A DNA stretch of 48,043 nucleotides, taken from Verrucomicrobiales bacterium (lineage in GTDB: Bacteria > Verrucomicrobiota > Verrucomicrobiia > Verrucomicrobiales > DEV007). The stretch spans positions 1-48,043 of the forward strand of contig JARGNI010000044.1 in NCBI GenBank assembly GCA_029213195.1. Reading direction: 5' to 3'. Every line of letters starts with the position of its first letter. The stretch's first letter is position 1. Both the position numbers and the translations under genes were made by a program. Below, piece after piece: positions 1 to 48,043 of this stretch. The notes beneath the pieces were generated by a model, which worked only from the letters and a program-made list of their open reading frames with translations, did no database searches and was not told the origin of the DNA.

Positions 1-45
1 ATGCACGAACTTTATCGATCTTTCAGGATTGTTCAAAGTCCGACA

Positions 46-117
46 GTCTCCTAGGAAATTGCTTTTTCAACCCCGCCGCTCCGTCACCGCGCATCGCCCC
101 GGGTTGGAGGGGGTGCA
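46..117. repeat. 72-bp direct repeat, left copy
   Basis: These 72 bases recur without mismatch at 14909-14980 in the same orientation, and the match ends sharply on both sides (45/14908 and 118/14981 differ). Inside is a short inverted repeat, CAACCC at 68-73 against GGGTTG at 101-106, with a GC-rich centre. The two copies bracket the whole polysaccharide locus. The other copy lies about 200 bp beyond the 3' end of an IS91-family transposase gene. It could be an IS91 terminus, a REP-like dispersed repeat or a recombination scar; the sequence alone does not decide. Confidence 0.9.
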
Positions 118-176
118 ATCGTCGGAGCTGCAATCTTCGACGCGTGGCGTGCCAACCGAATGAAGCAACTTCCCTC

Positions 177-1193
177 ATGAAATATACAATCCTGACACTA
201 CAACTCCTTTTCGCCCTGACTCTCTCGGTTTCAGCAGCGCCGGTAAAACTCATTTTTGACACCGACATGGGCAACGACATCGATGATGCCATGGCCCTGG
301 CGATGATTCACCAGTTGGAGCGGCGCGGAGCCTGTGAACTGCTCGCAGTCACCTCGACAAAAGATCACCCCCTCTCCGCGGCTTTTATCGATGCGCTCAA
401 CACTTTTTATGGCGCTCCGAATATCCCAATCGGTGCCGTCCGCGACGGAGTGACCCCAGAGAAAGGAAAATACAACGGGTTGGCAGAGAAAAAAGACGAC
501 GCTGGAAATCTCGTTTACCCCCACGACCTCAAGTCGGGCGAAGATGCCATGGAGGCCGTCGCCCTGATTCGCAAAACGCTTGCCGCCCAACCCGACAACT
601 CGGTCAAACTGGTGCAGGTTGGCTTTTTTACCAATCTGGCCCGGCTTCTCGAATCGAAGCCGGACAAGCATTCGGACCTCGCCGGCCCTGAGTTGATTCG
701 AAAGAAAGTGAAGGAGACCATCATTATGGCGGGTGCCTTCCAGTCGATTCGCTTCGGCACGCAGCATCTCGAGTACAATGTGAAGAAAGATATTCCCTCA
801 GCCAAAAAAATGGCAGCCCAATGGCCCGGACCGCTGATCTGGAGCGGTTACGAAATCGGCATCGCTGCTTCCTACCCGTGGCAAAGCATTATGGAAGACT
901 ACGGCTACGTGAAGCACCACATCGTGAAGGAGGGCTATCTCGACTACGTGCCAGAGCATCCTCACGATCGTCCCACCTGGGATCTCAGTGCCGTCCTCTA
1001 CGCAGTCTATCCAGATCGCAGCTACTTCGACCTTTCTCCCAAAGGCAACGTCAAGGTTAACGACGAGGGCCGCACCGATTTCTTCCCAGGAGAAAAAGGA
1101 AACGACCGCTACTTCATCATGAACGACATTCAGACCGAGAAGGTTCGGGAAGCTTTCGTCCAACTTTGCTCTGAGCCTCCTGCCGGTAAATGA
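177..1193 (+). CDS. Secreted inosine-uridine nucleoside hydrolase-like protein
   Basis: The 338-residue product has an N-terminal signal peptide (residues 1-20, ending SVSA) followed at once by the family's Ca2+/ribose-binding Asp cluster, FDTDMGNDIDDAMAL (D28, D30, D34, D36, D37). Nucleoside hydrolases cleave the N-glycosidic bond of ribonucleosides. Secreted relatives, however, are common in polysaccharide loci of Bacteroidetes and PVC bacteria, where their substrate is unknown. The ATG at 177 is preferred over one at 144 because it begins the signal peptide. The gene is the first of the locus, just inside the left 72-bp repeat. A role on a glycosidic or esterified substituent of the target glycan is possible but is inference. 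Family assignment is firm, substrate is not. Confidence 0.85.
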   Translation: MKYTILTLQLLFALTLSVSAAPVKLIFDTDMGNDIDDAMALAMIHQLERRGACELLAVTSTKDHPLSAAFIDALNTFYGAPNIPIGAVRDGVTPEKGKYNGLAEKKDDAGNLVYPHDLKSGEDAMEAVALIRKTLAAQPDNSVKLVQVGFFTNLARLLESKPDKHSDLAGPELIRKKVKETIIMAGAFQSIRFGTQHLEYNVKKDIPSAKKMAAQWPGPLIWSGYEIGIAASYPWQSIMEDYGYVKHHIVKEGYLDYVPEHPHDRPTWDLSAVLYAVYPDRSYFDLSPKGNVKVNDEGRTDFFPGEKGNDRYFIMNDIQTEKVREAFVQLCSEPPAGK

Positions 1194-1428
1194 AATCAAT
1201 TTTTGCTCTCGCCTTCTGTGTAGGGCTCGTGCCTCCATCTTCGCCCTGCGAGTGTAGCAGGACAATCCGCGCAACGAAGGGCAGCCCGGGCCGAAGGGCA
1301 CCTTCTACATTCCGATTTCAGAAACTTTTCTTCGTTTGGAATTATCGAAGTTCAATTTTGTGTTCTTGTTGAAACTTGATCAATGTAGTGAGTTGAGCCA
1401 CGATCCACTTTATCTACCCTCCTCACTC

Positions 1429-2796
1429 ATGCTCACTCGTCTGTTTTTTTCGCTTACGTTTTTTCTCGCCGAGATGGTAATTGCTGGGGAGCAAAAGCCG
1501 AATTTCGTTTTTATTCTCGCCGACGACTGCAGCTATCTCGATCTGGAGTTGTATGGGGGGGCCGCAAAAACCCCGCATCTCAACAAGCTGGCGGGCGAAG
1601 GGATGAAGTTCAATCGCTGCTACCAATCCGCCCCGATGTGTTCGCCGACGCGGCAGGCTTTGTATACCGGTCTTTTCCCTGTGAAGAGCGGAGCGTATCC
1701 GAATCATGCGCGAGCCTACGAGAATGTAAAAAGCATTCCTCACTACCTGAAGCGCGTGGGCTATCGGGTGGCTTTGGCCGGGAAAACTCACATTGATCCC
1801 AAGCCGGTATATCCTTTTGAATACATCGACGAATTTGCGGAGCCGGAAGATGAGGATGTTCCGATGATCGATGGATGGCGCTATCCGGAAGTGCGAAACT
1901 TGCTCCGCGAATCGAGCGAAGAGAAGGAACCATTCTGCTTGTTTCTCTGTTCCAATGAGCCGCACGGTCCCTACACAAAGGGCGATCCTGCTCCCTACAA
2001 AGAGGCGAAACTCAGCCCGCAACAGTTCAATTTTCACCGCGAGTCCTACGCAAAGTATCTCGCTGAAATCACTTATTTCGACGGACAGGTTGGCGAAGTG
2101 ATTCGCATGCTCGAGGAACAGGGCCTGCGGGAAAATACGCTACTCATCGCCGCGACAGAACAAGGAAGCGGATTCCCATTCGGCAAATGGACTTGTTACG
2201 AAATGGGCGTGGCGAGCGGGATGATTGCCTCCTGGCCGGGAAATATTGAAGCCGGGTCCGAGACCGATGCGATTGTCGAATACACCGACATCGTTCCCAC
2301 CTTTCTGGATGCAGCAGGAGCCCCCATTCCGGAAGTGCTGGATGGGCGTACACTTCTGCCTCTGCTTCGGGGCGAGACGAATCGGCACAGTCAATACAGC
2401 TACAGCTTGCAGACCACGCGAGGCGTCAACGGATACAAGGCTCCGTTCGGAGTTCGCTCCGTGGTAGGTGGCGAGTATCGCTACATTCGCAATTTGTTTC
2501 CCGAAAACGAGTTCAGCATTCCGGTGTCTCGCAACCTGATGAAAGAGACTGCATTGCTCGACGAAACGGAGAAAGCCCGCGCCGCCCGCTATTTGAACAG
2601 GCCGCCCGAAGAGTTATACCACGTGATCAAAGATCCGTATTGTCAGGAAAATCTCATCGACAAACCGGCACTACAGGAAACCAAAAATCGCCTCGCTGAT
2701 GCTCTCTCTAACTGGATGGATGAGCAGGGAGACACGGGCCGAGATGTCGAATTGGATGCACACGGTCGACAGGCGAATTGGTATAAAAGGAACTGA
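1429..2796 (+). CDS. Secreted S1-family sulfatase (C-x-P-x-R type)
   Basis: The 455-residue product has a signal peptide (residues 1-20) and then the sulfatase metal-binding start PNFVFILADD (D32, D33). The formylglycine motif is CSPTR with C71 as the residue that would be converted. It is the classical C-x-P-x-R form recognised by formylglycine-generating enzyme. GKTH and a later EQGSG segment match the rest of the S1 alkaline-phosphatase-like fold. The overall pattern recalls N-sulfoglucosamine sulfohydrolase-like sulfatases, but the subfamily is uncertain. The ATG at 1429 is chosen because the upstream extension to 1336 would bury the signal peptide. The gene converges on the regulator with only 7 bp between stop codons. 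In context it probably removes sulfate from the glycan attacked by the downstream enzymes. Confidence 0.9.
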   Translation: MLTRLFFSLTFFLAEMVIAGEQKPNFVFILADDCSYLDLELYGGAAKTPHLNKLAGEGMKFNRCYQSAPMCSPTRQALYTGLFPVKSGAYPNHARAYENVKSIPHYLKRVGYRVALAGKTHIDPKPVYPFEYIDEFAEPEDEDVPMIDGWRYPEVRNLLRESSEEKEPFCLFLCSNEPHGPYTKGDPAPYKEAKLSPQQFNFHRESYAKYLAEITYFDGQVGEVIRMLEEQGLRENTLLIAATEQGSGFPFGKWTCYEMGVASGMIASWPGNIEAGSETDAIVEYTDIVPTFLDAAGAPIPEVLDGRTLLPLLRGETNRHSQYSYSLQTTRGVNGYKAPFGVRSVVGGEYRYIRNLFPENEFSIPVSRNLMKETALLDETEKARAARYLNRPPEELYHVIKDPYCQENLIDKPALQETKNRLADALSNWMDEQGDTGRDVELDAHGRQANWYKRN

Positions 2797-2803
2797 GCGT
2801 TTC

Positions 2804-3955
2804 TCACTTCGGATTTCGAAAGGCTGACGGCGGCTGCCCAAGTTTCCGACGGAACAAACGCGACATCATTTCCGGCGAACCGAAGCCGGAGTTTTCGGAG
2901 ATATCCCAAAGTTTGCGGTCCGATTTCTTGATTTCTTTTAAGGCGCATTGGATTCGGCGATCCAGAATTTCCTCGTAAATGGAGCGCCCGATGTATTTCA
3001 CGAAAGCATCGTGCAAACGGCGTGCCGACATCGGAACCTGTGCAGAGACTTGTTCCGGTGTCAGGATTGGATCGGCAAAATGTTCGGCGATATAGCGCAG
3101 AGCCGTGGCGACATGCGGATGGCGTGTCGCGAGAATACTCGTCGATTGCCGAACATGAAGAGCCCCGCATTTCACCCGGATTGGCTCGTCGGGTGAGGAA
3201 CTTCCGCTGAGCAGCTTATTCAAAAGTTCGGCTCCGCGGTAGCCATGATGAAACGCATTGTTGTCGATGCTGCTGACGGCAACCGGAGCAAGTTCGCAAA
3301 TCTCGCGGCAGTTATCCACGCCTAACAGAGCGACATCTTCGGGGATGAATAAATCGGCACGAGCGCAGGCTTTCGTGACCCACTGGGTGAGGTAGTCAGC
3401 CGCTGCCATCACGCCGAAGGGGCGATCTTCGGTCGGAAGATGACGGAGTAACCAGTCGGGACTGCTGTTGCGGGTCACAAAATTGCTGGGCGCTTCGAGC
3501 AATTTTGCATCAAGCCCCAGCGCCTCTGCGGCTTCGCGAAATCCGTCAAAGCGTTCCCGATGAAAATGATTCGGTTCGTGAATGACAAATCCCAGATGCC
3601 GACACCCCAGCGCAGCAAGATGCTCCGCTCCCACTTTTCCAATTCCCGGATTGTCCTGCAAGACACGCGGCAGCTCAATGGAGGAATCATTCATCGAAAG
3701 GTCGACTGTCGGCAGGTGACGGTGGGCTTTGATGAACGCCGTCAATTTTGCATTTTTACCCGGCACATGAAGCATGCTCAGAATGCCGTCGCCGTCCCAC
3801 GAGTGCGGCAACAATCCGGTATGGTAGTAAACCGTGTCGAGAATCCAATTTGCCTCAGCACCAAACTGACAAATGCCTTCCAGCATCCGCTCATCCCGAT
3901 AGCAAGGGAGAAAAAGAATGTGAGGCCGGGATTTCTCTGAGGAGTGTTTTTTCAA
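2804..3955 (-). CDS. XylR-type AraC-family transcriptional regulator with LacI-like sensor domain
   Basis: The 383-residue product has two parts. Residues about 10-265 resemble the periplasmic-binding-protein sugar sensor of LacI/XylR regulators (for example the stretches HLAALGCRHLGFV and EDVALLGVDN). Residues about 275-383 form an AraC double helix-turn-helix, with RYIAEHFADPILTPEQVS and GFGSPEMMSRLFRRKLG. E. coli XylR has the same layout and binds D-xylose. The start codon appears to be TTG (3953-3955): it precedes the sensor domain directly and no in-frame ATG lies upstream. The gene is divergent from the GH43 gene, and a 21-bp-spaced direct repeat lies between them, so it very likely controls the locus. 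The effector is inferred to be xylose or a xylo-oligosaccharide. Confidence 0.9.
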   Translation of the reverse strand: MKKHSSEKSRPHILFLPCYRDERMLEGICQFGAEANWILDTVYYHTGLLPHSWDGDGILSMLHVPGKNAKLTAFIKAHRHLPTVDLSMNDSSIELPRVLQDNPGIGKVGAEHLAALGCRHLGFVIHEPNHFHRERFDGFREAAEALGLDAKLLEAPSNFVTRNSSPDWLLRHLPTEDRPFGVMAAADYLTQWVTKACARADLFIPEDVALLGVDNCREICELAPVAVSSIDNNAFHHGYRGAELLNKLLSGSSSPDEPIRVKCGALHVRQSTSILATRHPHVATALRYIAEHFADPILTPEQVSAQVPMSARRLHDAFVKYIGRSIYEEILDRRIQCALKEIKKSDRKLWDISENSGFGSPEMMSRLFRRKLGQPPSAFRNPK

Positions 3956-3997
3956 AATCCAAGCATAGAGGCAACTGGAACATAAAAAAAGTGAGAA

Positions 3998-4033
3998 TGT
4001 CAGTAATCGACAAGCCCTTGTCAGTGTTCGTCA
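3998..4033. promoter_or_regulatory. Candidate AraC/XylR operator: two 15-bp direct repeats 21 bp apart
   Basis: Two half-sites, 3998-4012 and 4019-4033, fit the consensus TGTCAGTRWTCGWCA and match at 12 of 15 positions. They start exactly 21 bp apart, two helical turns. AraC-family proteins typically bind direct repeats with about this spacing. The site lies between the regulator start (3955) and the GH43 start (4106), where an operator for both would be expected. Confidence 0.6.
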
Positions 4034-4105
4034 TTCACAGGAAGGGATTGTTTTGCTACATTAGTTAAAGTTCGGTAACTGATTTCAGGCCTTTTCGGTT
4101 TAAAA

Positions 4106-5653
4106 ATGATTCAAAATCCCATACTTCCCGGTTTTCATCCAGACCCGTCGATCTGTCGAGTCGGGAATGACTATTACATCGCGACTTCGAGTTTCGAGTG
4201 GTTTCCCGGTGTGCCGATTCATCACTCGAAGGATCTTGTTCACTGGCAATTGCTGACTCACGCACTTGACGAGACGCGGCTTCTCGACTTGCGCGGAGTT
4301 CCGAGTTCGGGCGGGGTCTGGGCGCCTGCTTTGAGTTATCATGAGGGGCTCTTTTATTTGTGTTACACGGTGGTGCATCAGCACGAAGCAGCGACAAAAG
4401 ACACGCCGAATTTCCTGACGACGGCACCTTCGATTGAAGGTCCCTGGTCTGACCCAATTCACATTAACTCATCGGGATTCGATCCTTCACTGTTCCATGC
4501 CGAAGACGGTCGAAAATACTGGCTGAACATGGTGTGGGATCACCGTCCTGAACGTCATCCGTTTCATGGGATCGCCTTACAGGAGCTGGATATGGAAACA
4601 GGCAAATTACTCGGAAAATCCGAGATCATTTTCAAAGGTAGCAATATTCAACTCACCGAAGGTCCGCATCTCTATCAGCGAAACGGCTACTACTATCTTC
4701 TCACCGCGGAAGGCGGAACGGAATACGATCACGCAGTCAGCCTCGCCCGGTCCCGTGATCTGTTGGGGCCGTATGAGGTGCATCCGCAAAATCCAGTTCT
4801 CACTTCATCGGGGCGACCTGATTTACCATTGCAGAAGTCCGGTCACGGTAGTCTCATCGAAACGCAACAGGGTGAGTGGTATATGCCACATCTTTGCGGG
4901 CGACCACTTCCCGGAACGCATCGCTGCAATCTCGGTCGCGAAACCGCAATCCAGAAAATAGAATGGCGAGACGACGATTGGTTGTATCTCGCAACGGAAG
5001 GGAATGCCCCTGCTGATGCTGTGCCCGCGCCAGACTTGGAGGCTCACCCGTGGCCAGAAGTTCCCGGGCGGCTCCCGTTCGATTCGGCCCATTACGTGAC
5101 GCCGAGGCTTCCTTCCAAAAATATCATCCGTGAATCCGATTCGCTAAGATTGATTGGTGCCGAGTCGCTCGAATCGAATTTTGAGCAGGCCATGCTGGCG
5201 CGGCGACTTACCAATCACCAAACGACTGCGAAGACCTGTCTTCGCTTCGAGCCGGATTCGTTTCAACAAATGGCTGGAATCGCGGCCTACTACAATACCT
5301 ATCTCTTTCACTATCTCTATCTGTCGCACGACGAATCGTTGGGCCGCTGCCTGCAGATTCATTCCTGCGACGACGGGACTTCATCCTTTCCACTCGGAGC
5401 GACCCCAGTTCCCGTTCCCGAAGGTCCGCTTTATCTTCGCGCAACCTTTGAATTTTCCGACCTCCAGTTTTCCTGGTCGACCGATGACGAGGTCTTTGAA
5501 AAAATTGGGCCGGTGCTCGACGCTGCGATTCTGTCCGACGATCATGGGGATCACTGGGGATTCACCGGAACCTTCTTTGCACTTGCCTGCCAGGATTTAA
5601 CCGGCGCAAAACAAGCTGCTGAATTCGACTTTTTAGAAATCAAAACATCATGA
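4106..5653 (+). CDS. GH43 beta-xylosidase (bifunctional xylosidase/arabinofuranosidase type)
   Basis: The 515-residue enzyme has no signal peptide and is probably cytoplasmic. It releases xylose from the non-reducing ends of xylo-oligosaccharides. The three GH43 catalytic residues are visible: D13 in GFHPDPSICR (general base), D126 in GFDPSLF (pKa modulator) and E185 in LTEGPHLY (general acid). These positions nearly coincide with the Selenomonas beta-xylosidase (D14, D127, E186). The C-terminal 200 residues look like the concanavalin-like beta-sandwich of this subgroup. There is no Shine-Dalgarno sequence. Its stop overlaps the start of the sugar transporter as ATGA (5650-5653), so the two are co-translated. 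Substrates are presumably imported by that transporter. Side activity on arabinofuranosides is possible. Confidence 0.93.
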   Translation: MIQNPILPGFHPDPSICRVGNDYYIATSSFEWFPGVPIHHSKDLVHWQLLTHALDETRLLDLRGVPSSGGVWAPALSYHEGLFYLCYTVVHQHEAATKDTPNFLTTAPSIEGPWSDPIHINSSGFDPSLFHAEDGRKYWLNMVWDHRPERHPFHGIALQELDMETGKLLGKSEIIFKGSNIQLTEGPHLYQRNGYYYLLTAEGGTEYDHAVSLARSRDLLGPYEVHPQNPVLTSSGRPDLPLQKSGHGSLIETQQGEWYMPHLCGRPLPGTHRCNLGRETAIQKIEWRDDDWLYLATEGNAPADAVPAPDLEAHPWPEVPGRLPFDSAHYVTPRLPSKNIIRESDSLRLIGAESLESNFEQAMLARRLTNHQTTAKTCLRFEPDSFQQMAGIAAYYNTYLFHYLYLSHDESLGRCLQIHSCDDGTSSFPLGATPVPVPEGPLYLRATFEFSDLQFSWSTDDEVFEKIGPVLDAAILSDDHGDHWGFTGTFFALACQDLTGAKQAAEFDFLEIKTS

Positions 5654-7191
5654 AAATCCAAACTCTTTTTATCGCGCTTATTGTTTCGCTGGGTGGTTTT
5701 TTGTTCGGTTTCGATGCGGGAATCATTTCAGGTGTGATGGCTTACGCCAGTCCGCATTTTGCGCTGAGCGATGCGCAAAATGGTTGGGCGACGAGTTGTC
5801 CAACTTTCATTGCGATGTTCTCAATGCTGATCGCGGGAAAGGTCAGCGACATGGTTGGTCGAAAGCCCGTCTTGATCGTTGTCGCTTTTCTTTATGCGAT
5901 ATCCGCGATCCTTTCCGCGTATGCCGTTTCCTACGAAATGCTCTACATCGCCCGCATGATCGGAGGTCTCGCCTTCGGTGCAGCGCTCATTATTGCGCCG
6001 ACTTACATCGCCGAGATTTCCAGCGCGAAGAATCGGGGAAAACTCGTTTCGATTCAACAGCTCAACATCGTTCTGGGATTCTTCGCCGCATTTTTGAGTA
6101 ATTACTTTTTCAACAAGTCGTTTACCGGAGGAGAATCGACATTTCTCACTGAGACTAACGTATGGCGCTGGATGCTCGGAGTAGAGGCTTTCCCGGCGCT
6201 TCTCTATTTTCTCTGTCTCTTTTTCGTGCCGAGAAGTCCGCGCTGGCTCTTCGCCAACAACCGGGTTGAGGAAGGAAAGAAAGTGCTGGTTCGCCTGCAT
6301 GGCGAAGAAGCGGGAGAGACGGAAAGCGAAGCGATTCAAAAGAATCTTTCCGAGGAAAGTCAGGTCGGGAAATCACCCTTCTCCGATCTGCTGAAACCTG
6401 CTCTGCGATACATTCTATTCATCGGGATCGCGATAGGAATTCTTCAGCAGGCCACGGGAATCAACGCAGTCTATTTTTACGCAACCTCGATTTTCACCCA
6501 GACTGGAATCGGATCAAACTCTGCTTTCATGCAAGGCGTTTTGCTCAGTTTTACTTCCGTCGTATTTACGGTCCTGGCAATGCTCACGATCGACAAACTG
6601 GGGCGCCGTCCGCTCCTCCTCACGGGGATCGCCGGCATTGCTGTCTGCATGTTGCTTTGTGGATTCGGATTCGGCAGCGCGACCTATCAACTGACTCCGG
6701 AAAAAATCGCAGCGCTCGAGGGCGTCGACACGGCGAAGCTTGCTGAAGTTCAGGATGTCACCTTCGATTCGGATGTGGCATTCAAAAATAAAATGAAGGA
6801 ACTGCTCGGGGCTCAGGCGTACGCAAAACACGAAGGAGCCATCCTCGAAGCTGGAACAGAAATGAATGCCACGATTGTCCTCGTCGGTGTGATGGGGTTC
6901 ATCGCCTGCTTTGCCTTTTCTCTCGGACCAGTCATGTGGGTGATGCTGTCAGAAATGTATCCAAATAAAATTCGGGGGATGGCGATCGGTTGCGTCGGTC
7001 TCATCAACTCATTCACGGCCTGGCTCGTGACTCAGGTTTTCCCGTGGGAACTCTCAAATCTCGGCAACTCTACGACTTTCTATATCTTCGGCGGCTTCGC
7101 TCTCGTTGGATTTTTCCTCCTCTTCAAGATCCTTCCCGAGACCAAAGGAAAAACCCTCGAGCAGCTCGAATCCGAACTGGTAAAAAGCTGA
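5650..7191 (+). CDS. MFS sugar:H+ symporter, XylE-like
   Basis: The 513-residue integral membrane protein has about 12 predicted helices and the marks of the MFS sugar porter family: GFLFGFDAGIISG in helix 1, SDMVGRKP between helices 2 and 3, GILQQATGINAVYFYA in helix 7, DKLGRRP between helices 8 and 9, and the C-terminal PETKGKTLEQLE. A charged insertion of about 60 residues (around 350-410) precedes the last helices, as in the D-xylose transporter XylE. It overlaps the GH43 gene by 4 bp. The import route for the locus is therefore a proton symporter for xylose or short xylosides, not a SusCD pair. The exact sugar is inferred from the neighbours. Confidence 0.92.
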   Translation: MKIQTLFIALIVSLGGFLFGFDAGIISGVMAYASPHFALSDAQNGWATSCPTFIAMFSMLIAGKVSDMVGRKPVLIVVAFLYAISAILSAYAVSYEMLYIARMIGGLAFGAALIIAPTYIAEISSAKNRGKLVSIQQLNIVLGFFAAFLSNYFFNKSFTGGESTFLTETNVWRWMLGVEAFPALLYFLCLFFVPRSPRWLFANNRVEEGKKVLVRLHGEEAGETESEAIQKNLSEESQVGKSPFSDLLKPALRYILFIGIAIGILQQATGINAVYFYATSIFTQTGIGSNSAFMQGVLLSFTSVVFTVLAMLTIDKLGRRPLLLTGIAGIAVCMLLCGFGFGSATYQLTPEKIAALEGVDTAKLAEVQDVTFDSDVAFKNKMKELLGAQAYAKHEGAILEAGTEMNATIVLVGVMGFIACFAFSLGPVMWVMLSEMYPNKIRGMAIGCVGLINSFTAWLVTQVFPWELSNLGNSTTFYIFGGFALVGFFLLFKILPETKGKTLEQLESELVKS

Positions 7192-7241
7192 TCACCTAAC
7201 CTTGTTACCTCATTGAACCAACTCTGTCAGAACGTTTTATC

Positions 7242-10200
7242 ATGAAGCTACGGACACTCTTTTACCTGCTCCTTTCCCTGTTCGCATTCGTTATTGCCGA
7301 GGCGCAGGAAATCACCGGACGATTTGCTCCGCCAGCCGGAAAAGTTCTCGTGTTCGCGGGGCAGGACAATGAGTCAGTAGGCGGAACCGAAACGTATCAA
7401 AATGGCTACGTGGAAAATATTGGTATCCCCGGGGGCATCACTCATTACGTCTATTTTTCTGAAGGGTGGACCAATGCTTTCGACCGGACCTTTCCCATCG
7501 GCGAAGTCGCTGGATTGAATAAGGAAACAGAATGGGCCTCGGGGCCGATGCACCAAAAAGCGTATCTCGATTCCCCGACACTGGATCCCTGTGTCATGCA
7601 TCTCTCCATTGCGATGGAGGGAAATAACGAGGACAAAGTGGCCGATGGATCTTTCGATCATCTCATCGCGGAGCTGGTGACCTTTATCAAAGAACATCCC
7701 GATCACCCGTTTCTGATTCGACCCGGTTATGAGTTCGATGGAAGCTGGAACAAATACGATCCGGAGAATTTCAAGAAAGCTTTCCGCCGCATTGTCGATG
7801 CTTTGCGGGCCGAGAAGCTTCCTAATTTTGCGATGGTGTTCGCGTCATCCAGCGACGTCAAACCGGGCCAGTTCGAGGAATACGATCCCGGCGGAGAATA
7901 CTACGAGTGGGTCGGCTATTCGTGGTGGGGCGGCGAAAAGGATGCGCAGCCTGCGCTGGACTACGCCCGCAAAGTCGGCAAGCCCGTTTTCATCGCTGAG
8001 GCAACACCGCGGGGCCACTTTTTCGACGAAGAAGATCATGAGGAAATTTGGAACGGTTGGTTTACCAAATTTTTCAATCACATTGACGAGAATATCGACG
8101 TCATTCGCGCCGTCTCATACATCAATGCCGACTGGGATTCGCAGGACATGTGGGATGGCTGGGGCCAAACCAAAATCGAAACAGCTCCCTACATCAAAAA
8201 ACGTTGGTTGGAAAAACTGGCTGAGCCACGATTCATCAATGCAGCAGATGAGCCTTTCAAGCAGATTGGTTTTCCGGCTGAATATGCCGAACCCAAGAAG
8301 CCGGTTGCACCCTACAATAACGCGACGCTGTCAGTGGAGATGCGGGTCGCGGATTTGCTCGGGCGAATGACGATCGAAGAAAAAGTGGGCCAGATCACAG
8401 GCTGGTGGCACTACGACGAACGAAAAATGCAGGAGGAGGGAAAAATCTTCACTCCGGAATTTTTTGCGGAGAAATGCCCCAACGGAATCGGCGAACTCGG
8501 ACCGTTACACAACCTCTCAATCGAAGAGGATGCGAAACTTTACGCAGCCGTGCAGACGTATTTTCGCAAACAAACGCGCCTCGGGATTCCCGCGATTCTC
8601 CACGACGAAGCTGCTCACGGGTTCATGAAATTCGAGGCGAACTCCTTTCCTGCACCAGTGGGAATCGCTTGCAGCTGGAATCCGAAAATGATCACGGAAG
8701 TCTATGCGAAAGCAGCTCAGGAAGCTCGTTCCCGTGGCGTCTCTCATGTTCTCTCTCCGGTAGTCGATGTTTCCCGCGATCTCCGCTGGGGCCGTGTCGA
8801 TGAAACACTCGGAGAGGACCCCTTTCTCGTGGGGCGTCTCGGTGCTGCCATGGTCGAAGGACTGCAAGGATCGACCGACGGGAGCATCGCCGCCGGTCAT
8901 GTTGCCGCGACGCTGAAACATTTTGCAGGCTACGCTGCAACCGAAGGTGGGCGAAACCGGGCTCCGTATTTGCATGGTCCGCGCCAGCTTCTCGACAATC
9001 AGGTGGAGCCGTTTCGCCATGTCATTCGCACCGCAAAGCCCTCCTCGGTAATGGCGGCTTACAACGAAGTGGACGGTTTGCCGTGCCACATCAATCCCTG
9101 GATTCTGAACGATGTCCTTCGGGGAAACCTCGGCTTTGAAGGTCTTATTGTAAGCGACTACCAGGGGATTGATCTGATTCGCCGCTACCAGAAAATCGGG
9201 ATTTCCGACGCCGATGTTGCCCGGATGGCTCTTGAGGCGGGGCTGCAACTGGAACTTCCCAACAACTTCGGTTTTCAACATCTTCCCAAAATGGTGAAGG
9301 AAGGAGCAGTCGACATTGCCCGAATTGACGATGCGGTTCGCGCTGTCCTCGATCTCAAATTTCGTCTTGGACTCTTCGAGGCTCCCGACAAGTTGGACGT
9401 GAAAAAAGCAAAAGCGCTCGCCACTTCTGAAGAAACCCGTGAACTGGCTCGCAAGGCTGCGCGGCAATCCATCGTGCTATTGAAAAACGAGGGCAACCTG
9501 CTGCCCCTGAAACCGGGCGCTCATGAATCTATCGCAGTGATCGGGCCGAATGCAGATGTCTGTCGACTTGGAAACTATTCCGGGCGTCCGCTGAAAACGG
9601 TTTCTCTGCTTCAGGGAGTCCGCAGTCTTCTCGGAGATTCTGCAAAAGTCACCCACGCCGAAGGCTGCAAGATCGCTCACAATGACACAGGCGATTCCTA
9701 CGCGAACTGGCGCTACGTCGACGAGGTGGAATTCGCAACATTGGAAGACAATCAGCCGCTGATCGAAGAAGCGGTCGCAGTCGCGGAGAAGTCCGATCTC
9801 GTCATCCTCGCGCTCGGTGAAAATATTCTACTCGGCCGTGAAGCCTGGGGTGAAAATCACATTGGTGATCGAACGACCTTCGACCTAACAGAGTCACAAC
9901 AGGCTCTCGCCCGCGCCGTTATCGCGACGGGAAAACCGGTCGTTCTTTTCCTTAATAACGGCAGACCAGTCGCCCTCCATGACCTCGGTGATGGTATCCC
10001 CGCAATCCTAACCGCGCACTACGCCGGTCAGGAAACCGGGACCGCCGCCGCCGGTATTCTCTTTGGGAAAACGAACCCATCAGGAAAACTTACGGTGAGC
10101 TGGCCACGTAGCGTTGGTCACATTCCCTCGCACTACAGTCAGCACGGTAGTGCTCGCGTTTTCGATTACGCAGATTCATCACGGAGTGCGGCTTACCCGT

Positions 10201-13200
10201 TCGGACATGGCCTTAGTTATACGACTTTTACCTATGGAAAGCCGGAGCTGTCCGGCAGTTCGCTCAGAGCTGGTGAGTCGGTTGAAGTGAAGTTCGACGT
10301 CACAAATGCAGGCGAACGTGCTGGAACCGAAATCGCTCAATTGTATGTATCGGGAGAAGAATTTTCTATTGCCCGACCGGCGCTGGAGTTGAAAGGGTTT
10401 GCTCGCATTTTCCTCAAGCCCGCCGAGACAAAAAAAGTAACGATCACGCTCGAAGCCGATGATCTCCACTTTCATGACAAATCACTGAACCGCGTCCTTC
10501 CCAAGGGCAAATATCTGATTCGCGTCGGCGGATCCTCAACAAAACTCAGTGATCCGGTTTCGATCCGCACCCAGCCGGGCACCCCAATGAATTTTTCCGG
10601 AGCGCCCTCCGCATCCGGTGCCGCCCCGCGGAAAGACGCGATGCCTCCTGCGGAGCCAAAACCTTTAAGAAAGGGGAAACACCCTAACGTGCTTTTTGTG
10701 GCGATTGACGATTTGCGTCCAGAGTTGGGAACCTACGGCACCAAATGTATCACGCCGAATATAGACAAACTCGCCGAGACCGGAATTCGCTTCGACCGTG
10801 CTTATTGCCAGCAGGCTGTGTGCGGTGCTTCCCGGCTTTCTCTGATGGGTGGGCTCTACCCGACGCTAACTCGAGAGCAATCTTTTCATGTCAGCGGATG
10901 GCGGGAACGTCATCCTGATCTTGTCACGATGAATCAGCACTTTGGTAGTCAGGGCTACGAAACGATCGGTCTGGGAAAAATTTATCACGGTCACACCGGC
11001 AAAGGGATCGATCATGAGAACTGGTCTCGATGGATCAACGTCAACGCGCCGGATTATGCGCTTCCGGAAAATGTTGAAAATCTGAAAGCAGCACTTGAAG
11101 CGAACGAAGTGGGAACGGTACACGACCCTCCCAAGGGGCCACTCACGGAGATGGCTGACGTTCACGACTACACTTACATCGACGGAAAACGATCTCAGGA
11201 AGCGGTCGCAACCTTGAAGAAACTATCGGAGAAAAAAGACCAGCCTTTCTTTTTTGCGGTCGGACTTTCCAAGCCTCATCTCCCGTTTGTCGCCCCGAAG
11301 AAATATTGGGATCTTTATAACCGGGAAGATTTTGCTATGCCGCATAATCGAAAAATTCCTCCCGGATATCCCGAGCATGCAGCCAATCTCGCTGCTCACG
11401 AGATGCACAAGTACAGCGACTACGAAGGCGAACTTCCGACTGATTTTTCCGACGAACTGAATCGACGACTTCTTCACGGCTATGCTGCCGCGACGAGCTA
11501 CGCCGATGCGTGCATCGGTCGTATCATGGATACGTTGGAAAAAACCGGGTTGGCCGAAAATACCATTGTCGTCCTTTGGGGCGATCATGGATTCAAACTG
11601 GGGGATCACAGCACTTGGGTGAAGCACACCAACTTCGAATGCGACACCCGCGTTCCGCTGATCGTTCGTGATCCGCGTATCGATGGAGGCAAGAGCACGC
11701 CGCGCTTGGTCGAGTTGATAGACCTTTATCCGACGCTCTGCGATCTGACCGGAATTCCAACGCCGTCTCATTGCCAGGGCCGCAGCTTTGCAGGATTGCT
11801 AACCGATCCCGAAGCAGGACATCGCATCGACGCCTACAGCACCTATCCTGCTTGGAAAAGTCTCGGGCACAGCATTCGTATCGGAAATTTTCGCTACACG
11901 GAATGGCATGAAGATGAAACAGGCGAAGTGATTGCAAAGGTCCTGACAAACCTCAAAGATGATCCCGGGGAAGAGACGAACGTGATCGACGAACCTAAGT
12001 TTTCCGGGCAATTGGCCGTGGCACAAGAGAGATTAGCGCTCCGAATCTCCCAGAGCACCGCAGCGAAGGCAAAGTCCGCTGTGCCCGAGACAGCACCAAT
12101 TTCATCTATCATCACGATTAATCCTTCCGAAGCGAACCTCCGCCAAACAATAGACGGATTCGGCGGTTCAATCGCATTCTGGGGGACGCATGCCGACGAT
12201 GAAGCGCTTGGTGCGGCAATAGAAGATCTCGACGTTTCCATCGTTCGGGCTCAGGGCGAAGTTTCCCCGGCAGGGGTCGTCGATCACAATCGCGACATCT
12301 TACAGCGGGCCATGAAGCTGAATCCTGACCTGCAGATTCTACTCACTTTCTGGCAGCCGCGGTCCGCTGAGCATCTTGAAAAGGAATACTGGCTGGATCT
12401 GGTCGAAGAGCAATACGAGCTCAAGCCTGATCTCGAAGAGCAATGGGCTGATGAACTCGTTGCCCGCATCCAGCAGTATCTCGACTGGGGCATCAACGTC
12501 ACCGCCGTCGGCATTCAAAACGAATCGAACTGGTCTCATCCCGGAACGCAAACTTGCCGATGGGATCCCGAACGACTCGGAGCGTTCATCACTGAGCGGA
12601 TCAAACCGCGTCTCGAAAAAGCCGGGCTGGCTGATCTCGACATCGCCGCACCCGATCTCGCTTACATCGGTCACGAAGCCAGCGAAGTGAAACGCTTTCT
12701 ACCGACGTTAACGAATCCAGATACAGATATCGCGGCCTATCATATGTACGACAGCTACGGCGATGATATGGATGGGAGCCTTGAGAAGCTGGTTCAGAAT
12801 ACCCGTGAACTTGGCAGGATCAGGCACGACAACTTCCCGAAATCACGTCTCTGGATGACAGAGACTACAGGAGCCCAATGGAACAGCGACGAATGGCATA
12901 CCTACGGTTGGACCCGCGAAATGACCGAGCATGACAAAGCAATCAAAGCAGCACGTTACATTCACACCACCCTCGCCGATGCAGAAGCCAATGCGTTTCT
13001 CTGGTGGGGGCTCGTCTACAGCCTGGCCCCGGAAAAAGTTACCAATCCTGACACACGACAAAAACACCGCGACGAGGGCCTCGTTCTCGTGAGCGAGGTG
13101 CAGGAAAATGCGCGACAGAAATTTCTCGAGCGTACCAGGAAATTTTATACGTTTCGACAATACTCGAACTTCATCAAGCCCGGCTACCAACGCGTTGAAT

Positions 13201-13436
13201 TGAGAGAACCGGAAGCACTTCAAGTCTCTGCATTTCAAAGTCCTGATAGACGCAAATTGGCGGTAGTTGCGGTGAACGATACAGACAGAGGGCAAATGCT
13301 GACGCTCGAAGTGCCCCTTGAATTCAAAGTTGAAGAATCAACCCAGACAGATCAAAACCGAAGTGGCGAGTCCGTCGATGCTGGTACAATCCTTCCTCCT
13401 CGATCGGTCCGGACAGTCGTTTTTCAAAAACAGTAA
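7242..13436 (+). CDS. Secreted four-enzyme fusion: GH26 - GH3 (FnIII) - S1 sulfatase - GH30
   Basis: A single 2064-residue frame carries one signal peptide (residues 1-22) and four catalytic modules. (1) GH26-like, about 25-345: E164 in RPGYEFDGSW and E253 in VFIAEATP are the likely acid/base and nucleophile, and YINADWDSQ recalls marine beta-1,3-xylanases. (2) GH3, about 360-985, with nucleophile D639 in IVSDYQGI, then a FnIII-like domain to about 1105. (3) S1 sulfatase of iduronate-2-sulfatase type, about 1145-1605: NVLFVAIDDLRPELGTYG and formylglycine motif CGASR (C1194), an Ala variant. (4) GH30, about 1620-2064, with acid/base E1761 in GIQNESNW and nucleophile E1874 in MTETTGAQW. Linkers at about 1118-1145 (rich in Pro, Ala and Lys) and 1605-1622 separate the modules. 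None of the inner modules has its own signal peptide, which argues against an assembly chimera. Together they would cut, trim and desulfate a sulfated xylan. It begins 50 bp after the transporter and is probably in its operon. Confidence 0.9.
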   Translation: MKLRTLFYLLLSLFAFVIAEAQEITGRFAPPAGKVLVFAGQDNESVGGTETYQNGYVENIGIPGGITHYVYFSEGWTNAFDRTFPIGEVAGLNKETEWASGPMHQKAYLDSPTLDPCVMHLSIAMEGNNEDKVADGSFDHLIAELVTFIKEHPDHPFLIRPGYEFDGSWNKYDPENFKKAFRRIVDALRAEKLPNFAMVFASSSDVKPGQFEEYDPGGEYYEWVGYSWWGGEKDAQPALDYARKVGKPVFIAEATPRGHFFDEEDHEEIWNGWFTKFFNHIDENIDVIRAVSYINADWDSQDMWDGWGQTKIETAPYIKKRWLEKLAEPRFINAADEPFKQIGFPAEYAEPKKPVAPYNNATLSVEMRVADLLGRMTIEEKVGQITGWWHYDERKMQEEGKIFTPEFFAEKCPNGIGELGPLHNLSIEEDAKLYAAVQTYFRKQTRLGIPAILHDEAAHGFMKFEANSFPAPVGIACSWNPKMITEVYAKAAQEARSRGVSHVLSPVVDVSRDLRWGRVDETLGEDPFLVGRLGAAMVEGLQGSTDGSIAAGHVAATLKHFAGYAATEGGRNRAPYLHGPRQLLDNQVEPFRHVIRTAKPSSVMAAYNEVDGLPCHINPWILNDVLRGNLGFEGLIVSDYQGIDLIRRYQKIGISDADVARMALEAGLQLELPNNFGFQHLPKMVKEGAVDIARIDDAVRAVLDLKFRLGLFEAPDKLDVKKAKALATSEETRELARKAARQSIVLLKNEGNLLPLKPGAHESIAVIGPNADVCRLGNYSGRPLKTVSLLQGVRSLLGDSAKVTHAEGCKIAHNDTGDSYANWRYVDEVEFATLEDNQPLIEEAVAVAEKSDLVILALGENILLGREAWGENHIGDRTTFDLTESQQALARAVIATGKPVVLFLNNGRPVALHDLGDGIPAILTAHYAGQETGTAAAGILFGKTNPSGKLTVSWPRSVGHIPSHYSQHGSARVFDYADSSRSAAYPFGHGLSYTTFTYGKPELSGSSLRAGESVEVKFDVTNAGERAGTEIAQLYVSGEEFSIARPALELKGFARIFLKPAETKKVTITLEADDLHFHDKSLNRVLPKGKYLIRVGGSSTKLSDPVSIRTQPGTPMNFSGAPSASGAAPRKDAMPPAEPKPLRKGKHPNVLFVAIDDLRPELGTYGTKCITPNIDKLAETGIRFDRAYCQQAVCGASRLSLMGGLYPTLTREQSFHVSGWRERHPDLVTMNQHFGSQGYETIGLGKIYHGHTGKGIDHENWSRWINVNAPDYALPENVENLKAALEANEVGTVHDPPKGPLTEMADVHDYTYIDGKRSQEAVATLKKLSEKKDQPFFFAVGLSKPHLPFVAPKKYWDLYNREDFAMPHNRKIPPGYPEHAANLAAHEMHKYSDYEGELPTDFSDELNRRLLHGYAAATSYADACIGRIMDTLEKTGLAENTIVVLWGDHGFKLGDHSTWVKHTNFECDTRVPLIVRDPRIDGGKSTPRLVELIDLYPTLCDLTGIPTPSHCQGRSFAGLLTDPEAGHRIDAYSTYPAWKSLGHSIRIGNFRYTEWHEDETGEVIAKVLTNLKDDPGEETNVIDEPKFSGQLAVAQERLALRISQSTAAKAKSAVPETAPISSIITINPSEANLRQTIDGFGGSIAFWGTHADDEALGAAIEDLDVSIVRAQGEVSPAGVVDHNRDILQRAMKLNPDLQILLTFWQPRSAEHLEKEYWLDLVEEQYELKPDLEEQWADELVARIQQYLDWGINVTAVGIQNESNWSHPGTQTCRWDPERLGAFITERIKPRLEKAGLADLDIAAPDLAYIGHEASEVKRFLPTLTNPDTDIAAYHMYDSYGDDMDGSLEKLVQNTRELGRIRHDNFPKSRLWMTETTGAQWNSDEWHTYGWTREMTEHDKAIKAARYIHTTLADAEANAFLWWGLVYSLAPEKVTNPDTRQKHRDEGLVLVSEVQENARQKFLERTRKFYTFRQYSNFIKPGYQRVELREPEALQVSAFQSPDRRKLAVVAVNDTDRGQMLTLEVPLEFKVEESTQTDQNRSGESVDAGTILPPRSVRTVVFQKQ

Positions 13437-13578
13437 TTGAGCTCCTCCTGTTGCACTATCGTAGGTAGCTCCGAATCCACGTTTGCCCCTTCCAAGTAGG
13501 GCCCGATCAAAATACTTGAGCGAAGTGGTTGAACTTTACATCATGCCATTTGGTTGAAGTGCATCCATCCGCAGATGC

Positions 13579-14721
13579 TCAGTCTCCGAAGACGCTTTTG
13601 AAAAATGCCATCGCAGTCTCAGCCCATTTTTCTTTGGTATAGAAAACATGGCCCTCACCTTCGACAAGCTTCAATTCTGACTTCGCTCCATGTTCGCGAT
13701 ACTTTGCGTGAAGATCTTTCGAATTCTGAGCATCGTTAACCTTGTCATTGGTAGCATGAACGAGGAGAATCGGTGCGGAATCTCTATCCGCGCTCCAATA
13801 GGGAGACAATAATCGCAGATCTAGACCTGAGGGAAATTTGTCTATTTCTTCCTGCGGCACTTCCTCCAATTGGAGATTTCGCACGCCGGGAGCGAAAGTG
13901 GTGGCTGCCTGGATTTCCGAAGAAACGGTCAATGGAGCGGCACCTTTCTCCGGCCCTTCTAATGACGATTCGTTGCCCGTCGTAGCAAGAACTGCTGTGA
14001 GATAAGCACCTGCTGAGCCTCCTACCGCTCCGATTTTTTCGGGGTTTAAACCGTAAGTAGCAGCCAGATATCGAATCCAACGAACTGCCGCTTTCGCGTC
14101 CTGAACAGGTTCCAAATCAGATTGTATGCCGGGCCTCTTCCGGTAATCGATCGTGACTGCGGCGTAGCCTTGGCTGGCAAAATAGCCGGCGTATCCACCG
14201 AACCAGGCACGGCGATGAACCCGAAAACCACCCCCGTGAATACACAAAATTACCGGGATTTTTCCAGTGAATACCTTCGGCAGGTAAAGGTCACAGCGGA
14301 GCGGGTATCCGTTTCGTGTCGCGTAAATCATGCCTTTTTTGACTTCAACACTCGAGAGATCCGGTTCAAAGCATCGACGATCTTCGATCAATTCCATTCC
14401 TGCCAGCCAGGCTGCATTTTCGAACGATTCTTCCCAATTACTGCTTTTAAGGAACCCGTTTTCTGTAACGCCCTTCATGAGACCTTCGAGCGACGCGCCA
14501 GGATGTTGAATCCCGGTTTTTCCATCAAGGGTTTCGAAATATCCAGCGATCCAATGCTGATAGGCATCGCGTTTTTCTGGAACGATAGCTGCCTTTTCAG
14601 TAGCCCGGAAACGTGTGAAGCTCTCGGTTTCCCGGAGCGTATCTTGATAACCGTCTTCGGCGTTCACAACTAGCATGGAAAGAGAGATAATGACGATGTG
14701 CGCGCGGTGGAAATTTAGCAT
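13579..14721 (-). CDS. Secreted alpha/beta-hydrolase esterase (BD-FAE / acetylxylan-esterase-like)
   Basis: The 380-residue product starts with a signal peptide (residues 1-21, ending VVNA). The C-terminal 260 residues are an alpha/beta hydrolase. The oxyanion-hole motif HGGGF, the nucleophile elbow GGSAG, an Asp in ATNDKVN and a His in GEGHVFY complete a Ser-Asp-His triad. Relatives of this shape (BD-FAE, COG0657 esterases) remove acetyl or feruloyl groups from xylan. The N-terminal 120 residues are not recognised. It converges on the giant fusion gene, and no clear terminator was seen in the 142 bp between them. A 20-bp palindrome sits 31-51 bp upstream of its start. The esterase fold is certain; the acetylxylan substrate is inferred from the locus. 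Confidence 0.85.
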   Translation of the reverse strand: MLNFHRAHIVIISLSMLVVNAEDGYQDTLRETESFTRFRATEKAAIVPEKRDAYQHWIAGYFETLDGKTGIQHPGASLEGLMKGVTENGFLKSSNWEESFENAAWLAGMELIEDRRCFEPDLSSVEVKKGMIYATRNGYPLRCDLYLPKVFTGKIPVILCIHGGGFRVHRRAWFGGYAGYFASQGYAAVTIDYRKRPGIQSDLEPVQDAKAAVRWIRYLAATYGLNPEKIGAVGGSAGAYLTAVLATTGNESSLEGPEKGAAPLTVSSEIQAATTFAPGVRNLQLEEVPQEEIDKFPSGLDLRLLSPYWSADRDSAPILLVHATNDKVNDAQNSKDLHAKYREHGAKSELKLVEGEGHVFYTKEKWAETAMAFFKSVFGD

Positions 14722-14752
14722 TTCTTTAGGTCGTGTTATTGCTAGGAGCCTG

Positions 14753-14772
14753 TCGTGCTTTTAAAAGCACGA
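14753..14772. promoter_or_regulatory. 20-bp perfect palindrome upstream of the esterase gene
   Basis: The sequence TCGTGCTTTTAAAAGCACGA is a perfect palindrome with no loop. It lies 31-51 bp upstream of the esterase start codon (14721, minus strand), where an operator for a dimeric regulator would be. With no spacer and no following T-run it is a poor terminator. It does not resemble the candidate XylR/AraC site at 3998-4033. Confidence 0.45.
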
Positions 14773-14908
14773 AGATGCAGCAAAGTAAAGGGAATGGCCA
14801 CACTGTCTGTCAACGTTGATAGAAATACCCCGATGCTGTTACCTCCCGACCTTCGGCGCACTGATCCCGGAGACTTCGAGCCCACTCGATATCGAAAGGT
14901 CGAGGATT

Positions 14909-14980
14909 GTCTCCTAGGAAATTGCTTTTTCAACCCCGCCGCTCCGTCACCGCGCATCGCCCCGGGTTGGAGGGGGTGCA
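14909..14980. repeat. 72-bp direct repeat, right copy
   Basis: Identical over 72 bases and in the same orientation as 46-117. It lies between the last gene of the polysaccharide locus and the IS91-family transposase gene, on the transposase's 3' side. That is where oriIS lies in IS91 elements, so it may be part of the element's end. Confidence 0.9.
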
Positions 14981-15184
14981 GGGGGAGGAAGGGGTGAAGG
15001 AGCTTCATTCCGCGAAAATTTGACCGCAATTTTCCTCTGTCGTCAAGCATGCGCCCGAATATCGACCGGATCGCAGTGACGTCCGCCCGTGATTCGGCGT
15101 AGCATGAACACACCCCAGCGGCCCCGGCCCGATTTCGTCTTGAAATTCGGCGGGTGATCTCCCCGATGTGAGTCCTGCCCTGGT

Positions 15185-16705
15185 TCAATCCGCCCGATAG
15201 ACCGGCCACTCGTCGGCGGGAAACGGGTCGTCGGCGTCGAGAACCAGGACTCGCCCATCGTCGAGCGGGAGTTCAGGTGCTTGCCAAGCTGCCTCTTCTC
15301 CACGCCACCAATCTTCCGGTGGCGGTTCGATCTCATCATTCCAGCCCCACTGCGGGGGCACGTCGAGTGGCTCCATCGTCTCGATGTCAAAGGGAGGTCG
15401 GGGCGGCGGTGGGAGAGCAAGAACCCCCTCCCACAGACCGTGAAGGCGCAGAAAGAACTCGACTTCATCCCGCCGGATCATGGTTCCAACTGTCTTCATC
15501 GTTCCCTTGCAGCACGGGCAGATCATCGGATCCTCGCCCCAGATCTTCCAGATGAGATCTCGCCAAAGGGGACGCAGGGCGCGAGCACTTCTCGGCTCGG
15601 GGGGCGGGAGAACAAAGAGTGTCTCAGGCGTAGAAGATTTCGACTGCGCGGGCGCACGCATCACCGGGCGCGGCCGGCCCGCACGAGCATCCATGCCGCG
15701 CCGTTTGTTTGAGTAGAGACCGTAGTATCTCACGGTTTGCTGTCCCTTCGGCGGGATGTGCTCGACGGCGGCGGCGAGGAAGTCGGTAACCTCGAAGATC
15801 TGGAAGTTTTTCTTGGTGTGCCAGCTGCGCTTGGAGCGGTAGATGACCTTCCGGGACGTTTCGTTCCAGGTGATCTTCTCCAATGAGAACGGCGCACGCA
15901 GGAGATACTCCGCAAGCCGCCTGCGTCCGGCGACATCATGGGCGGCGACCGGTTTCTCCCCGGCGTCGAGGCTGAACCCGCTGTGAGTCCAGCCGAGGAG
16001 CTGCCGCGCTTTCTTTTCACTGATGAGCTTCCCCCGCAGCAGTGCCTCGATGAAGCGGTGGCGGAAGAGTTCGCTCAGCGGCTCGATTGACTCGACGGGC
16101 ATCAGGTGAAACCGTCCATCCCGATCCACCAGGCCGGTGGCGGCAAGGACATGGAGATGGGGATGGAAGTTCAGGTAATCGCCGAATGTCTGCACGGCGG
16201 CGACGGCGGCGAGCTTTCCATCCGGCAGATCGAGCCGTGTGCGCATCCAGTCGCGCAAGCACTCGATGCTGACCCTGAAGAGGTGGTCGAGGGGCTTGCG
16301 ACGTTTGCGGAAGATGCCGCGCAGGGGCCGGGGCATCGTAAAGACGAACTGGCGGTGCGGAACCTCGAAGCAAACATCGTGGGCAATCCAATCACCCAGG
16401 GCGCGGACACGGCGCTGGTGGCAGCTGGGGCAGAAATGCCGGGTCTTGCAGGTGAAGGCGAGGAGCTTTTCGTGGCCGCAGTCAGGGCACTGGAGACGGG
16501 TGAAACCGGCTGCGAGGTCGCCGCAGCGGTAGAACTGATTTACAACGTCAACCGTATCGCGGCGCAGCGGACCATGAGTCCTGCGATGGCGGGGTTCGTA
16601 CTGGGCGATGAACTCGTCCCAGGCGTTGTGGACGATCTGCCACAAAGGTGAGGCGCGAGGTCGGCGGGGCCGGTAAACGGAGGGAATAAGTGCTCTTTTG
16701 AACAC
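15185..16705 (-). CDS. IS91-family (HUH-type) transposase
   Basis: The 506-residue protein has the N-terminal zinc-binding region of IS91 transposases (CPDCG, then TRHFCPSCHQRR), the HUH motif FHPHLHVLA in the centre, and a tyrosine-rich segment RYYGLYSNKRRG holding the likely nucleophilic Tyr. A second Cys cluster, CPCCKG, lies near residue 410. It appears complete. The start is GTG (16703-16705) with AAAGGA a few bases upstream, one of the few good Shine-Dalgarno sequences in the window. Such enzymes replicate from oriIS beyond the gene's 3' end and can carry adjacent DNA, which matters for the neighbouring locus. Confidence 0.93.
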   Translation of the reverse strand: MFKRALIPSVYRPRRPRASPLWQIVHNAWDEFIAQYEPRHRRTHGPLRRDTVDVVNQFYRCGDLAAGFTRLQCPDCGHEKLLAFTCKTRHFCPSCHQRRVRALGDWIAHDVCFEVPHRQFVFTMPRPLRGIFRKRRKPLDHLFRVSIECLRDWMRTRLDLPDGKLAAVAAVQTFGDYLNFHPHLHVLAATGLVDRDGRFHLMPVESIEPLSELFRHRFIEALLRGKLISEKKARQLLGWTHSGFSLDAGEKPVAAHDVAGRRRLAEYLLRAPFSLEKITWNETSRKVIYRSKRSWHTKKNFQIFEVTDFLAAAVEHIPPKGQQTVRYYGLYSNKRRGMDARAGRPRPVMRAPAQSKSSTPETLFVLPPPEPRSARALRPLWRDLIWKIWGEDPMICPCCKGTMKTVGTMIRRDEVEFFLRLHGLWEGVLALPPPPRPPFDIETMEPLDVPPQWGWNDEIEPPPEDWWRGEEAAWQAPELPLDDGRVLVLDADDPFPADEWPVYRAD

Positions 16706-16872
16706 TTTCCTTTATCCTTAGCAATGCTGTTTACATACGCTGTTATGGTGTCATGTAAGATGCCGAGAGTTTCCTGATTTCCTAACTTTTCAAAATCTCG
16801 GGAACGGTTTTGCTTTTTTTAGCATCGTTTGGGACTCCGGCTCACTTTTTGGCGACGGGTTCCGGCACCTTT

Positions 16873-19800
16873 TTATTCTGCACCCTGCTCCACCTTCCCC
16901 TCCACTTCCACCGGCAGCTTTTTCTTCTCCGGCTCCTCGACCGGTTCACCGCTCTCCTGCACCGGCACGACCTTGATCTCCACATTCACGGGCACGGCGC
17001 GCAAATCCGAGATGATCTTTTCCATCTTCGCCACGGCGTCATCCGCAAGGGTCGCAGGCTTGGCATTCTCTGCCGCCGCCTCGGCAATCACCGACTCGAT
17101 TCGCGATAGACCATCGCCAAACCCGGCCAGCGTCCCCACAACCCGGCTGACGGGATCGTTCTCGCCGGCCCCACCCATGAGGAGATTTCGTCCGAACCGT
17201 CGCTTGATCTCGGTCCAACGCTCCTCGTCCTCGGCGGACAGGGTGCCCTCCATTTCACGGAACTTGAGAAGGTTGGACTCGGCTCCGGTGGTCAGGGTCT
17301 GGGATTCGTTCTCGTAGTGATCGACGATGACTCCCTCGACCTCCGCATCGGTCATGACCGGGAGGATCTTCTCGGCGATCCGATTCATGTTCCGGTAGGA
17401 ACCCTGGAGACGGAAGGGAGGTTCGGTGCGGTAGGCATCCTCCATCGCCGCAGAGCGGATGTATTCGAGATTCACGCGAAGGATCGTGTCCCGGACCCGC
17501 ATCAGTTTTTTCATCACCGAAACCATCTCGTCGATCTCCTGGGGCGAGTAGTTGCCCTCGAAGTCGACGCCTTCGCTCGAACCGGTATCGGCGATCTGCA
17601 TGACCGCGTAGACATCGGACTGACTGCGACTCCCCAAACGACTCAGGACAGCATTCGAGGTGATCGAGTTCTCGATGTAGCTCGCTTCGAAATCGGAGCT
17701 GTGCTCCCCGATGATGTCACCGAGGTTGTAGGTATCGGCCCGGTTCGCGAGCATGTCGGGAATCTGGAATTTCCCTCCGCTCTCGGTGTAGGGGTTTCCT
17801 GCCATGACCACACAGACTTTCTTGCCACGCAGGTCGTAGGTCCTCGGCTTCCCGTTCCAGACCCCCTCAATCTTCCGCTGGGCGTCACAGAGCGAGATGA
17901 ACTTCTGGAGAAACTCGGGATGGGTGTGCTGAATGTCATCGAGATAGATCATGACATTATCCCCCATCTCGAAGGCGAGATTGAGTTTCTGGATCTCCTC
18001 GCGGGCACTTGCGTTGGGTGCCTCGGCCGGATCGAGGGAGGTCACGTCGTGCCCGAGGGCGGGACCGTTGATCTTCATGAAGGTGATGCCGAGACGGTTC
18101 GCGACATACTCCATCAAGGTCGTCTTTCCGTAGCCCGGAGGAGAAATCAGCAGGAGCATCCCCATGCGATCCGTCCGCGTATCGTCGCCCGCTGTTCCCA
18201 TCTGCTTGGCGAGATTGTCTCCGATGAGCGGCAGGTAGACGCGATCGAGGAGACGGTTTCGGACAAAGGCCGACATCACCTTGGGCTTGAACTCCTCGAG
18301 ACGCATCTCCTCGCGACGAGTCTCGATCAGGTCGACCTTGGTGTGCTGGTAGGCAAGAAACGCGGGAACGACATCGGTTTCGAAAGCTTCCAATCGGTTG
18401 GAGAACTCGACGAAGTCCACGGTGAGACAACCGGACTCGATGCGGGAATGTTGCCCCGCAAATCCTTCGAGATCCCGGAACGTCTCGACATGGAGTACGG
18501 CGCGTTTCTCATATTCTCCACAGACCTGCAACCAACTTGCCTCGAGTCGATCATGGGCCGAGAATTCGTCACCGATGACGGTGTCCATCCATTCGGAAAC
18601 GACCTCGAGCCCGTCGACGAAACGCTCTTCGAACCCTTTCATGAGTTCCTGGAAGGCCTTCTGGGTCCGTTTTCCGGTCAGCTCTCGCTGAAAATTTTCA
18701 AAGCACTCTCCCGCCCCTGGCGATACCACGGTCGGTTCACCGGCGAGGCATTGATCGATCCAATACCGGGCCGCTCGCTCCGGTGAAGCTTCCGCCCACC
18801 ATTCGGCACGGGACTGGTACTCTTCCCGGATCATCGCGAAAACATCCGCGACGCTCTCAACCAACCGAGTTCGTCGATCCGAAACATCGAACTTCCCGGA
18901 AAGAAGAGAGGCGGATTGGATTCGCTCTTCGATGCGGGATCTCCATTCGGGATCCGCGATCGCCCAGGCCAATCGGGCGAGAACTCGATCCGTGGCCGAG
19001 TAGCGGACCAGTCCAATCTGCGCATCGATCTCGATCAAAGCCTCCAGCAGGAGCAACGCATCTTCATCATGCACCCCTTTGGTGTAGCCCTCTTCGTAGC
19101 GATTGGACATGAAGGCCTGCAGGACATTACGACGTTCCTCCGGAGTCGTCTCAGCCCACTGGGATCGGACTTCTTCGTGATCCGGCGAACGAAGAAACTT
19201 CCAGGCGAGAAATTCAGCGCGATAGACCTGAGGATTCTCCGAAACCACGGACATCTCGGCCACTTCACCCGCGTTCAGGAGGATCTCGTCGGTCACTTCC
19301 TCGAAATACTCGGTACCCGACAGGTGGAAAGCGGGACTCGGCTTGGCGCCCCCCCAATCATGAGGCACGATCGACAGCTCCAGTTCCTGCTGGTTGACGG
19401 AAAACTGCTTGGCTCCCAGGCGAATGACATTGGTACCATCGACAAAAAGCTCCTTGCGATCCTTGAGCTGGCGCACCGCGTCATCTCTGAGGGTCTTGAG
19501 TCGGGTGCGCACATCATCGGCCTTGACCGAGTCACCCAACTCGGTCAGTTCGTCGATGATATCGCGAACCTTCTCGACCATGAGATCCCCGGCGAGATAG
19601 CCATTGATCTCGGAAATCTCTTCGAGCTGAGCAACCCGATGCTGGATCGTGGTCAGGATTCGTCCGGCCGATCGATGCAGGGTCGAGGAGCGCTGATTCC
19701 GTTTCTCGAGAAGCTGCAGCTTCCTCGATTCAAAGGCATTGTAGATCTCGTCTCGCTTCTCGACGATCTGGGCGACATAGTCGTCGAACTCGGCAAATTT

Positions 19801-21987
19801 CCCCTCCAACTCCTCGAGCTGGATCATCGTCCGCGAGAGATAGTCGTCGCACTTGTCGGGGGTGTCGCAGAGATCGAGGAAATTGACGACGGACTGACTC
19901 AAGAGCTGGAGCTGAGCTCCGAACTGCGCCTCGCCCTCCTGCTTCGCGAGCTCGAGCCGGCGGTTCTTGAGAACGGCACGGACGTTGTTGAGCTTCGAAT
20001 AGATCGCCGAGATATCATCGATGATCTTGGTCGTCTCGGTCGCATCTTCGATCCTGAGATTGCCGACAATATCGATGAGCATCTCGAGTTCGCCACCAGC
20101 TCGATCGAGTTCCTCTCGGACCTCTTCGGCTTCCAGGACCTTGGTCACGTTCTCAACTTCGGCACTCTGCTCCTCGATCCGATCGCGGTAGGGCTGCAGG
20201 GCTTTTTCCCCGAGGAGAAAGTCGACACAGTCCGCGGAAACCCGTTCCGTCGTGTCCACGATGTCAGTCTCGAGTTCCTCGATGCGCGCCTCGTCGTGGT
20301 AGCGCAGATCCCGCAAAGCGATGACCTCTCCCCGGACCGTCCGCAACTGTCCCAGGCTCTCGACAAACCCGAAAATATCATCGGGACGGAGTCCGCGGGC
20401 TCGTCGCGTCATCTCGGTGGCGCGATCGCCCACCTCCTTCATCTGCCGTCGGGTCGACTCGCGGAGTTGGGAAACTTTCTCGAACTCGGAAATCGCGGAG
20501 TCCGCTGCGCCCTTGATCTCGACGAGGGCCGTCCTCAGGTCCTGCGCCTCGTCGTCTCCGGCCCAGAAATAGGTATCAATGATGTCCCCGGTTTTCCCGG
20601 CCACGTCGTGGTAGAGCCCTTCGTAGCTGTCGTCCTTCTGCAGGAGATTCAGCACCTCGTAGCACTCCGCCATGCAGCGGACGACATCGGCGTTTCCGAC
20701 CTTGAAAAGAAAACTGTCCTGGTGCTCTCCCGTCGTCCGCAACTCCGCCGAGAACGGAGTCTGCCAGATCTGGAGGGCATGATGTTTCTGAGCGTCATCT
20801 CCATCCCGGAAGTAGACGAGTTCACCATCATCGAAGAGCGTATGTCCGTTGCAGACGATGGGCGTCTCGACACTCTGGGTGATGAGATTGTAGGGCATCA
20901 AGATGTAGTGCCCCGACAGCCGATTGTAGAAAGCGTAGAGAAAGTCCTCCCCATTGGGAGACGCGACGCGTCGCTCGAAGAGCATGTCGCTGAGTTCATT
21001 CTGAAACCGCTTCGTCTCCCCAGTCTGCAAGTAGTATCCGTCCGAGAAAATGATCCCGTGATCCTCGGGCAGGAGGACACAGGAGTTCGCGATCGAATCG
21101 ATCCGGGTGACCGTCTTCGTCTTTTCGTTGTAGACGAGATGGCGGTAGTCCTTCTCCTGGTAGGGCAGGATGCGGAGAAGAATCAGGCTTCCGACCACCG
21201 CGTAGTGGATCTCGGCATCGTCGAGCGTCTGGTCCTCGTTGGTGACGGACTCCTCGTAGATCCCCTCGCCCGACTCGGTGTTGTCCTCGATCTTGACGGT
21301 GAGATCGCCTCCGACGGTTTCGACAAAGAGACGATCCTCGATCGAGACATGAGGGTGCAAGCCCTCGCGATACATCCCCCGATGAGCCCTCGTCCACTCG
21401 AAGTCACGCTGGGGCGGAAACTGGTATTCGTGATCGAATCGATTCCCGATATACCGCATCTCCCCATTCCCGAGGAGGAGCCACTTGAAACACTTGATAT
21501 CCTCCACCGCCTTTCCCACGCGAAAGGCCATGTAGAGATTCGGACCGATGACGAGGAACTTCGCGAAGACGGTCTCGCGGTAGTATTTGTAGAGGTAGGC
21601 GAAGTCCTCCTGGAACTCTGGATTGTCGAGAGGGCTGGTCTCGGTCTTGGCAAAATGGTGTTCTCCGTTGTCGTAGTGATAGCATCCGAAGACGTCGGCG
21701 ACATCGGTGATCGCCTTGAGCCCCATCTGGACATTGTATCCAAAGAGCAGCTTGTTCCCCCCGATGGAAACGATATCCCGAGCGACACAATTGTACTCGG
21801 TCGAGATTCGCTCCGTCGCAACGAGACTTGGCTCCACCGCCCCAAAGACGGTCTGTCGAGCGCCGTTGAGCTTGGAGAGTCGGGCTCGAAGATCGTCGCC
21901 GTGCTTCTGGAGCCGGCGACGCAGGACCTCGTAGGTTCCTCCCTCGAGTTGCTCGGGAGCTTCCGCCCCTGGGGTTTCCTCAGACAT
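16873..21987 (-). CDS. Giant coiled-coil AAA+ ATPase ('DNA repair ATPase' type) of a flotillin operon
   Basis: The 1704-residue protein has three visible regions. Residues about 50-440 are rich in beta strands and of unknown fold. Residues about 490-850 are long charged helices, probably coiled coil. Residues about 1255-1480 are an AAA+ domain with Walker A PPGYGKTT (K1288), Walker B MIYLDDIQ (acidic pair about 1350-1351) and a sensor-1-like MAGNPYTES. The tail is rich in Pro, Glu and Lys. No membrane segment was seen. Similar proteins are annotated as DNA repair ATPase, but as far as I know without proof of such a function. The gene starts 19 bp after the flotillin gene and is last of a three-gene operon. 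It may be a large remodelling ATPase working with the membrane scaffold. The role is unknown. Confidence 0.85.
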   Translation of the reverse strand: MSEETPGAEAPEQLEGGTYEVLRRRLQKHGDDLRARLSKLNGARQTVFGAVEPSLVATERISTEYNCVARDIVSIGGNKLLFGYNVQMGLKAITDVADVFGCYHYDNGEHHFAKTETSPLDNPEFQEDFAYLYKYYRETVFAKFLVIGPNLYMAFRVGKAVEDIKCFKWLLLGNGEMRYIGNRFDHEYQFPPQRDFEWTRAHRGMYREGLHPHVSIEDRLFVETVGGDLTVKIEDNTESGEGIYEESVTNEDQTLDDAEIHYAVVGSLILLRILPYQEKDYRHLVYNEKTKTVTRIDSIANSCVLLPEDHGIIFSDGYYLQTGETKRFQNELSDMLFERRVASPNGEDFLYAFYNRLSGHYILMPYNLITQSVETPIVCNGHTLFDDGELVYFRDGDDAQKHHALQIWQTPFSAELRTTGEHQDSFLFKVGNADVVRCMAECYEVLNLLQKDDSYEGLYHDVAGKTGDIIDTYFWAGDDEAQDLRTALVEIKGAADSAISEFEKVSQLRESTRRQMKEVGDRATEMTRRARGLRPDDIFGFVESLGQLRTVRGEVIALRDLRYHDEARIEELETDIVDTTERVSADCVDFLLGEKALQPYRDRIEEQSAEVENVTKVLEAEEVREELDRAGGELEMLIDIVGNLRIEDATETTKIIDDISAIYSKLNNVRAVLKNRRLELAKQEGEAQFGAQLQLLSQSVVNFLDLCDTPDKCDDYLSRTMIQLEELEGKFAEFDDYVAQIVEKRDEIYNAFESRKLQLLEKRNQRSSTLHRSAGRILTTIQHRVAQLEEISEINGYLAGDLMVEKVRDIIDELTELGDSVKADDVRTRLKTLRDDAVRQLKDRKELFVDGTNVIRLGAKQFSVNQQELELSIVPHDWGGAKPSPAFHLSGTEYFEEVTDEILLNAGEVAEMSVVSENPQVYRAEFLAWKFLRSPDHEEVRSQWAETTPEERRNVLQAFMSNRYEEGYTKGVHDEDALLLLEALIEIDAQIGLVRYSATDRVLARLAWAIADPEWRSRIEERIQSASLLSGKFDVSDRRTRLVESVADVFAMIREEYQSRAEWWAEASPERAARYWIDQCLAGEPTVVSPGAGECFENFQRELTGKRTQKAFQELMKGFEERFVDGLEVVSEWMDTVIGDEFSAHDRLEASWLQVCGEYEKRAVLHVETFRDLEGFAGQHSRIESGCLTVDFVEFSNRLEAFETDVVPAFLAYQHTKVDLIETRREEMRLEEFKPKVMSAFVRNRLLDRVYLPLIGDNLAKQMGTAGDDTRTDRMGMLLLISPPGYGKTTLMEYVANRLGITFMKINGPALGHDVTSLDPAEAPNASAREEIQKLNLAFEMGDNVMIYLDDIQHTHPEFLQKFISLCDAQRKIEGVWNGKPRTYDLRGKKVCVVMAGNPYTESGGKFQIPDMLANRADTYNLGDIIGEHSSDFEASYIENSITSNAVLSRLGSRSQSDVYAVMQIADTGSSEGVDFEGNYSPQEIDEMVSVMKKLMRVRDTILRVNLEYIRSAAMEDAYRTEPPFRLQGSYRNMNRIAEKILPVMTDAEVEGVIVDHYENESQTLTTGAESNLLKFREMEGTLSAEDEERWTEIKRRFGRNLLMGGAGENDPVSRVVGTLAGFGDGLSRIESVIAEAAAENAKPATLADDAVAKMEKIISDLRAVPVNVEIKVVPVQESGEPVEEPEKKKLPVEVEGKVEQGAE

Positions 21988-22006
21988 CAGGTGGAGTCAG
22001 GTCGGA

Positions 22007-24037
22007 TCAGGAAAGCTTCTTGATGATTTTTCCGGCATTCTCATCAGCAATCCCGAATCGCATCGCCGCTCCGAGGAGCCCTGCGATCCGATCTTTCACC
22101 GCTCCATCCTCCGCCTCGCTGCCGAGACGGGTCAGGAGAGCTGCGACCGAAAGATTCTTGAGATCCTCGGTGGAGACTCCAAAATCCTTCACCCATTCTC
22201 CAAGCTGCGATTTGAAATACTCGGGATCCCCGTTGAAGAAAGTCTCCTTCACATCGGTAAGCGTGGTGCTGTTGTCGACCAGTCGATCGACCGACTTGCC
22301 CTGGGTGATCGCCTGGGTGATCCGATCGAAGAATTCGGTCTCGCCTCCGACGATGTCGATCTTGGCGCTCTTGAGAGCCTCGGAAAGAATCTCGGAATGC
22401 TTCGCGGCAATCGCGCGGCGCACATCGATCTCGGCCAGTTCGACCGCCTTGTCCTTCTCGAGTTCGAGCTTAAACTCCTCGTGATCCTGGCCGGCCTCGT
22501 TGAATTTCTTCATCGCATCGGCCTTGGCATTGATGCCGGCAGCTTCCGCGTTCGCTTTCGCTTCGACAACCTGCGCTTCACCAAGTCCCGGTGCGGATGT
22601 CTCGGCCGTGACTCCTTCGGCGAGAGTCTTCTTCGCAATTGCAAGCTTCTCGGAAGCTGCCTGCTCGGCCTCCGCGGAAATCACGACTTCCTCTGCCTTG
22701 AGCTCGGCCGCCTGCTTCTCTGATTCCGCCAGCCTGACGACTTCATAAAGCGCCTGGTCGGCCTTGAGCTCGGCCGCTTGTTTCGCCGCCTCCGCTTCCT
22801 TGATCTTGCGGATCAATTCTTCTTCCGCATCCTTCTCGGCCAGCGTCACCGCAACCTGCTTCTCACGATCCGCTCCGGCAAAAGCCTCGGTATCGAGAAT
22901 CTTCTGCTGCTCTTCGACCACGCTCTTCTCGACCGTGACCCGCTCGCGGATGACATCCTGAATATTCTTCTTCTCGACCTCTACGGTTTTCTCTTTCTCA
23001 ATTTCCTTGAGAGTCGTGATCCGCTCCCGCTCGATGGACTCGAGTTCCTGGTCGCGCTTGACCCGCTCCAGCTCGACCGCATCGGTTCGCTCCTTGTTAC
23101 GAAGGGCGACGAGAACTTCCCGCTCCTTGTTCTCGGTCGCGATCTCGACTTCTTCCTCGGTTGTAATCCGGGCGCGCTCGGATTTCAGGAGTTCCTCCTG
23201 CTGAATTTTCATGGCCTCGGCTTCTTCACGAGCCTGGACCGAGAGAACTTCGCGCTCTTGCTTGGCTTCCGCTTCTTTCTGCTGACGCTCCAGTTCGAGA
23301 ATCGCTTCGCGGGCTTCGACATCCTGCTGCTTGATGACCTTCTCCTTGTCGCGAAGGATCGAGTTGGAGAGCTTCGCCTGTTCGGCGGTCAGATCGGTGA
23401 TCTTCTTGATACCCTCGGCGTCAAGAATGTTATCCGGATCGAGATTCGTCACCGGAGTCTGCTCCAGGTAATCGATCGCACAGTCATCGAGGACGAATCC
23501 GTTCAGGTCGGTTCCGATCACCTTGATGATCTCATCGCGGAAGGTATCCCGCTCCTGGTAAAGCTCGGTGAAGTCGAATCGTTTACCCACGGTCTTGAGA
23601 GCCTCGGAAAACTTCGCATCGAAGAGAATCCGGATTTCGGTCTCGCTCGAAGCCCGCGCACAACCGATCGATTCGGCCACTTTCAGCACGTCCTGTCCCT
23701 TGTTGTTGACCCGCACGAAGAAGGCCACCTCGATATCCGCCCGAATATTGTCCTTACAGATCAACCCATTGTCCGCGGTCCGCTTGATCTCGATCCGCTT
23801 GATCGAAATATCCATCTCCTCGACACGATGGAGAATCGGATACACCATAACCTTGTCGAAGGCGACCCGGGTCCCCCCGATACCGGTCACGACGAGGGCC
23901 GTTCCCTTCTTCACTTTCTTCAAGAAGCTGGCGAGAAAGATTCCGGAGGCGAGGATGAGCGCAAAGATGGCTCCTACGACGATGGCGATCACTTCGCCGG
24001 CAAATGCGATAAAAAATAAGGGTGGTTCTGGTATCAT
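22007..24037 (-). CDS. Flotillin / SPFH-domain membrane scaffold protein (YqiK-like)
   Basis: The 676-residue protein begins with a hydrophobic segment (about residues 8-38) and an SPFH/band-7 domain (about 45-230, containing GTALVVTGIGGTRVAFDKV and IRADIEVAFFVRVN). Next comes a very long Glu/Lys/Ala coiled coil (about 230-540), then a C-terminal globular part. This is the flotillin layout: the protein oligomerises at the membrane and organises microdomains. It lies between a YqiJ-like gene (31-bp gap) and the AAA+ ATPase gene (19-bp gap). The yqiJ-yqiK gene order is known from E. coli; the giant ATPase is an addition. No Shine-Dalgarno sequence is seen before the ATG. Confidence 0.92.
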   Translation of the reverse strand: MIPEPPLFFIAFAGEVIAIVVGAIFALILASGIFLASFLKKVKKGTALVVTGIGGTRVAFDKVMVYPILHRVEEMDISIKRIEIKRTADNGLICKDNIRADIEVAFFVRVNNKGQDVLKVAESIGCARASSETEIRILFDAKFSEALKTVGKRFDFTELYQERDTFRDEIIKVIGTDLNGFVLDDCAIDYLEQTPVTNLDPDNILDAEGIKKITDLTAEQAKLSNSILRDKEKVIKQQDVEAREAILELERQQKEAEAKQEREVLSVQAREEAEAMKIQQEELLKSERARITTEEEVEIATENKEREVLVALRNKERTDAVELERVKRDQELESIERERITTLKEIEKEKTVEVEKKNIQDVIRERVTVEKSVVEEQQKILDTEAFAGADREKQVAVTLAEKDAEEELIRKIKEAEAAKQAAELKADQALYEVVRLAESEKQAAELKAEEVVISAEAEQAASEKLAIAKKTLAEGVTAETSAPGLGEAQVVEAKANAEAAGINAKADAMKKFNEAGQDHEEFKLELEKDKAVELAEIDVRRAIAAKHSEILSEALKSAKIDIVGGETEFFDRITQAITQGKSVDRLVDNSTTLTDVKETFFNGDPEYFKSQLGEWVKDFGVSTEDLKNLSVAALLTRLGSEAEDGAVKDRIAGLLGAAMRFGIADENAGKIIKKLS

Positions 24038-24068
24038 TTAAGTATGCTGGTTTTGGGTCTGGTTGAGT

Positions 24069-24791
24069 TTACTGGTTGAGAGCGCGAACGATATAGGTAT
24101 CGGATTCGTCATCCTTGGAAACCACTAGAATCGGATCTCCTTTTTGTAAGGGTGCCTCATGGGCAGAAATGCGTGCCCGGAGGACGAGAGTGCGACCAGA
24201 GGTCTCCACCTCGACTTGTCCAAACTCGGTGTCGATCTTCCCCGAGCGAACGAAACCGCTCGAACCGATGACGGTCACCGCTTCCTCCGAAACACGAAGC
24301 ATCTTCATGAGGGGGCGCATCGGAATCACGAGAAGTCGTGTCAGGACGAAAGAACCGATCACAACCGGAATCAAGAGAAGCGAGGCTTGCCCAGTCTCGA
24401 ACCCGGGATTGAAATAGTGATTCAGGAGAACATTCGAGGCCCAGAGAAGGAGTGAGAAAAGGGAAATCACGAACATCAGGGGGGCATCGGAGACACCGAC
24501 AATGTGAAGCACGGTCTGGGAAAAACCTCCGGAAGTACTTCCCGATCCATCGTCGGACCCTGCTCCCTCGCCAGCTACGTCAATCTCGCCGGCACCGGCA
24601 TCCACATCGAGATCCAGATCCACATCGAGATCCGGTCCCGCATCGAGTCCTTCCACTGCATTGGCACCATTGGCTCCATCGAGATCGACCAGCCCGAGGA
24701 GTCCGATCACCCAGTAGAGGGCGACACATCCCAAGAGGATGGTAAAGGGCAAATTGACGGGTAGTAGGGATTCCTGAAACAACTCAAGCAT
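24069..24791 (-). CDS. YqiJ/NfeD-like membrane protein with C-terminal OB-type domain
   Basis: The 240-residue product has a membrane segment near residues 10-35 and an Asp/Gly-rich acidic linker (DLDVDLDLDVDAGAG). Two more membrane segments follow (MFVISLFSLLLWASNVLL and LLLIPVVIGSFVLTRLLV), then a C-terminal beta-rich domain of about 70 residues (GSSGFVRSGKIDTEFGQVEV onward) like the OB fold of NfeD/YqiJ partners of flotillins. It is the first gene of the flotillin-ATPase operon and probably anchors or modulates the flotillin assembly. The start at 24791 is chosen because it leads directly into the first helix; a longer frame begins at 24854. The acidic linker is unusually regular. Confidence 0.83.
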   Translation of the reverse strand: MLELFQESLLPVNLPFTILLGCVALYWVIGLLGLVDLDGANGANAVEGLDAGPDLDVDLDLDVDAGAGEIDVAGEGAGSDDGSGSTSGGFSQTVLHIVGVSDAPLMFVISLFSLLLWASNVLLNHYFNPGFETGQASLLLIPVVIGSFVLTRLLVIPMRPLMKMLRVSEEAVTVIGSSGFVRSGKIDTEFGQVEVETSGRTLVLRARISAHEAPLQKGDPILVVSKDDESDTYIVRALNQ

Positions 24792-24864
24792 AGCGGTTGA
24801 CCTATTCACGGCGAGCATGCTGGGAGCGAGGCCCAACAGACAAGCCGAAAACATCTATTTCGTA

Positions 24865-24934
24865 CTTCCGTAAGGTTCGAAAACGTTTCGGAAGGACAGT
24901 CGGAGAATAGGCGGAAATCTTCGACCCGCCGACT
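24865..24934. promoter_or_regulatory. Inverted repeats between the flotillin operon and the HTH gene
   Basis: The 225-bp divergent intergenic region (24792-25016) contains two nested dyads. CTTCCG (24865-24870) pairs with CGGAAG (24889-24894) around CGAAA/TTTCG. AGTCGG (24898-24903) pairs with CCGACT (24929-24934), with GGCGG/CCGCC inside. Such dyads fit operator sites for the adjacent HTH protein, but no binding evidence can be read from sequence. Confidence 0.4.
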
Positions 24935-25016
24935 ACAATAGATCGGTTCTTTTGTAACGTAGCCCGATCACTCCCTGCTTGTCTTTCCCTCCTCCATCAT
25001 CCAAGGTGTCAGCCGT

Positions 25017-25496
25017 ATGGAGTCGCACGAAGTTCTGAAGAAGGCGTTCGAGAGCGCCAACACGAGCCCGAAGGAAATCGCTTCCGAGCTCGGGGTGTCC
25101 CTTTCGCTGGTCTACAAGTGGGCTCAACCCAACTCGGAGACGGGTTCTGGCAGCCGCAATCCCCTCGACCGGGTCGAGGCCCTTCTCGAACTGACTCGCG
25201 AGCCCGAGATCGCCGAATGGCTTTGCCAGAAAGCGGGCGGCTACTTTGTCAGGAACCCGAAGAGCAGCTGCGAACAGGGCTACGAAGTCGTTCCCGCAAC
25301 GCACACCATCGTGCAGCAGTTTGCCGGTCTTCTCGACGTGGTCTCCAAGGCTGCCCAGGACAACAACATCGATCCGCATGAGTCCGCCGAGATCCGTATC
25401 GTCTGGGACCGGCTCAAGGCCTACTGCGAAGGATTCGTTCGCTGCTGCGAGGAAGGCGATTTCGAACAGATCCAGAAAGATCTCCGCGTGGAGTAG
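25017..25496 (+). CDS. Small helix-turn-helix protein, phage CII-like regulator family
   Basis: The 159-residue protein has an N-terminal helix-turn-helix (about residues 15-38, PKEIASELGVSLSLVYKWA). A C-terminal helical half contains a conserved-looking Cys/aromatic stretch (WLCQKAGGYFV, YCEGFVRCCEE). It resembles proteins annotated as phage regulatory protein CII, which are widespread as chromosomal genes in PVC bacteria. It is transcribed away from the flotillin operon, and the shared intergenic region has several dyads. Control of that operon is a reasonable guess. A weak Shine-Dalgarno (AAGGTG) precedes the ATG. It ends 14 bp before alr and could be co-transcribed with it. Confidence 0.7.
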   Translation: MESHEVLKKAFESANTSPKEIASELGVSLSLVYKWAQPNSETGSGSRNPLDRVEALLELTREPEIAEWLCQKAGGYFVRNPKSSCEQGYEVVPATHTIVQQFAGLLDVVSKAAQDNNIDPHESAEIRIVWDRLKAYCEGFVRCCEEGDFEQIQKDLRVE

Positions 25497-25510
25497 CGTA
25501 TTCCGCGTGA

Positions 25511-26653
25511 ATGACCCTCCTCTCTCCTGACCAAAGCACACTTCGGTGCTGGGCCGAGATCGACCTCAGTGCGATCCGTCACAACGCGCGCGTCTGCCAG
25601 GCATTGCTCGGAGACCGAGCCGAGCTCATGGCCATCGTCAAGGCGGACGCCTATGGCCACGGATTGGAAAGAGTGGCCACCGCCCTCGCCAACGAAGTCG
25701 AATGGTTCGGAGTCGCCAATGTTCGGGAAGCACTGCGGGCGAGAACCGCAGCCGGCACCGAGATTCCCGTCCTCATCCTGAGCCCCGCCATTTCCGAAGA
25801 GATTCCCCTCATCGTCGAGGGCCGATTCTCCGCCTCGGTTTCCACGCTGGCCGAGGTCGAAGCGTTCTCCGAAGAAGCGAAGTCACGCGGCCTCGTCGCG
25901 AAGATCCACGCGGTGGCAGACACGGGAATGGGAAGAATGGGGGCTCGCCCCGATGAATTCGGAAATCTCGTCCGGGCCATTCTCGCCTCTCCCCACTGCG
26001 AACTCGAAGGCGTCGAAACCCATTTTCCCTCCGCGGATGAAGACGAAGCCTTCACGAAGGATCAGATCGAGACCTTTCGGTCCTTGCTCGATTCGCTCGA
26101 TCTCCCCGATTCCTGTCGCGTCCATCTCGGAAACAGTGCCGGTCTCCTTGCCTTCCAGGACCAGACTCCCTTCGCCAACCTCGCCCGTCCGGGACTCGCT
26201 CTCTACGGGATCTCTCCTTTCTCGGAGACGCCCCACGATCTCCGACCCGCGCTGCAACTGAAGACTCGGATCACCCTCGTGAGAGACGTTCCGGAGGGCA
26301 CCAGTATCAGCTATGGCAGGACCTTCATTTCCGAACGCCCAATGCGGTTAGCGACCCTTGGGGTCGGCTACGGCGACGGCTACCCTCGCGCCCTCTCCGG
26401 GCGGAACGCTCATGTCCTCATCGGCGGCCATCGCTGCCCCCTTCTCGGACGCGTGACGATGGATCAGATCGTGGTCGACATTTCCGCGCTTCCCGAAAAT
26501 CCGGCGATCGGAGAAGAAGCCATCCTCATCGGGCGGCAGGGCGAAGAAGAAATCACCGCCGACGAAACCGCGATGAAGGCAGGAACCATCCCATGGGAAG
26601 TCCTGACCGGGATCACCAGCCGCGTCGAGCGGGTCTATCGGCATTCAGGCTGA
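25511..26653 (+). CDS. alr: Alanine racemase
   Basis: The 380-residue PLP enzyme interconverts L- and D-alanine for peptidoglycan synthesis. The PLP-binding lysine is K44 in AIVKADAYGHG, and the catalytic tyrosine is about Y268 in ISYGRTF. GVGYGDGYPR and LLGRVTMDQ complete the family signature. Length is typical and no domain is missing. The ATG at 25511 has no Shine-Dalgarno sequence. Its 3' end overlaps recF on the opposite strand by 9 bp, so each gene's stop lies inside the other gene. Confidence 0.97.
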   Translation: MTLLSPDQSTLRCWAEIDLSAIRHNARVCQALLGDRAELMAIVKADAYGHGLERVATALANEVEWFGVANVREALRARTAAGTEIPVLILSPAISEEIPLIVEGRFSASVSTLAEVEAFSEEAKSRGLVAKIHAVADTGMGRMGARPDEFGNLVRAILASPHCELEGVETHFPSADEDEAFTKDQIETFRSLLDSLDLPDSCRVHLGNSAGLLAFQDQTPFANLARPGLALYGISPFSETPHDLRPALQLKTRITLVRDVPEGTSISYGRTFISERPMRLATLGVGYGDGYPRALSGRNAHVLIGGHRCPLLGRVTMDQIVVDISALPENPAIGEEAILIGRQGEEEITADETAMKAGTIPWEVLTGITSRVERVYRHSG

Positions 26654-27724
26654 TCCGGCAACCTCAGCCCCCTCGACGTGAAATCGCTGCGCGTGATCGA
26701 ATCGATCGTCGAGCCAATCGAGATGGGTCGTCGTGATCAGTTTCTGTGACGCCTCCGGCCACGCCGCCATCAGGGCATTGCGCCGAGCGGGGTCGAGTTC
26801 TCCGAATACATCATCGATCAACATCACAGGAGCTTCCTGTCGGATATCGAGAAAGAGACGGGTCTGACCGAGCTTGAGCGCCAGGGCGAGGGTTCGCTGC
26901 TGTCCCTCACTGGCGAACTGTGCTGCCGGCATCCCGTGAAGGAGCAAGGCAAGATCATCGCGGTGAGGACCGGCCACGGTCTGACGTCGTCGCGCTTCTT
27001 CGTCCCGACGTGCCGCCAAAGTCGCGGTGAGATCATCGCCTTCGCCAGAGGCACTCTCGTAGCGCACTTCCAACTCCTCATCGGATCCGCTGATCTGCCG
27101 CTGGGACTCGGCCGCAGCGGGCTGGAGTTGATCGATCAGTTCTCGTCTCCGAGCCGAAATGACCACTCCATGCTGATGCAGAATCTGCGTGTAGGCATCG
27201 ATTTGGTCCCACTTCGGGCTGGCATCGCGCTTCAGGAGAAAATTACGGGATCGCAGGGCTTTCTCGTAGGCTTTGAGCGCATCGCGATACCCCGGGAACA
27301 ACTGCGACGCCATGAAGTCGAGATAACGCCGTCGGCCATCGCCGCCCGCGCGCACCAGGGCGAGATCATCATTCGCCATCCAGACGACGAGGGCGCTATG
27401 ACGGAGATAGTCTCCCCCGCGTTTCTGGGGTTCGTCATCAACGAGGAGCCGACGACCGGACTTCCGATACTGAAACCGCAGCTGGGCGGGATCGTCACTC
27501 CGGAGTCGTCCTCCAATCGCAAACGCATCCTGGGAAAAACGAATGCAATCGGTGAGCTTGCTGGCGCGTGGACTTTGCAAACGCAGGAGCACACAGACGG
27601 CTTCGAGAATCGAGGTCTTGCCCTGGGCATTGTTCCCGTGAAACAGCGAGATCCCTCCCTCCAACTTCAGCTGCGTCGCTTCGAAGCAGCGGAAATTGTT
27701 GAGAGAAAGAGCATCGACCACCAT
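26645..27724 (-). CDS. recF: RecF recombination mediator ATPase
   Basis: The 359-residue SMC-like ABC ATPase helps load RecA at single-stranded gaps. It has Walker A GNNAQGKTS (residues 30-38), the ABC signature region SEGQQRTLALALKL and Walker B VMLIDDVFGELD. The N-terminal LNNFRCFE is typical. It is not beside dnaA, dnaN or gyrB, the usual recF neighbours, but lies tail-to-tail with alr (9-bp overlap). A sulfatase gene precedes it on the same strand at 105 bp. A purine-rich GGGGG stretch precedes its ATG and may serve as ribosome-binding site. Confidence 0.95.
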   Translation of the reverse strand: MVVDALSLNNFRCFEATQLKLEGGISLFHGNNAQGKTSILEAVCVLLRLQSPRASKLTDCIRFSQDAFAIGGRLRSDDPAQLRFQYRKSGRRLLVDDEPQKRGGDYLRHSALVVWMANDDLALVRAGGDGRRRYLDFMASQLFPGYRDALKAYEKALRSRNFLLKRDASPKWDQIDAYTQILHQHGVVISARRRELIDQLQPAAAESQRQISGSDEELEVRYESASGEGDDLTATLAARRDEEARRRQTVAGPHRDDLALLLHGMPAAQFASEGQQRTLALALKLGQTRLFLDIRQEAPVMLIDDVFGELDPARRNALMAAWPEASQKLITTTHLDWLDDRFDHAQRFHVEGAEVAGSA

Positions 27725-27772
27725 GGAACCCCCACTGAACAGGGTTTGGTCGCAGATTCAACAGGGATTGGG

Positions 27773-27808
27773 CCCGCACTCGGGTTTGAGCCCGCACTCG
27801 GGTTTGAG
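27773..27808. repeat. Two perfect tandem copies of an 18-bp unit
   Basis: The unit CCCGCACTCGGGTTTGAG occurs twice without mismatch (27773-27790 and 27791-27808). It sits in the gap between the sulfatase stop (27830) and the recF start (27724). No coding function is apparent. Confidence 0.9.
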
Positions 27809-27829
27809 TCTTTGCCGAAAGGTCGGCAC

Positions 27830-29266
27830 CTAAAACACGGGCTCGATCATCTGCTGATCGTAGACGCTCCAGGTCTTGATGAGCTCCTCCAGCTTTTCTG
27901 GCTCCGAATCGGCGAGGTCATTGGCTTCTCCGATATCATTCCCGAGATCGAAGAGCATCCAGGGGCCAGACTTGTTCCGACTACCGTCCCGCACCAGTTT
28001 CCAATCGCCTTTCCTCAGGGCGCCTTTTCCGCCTACCCGCCAGAAGAGAGATTCATGCGGGTCTCCCGCTTTCTCACCAGTCAGGTAGGGGATGAGATCT
28101 ACCCCGTCGGTCTGTCCGTCGACAGGCAGTCCGGCAAGGGCAAGACTGGTGGGGAAGAGATCCAAGGCCGTGACGGGCTTTTCATAGACCTGCCCCCCTT
28201 CCACCGCTCCCGGATACTGCAGGAGAAAGGGAACCCGAATCCCCCCTTCAAAGAGTCGCCCCTTCTCGCCCCGAAGCGGAAGGTTGCTGCTCGTCAACTC
28301 ACGGGTAGGACCTCCGTTGTCGCTGAAGAAAACGACCAGGGTGTTTTCCCAGAGCCCCTGCTCTTTCACGGCATCGAGGACTGCGCCGACTCCGTCATCC
28401 AATTGACCTAACATGGCCGCAAAAATTCGACGCTGAACATCTTCGATACCGACGTATTTCTCCATGTAGGCGTCGTCGCCCTGCAAGGGACTGTGCACGG
28501 CGTTGTAGGCGAGGTAGAGAAAGAAAGGACGCTCGTCTCCACAGCGCTCGATGAACTGCACCGCCTCCCGGGTGAAGGCATCGGTCAGGTTCTCCGGTTC
28601 CTCGATGGGCTGCCCGTTTCGGAAGATGGGATTGTCCGCATCGTAGTCGGGCTCGTTGTGTCCCATGTGGGTCGAGTAAATGAGCCGACCGTCTTCCGAA
28701 ATCCAGCGACCGCTTTCTCCTCCCGGCAACATCTTGCGTCGCAACCAGGTCGTCATGCCTTCGTAGGGCGCCGGACGAAAGTAGTGCCCTTCGTGGAGGA
28801 AACCGTAGAACTCGTCGAATCCTCGCCGGATGGGATTGTAGTGCGCGGTGCCCCCGAGATGCCATTTCCCGATCATGGCCGTGGTGTATCCGGCCCGATC
28901 GCGAAGGTGATCGGCAAGCGTCTTTTCGGGCTTGGGGAGCCCGGCATCGGGATCTTCATTCCGCGCCCCGATCGGATTGAACTCGAACCCGAAACGAGTC
29001 TGGTATTTCCCGGTGATCAAACCGGCTCGGGACGCCGCACAATAGGGGGCGGAAACATAGCCATCCGTCATTCGCACCCCATTCTTCGCGATGGAATCAA
29101 TGTGGGGAGTCGGGACGTCGGTCGACGGATCCTGGCAGCTCAGTTCTCCATACCCGAGATCATCGGCAATGATGAAAATCACATTAGGAGGACGCTCCTC
29201 GGAAAATCCTTTCTCCGAGACGAAGATCCCCAGCGCGAAAAACAAGGCAAACCATGAACGAATCAT
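27830..29266 (-). CDS. Secreted arylsulfatase-like S1 sulfatase (C-x-A-x-R type)
   Basis: The 478-residue product has a signal peptide (about residues 1-22). The metal site PNVIFIIADDLGYGE follows, then the formylglycine motif CAASR (C76), GKWHLGG and the second metal pair FFSDNGG. Position 3 of the maturation motif is Ala instead of Pro. Such C-x-A-x-R sulfatases occur in PVC and Bacteroidetes genomes and can be matured by the radical-SAM anSME. It lies outside the 72-bp repeats and so is probably native to the host chromosome. Its glycan substrate cannot be read from context. Confidence 0.92.
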   Translation of the reverse strand: MIRSWFALFFALGIFVSEKGFSEERPPNVIFIIADDLGYGELSCQDPSTDVPTPHIDSIAKNGVRMTDGYVSAPYCAASRAGLITGKYQTRFGFEFNPIGARNEDPDAGLPKPEKTLADHLRDRAGYTTAMIGKWHLGGTAHYNPIRRGFDEFYGFLHEGHYFRPAPYEGMTTWLRRKMLPGGESGRWISEDGRLIYSTHMGHNEPDYDADNPIFRNGQPIEEPENLTDAFTREAVQFIERCGDERPFFLYLAYNAVHSPLQGDDAYMEKYVGIEDVQRRIFAAMLGQLDDGVGAVLDAVKEQGLWENTLVVFFSDNGGPTRELTSSNLPLRGEKGRLFEGGIRVPFLLQYPGAVEGGQVYEKPVTALDLFPTSLALAGLPVDGQTDGVDLIPYLTGEKAGDPHESLFWRVGGKGALRKGDWKLVRDGSRNKSGPWMLFDLGNDIGEANDLADSEPEKLEELIKTWSVYDQQMIEPVF

Positions 29267-29379
29267 GAGTCACTGGTCGGTCGATTCAGGGGATGCGCAA
29301 CCGGCGCAATGGGGACGGATAGTGTGTCAGCTTCGAATCGCATTGCGCCAGGCGGAAAATCAAAACGTCGCGGCATCGT

Positions 29380-29399
29380 CGGCACTTTTGCAAGTGCCG
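29380..29399. repeat. 8-bp-stem hairpin, REP-like
   Basis: CGGCACTT (29380-29387) and AAGTGCCG (29392-29399) form a perfect stem with a TTGC tetraloop. It lies in the intergenic region between the divergent-side end of the CxxCH gene and the sulfatase start. No U-run follows, so it is more like a dispersed palindromic repeat than a terminator. From memory, similar hairpins are scattered in PVC genomes. Confidence 0.5.
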
Positions 29400-29496
29400 C
29401 TACTTTCAGGGTTCGTCGCGATCACGCGTGCGCGGGAGATGAATGCCGATCAGACCGTATGCATCGAGCAATAGGCCTGATGCACTGCTATTCTTT

Positions 29497-30804
29497 TCAG
29501 CCTCCCGAGTTCCAGCAGTCGGTGAGACGCGGCACGGTTTCGCGGACGATGGCGAGAATGTGCTCGCGCTCCGATTCGCTGAGATGGGCATAGTCCGGCC
29601 AGGCCACGGGATCGGTCAGGATCCCATGGAGTCGATCGAGGATGCGATCGCGGATCTCGTCGGGGAGCTGCTCGAAAGATTCCGAATAGATGAGGTGACT
29701 GCAACGGTATTTCATCAGTCGTCCGTAGAGTCGAAAGTCTCGCAGGGAACGCCCCTCGGAAGATTTGATCCGATTCCGGGCAAACGCTTCCTGGAAGGCG
29801 CTTCCCCCCTCGACTCCTCCAGGAAGTTCGATCTCATCGACATAGAGCATCTGCTTCAGGACTCGATCGGTGAGGTGGGAGAAAATTCGCTCACTCGTGT
29901 CGGAGAGCGGCGCATCGATCGGTTCGCCAAAGGCCTTCTGCATTTCGCGATGACGATGCAGGGTCGTCTGTGTCGTGAGATTGGCCTCGACCAGCACATT
30001 GTGCATTCCGACCTGGTGCTCGAGCATCATGAGGGCGACGATATCACTCTCGCCCCCCTGCAGATAGGGTTCGACATCGAACAGCGAATCAAGCTTCTCC
30101 AACGGACCATCGGCCAGCGGGTCGAGAGAAATCTCGACGGATCGTCGATCCCCGAGAGCGAGGCAGTTTCCCATGTGAGTTTCCTCCTCTACGGATCCAG
30201 TCACATACCATCCACCCCATCGCTCTTCGATGGGACTGTCCTGTCTCGTGTGAAAGGTCCCCGCTTGGAAAAGAGGTTGTCCCGTTCGCTCGGCAAAGAC
30301 CGATCGCACCATGAGGCCGGGCAGGTTCTGGTTCGAAGATCCAGCATGGCAATTGAGACAAGAACGCTCTCGCACCATCTCGGGCGGCTGGTTGGGTTCT
30401 CGAGAGGTCAGCTTGATGAGATGAAAGACCATCCCCAATTTGGGATCCATGCTCGCCACTTCGATTTCTCCCCCCTGGACCCATCCCAGGTAGACATCGT
30501 CGGAAAAGTAGATGGCCCTCGGGGTACGAGGAGAAATCCGGCTATTCTGGGCACTCGTCTTCGAGAAGACGAGGACCTGCGATTCCACCGGAACCTCGAG
30601 AAGTTCGAGAAGGTTATTCAGAATCTCGCGATCATCTCCTGTCGCAAGAGGTCCACCCGGTTCGGCGTTCTCAAGCAGGCGCGTCACCACGGTGTCGGGT
30701 TGGGTCTCGTGATAATGGATCGGCGCCCGCTCGTAAAGTGGCTCGAATGCTTCCACGGGCGGCATGAGCAAACTGAGAAAAGCGAAAAGAAAGAAAAGTC
30801 TCAT
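29497..30804 (-). CDS. Secreted protein with a single CxxCH haem-binding motif, function unknown
   Basis: The 435-residue product has a signal peptide (residues 1-19, MRLFFLF...PPVEA) and one c-type haem motif, CLNCH (C149, C152, H153). Around it are regions with no recognised catalytic pattern. The segment before the haem site mentions no second CxxCH, and a distal Met ligand cannot be assigned. Such mono-haem periplasmic proteins are frequent in PVC bacteria and are usually annotated as hypothetical. The ATG at 30804 is preferred to one at 30843 because it begins the signal peptide. The neighbours (sulfatase, DUF4126) do not explain its role. Electron transfer or a structural haem are both possible. 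Confidence 0.7.
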   Translation of the reverse strand: MRLFFLFAFLSLLMPPVEAFEPLYERAPIHYHETQPDTVVTRLLENAEPGGPLATGDDREILNNLLELLEVPVESQVLVFSKTSAQNSRISPRTPRAIYFSDDVYLGWVQGGEIEVASMDPKLGMVFHLIKLTSREPNQPPEMVRERSCLNCHAGSSNQNLPGLMVRSVFAERTGQPLFQAGTFHTRQDSPIEERWGGWYVTGSVEEETHMGNCLALGDRRSVEISLDPLADGPLEKLDSLFDVEPYLQGGESDIVALMMLEHQVGMHNVLVEANLTTQTTLHRHREMQKAFGEPIDAPLSDTSERIFSHLTDRVLKQMLYVDEIELPGGVEGGSAFQEAFARNRIKSSEGRSLRDFRLYGRLMKYRCSHLIYSESFEQLPDEIRDRILDRLHGILTDPVAWPDYAHLSESEREHILAIVRETVPRLTDCWNSGG

Positions 30805-30997
30805 GATGGTTTCAAGAGGCTCAGAATGAGCAAGTTGGGACAATACTCCAATCTACACCTTGCACCCGATCCTCCTGCATTCCGCGCATTTCTTGTGAAA
30901 TTCTGCCTGTGATTACAATCCGCACGCCCGTTTGTAATAGGTGGATTGCACTCGAAATGGTTTCCTGTTGCCGTCCTCTTTTTGACCCTCTTTAGCT

Positions 30998-32050
30998 ATG
31001 GAAGTTCTCGAAACACTCGCCGTCGCCCTCGGATTCGCCACTCTTGCGGGTCTGAATCTCTACCTCGTCGTCCTCGTCACCGGCCTGGCCATCAACCAGG
31101 GCTGGGTCGATGTCTCGTCGACGTATCCCGAACTCATGGTCATCGGCGATCCCGCCGTGGTCACCGCTGCGGGGATCTTTTTCTGCCTGGAATTCTTTTC
31201 CGACAAAGTCCCCTGGGTCGACTCTCTCTGGGACTCGGTCCATACCCTGATCCGACCGGTCGGGGGTTCACTCCTCGCCATCCAGACACTCGGGCCGACC
31301 GAGCCGGCCTTTGAAGTCATCATCGCTCTGCTCGCCGGAGGAACCACGATGCTCGCCCACGGATTCAAGAGCGGAACTCGTCTCGCGATCAATGCCTCTC
31401 CCGAACCGGTTTCGAATATCGCCGCGAGCGTCACGGAAGACATCGCGGTGCTGGGAGGGCTCGCCTTGATGAGTGTGAACCCGATTCTCGCCGCGGTCTT
31501 CTTCCTCACCTTCCTCGCGATCAGCGCCTACCTTACCCCGAAGCTGTTCCGCCGCATGAAAGGATTCTTCTGGCTCGTCGCGAACAAGTTTGTCTCCTTT
31601 TTCTCGAAGCCCGATGAAGAGCGACTGCTCCACGGGGGCCTGACCTCGAGCGAGAACCAGAAACTCGGCAAGCTCCTCGGGAGAAAACCGGAACCGCTCT
31701 GGTCCGCCCGAGTTCTCGTGGGACGCTGCAAGAAATTCCCCCAGTTTACTCCCGCGACCTTCGGTCGACTGATCACCGAGGAACACGATCTCGGAAGCCT
31801 TCACTTCGTCGGGAAACGCTTTTGGAAGCTCTACCACACCGAGCTCGTCCTCGACGGTCTCGAGATCACGCACGAGCACCGGTTCTTCAGCGAGGATGTA
31901 GTCCTCTACGATCTCGCCGGAAACCGCAAGCTCGTCCTCAAACTTCCTGCCGGTCATCGCGCCATGGCAACCCGAGTCGTCGAAAGCCTCATCGCAAGTC
32001 GCGACCGCGGCATCACGACAATGCCGAGCGATCGCCTCATGATGGCGTAG
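30998..32050 (+). CDS. DUF4126-domain membrane protein
   Basis: The 350-residue product has about six hydrophobic segments in its first 190 residues, containing ATLAGLNLYLVVLVTGLA and GTTMLAHGFKSGTRLAINASPEP. This is the pattern of DUF4126. The remaining 150 residues are soluble and may be cytoplasmic; they are not recognised. No biochemical role is known for the family. It stands alone between the divergent CxxCH gene and the convergent lysA. No Shine-Dalgarno sequence precedes its ATG. Confidence 0.8.
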   Translation: MEVLETLAVALGFATLAGLNLYLVVLVTGLAINQGWVDVSSTYPELMVIGDPAVVTAAGIFFCLEFFSDKVPWVDSLWDSVHTLIRPVGGSLLAIQTLGPTEPAFEVIIALLAGGTTMLAHGFKSGTRLAINASPEPVSNIAASVTEDIAVLGGLALMSVNPILAAVFFLTFLAISAYLTPKLFRRMKGFFWLVANKFVSFFSKPDEERLLHGGLTSSENQKLGKLLGRKPEPLWSARVLVGRCKKFPQFTPATFGRLITEEHDLGSLHFVGKRFWKLYHTELVLDGLEITHEHRFFSEDVVLYDLAGNRKLVLKLPAGHRAMATRVVESLIASRDRGITTMPSDRLMMA

Positions 32051-32136
32051 GTTCGGGTGGCTCACGCCTTTTCGAGAAGGAGGGACATCGTCCTCGATGT
32101 CCGCCTCGGAGGGTGTTCGAACGGGGCAGACCGAAC

Positions 32137-32156
32137 GGACCGCGGGGACGCGGTCC
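32137..32156. repeat. GC-rich hairpin between the DUF4126 gene and lysA
   Basis: GGACCGC (32137-32143) pairs with GCGGTCC (32150-32156) across a GGGGAC loop. The site is between two convergent genes, where a bidirectional terminator would be useful, but no T-run follows. The wider motif resembles dispersed GC-rich palindromes I recall from Verrucomicrobiota genomes. Confidence 0.5.
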
Positions 32157-32234
32157 CTCCATGTGAAACCGTTGCATCTTCCGATGGCCGCGAAGGGATG
32201 GTGGGGTTTCGAACGACGAAGTTCGATCTCCGCT

Positions 32235-33533
32235 TCACTCCGCTCTGGCCGGAATGGATTCTCCCTGGATCAGATCGTCGAAGGACTGGCGCGCGCGGAT
32301 GACGTGGGCGGTGTCGCCGTCGACGAGAATCTCGGCGGGCATGGGACGCGAGTTGTAGTTCGACGCCATCACGAAACCGTAGGCACCGGCACTCAGCAAC
32401 GCGATCCGATCCCCTTCCTCCAGCGGAGGCAGGGCTCGATTCTGCGCGAAGAAGTCTCCGCTCTCACAAACGGGCCCGACGATGTCGACCTCTTCGGTTT
32501 CGTCCGAAGTGGGCTCCTTCAACGGAGCGATGTCGTGATGTCCCTCGTAGAGAGCCGGACGGATCAGGTCATTCATAGCCGCGTCGATGATCTGGAAGGT
32601 CTTGGCCGAACCCCGCTTTTCATAAAGCACCTCGGTGATGAGGACTCCGGCGTTTCCGACCATGAAGCGACCCGGCTCAAGGATAATTTTCAACCCGAGT
32701 GGCTTGAGCAGAGGCACGAGCTGGGAGGCATACTCCTCGATCGTGAGCGGCTTCTCCTCTTTCTCGCCCCACCAGTGATCCTGGCCACTCGCAAGCGTGT
32801 CCTCGTAGACAATTCCGATTCCTCCGCCGATGCTGAAGAACTCGATCTCGTATTTCTCTTTCAGTTCCTGGACCAGCGGGGCGACCTTCTCGACGGCCTC
32901 GACAAAGGGATTCACGGAAGTGAGCTGAGATCCGATGTGCATCTGCAGTCCACGGATCTTGATATTCGGCAGAGCCGCGGCTCTTTCATAGGCCTCTCGG
33001 ATCACCGAGAAATCGATCCCGAACTTGTTCTCGCTCTTGCCGGTAGAAATGTACTTATGCGTCTTCGCATCAACATTGGGATTCACCCGAAGCGCGATCG
33101 GCGCGACTTTCCCCATTTCGCTGGCGACCTTGCTGATGAACGCGACCTCGGCCTCGCTCTCGGCATTGAAAGAATAGATGCCCTTCTCGAGACCCAACTC
33201 GATTTCGGCACGAGTCTTCCCGACACCGGCGAAAGTGCACTTGCCAGGATCGCCGCCCGCTTTCTCGATGCGAAACAACTCGCCCCCGGAGACGATATCG
33301 AACCCAGCACCTTCCCTGGCGAGGAGATTGAGAACAGCCAGGTTCGAGTTGGCCTTGGTCGCATAGCAGATCTGGCAATCCAACTCGCTCATCCCTGCCG
33401 AAAGACGACGGTAGTGATCGAGGATGGTGGCCTGGCTGTAGACATAGAGAGGTGTGCCGTGCTCATTGGCCAGCACATCCAGATTGACGCCCTCACAATG
33501 CAGAGAGCCGTTCTCGTAGTGAAACGAATGCAT
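32235..33533 (-). CDS. lysA: Diaminopimelate decarboxylase
   Basis: The 432-residue PLP enzyme (fold III) converts meso-diaminopimelate to L-lysine, the last step of lysine synthesis. K60 in CYATKANSN binds PLP. HIGSQ, FFSIGGGIG, EPGRFMV and the catalytic CESGD motif are all present. Length is normal. The protein starts within one codon of its conserved N-terminal region, so the ATG at 33533 is secure. It converges on the DUF4126 gene. With alr nearby, two genes handling peptidoglycan and lysine precursors lie within 8 kb, but they are not in one operon. Confidence 0.97.
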   Translation of the reverse strand: MHSFHYENGSLHCEGVNLDVLANEHGTPLYVYSQATILDHYRRLSAGMSELDCQICYATKANSNLAVLNLLAREGAGFDIVSGGELFRIEKAGGDPGKCTFAGVGKTRAEIELGLEKGIYSFNAESEAEVAFISKVASEMGKVAPIALRVNPNVDAKTHKYISTGKSENKFGIDFSVIREAYERAAALPNIKIRGLQMHIGSQLTSVNPFVEAVEKVAPLVQELKEKYEIEFFSIGGGIGIVYEDTLASGQDHWWGEKEEKPLTIEEYASQLVPLLKPLGLKIILEPGRFMVGNAGVLITEVLYEKRGSAKTFQIIDAAMNDLIRPALYEGHHDIAPLKEPTSDETEEVDIVGPVCESGDFFAQNRALPPLEEGDRIALLSAGAYGFVMASNYNSRPMPAEILVDGDTAHVIRARQSFDDLIQGESIPARAE

Positions 33534-33751
33534 GGCGGCGAAGATAGACGGGAAAAGGCGGCTGGCAAGGGCAGCACTTCGCTCTTCTCCTTGTCCTTTT
33601 CCTACTCTTTTTCCTTTTCCCGAGAACGACCCCCGACTTCTGCCACAAATCCGGTTCGGAAACTTCGCTTCTTGAGAAAAAGAAAAGGAGCAAGATCAGG
33701 AAAAAGAGGGCGGGTAAGAAACCGCAATGCCAACTCGCTCTCACTCCACGG

Positions 33752-35194
33752 CTACTCTCCCTTCTTCAGCTCGATCATCGCTTTTCCAAGCGCTTCCCCG
33801 ACCAACATGTAGGTCTCGGCGTTCTGGTTGTAGTGGAAGCCCTGGTTCCTGGGCGACTTGTCGGCCTCTCGCCAGAAGTCACGCGTCTCCACCGTTTTCA
33901 CATTGCCTTTGAACTCGGGATATTTTCCCGCCTCTCCGCTGACCGCAAGTTGAGCCTTGGCAACGGTGAGCGCATTACCTTCCATCTCCCACCCCCCAAA
34001 TCCGATCGTCGCCACGGTGAAGGGAGCCCCTGGGGCATCGAATTCCTTTCGGAGAGTCTTGATGAGGTGAACGAGATTTTTCTCATACCGAGCCGCGTGC
34101 ACTTCATTTCCCTGGTCCTTGTGGCCCTGCCACCAGGCGAATCCTGCGATCTCGTATCCCCGATCCTTCCAGTCCGGGAACTTGGTTCCGAAGTTCTCGA
34201 GCACCTCCCTGGCCGCCCCGAAACAGTCGTCGTATTGCTTCCCGGCATACCAGTTGATTGGTTCCGGTTCGCTTCCTTTCTCCCAGGTAGCAGGAGAGTC
34301 CTGGTAGCCGGCGTAGACGATTCCGTCCTTTTCAAATCGCTCCGATCCGGGAGGAAGAAAGTCCCAGGCCAGCGAGCGATTTCCCTGGGAAGCCTTGAGC
34401 ACGAGGACGGGTGCATCATGATAATCACCGAGCAGGTTTCCGAATCCAAGCTCCGGCCCGATGCTGTTGTTCCCCGCCCCACAACCGACACTGAGCCACT
34501 TGTCGGCGGTCGCGGTGACGACTCCCTTGTAATAGACGTCATCCCTTTCGACCCAGCGGCCTTCCTCGTCGATGAGATAGGGAAACTTCCCGTCCTCCCG
34601 AACGACGGTGGACAAGGTGCCCGGGATATCGAGTCGAGCGATCCAGCCGAGACCATTCGCCTGATCCGTGAGATAGACGATGCGAAAGGGAACTTTCTCT
34701 CCGGCGGTCAGTTGGATGGGATGATGTTTGGATTCTTTGCCTGGTTCCTTCCGGTGCACTTCCTTCCCATCGATTTCCATGATGTTGTGGGTCGAGCCTC
34801 CATACCCGGGACGTAGTTCATACACCCCCGTCGTCTTGATCTGGATCATCCCGCGCACGACATGCGTTCCTCCCCCAGGAAAGGGAGTGGGGGTTGTTCC
34901 ACCAAATTTATCCAGCCGGAGCGTCGTGATCGGCTCCATGGCATCGTAGTCCGCCTCCGCATCATAGGCGCCCTCATAAACCGAGACCACGGGATCGATG
35001 AACTCGCTCCCCCACCGGCTTCCTCCTCCGGTGACCTGGCCGATTCCGACCATATTGGATTGTCCCGCGAGAATGTAGACCTGGACCGGCTTCGCTTCTC
35101 CCGCAGAGTGCCCCGGGGCCAGACTCGCAAACAACAGGAAAGGAATGAACAGGGACAGAAAATGGTGACGGGACAAGACCAGGAAACTCTTCAT
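33752..35194 (-). CDS. Secreted SGNH carbohydrate esterase (sialate O-acetylesterase-like, SASA domain)
   Basis: The 480-residue product has a signal peptide and then the SASA block VYILAGQSNMVG with nucleophile S46. The catalytic His is near 454 in NQGFHYNQNAETY. The family removes O-acetyl groups from sialic acids or, in CE6-like members, from xylan. Between these parts is an extra domain (about residues 85-190) with a PA14-like character (FRIVYLTDQANGLGWIARL), possibly for carbohydrate binding. The ATG at 35194 is preferred to the one at 35200 because AGGA lies 8 bp upstream of it. It is divergent from the receptor kinase gene. Whether it serves the xylan locus 19 kb away is not known. Confidence 0.85.
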   Translation of the reverse strand: MKSFLVLSRHHFLSLFIPFLLFASLAPGHSAGEAKPVQVYILAGQSNMVGIGQVTGGGSRWGSEFIDPVVSVYEGAYDAEADYDAMEPITTLRLDKFGGTTPTPFPGGGTHVVRGMIQIKTTGVYELRPGYGGSTHNIMEIDGKEVHRKEPGKESKHHPIQLTAGEKVPFRIVYLTDQANGLGWIARLDIPGTLSTVVREDGKFPYLIDEEGRWVERDDVYYKGVVTATADKWLSVGCGAGNNSIGPELGFGNLLGDYHDAPVLVLKASQGNRSLAWDFLPPGSERFEKDGIVYAGYQDSPATWEKGSEPEPINWYAGKQYDDCFGAAREVLENFGTKFPDWKDRGYEIAGFAWWQGHKDQGNEVHAARYEKNLVHLIKTLRKEFDAPGAPFTVATIGFGGWEMEGNALTVAKAQLAVSGEAGKYPEFKGNVKTVETRDFWREADKSPRNQGFHYNQNAETYMLVGEALGKAMIELKKGE

Positions 35195-35399
35195 GGTCAT
35201 GTTCCTAGCAAAAATGGAGCCTTCGAGAAACAGGATCTTCCCCTCACCAAGAACGGATTCAGGGACCCTGTCCGAGACATGGCCCGGGAAGCACCCCGCC
35301 CATGTCGCAAACGCGGCCCCTTTTGAACAATCCTGCTCCCATTTCTCCTCGCAGAAAGAAGTTTCTTCACCTGTGTTTTCTGATAGGATTTTTCGATCT

Positions 35400-38153
35400 A
35401 TGCAGGATTCCTCCGATGCTGATTTTGCTGCTCCTACGCCCGAGGAGCTCGCGCCGTTTTTTCCTGCCTACCAGATTCATAGCTTCATTGCCCAGGGCGG
35501 AATGGGAGCCGTGTATTCTGCGACCCAGACCTCACTGGACCGACCCGTAGCGATCAAGATTCTTCCCCGGGTTTTCTCGAACGACCCCAAGTTTCAGGCG
35601 AACTTCGAGACCGAGGCAAAGGCGATGGCGCGCCTCAGCCACTCGAACCTCATCGCCGTTTTCGATTTTGGAGAAGCCGACGGAATGCTTTTCATCGTGA
35701 TGGAACTGGTCGAAGGCAAGTCCCTGCACGAATCCTGTCGGGGCCAACCCATCGAGCAGAAGGAAGCAGGAAGAATCGTCTCAGAAATCTGCAAGGGTCT
35801 CGCGCATGCTCACAAAGGCGGGATCATTCATCGGGATATCAAGCCGGGAAACATCCTTCTCACTCCCGATGCAGAGCCGAAAATCGGCGACTTCGGTCTC
35901 GCCCATCCACTGGGGGAAAACGAACTCGAAGAGGGCGAAAACATCTGGGGCACGCCGGGATACACCGCACCTGAAGTGATCCACAATCCCTCTGGAGTCG
36001 ACCATCGGGCCGACATCTTTTCGGTCGGCGTCTTGCTTTTCGAGTTGCTGACGGGCCGCATTCCTGAAAGCCCTCCCAATCTTCCGTCGAGCCTCTCCAA
36101 GTGCGATCGAGGATTCGATCAAATTTTCCAACGCGCCACTCATCCCGATCCGACGCAGCGCTATCCCAGTGCGGATGCGATGGCAAAGGACGTCGATGCC
36201 CTTCTGCAGCGCCTGCAGAATCCCAAGGCGGCATCCGCTCAAGGGACCGCCAAAGGAAAACGCGGGTTCCCTCCCAAGAAAAAGGCCACGACGGTGAAAC
36301 GCCCTGTCGCCGCACGCGGGTTGCCGGCATCTCCTCCCTCGATCACTCCCGTTCCGGCCAAAAAACCCAAACCACCCATTCTCATTCCCGTCGTGGTCAT
36401 GGTTTTCATCGTCGGGCTGATTGCATTCCTGATGTCGGGGGAGAAACCGAAACCAGCACCGGCCGCAGAAAATCCGGGGACGACCTCGATCGCATCGGGT
36501 CCGCAAGTTCCGGCGGAAACCGGGGACGAGACGAAACCGTCTGAAGGAGTCGCCGACTCTCCGGATGGCGACGAAACGGATCCTGAAGCCCCCTCTCCCG
36601 AAGACACGCCCGAAACGGAGCCTTCGAACGACCCAGATCCCGACCTGAACCGGCCTGCCTCGCTCGCTGATCTGGCAGAAACCCTCGGTCAGGGGAATTT
36701 CGCCGTGCTGCCCGAGGAAGCCATTCGCATCGGCAATTTTGTCTTTCTCCTCGTGGACGAGCCCACGACCTGGCACGGGGCCTTGGAACAAGCGGAAACA
36801 GCCGGAGCCCAACTCGCAGTCCTCGATTCTCCCAAGGCCGTAGCCTGGGCTTCCGAAAACCTGAAATCGGAGTCTCCGCTTTGGCTGGGACTCTCGGACT
36901 CGGGAACGGAAGGCAATTGGTATTGGGCCAGCGGACTGCCGCTCAACCCTCAACTCTGGGCACCCGGGCAGGGAGCGGAGGGCGAAAAAATCAACTGCGG
37001 AGCGCTGCTTCCAGGCACCCCGGTTCTCGATGACCTTGAGGAAAACCTGGAACTTCCCTTCGTCCTGCAATGGGTCGAGGGTCGTCCCGCGCCCGGTACC
37101 CTGCGGGAGCAAATGAATCGAGTCGGGCAGAATTTCCGAACCAAGACTCCTCCCGTTTTCCCCACCGGCTCGATCAACGTGGGAGGTTCGCGTTTTCTGC
37201 TCGTTCCGGGAAAGGTTTCCTGGGAAGTTGCGAATGCTGCGGCGGTCAGCTCCGGTGGTCATCTCGCCGTGCCCTCCTTTGAGGAAGAGGCAGAATGGAT
37301 CGCCTCCGGTCTGGCTCGGTGGCTCGCCAACGATCGGAAAGCCTGGGTCGGCGGGCGCTTCACCGGCGGGACCTGGAAATACACGACCGGTGAATTGTTC
37401 TATTTTGTAGACTGGGGAGAAGGAGAGCCTGGAGAGCCCACCCTCACCGAAAAGACGTTCCTCGAGGTCCGCCCGGACAGCGACGGAACCGTGCGTTTCG
37501 GAGGAGGAAGCGGTCAGGAAGGAGACGCGGATTTCTACCTCGTCGAGTGGTCGGCCCCCTCCCGTCGCAACCTGCCGGATCCAGGAGGGAATCGGACTGC
37601 CGAGGAATGGCTCACCAGTTTTCGAACGACTTTTCTGCAGAGCCAGGATGATTCGATGGACAGCATTCGCGAAGAAGTGCGCGACAATGCCGAAAGCTGG
37701 ATCCGCGATCTGAAACGCGACACAAGGGACATTCGAAGCTTCAACACATTCGCCGCTCGATTTGTCGACTCCATGGAGGAAGAAGTCGAAAGAACCGGAC
37801 GAGTCCCGGAAGGTCTTGCCCGGGAAATCAGCCGATTCGTTGGAGATTCACACGAAGAGGCTCTCGCAGAACAACGCTCGATCGAAGAGGGCTCCGAAGA
37901 GGCTCTCGAAAAATCCCGGACTGCCTACCGCGGCGGTCTCAAGAACGAGATCGTTCGTCGTACCAGGATCGGGGACAAGGAAGGAAATTCCTACCTCAAG
38001 GCCGACTGGGAACAAGTCGGCGAGGACTCCTATTTCCGAGAAATCCTCATGGGAGAAAATCCCCAGCCTACGCTTCCCGATTCGGAGGCGCACGATTTCA
38101 AGGAAGCGTTGCCTCCGCCGCCCGGGCCTGTTTTCGACGCCATCGTCGATTGA
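35400..38153 (+). CDS. Transmembrane Ser/Thr protein kinase with two C-type-lectin-like outer domains
   Basis: The 917-residue receptor-like protein has a cytoplasmic Hanks-type kinase (about residues 20-270). It shows QGGMGAVY (glycine loop), K53 in VAIKIL, catalytic D146 in HRDIKPGN, GDFGLA, GTPGYTAPE and DIFSVGVLLFELLTG. A Pro/Lys-rich linker leads to one membrane helix (about 325-343, ILIPVVVMVFIVGLIAFLM). An acidic Pro/Thr/Asp/Glu segment and two C-type-lectin-like domains (about 441-560 and 592-720) follow outside. The last 190 residues are highly charged helices. The ATG at 35400 is chosen because the upstream extension shows no domain. The outer domains may sense a glycan or protein ligand; this is inference. 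Such kinase-lectin fusions are typical of PVC bacteria. Confidence 0.9.
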   Translation: MQDSSDADFAAPTPEELAPFFPAYQIHSFIAQGGMGAVYSATQTSLDRPVAIKILPRVFSNDPKFQANFETEAKAMARLSHSNLIAVFDFGEADGMLFIVMELVEGKSLHESCRGQPIEQKEAGRIVSEICKGLAHAHKGGIIHRDIKPGNILLTPDAEPKIGDFGLAHPLGENELEEGENIWGTPGYTAPEVIHNPSGVDHRADIFSVGVLLFELLTGRIPESPPNLPSSLSKCDRGFDQIFQRATHPDPTQRYPSADAMAKDVDALLQRLQNPKAASAQGTAKGKRGFPPKKKATTVKRPVAARGLPASPPSITPVPAKKPKPPILIPVVVMVFIVGLIAFLMSGEKPKPAPAAENPGTTSIASGPQVPAETGDETKPSEGVADSPDGDETDPEAPSPEDTPETEPSNDPDPDLNRPASLADLAETLGQGNFAVLPEEAIRIGNFVFLLVDEPTTWHGALEQAETAGAQLAVLDSPKAVAWASENLKSESPLWLGLSDSGTEGNWYWASGLPLNPQLWAPGQGAEGEKINCGALLPGTPVLDDLEENLELPFVLQWVEGRPAPGTLREQMNRVGQNFRTKTPPVFPTGSINVGGSRFLLVPGKVSWEVANAAAVSSGGHLAVPSFEEEAEWIASGLARWLANDRKAWVGGRFTGGTWKYTTGELFYFVDWGEGEPGEPTLTEKTFLEVRPDSDGTVRFGGGSGQEGDADFYLVEWSAPSRRNLPDPGGNRTAEEWLTSFRTTFLQSQDDSMDSIREEVRDNAESWIRDLKRDTRDIRSFNTFAARFVDSMEEEVERTGRVPEGLAREISRFVGDSHEEALAEQRSIEEGSEEALEKSRTAYRGGLKNEIVRRTRIGDKEGNSYLKADWEQVGEDSYFREILMGENPQPTLPDSEAHDFKEALPPPPGPVFDAIVD

Positions 38154-38308
38154 ATCCTCTCCGCGGGATCCACGCATTTCGATGCTTCCCCGATCCCCGC
38201 AAGAGGGTCGCGAGAAGTCTCGATCGGAAAAGGGGGACGGGGTGACGGTCTTGAATATCCAATTTCCTGACAGTTACTTTGTTTATCCTCGACGTAATCC
38301 TATTTGCC

Positions 38309-40687
38309 ATGCGTGTCTTTCCTTCGTCCCCGCCCCCCCGGCCATCGATCATCGTTCTGATTCTCGCGGCGGTCCTCTCCCTCACGTTTGTTTTGCCTCC
38401 GACTTCCTACGCGGCAGACATCACCGCTGAGACGCTTCGAGCAACGGAGAAGAAAGTGCAGGAAATCGCCCGGAAAACCTTGCCCGCGACCGTTGCACTC
38501 ATCCCAGGCGGTCCTGCCCGACGGTTCGGAACCGGGACCGGGGTCATCGTCAGTGAGGACGGCCTGATCCTCACGGCCGCCCACGTCTCCATGGAGATGA
38601 ACGAGAAGGTTACGGTCATCTTCCCCGACGGGAAAAGGGCCAATGGAAAGGTTCTTGGGATGGACTACTCGCGCGACGCGGGAATGATCCAGATCACGGA
38701 CAAGGGAAAGAAGTTTCCGTATGTGGAACTCGGAGACGACAAGACTCTCGAAACGAACGACTGGACCATCGCGCTGGGTCACGCAGGCGGATTCCAACAC
38801 GACCGGACCCCACCGGTTCGCCTCGGCCGGGTCATTCGGAATGATCCGAAAGGGTTTCTCATGACCGACAGCGCCCTGATCGGAGGAGATTCGGGCGGAC
38901 CGCTTTTTGATATCGATGGCAACTTGATCGGGATCCACTCCAACATTGGATTCAGCCTCATGCAGAACAATCACGTCCCCATTTCCACCTTCGTGGCAAA
39001 CTGGGATCGTCTTCTCAAGAATGAACGCTGGGGTGGCTTCGATGGACTGGTAAAGAATCCGGATCGACCTATCATGGGAGCCGAAGTGGCCGATCCCCCC
39101 GAGGGAGAGGGAGCCATGATCGGTCGCATTCTTCCCAAGTCACCCGCCGAAAAAGCCGGGCTCGAGCAGGGAGACATCGTAATCGAAGCGGACGATCTCG
39201 AGATCGGCAACTCCGATTCCCTTCTCGCCCTGATTCGCCAACGAAAGGCCGGCGAGCAGATCAATTTGCTGGTGAAGCGGAAAGACACCGAAAAGAAAGT
39301 GACCGTCAAGCTGGCCACCGCCAAGTCTCTTGAACGTGGCCCCCGCGGAAGTGGCCCCCGTGGGAGCGGACACCGCGGAAGACCGGCCCCCCAGAAAGAG
39401 CCCGAGCCTCGCTCTCCAGAGGAGAAGAAGAAACTGCAGGAGGACTTCAATAAGAAGATGCGGGAGTCGATCGAGAAAGGTGAGATTCAATTTACCGAAG
39501 AGGACATGAAGAAATTCCGAACTCCATCCGAATTCATGGAGTCGATGGAGAAGTTCCGGAAAAGCCTGACTACAGAAGAGCTCGAGAAGCTGGTCGAGCT
39601 CGGACGAGCCGGTGGCCCGCCTCCGGTCAAGCCGGGAGTCTACGATCCGGATGCCCTCATCCCGGTCAGCGAAGACTTCTTCCGCGAAGTACTCAACGCC
39701 TTCCACTCCTCGGTGGAGCAGGCATCGGAAGCAACTCACCTCGTCTTTCGTGGGAACGATTGGAAAAGCCTTTGTACCGTCGTCCACGAAGACGGCTATG
39801 TGATCACGAAGGCCAGTGAGGTCAAAGAGGAAGACAATCGCAAATTGACGGTCATGCTGGCCAAAGATCGACTGGTTCCCGCCAAGATCGTCAAGACCTG
39901 GGAGAACCAGGACCTTGCCCTGCTGAAACTGGAAGGGGCTCCGGATCTCACGGCGGTGACCTGGAACACCGCAGGAGAGAAACTCCCTCTTGGCTCCTTC
40001 CTCAGTGCCGCTGGATCGGGCCCTGATCCGATCGCAATCGGTCTCGTCAGTGTCCTCTCGCGAAAGTACGCCGGCGCCAACAAGGGATTCCTCGGGATCG
40101 GAACTGCGCCTCACGAAAAAGGCGTCGAGGTCACCATGGTGCTCAAGGAGGGAAACGCCGGAAAAGCGGGCGTGAAGAAGGGCGATATCATCTTTCGCAT
40201 CGATGAGATGGTCTGCGATACACCGGAGAAGTTGATCAAGCGTATCAGCAACACCCAGCCCGGCGAAACAGTCATGCTCCACTTTCTCCGCGAAGGAGGC
40301 GAGGCCGCGCTCAAGGTCAAGCTCGGTGACCGAAGCAAGATCGAAGCGGCTCGACAGGATCCGAGCCCACGCATGAACCGGATGGGAACAGAGATCAGCG
40401 AAAAGAGAAGCGGTTTCAGCAAAGTCCTCCAAACCGACCTGCCGATCCAGCCGCAGCAATGCGGAGGTCCCGTTGTCGACCTCGATGGCAACGTCGTTGG
40501 AATCACCATCGCCCGGGCAGGTCGCATCAAGACCTACGCTCTGCCCTCAGGCGAGATCGAGAAACTCGTGAAACCGGAGTTGGACCGGCTTCTCGAGAAA
40601 GATTCATCCACCCAGCCCAAGGGGAAACCTTCCAAGCCGGGGAAAACGGTCAAAAAGACTTCTTCCCCGGAACCTGCCGCGCCGTAA
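38309..40687 (+). CDS. Secreted HtrA-like serine protease fused to a degenerate protease, two PDZ domains
   Basis: The 792-residue product begins with a signal peptide (to about residue 36). The first trypsin-like domain has a full triad: H92 in TAAHVS, D123 in SRDAGM and S195 in GGDSGGPL. A PDZ domain follows (about 255-345), then a charged linker with a GPRGSG repeat. The second trypsin-like domain (about 445-740) looks inactive: the His position is Lys (K501, VITKASEV) and the Ser position is Cys (C718, QQCGGPV), while Asp remains in ENQDLALL. A second PDZ (about 591-680) is inserted between the two halves of this second fold. It is probably a periplasmic quality-control or regulated protease. 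The ATG at 38309 begins the signal peptide better than the TTG at 38279. It follows the kinase gene after 155 bp. Confidence 0.88.
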   Translation: MRVFPSSPPPRPSIIVLILAAVLSLTFVLPPTSYAADITAETLRATEKKVQEIARKTLPATVALIPGGPARRFGTGTGVIVSEDGLILTAAHVSMEMNEKVTVIFPDGKRANGKVLGMDYSRDAGMIQITDKGKKFPYVELGDDKTLETNDWTIALGHAGGFQHDRTPPVRLGRVIRNDPKGFLMTDSALIGGDSGGPLFDIDGNLIGIHSNIGFSLMQNNHVPISTFVANWDRLLKNERWGGFDGLVKNPDRPIMGAEVADPPEGEGAMIGRILPKSPAEKAGLEQGDIVIEADDLEIGNSDSLLALIRQRKAGEQINLLVKRKDTEKKVTVKLATAKSLERGPRGSGPRGSGHRGRPAPQKEPEPRSPEEKKKLQEDFNKKMRESIEKGEIQFTEEDMKKFRTPSEFMESMEKFRKSLTTEELEKLVELGRAGGPPPVKPGVYDPDALIPVSEDFFREVLNAFHSSVEQASEATHLVFRGNDWKSLCTVVHEDGYVITKASEVKEEDNRKLTVMLAKDRLVPAKIVKTWENQDLALLKLEGAPDLTAVTWNTAGEKLPLGSFLSAAGSGPDPIAIGLVSVLSRKYAGANKGFLGIGTAPHEKGVEVTMVLKEGNAGKAGVKKGDIIFRIDEMVCDTPEKLIKRISNTQPGETVMLHFLREGGEAALKVKLGDRSKIEAARQDPSPRMNRMGTEISEKRSGFSKVLQTDLPIQPQQCGGPVVDLDGNVVGITIARAGRIKTYALPSGEIEKLVKPELDRLLEKDSSTQPKGKPSKPGKTVKKTSSPEPAAP

Positions 40688-40759
40688 CTGGCCGGAATCG
40701 ATAGGGTCTGCCCACGGCACGAAGGCTGCCCCCATAGCCGGGATCTTTTCGAGCCAACG

Positions 40760-43700
40760 TTATCGACGGACTGTCAGGATTCCCGGACCGGAGAAAACCG
40801 CGTGCTCGTGGTCGGCTCCACTGCCCACTGCCCCCCAGTCCCCCGCTTTCTGGACAGCGCCCCCGATGACAAGGGAGGTGATGTTATTCTTGGCGTTGAG
40901 GATCACCTTCGAAGCCGCGCGATTGTTCTTTTCCCCCACCAGTTTCAAAGTGGTTTCCGGAGAAATTACGCCTTCGGCTTCGAGCACGAGTGAAGCATGA
41001 GGGCCAACTTCCACATTCCCCAGTCCGAGCGATCCCGGAACTTTGGCGATGACCTGGAAGCCCTGTTTCTGGGTCGACTTCGCCACGAGACCTCCCTTGA
41101 ACCGATTCGCGGCGGCAAAAATGAACTGGTTGTTGTTCACCCCATCGAGGATCAAGGCCCCCTTCCCGCTGATCTCATGAGCAAAGACGCGGCTGGCGTG
41201 ATGCCCCTGCGTGGATCGCCCTCCCCAGATCGTGGCATTTCCCGCCAGCTCGATTCGTTTGAGTTGATTCCCTCCCGGACTGCTTTTCTGGATGAGGATG
41301 ATTTCAGAACCCTGGTTCAAGACGAGTTTTGACGGAGGCTTGGGCACTACCGCAGCAAAGGCTTCGGGGGTATGAATGACGAGCTTCGACCGATCTTGCA
41401 GAACGAGGTCACCTGCAAAACTCGTGGGCGTCTTCTCCAGGTGGGCGGCGATGCCGACACCGAGCACCGCCGTCTGAGTTTTCGACGGTGGCTCTCCTGC
41501 CGACCAGTTGGCTCCATCCGCCCATTTTCCCGCCTTGGTCATAGACTGCGTCTCAGCCCGAAGGAACTCCAAGGGAGACAGGGCATCGTGCGAAAAGCGC
41601 ACCTCATCGAGACCGATCTTGGGGGGATTGGTAGGAGCCCCAATTCGAAACGGGTTGGCCGGTGACTCGGGAATCTGCATGTGCAGGAGAAGAGCACTCG
41701 CGACCCGTTCGCCATCGAAATAGAGTCTCATTTCACCCGCCGCGACCCCCGCATCATGATCCCAGACGGCAGCAAAGTGATGGGGCTGAAAATCTCCCAA
41801 CGGAAGCTCTTCGCTCAGAGCCTGAATCGTTTCCGGGCCATTGTCATAGAAAAAACTCATGACCCCCTGCGGGCGAATATCCAGATGCCACCCCTGCTTT
41901 TCCTTCGCGTCACCACTTCTCGTCCCGGCGAGAAAGATCGGCATCCTCGGACGTGCCGTCAGGAACCACCCCTCCAGGGTGAAGGATCGATTCCGAGTGA
42001 TCGCAAACTGCGGATTAGGCTTGGACTCGCCCCAAACCCCGAGTCCCATCGCGGAGGTATTCTTGACCCCATTCGAGGGAATGACCTCCGGTGCGAGGGC
42101 CGCGATAGGCTTCCCGGCTTCCCTGACGGAGAGGGAGTGTTTCTTGAGCGCATCGACCAGATTGGAGTCTCCAGGCTCTCCTTCCATCCGCCACCAGGCA
42201 ATGGTTCGATCCTTGGGATGCCCTTTTGCTTCGCCAGCCTTCGAAGCGGGGGAAGCTTGTGAGAGATCGGCAGGAACGGAGGCAGGCGACGGAGGGCTCA
42301 ACGACATGCGAGCACCGTCCGTTTTCGAAGTCAGCCTGATCTTGTCGAAGAGAGGACTGCCGTTGTGCGCGAAACGCGCCAGCCGAATTCCGATTGGCTT
42401 CCCGAGATGGGGGCTGGTCGGCTCGGCCTTGTAGGCAAAGGAAACGGTTTGGGAAAGATCGTGGGACTCCGTCATCCCGCTTGCGGTGGCCAGGACAACC
42501 CCGGGTCGACTGCCTCTCCGAGTGTCGGCTCGGGCGGCATTGTCGTGCTTCGGATCGAACGCGACCAGTTCGACGTGGTAGTCGGACTTTGTTCCTTTCT
42601 TGGCTCCCACCTGGAAGCTGACCCGGTAGGTGTGCCCTGCAGTCAGGACTTCCCGCACCGCGGCAGCCCCGGAAGTGAGTCCGGCATTGGCGTAGGCCAG
42701 GTGATAGGCCTGCTTTCCATCGGGAGTGGAAAACTCGGCTCCCTTGCCGACATCGATCAACCCACGTCGATCGGTTCCGAAGCCGGCACCAGACCCGACC
42801 CACCCCGGAGGGACGGTCTTCTTTTGCATCCCCGTCACGTCGGGAGACTCGAAATCCTCATCGAGAAGAACGATTTCCGGAGCGATGTTGAGAAACTGAC
42901 GTGGTGCCAATCCCACTTGAGAAAACCGGACTTCGTCGAGGCCGATGCGGGGTGGGTTGGTGATCGCGCCGATGCGAAAAGGATTTGCCGCTTTCTTCGG
43001 AATGAGGTCGTGGGAGACCGATGCCGAGGCGATTTTTTTGCCATCCAGGAAAAGACGCATTTCTCCCACCGCGGCAGCCATATCATGATCCCAAACCGTG
43101 GCAAAATGGTGCGGCTGCAGATCCGCCACGACCACATCGTCGCTCAGAGCCTGGATAATCTCAGGACCGTTGTCGTAGAAAAAACTTATCCGCCCATTGG
43201 GGAAATCTTCCGTGGGCGGCCGAATGTCGAGATGCCACCCCTGGCTGTCGTTTGCCTCTCCACTTCGTGTCCCGGCCACGAAAATCGGAACCCGCGGGGT
43301 GTCGGTGATCAACCAGCCTTCCAAAGTGAACGAGCGATCGGCTCGCAATTCAAACGCGCCGCCGAGTGACTTTTCCCTCCACACACCCGAACCCAACGCG
43401 AACTCGTTGGCTTTCCCGTTGGCAGGGATTACGGGAGGGGCAACCCGTCCCATTCTCGATCCGGGAGATTCCGCCGAAAGCGGATGCTTTCCGGAGGCAT
43501 CGATCAATTCCGCGCCTTCCGAATCCCCCTCCATCCGCCACCAGGCAACGACGGGGACGGGAGCAGGTTTGGGCTCTGGCTTGGACGGATTCGCGGGCTT
43601 CGGCTTTGTTTGCGGAGTGGGAGGATTCGCGGGCTTCGCGGGGAGTGATTTCGCGCCGGCAACCTCCGGGGTTTCCACCTCCTTCCGCAGGCTTTCCGGA

Positions 43701-44782
43701 ACTTCTGCGGTCTCAGATTCTCCACTCTCCGTTTCGATGATGCTCGCCGTATCGGATGCGAACGTGATTTCTTCCGGTAGCGAAACCTCGCGATCTTCGA
43801 AGATCTTCCAGCCGATGACCGAAGACACGATCAAACTTGAGAGGATCAAACAAGTAACGACCTTCGCTCGTTTCGATTTCGAAGGTGGGTTCACACCCAG
43901 TTCCATATCGACACTGAAATTGGGGGGCAACTTCGGGACGTGAAGCTTGACGGGTCCCGTCTGATTGCGAACGAGGGCATTGGGTGCGGCGGGGGCTTCC
44001 GCAGACAGCGCCTGGGTAGCTGTCAGGTTCGCCGTATGATTCTCTGCGACCTGGTATTCGTAGCACTGCAGGAAGAACGGTTTGACTCCCAAGGTCGTAG
44101 ATTCCAAGTCTCGCCGATAGGCTTCGATATCGAAGGCAACCTTCCGGTAGTCGACCACTCTCGTGTCCGAATCGTAAACGACATAGACTCCTCTCAGGTC
44201 ATCCGGAACCCTGGGCTCGCCCACGGAACCGACATTCACGATATACCGGCAGGATGGATCCAAGGCCCTCGTCGAGTCGGGATACTCCACCACCTCGCCG
44301 TCTCCCCCCACCTCGAAAATGTTCGGGTGGTGAGTGTGCCCGACAAAGGTCACGAAGTGATTGGTATTCACAAAATTCTCTGCCGCACTCTCCAGGCTGT
44401 CGATGTAGGAAAACCGCCCCGGCTCCGAAATTTCTGCATGAACAAGGAGGATGTCCCCGGCATCGATCGCGAGAGGGACAGATCCGAGATACTCGAGGGA
44501 ATCCTGCGACAGGGATTGCGCCGTCCATTCGATGGAGTGTTTCGCCTGATCGTTGAAGATCGAGTAATCCAGTACCCCAGCCGCCGCCGCGTCGTGGTTT
44601 CCCATCACGAAGTTGTCCGTGATCGAGCGGATCCCGTGGAGCACCTCTTCGGGTTTCGGCCCATAGCCCACAGCGTCCCCGAGGCAGATGAGAACATCCA
44701 CCTGCTGGCCACGGATGTCTGCCAGAACCTGCTCCCAGGCTCTCAGGTTGGCATGAACATCTGAAAAGATGGCGTAGCGCAT
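40760..44782 (-). CDS. Metallophosphoesterase joined by one membrane helix to two LamG-like outer domains
   Basis: The 1340-residue product starts, without signal peptide, as a calcineurin-like phosphoesterase of YfcE/ApaH type (about 1-250): D8 and H10 in FSDVHAN, D36 in LGDAVGYG, N62 and H63 in GNHDA, H115 in VHAE, and H149 and H151 in GHTHH. A membrane helix follows at about 308-328, then a Pro/Lys linker. Outside are a first LamG/concanavalin-like domain (about 410-640), a CBM-like beta domain (about 641-840), a second LamG domain (about 861-1080) very similar to the first, and a C-terminal beta-rich region (about 1085-1340) recalling autotransporter-type repeats. This is a receptor-like layout: glycan-binding outside and phosphodiester hydrolysis inside. 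The inner substrate is unknown. It converges on the protease gene. Confidence 0.85.
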   Translation of the reverse strand: MRYAIFSDVHANLRAWEQVLADIRGQQVDVLICLGDAVGYGPKPEEVLHGIRSITDNFVMGNHDAAAAGVLDYSIFNDQAKHSIEWTAQSLSQDSLEYLGSVPLAIDAGDILLVHAEISEPGRFSYIDSLESAAENFVNTNHFVTFVGHTHHPNIFEVGGDGEVVEYPDSTRALDPSCRYIVNVGSVGEPRVPDDLRGVYVVYDSDTRVVDYRKVAFDIEAYRRDLESTTLGVKPFFLQCYEYQVAENHTANLTATQALSAEAPAAPNALVRNQTGPVKLHVPKLPPNFSVDMELGVNPPSKSKRAKVVTCLILSSLIVSSVIGWKIFEDREVSLPEEITFASDTASIIETESGESETAEVPESLRKEVETPEVAGAKSLPAKPANPPTPQTKPKPANPSKPEPKPAPVPVVAWWRMEGDSEGAELIDASGKHPLSAESPGSRMGRVAPPVIPANGKANEFALGSGVWREKSLGGAFELRADRSFTLEGWLITDTPRVPIFVAGTRSGEANDSQGWHLDIRPPTEDFPNGRISFFYDNGPEIIQALSDDVVVADLQPHHFATVWDHDMAAAVGEMRLFLDGKKIASASVSHDLIPKKAANPFRIGAITNPPRIGLDEVRFSQVGLAPRQFLNIAPEIVLLDEDFESPDVTGMQKKTVPPGWVGSGAGFGTDRRGLIDVGKGAEFSTPDGKQAYHLAYANAGLTSGAAAVREVLTAGHTYRVSFQVGAKKGTKSDYHVELVAFDPKHDNAARADTRRGSRPGVVLATASGMTESHDLSQTVSFAYKAEPTSPHLGKPIGIRLARFAHNGSPLFDKIRLTSKTDGARMSLSPPSPASVPADLSQASPASKAGEAKGHPKDRTIAWWRMEGEPGDSNLVDALKKHSLSVREAGKPIAALAPEVIPSNGVKNTSAMGLGVWGESKPNPQFAITRNRSFTLEGWFLTARPRMPIFLAGTRSGDAKEKQGWHLDIRPQGVMSFFYDNGPETIQALSEELPLGDFQPHHFAAVWDHDAGVAAGEMRLYFDGERVASALLLHMQIPESPANPFRIGAPTNPPKIGLDEVRFSHDALSPLEFLRAETQSMTKAGKWADGANWSAGEPPSKTQTAVLGVGIAAHLEKTPTSFAGDLVLQDRSKLVIHTPEAFAAVVPKPPSKLVLNQGSEIILIQKSSPGGNQLKRIELAGNATIWGGRSTQGHHASRVFAHEISGKGALILDGVNNNQFIFAAANRFKGGLVAKSTQKQGFQVIAKVPGSLGLGNVEVGPHASLVLEAEGVISPETTLKLVGEKNNRAASKVILNAKNNITSLVIGGAVQKAGDWGAVGSGADHEHAVFSGPGILTVRR

Positions 44783-45026
44783 GAAGAGGGCTTTCGGAAA
44801 ATGACAGTCAGATCTTACACCTTTTTTCAGCCAAATCGATACACGAGAGGCGGAAGAGATTCTGCAGGTTGAGCTTCATCTGGTGAAGGATGACAAGGAA
44901 TGCACTCCATCACCATCTCCTTTTCATCGGATTCAAGGACCTTGGAAAGCTCTCCCCAGATCCGTTCGGAAATTCCCTTTAGATTCCGGTTCTCCAATCG
45001 GCCCTCGCCGTGTACAACCTGATGGC

Positions 45027-47378
45027 ATGAATCACGATACCTTCATCGTCGGCGCCATCGTGATCGCCGCCGTGATTCTCTTTGTCACCGAGTGGCTCCG
45101 TGCCGATACCGTAGCCCTCCTCGTGATGCTGGCACTCACCCTGGCCGGGGTACTCACCGGCGACCAGGTCATCGCGGGATTCAGCAACGAGGCCGTCATC
45201 ACGATTGCCTCGGTGCTTGTTCTCAGTGGTGGACTGATGAGAACCGGGGTCGCGCATTTCATAGGGGAACGAGTTCTCGCAGCTGCGGGAGCCAGTGCCG
45301 GAAAGCTCACCGTCGTCATGATGCTCACCGTGGGATTGCTCTCCGGAATCATGAACGACATCGGGATCACTGCCCTGATGCTCCCGGTGGTGCTGGAGAT
45401 GTCACGCAAGATCTCGGTGTCGCCGTCCAAACTGCTCATGCCCCTGGCCTTCGGCTCTCTTCTCGGCGGGATGACCACCTTGATCGGCACGGCTCCCAAC
45501 ATTCTCGTCAATGGAGCGCTCGAAGATGCCGGTCACAAACCCTTCTCGATGTTCTCGTTTTCCCCGATTGGCCTCACCGCCCTTGGGGCCGGGGTCCTCT
45601 ACATGTGCCTGTTCGGCCGCCGGCTCCTCCCCGACCGAGATCTCAAAGCGGAGTCTGCGCCCGAGCTCGAGTCGCTTTACGACCTCGGTTCCATGATTGG
45701 GTCGTTGACTCTTCCACCCGACTCGGCTCTCATTGGCCGGACCCTGAAGTCGACCCGGCTCGGACACGCACTCGGTCTGCATGTGATCGCCGTGCGCCGG
45801 GATGGGCAGTTAAACCTCGCTCCCGGCTCCGCCTTCGAGCTGCAAACGGGTGACGAACTGATCGTGGAAGGAATGCTGGAGCGATTCACCACGCTCCGAG
45901 CCTGGCCTCATCTTCGTCTCCAATCCGTGGAGGAAACTCTGAAGAGCCTTGAGGAAACGCCACTGGAGATAGCCGAATTGGAGATCGGACCGGATTCTCC
46001 CCTGATCGGGAAGACCCTCAGGAAAGCCAGGCTCCGGCGGTCCTACCAGGTTCACGCGCTGGCGTTGGCAAGAGGCGAGCAGATCACTCGTATCTTTCTC
46101 CGCGGCACCACCTTCGAAGCGGGAGATCGGTTGCTCGTCGCGGTGGAACGGGAACACCTCACCGAACTGGAATCAGGCCCCGCCTTCTCGCAGGTGCAAT
46201 CGTTGACCGACTCTACGCTCGCGGAGCGCTATCATCTCGATCAGGGAATCCAGAGCGTTACGATTACCTCCGAATCCCTGCTTGCAGGACAGCTGCTCGC
46301 TGAAACCCAGGTCGCAGACACCTTCGGCCTGACCATCGTAGGAATCTTGCGCAACGGAGAACATCATGTCGCTCCCGCCCCCCGGGAAAAGTTGGAAGCT
46401 GGAGATGTCCTTCTGCTCCGGGGCCTGCAGGAAGACTTTGCCATCCTCGAAGCCCTCCAGGAGCTGAGCCTCAGCGAACTGGAACTCCATCAACTCTCTG
46501 AATTGGAGTCGGATGAAGTCGGTCTGACGGAAGCCTCTCTTTCTCCACGCACCACCTTTGGAGGAAAGTCGGTCGAAGAACTGAAGTTCCGAGAGAAATA
46601 CGGCGTTTCCATCCTCGCGGTCTGGAGAAACGGAAAGATCTATCGAAGTGAGATCGCAGGAATGGAACTGCTCCCGGGTGATGCCTTCCTTCTCTACGGA
46701 AGCCGCCAGAAACTGGCGCTCCTCGCCGATCACCCGGACTTTCTCGTCTTTGCAAACGGGCAACAGCGAACCGTCCGAAACAAGAAGGCCCCGGTCAGTG
46801 CCCTCATCATGGCAGGAGTTCTCACGGCGGTCATTTCCGGATGGCTTCCCATCTTCATTGCCGCACCGACAGGAGCCCTCCTTATGGTTTTGACAGGATG
46901 CCTGAAGATGGACGAGGCCTATCGCTCGATCGAACTGAAAGCAATCCTCCTCATCGCGGGAATGCTCAGTCTCGGCCTCGCGATGCAGGAGTCGGGAACC
47001 GCCATGTGGCTGGCCGAATCGGTTCTCGGGAGACTGACCAATTTTGGTCCCCTTGCCGTCGTCGCCGGACTCTTCCTCATCACCGCCCTGTCGGCCCAGG
47101 TGATGCCGACCGCCGCCGTGGCTGTTCTCATGGCTCCCATTGCCTTGAGCATCGCCTCCGCCGAATCTCTCTCGCCCCATGCCCTCATGATGACGGTGGC
47201 GATCGCGAGTTCATGCGCCTTCATGAGCCCGGTCGGTCACCCAGTAAACCTTCTCGTGATGGGATTCGGAGGCTATCGCTTCGTCGACTTCATCAAGATC
47301 GGGTTCCCTCTCGTGCTGATCGTGATGGCCATCGTGCTGCTACTCCTGCCAGTCTTCTTTCCGCTCCAGCTTCCCTAG
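45027..47378 (+). CDS. SLC13-type (DASS) anion permease with four RCK_C domains
   Basis: The 783-residue membrane protein has transport helices at both ends (about residues 1-210 and 585-783), with GIMNDIGITALMLPV and LIGTAPNILVNG in the first half and SAQVMPTAAVAVLM in the second. Between them are four RCK_C (TrkA_C) domains (about 215-560), each with the pattern L-x-G-K/R-T-L followed by GD-x-L/F. Members of this group carry sulfate, dicarboxylates or other anions with Na+. Sulfate would suit a sulfatase-rich genome, but that is inference. The ATG at 45027 is chosen because it starts the first helix; an in-frame start at 44883 adds 48 residues with no membrane character. Confidence 0.88.
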   Translation: MNHDTFIVGAIVIAAVILFVTEWLRADTVALLVMLALTLAGVLTGDQVIAGFSNEAVITIASVLVLSGGLMRTGVAHFIGERVLAAAGASAGKLTVVMMLTVGLLSGIMNDIGITALMLPVVLEMSRKISVSPSKLLMPLAFGSLLGGMTTLIGTAPNILVNGALEDAGHKPFSMFSFSPIGLTALGAGVLYMCLFGRRLLPDRDLKAESAPELESLYDLGSMIGSLTLPPDSALIGRTLKSTRLGHALGLHVIAVRRDGQLNLAPGSAFELQTGDELIVEGMLERFTTLRAWPHLRLQSVEETLKSLEETPLEIAELEIGPDSPLIGKTLRKARLRRSYQVHALALARGEQITRIFLRGTTFEAGDRLLVAVEREHLTELESGPAFSQVQSLTDSTLAERYHLDQGIQSVTITSESLLAGQLLAETQVADTFGLTIVGILRNGEHHVAPAPREKLEAGDVLLLRGLQEDFAILEALQELSLSELELHQLSELESDEVGLTEASLSPRTTFGGKSVEELKFREKYGVSILAVWRNGKIYRSEIAGMELLPGDAFLLYGSRQKLALLADHPDFLVFANGQQRTVRNKKAPVSALIMAGVLTAVISGWLPIFIAAPTGALLMVLTGCLKMDEAYRSIELKAILLIAGMLSLGLAMQESGTAMWLAESVLGRLTNFGPLAVVAGLFLITALSAQVMPTAAVAVLMAPIALSIASAESLSPHALMMTVAIASSCAFMSPVGHPVNLLVMGFGGYRFVDFIKIGFPLVLIVMAIVLLLLPVFFPLQLP

Positions 47379-47445
47379 CGGTCAAAATCTTGCCCACTCT
47401 CGAGCTTCCTTGGCCCGGTCGGCTTCCCAGTTTTTTCCACTTCCT

Positions 47446-47853
47446 TCATGCCGCTGCGGCCTCGGCTTTCGTGGATTGACTCGAAAGCACCCGCCAAGTC
47501 CAGACGAAGAGAACGATGAAAATAAGGTCCGCAAAGAAGAAAGGCTTCCAGATGCTCGGCACGCCGGACGAGACCCAATGAAACAAAACCACGCCACAAT
47601 ACGAAATCTTCAGGAGGATTCCGAAGGGAATCAGATTGCGATTCGCGACCGGATTTCGGGCGATCGAGAAAAAGAGGATGGCGAAAACCAGCAGCAGGGC
47701 AGCGGGGAAATGGATGTACCCCAGGTGATTCGGCGCTTCCAATTCCAGCCAGGCAAAGACCTGCGTGGGAGCGAAGAGAAAAGCGAGACCCAGCACTCCA
47801 TCGTAGAGCGCGGCAATGAGGTAGAAGAAACGGATCGTCGAATTTGATTTCAT
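47446..47853 (-). CDS. Small four-helix membrane protein, function unknown
   Basis: The 135-residue product has four hydrophobic helices (about residues 10-30, 48-66, 77-96, 105-122) and a short polar, Ala-rich C terminus. There is no signal peptide in the usual sense and no motif I recognise. It converges on the SLC13 permease gene. The 190 bp beyond its start (47854-48043) hold no recognisable gene before the window ends. Confidence 0.65.
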   Translation of the reverse strand: MKSNSTIRFFYLIAALYDGVLGLAFLFAPTQVFAWLELEAPNHLGYIHFPAALLLVFAILFFSIARNPVANRNLIPFGILLKISYCGVVLFHWVSSGVPSIWKPFFFADLIFIVLFVWTWRVLSSQSTKAEAAAA

Positions 47854-48043
47854 GGGGATTACCTTGGAGGATTTCAGAGATCCTCTCCCACCCAGGAAAA
47901 ATTCGAAGCTGCAAGAAAGCTCTCTCGCCCTGAAGATTAGAAAGTTATGGATTCTCCGTCAATTCCAAAGCTCGCAAGGTAGAACCCCACGAATTGAGCC
48001 AAAATAAATGACACCCGAGCCGAAAAGCTGAGAGAAGGCTTGA

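Follow-up and report, generated by a model that had tools for sequence, protein, structure and literature searches.

Can one secreted polypeptide combine four different enzymes, and if so, on which polysaccharide would they act? The question is posed by a single 2064-aa frame with an ATG start, at 7242-13436 on the + strand of the window (the whole stretch of 48,043 nucleotides analysed here, a contig of a Verrucomicrobiales bacterium). The fused protein that it encodes consists of GH26, GH3, S1 sulfatase and GH30 catalytic modules with one N-terminal signal peptide. From its sequence it appears, with a probability of roughly 0.7, to be a secreted, single-chain saccharifier in which four catalysts attack a marine xylan that is sulfated and probably beta-1,3- or mixed-linked.

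Four catalytic modules in one frame

The fused protein is laid out as follows.

7242..7301, + strand: signal peptide, residues 1-20; hydrophobic N-terminus MKLRTLFYLLLSLFAFVIAEA
7302..8276, + strand: GH26 module, residues about 21-345
7731-7733, + strand: GH26 acid/base E164
7998-8000, + strand: GH26 nucleophile E253
8337..10550, + strand: GH3 module with Fn3-like C-terminus, residues about 366-1103
9156-9158, + strand: GH3 nucleophile D639, in VSDYQG
10551..10679, + strand: GH3-S1 linker, Pro/Ala/Ser-rich, under relaxed selection
10680..12056, + strand: S1 sulfatase module, residues about 1147-1605
10821-10823, + strand: formylglycine cysteine C1194, in CGASR
12057..12134, + strand: S1-GH30 linker
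12135..13436, + strand: GH30 module and stop, residues about 1632-2064
12522-12524, + strand: GH30 acid/base E1761
12861-12863, + strand: GH30 nucleophile E1874

Residues 21-360 match the GH26 beta-1,3-xylanase XYL4 (2ddx; E 3.5e-29) and the mixed-linkage xylanase AlXyn26A (7xjr; E 4e-22), both of which are known xylanases (PMC12706835). A family profile gives 1.6e-36; the Pfam scan gives no match in the first 350 residues. E164 and E253 align with Glu residues of 2ddx and 7xjr, E253 falling at position 243 in the AlXyn26A alignment, the position that is altered in entry 7xs3. Both Glu residues are retained in 39 of 40 distinct relatives (L019 was left out as a copy of L084).

In the GH3 module, Pfam places the N domain at 418-704 (207.5 bits, cut-off 27), the C domain at 744-993 (183.4 bits, cut-off 31) and the Fn3-like domain at 1030-1099. 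The closest PDB match is the beta-xylosidase 7zb3 (E 1.9e-150), and the NCBIfam beta-xylosidase/alpha-L-arabinosidase model scores 543 bits, which lies under its cut-off of 1050. The module is predicted to be of the beta-xylosidase type.

The S1 sulfatases carry the formylglycine motif C/S-x-P/A-x-R. The S1 module has CGASR together with the metal or active-site residues D1156, D1157, D1448 and H1449, and Pfam assigns Sulfatase to 1148-1505 and SGSH_C to 1454-1596. Its best PDB match is 6hhm (E 2.8e-90), a xylose-2-sulfatase whose entry is titled S1_7. A structure was modelled for the S1-GH30 part only, predicted from an alignment; a single-sequence prediction of this part (pLDDT 35.7) was set aside. 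The modelled sulfatase superimposes on 6hhm with a TM of 0.90 and a Z of 45.3, and iduronate-2-sulfatases come next. The genome of the bacterium also has 14 FGE-family matches.

Residues 1626-2064 match GH30 enzymes. AcXbh30A, a xylobiohydrolase (PMC8453022), is first both with phmmer (8.4e-17) and among the 23 sequences found by a profile search at E <= 1e-5 (3e-22). No Pfam GH30 model exceeds its cut-off, Glyco_hydro_30C alone appearing with 17.8 bits against a cut-off of 22, and the NCBIfam GH30 matches are weak. The model shows the GH30 barrel plus beta-sandwich fold (model residues 482-924), with Z scores of 36-39 against GH30 xylanases. As to subfamily, GH30_10 (AcXbh30A) is best in sequence, while the GH30_8 enzyme XynC is slightly ahead in structure. 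The module is predicted to be of the xylanase/xylobiohydrolase type. The pTM of the S1-GH30 model is 0.53, and the mutual arrangement of the two modules is not predicted as fixed.

The inner modules are connected by linkers, and HSGVP tandem repeats occur in the GH3-S1 linker of several planctomycete relatives. By a hydropathy heuristic (other than SignalP), the protein has one signal-peptide-like N-terminus, as do most of its relatives. The original prediction of one frame, four families with their key residues (E164 and E253, D639, C1194, E1761 and E1874, all present), a single signal peptide and linked inner modules is borne out.

Distribution and evolution of the fused protein

A scan of public genomes gave 39 related loci, among which L019 duplicates L084 and L042 duplicates L076; according to their record titles, many of the host genomes are open-ocean bins. 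The order GH26-GH3-S1-GH30 is found in one gap-free frame in 15 of the 39, in 7 Planctomycetota and 8 Verrucomicrobiota bins. (L063, L079 and L072, whose frames cross scaffold gaps, are excluded from the 15; L056 and L070 are counted despite scattered single Ns. An apparent GH43 fusion in L079 was rejected as the product of a scaffold gap.) The suggestion that the architecture is without parallel is not right; the same domain order, when sought in other genomes as had been proposed, recurs in two phyla. The draft genome consists of 115 contigs, of which the window is one, so that an assembly artefact uniting four separate genes might be imagined. However, a 93.7% identical contig spans GH26-GH3 and the start of S1, and misassembly is excluded in practice because 15 other assemblies hold the four modules in one gap-free frame. 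The original claim of a true fusion is supported.

It is quite improbable that the fusion, though real, contains at least one module that binds without catalysing, so that the protein would not be an all-in-one enzyme. Such a reading could draw on L020, a 1566-aa GH26-GH3-GH30 relative that has lost the checked catalytic residues from all three modules, and on L084, in which Glu stands in place of the GH3 nucleophile Asp. But all checked residues are intact in the window protein (for GH3, the nucleophile only) and in nearly all relatives, and dN/dS for the modules is 0.03-0.10 in those pairs for which it was computable. A 74-codon S1 stub in the pair of window and L022 gives 0.17, and the linker gives 0.21-0.41. 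All four modules are under strong purifying selection, which is weaker on the linker.

Other arrangements of these genes exist. In the Lentisphaerota locus L042/L076, GH43, MFS transporter, GH26 and GH3 are separate genes in that order; a sister form of the fused protein is GH26-GH3-GH10; and, beyond the family, the closest sulfatases are joined to GH10 xylanases (S1-GH10 frames in genomes G020 and G029). In the tree, unfused L042, on a long branch, lies next to four-module members with a support of 84, and one nested clade (93) is made up of the GH26-GH3-only forms; fission or loss is therefore possible. The whole resembles an operon whose genes have been merged into a single chain, and the tree is compatible with either fusion or splitting of genes. 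A single clade of the Planctomycetota rows (17 of 35) is rejected with a p-AU of 2.6e-8, a value to be read with the tree having been seen beforehand, two very long rows and possibly wrong bins; transfer between the phyla is suggested by this tree.

A contig with a 96% identical GH26 module (G363, L022/L046) is binned in another family of the order. The best relatives of its flanking gene (58-66%) are in the family of the window, f1, and none are in family f2, among 62 of 189 matched genomes; the contig is therefore probably mis-binned. On that account it was left aside as evidence, and a recent horizontal exchange between families within the order was rejected.

Proposed substrate and mechanism

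Upstream of the fused gene lie the following.

1336..2796, + strand: second sulfatase; closest solved relatives an S1_8A sulfatase and N-sulphoglucosamine sulphohydrolase
2804..3955, - strand: XylR-like regulator; Pfam sugar-binding domain and AraC-type HTH
4106..5653, + strand: GH43 beta-xylosidase (Pfam; xylan beta-1,4-xylosidase 1yrz, 1.2e-174), without signal peptide and probably intracellular
5650..7191, + strand: MFS sugar transporter (Pfam Sugar_tr, 8.5e-105), overlapping the GH43 gene by 4 bases

In 33 of the 39 loci GH43 precedes the GH26 gene, the transporter is in the equivalent place in 30, and both are upstream in 28; in L084 there is no GH43 within 10 kb upstream. The second sulfatase has a relative (at least 59% identity), upstream or downstream, in 12 of 39. 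An esterase at 13579-14721 was dropped as a member of the locus, having no relative at E <= 1e-25 in the loci.

For each of the four modules, the nearest relatives of solved structure work on xylans, xylosides or xylose-2-sulfate, and the regulator, GH43 beta-xylosidase and sugar transporter are consistent with xylan. Counting against this reading, the regulator is not conserved with the locus: only L046 among the 39 loci has a relative at E <= 1e-25. The sulfated xylan originally proposed as substrate is well supported by inference, from the solved relatives, the neighbours and the GH10 sister forms.

The sulfatase 6HHM is P18_S1_7, which acts on xylose-2-sulfate in ulvan (PMC9096561); two reviews, this one included, are at odds over whether it is exo or endo. 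Because S1_7, as described in passages of PMC6388578 and PMC9096561, also includes iduronate-2-sulfatase and kappa-carrageenan sulfatases, subfamily does not fix the 2-O sulfate position. The same four-module enzyme might instead act on another xylose-bearing sulfated polysaccharide, such as a xylorhamnan of ulvan type or a phytoplankton polymer rich in xylose. The ulvan origin of 6HHM, the pairing of S1_7-type and S1_8-type sulfatases in the locus, as in the ulvan set for xylose-2-sulfate, and the many open-ocean hosts fit such a substrate. Yet it seems unlikely, since the best solved matches of the three GH modules are active on xylan or xylosides, sister forms carry GH10, and Pfam found neither ulvan lyase nor rhamnosidase in the window genes that it covered.

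On the preferred reading, a sulfated xylan, the fused protein would be secreted and would be periplasmic or extracellular. The GH26 module would make internal cuts in beta-1,3- or mixed-linked xylan; the S1_7-type module, with C1194 converted to formylglycine, would then remove sulfate (probably 2-O on xylose) from the products; the GH30 module would trim or cut beta-1,4 stretches freed of sulfate, perhaps down to xylobiose; and the GH3 module would release xylose. The MFS protein would take up xylose or short oligomers, which the GH43 beta-xylosidase would finish inside the cell, followed by the xylose isomerase (which the genome encodes).

More tentatively, the protein may unite in one polypeptide all that a polysaccharide utilization locus deploys outside the cell, its endo-xylanase, xylosidase, desulfating enzyme and exo/endo-xylanase acting as one particle on sulfated mixed-linkage xylan. 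Gene transfer would have spread this unit between Planctomycetota and Verrucomicrobiota, and its C-terminal half would be an exchangeable cassette (S1-GH30, GH10, or S1-GH10 alone). If so, sulfated xylan would be a sizeable, overlooked food of ocean bacteria. Algal sulfated polysaccharides are hard to break down and relevant to ocean carbon. Four modules that all point to xylose chemistry predict both substrate and division of labour, testable with one clone, and the protein is a potential tool enzyme for seaweed xylans. Separate genes, GH26-GH3, GH26-GH3-GH10, GH26-GH3-S1-GH30 and the relative with lost residues provide a natural series for the question of how, and for what reason, an operon turns into a single protein.

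Comparison with known systems

The beta-1,3-xylan locus of strain EA2 likewise brings together GH26, GH3, GH43, MFS transporter and XylR-type genes, as separate genes, unlike the fused window protein; the main text of PMC12125979 does not contain "sulfat-", a point against a sulfated substrate. Sulfatase-GH fusion is a habit of the group, as in the Planctomycetes P1 and P2 multi-domain sulfatases (34 and 21 genes), although the passages of PMC4807772 consulted do not describe the order GH26-GH3-S1-GH30. The Kiritimatiellales proteins PDESU_06089 and SCARR_04194, given as S1_7-GH10 fusions in passages of PMC6388578, also join an S1_7 sulfatase to a xylanase family within the PVC superphylum; unlike the window protein, they are described there without a GH26, GH3 or GH30 module. 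P36 of the Formosa agariphila ulvan PUL (GH78 rhamnosidase and S1_25 sulfatase, from passages of PMC8511951 and PMC8360166) is similarly a secreted-pathway enzyme that unites two activities used in succession, an S1 sulfatase and a GH; it has two modules, a rhamnose substrate and a host in the Bacteroidota, whereas the window protein has four catalytic modules of other families. In open PMC papers, no published description of a GH26-GH3-S1-GH30 protein was found. The apparently undescribed four-in-one protein is a larger, conserved form of sulfatase-GH fusions that are known in kind.

One frame, four catalytic modules

The original prediction, of a single secreted protein with the order GH26-GH3-S1-GH30, called for one uninterrupted frame, and such a frame is present:
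7242-13436 (+), four-module protein, ATG start, 2064 codons, zero internal stops
The family labels proposed with it also stand. Pfam recognizes the middle of the protein as GH3, Fn3-like and sulfatase; it gives zero matches for the N-terminus and a sub-threshold GH30 C-domain, and both ends were settled by sequence search against solved structures, with which profile search agrees. The first module is a GH26 of the beta-1,3-xylanase branch (2ddx, 3.5e-29; AlXyn26A, 4e-22), the last is a GH30 (AcXbh30A, 8.4e-17), and the GH3 module lies closest to the beta-xylosidase 7zb3 (1.9e-150). When the S1-GH30 half was modelled by aligned AlphaFold2 (mean pLDDT 84.7, pTM 0.53), its S1 part matched 6hhm, an entry titled 'S1_7 ulvan-specific sulfatase' (TM 0.90, Z 45.3, 37% identity across 435 residues), and its GH30 part matched GH30 xylanases (Z 36-39).

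Recurrence of the order and of the locus

The suggestion that the architecture is one of a kind did not survive the search for the same domain order in other genomes. Genome contigs were scanned once with a GH26 alignment and two peptide patterns, which returns close relatives only; 39 related loci were confirmed, and 15 of them encode GH26-GH3-S1-GH30 in a single frame that crosses no scaffold gap. Going by record title or tree label, these 15 come from 7 Planctomycetota and 8 Verrucomicrobiota bins. Two further loci (L063 and L079) have a four-module single frame spanning scaffold gaps, and L072 has the four modules in the same order around a 301-base gap. The frame is still open at the contig end in 15/39 and ends after GH3 in 4/39 (L065, L067, L078 and L061, the last with its stop at the contig end). 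One locus, L064, carries GH26-GH3-GH10, and one from Lentisphaerota (L076, the same locus as L042) has GH26 and GH3 as separate genes. The GH26 module is seldom found in the whole genomes sampled: 3/56 relatives, 9/386 genomes of the order and 14/387 of the phylum, the last mostly distant and unfused (counts that include the own genome where listed), and 18/241 in the family to which the Rubripirellula genome G728 belongs. The GH30 module (E <= 1e-60) occurs in 2/112 genomes of the order, including the own genome, both times in a fused frame.

In order, the window carries an S1_8-like sulfatase, a XylR-like regulator on the opposite strand, GH43, an MFS sugar transporter, the fusion, an esterase and an IS91-type transposase. 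GH43 lies upstream in 33/39 loci; of the other six, five lack the DNA there and L084 lacks the gene. In 28 of these 33, a transporter belonging to one of two MFS types is encoded between GH43 and the GH26 gene; in addition to the 28, the contigs of L065 and L067 start inside such a transporter gene. Relatives of the S1_8-like sulfatase (at least 59% identity) occur in 12/39 loci, of the XylR-like regulator in L046 only, and of the esterase in 0/39. The Lentisphaerota locus has separate GH43, MFS, GH26 and GH3 genes, ordered as in the window, and a GH10 opposite.

The GH10-bearing protein (L064:9812-14464, Pirellulaceae bin) is 1551 aa long and differs in its C-terminal half; GH43 and the transporter are retained. 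Window 1415-10901 and L022:4620-14128 are 93.7% identical in DNA; the match sets in abruptly on the left near 1415 and reaches the contig end, and the L022 contig is probably mis-binned. The transposase and one further gene lie beside the xylan locus:
15185-16705 (-), IS91-type transposase
16873-21987 (-), 1704-aa DUF3686 AAA-type protein

Conservation and descent of the modules

Among distinct relatives (L019, a copy of L084, dropped), both GH26 Glu are retained in 39/40, the GH3 Asp in 35/37, the sulfatase Cys in 26/26 fused modules, and the two GH30 Glu in 20/21 and 19/20. Residues are changed in L020, in all three of its modules, and in L084, where the GH3 Asp is replaced by Glu. In computable comparisons dN/dS is 0.04-0.10 for the four modules, with S1 down to 0.034; a 74-codon S1 stub gives 0.17 and the GH3-S1 linker 0.21-0.41, and several values are saturated in the pair L066/L081. 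Judged by sequence, module function is conserved across distinct relatives.

L020:5493-10190 (G029 C17, same genus) encodes an intact 1566-aa GH26-GH3-GH30 relative that has no sulfatase. The catalytic residues checked in its three modules are all replaced (E->P, E->Q, D->Q, E->G, E->D), which makes it a triple pseudo-enzyme, perhaps a xylan-binding or sensing protein. The GH3-S1 linker of the planctomycete members L049, L052, L060, L062, L063 and L077 carries HSGVP pentapeptide tandem repeats that vary in number, with 4 to 8 HSGVP-like units counted, and none in the window by the same count.

Because the 23 fused S1 modules it contains group together in a single clade (SH-aLRT 96), the S1 tree, in which 10/31 inner branches are open, supports a single recruitment of S1. 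Next to this clade come the GH10-fused S1 of G020 and G029, followed by the own genome's lone S1 gene. These S1-GH10 xylanase fusions (L099:5800-8358 in G020; L100:3920-6493 in G029) contain the closest sulfatase found outside the four-module family. The phyla are intermixed in the GH26-GH3 tree, built by quick search from 35 rows, and uniting the planctomycetes in one clade is rejected (p-AU 2.6e-8). Unfused L042 sits on a long branch next to four-module members (support 84), and the forms that have GH26-GH3 only make up a single nested group (support 93). These placements speak against a simple fusion story: separate GH26 and GH3 genes may have fused, or a fused pair may have split.

The own genome encodes other giant sulfatase fusions. 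L092:3986-13036 (G000 C71) is a 3017-aa frame with GH2, TraB/gumN, two sulfatases, GH43 and a 3-keto-disaccharide hydrolase domain, adjoined by a 1310-aa GH127-F5/8-sulfatase frame; L093:3-6683 (G000 C86) is DUF7133-HEAT-cytochrome c-S1-S1 (2596 aa) and L094:4938-10001 (G000 C11) is S1-ThuA-DUF7133-CBM (1782 aa), both cut in the analysed piece.

Proposed function and known systems

Red algae contain sulfated mixed-linkage xylans. Since the closest characterised relatives of all four modules work on xylan, xylosides or xylose-2-sulfate, the fusion would be a saccharifier of sulfated xylan, probably beta-1,3- or mixed-linked. The own genome encodes XylA and has 14 FGE-family matches, candidates for sulfatase maturation. 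XYL4 is strict for beta-1,3 linkages and AlXyn26A cleaves mixed-linked xylan too (PMC12706835), P18_S1_7 takes the 2-sulfate off xylose and is described as endo (PMC9096561), S1_7 is described as exo (PMC8360166), and AcXbh30A releases xylobiose (PMC8453022). The beta-1,3-xylan locus of strain EA2 has the same functions in separate genes, and sulfate goes unmentioned in the main text of its description (PMC12125979).

Sulfatase-GH fusions as such are already known: examples are GH78-S1_25, S1_7-GH10 and S1_7-GH32, and two planctomycetes have 34 and 21 multi-domain sulfatases. No description of the GH26-GH3-S1-GH30 order was found in the open PMC papers searched. Compared with the examples found there, the present fusion has more catalysts per chain; their order is defined, and it is conserved across two phyla within a conserved locus.
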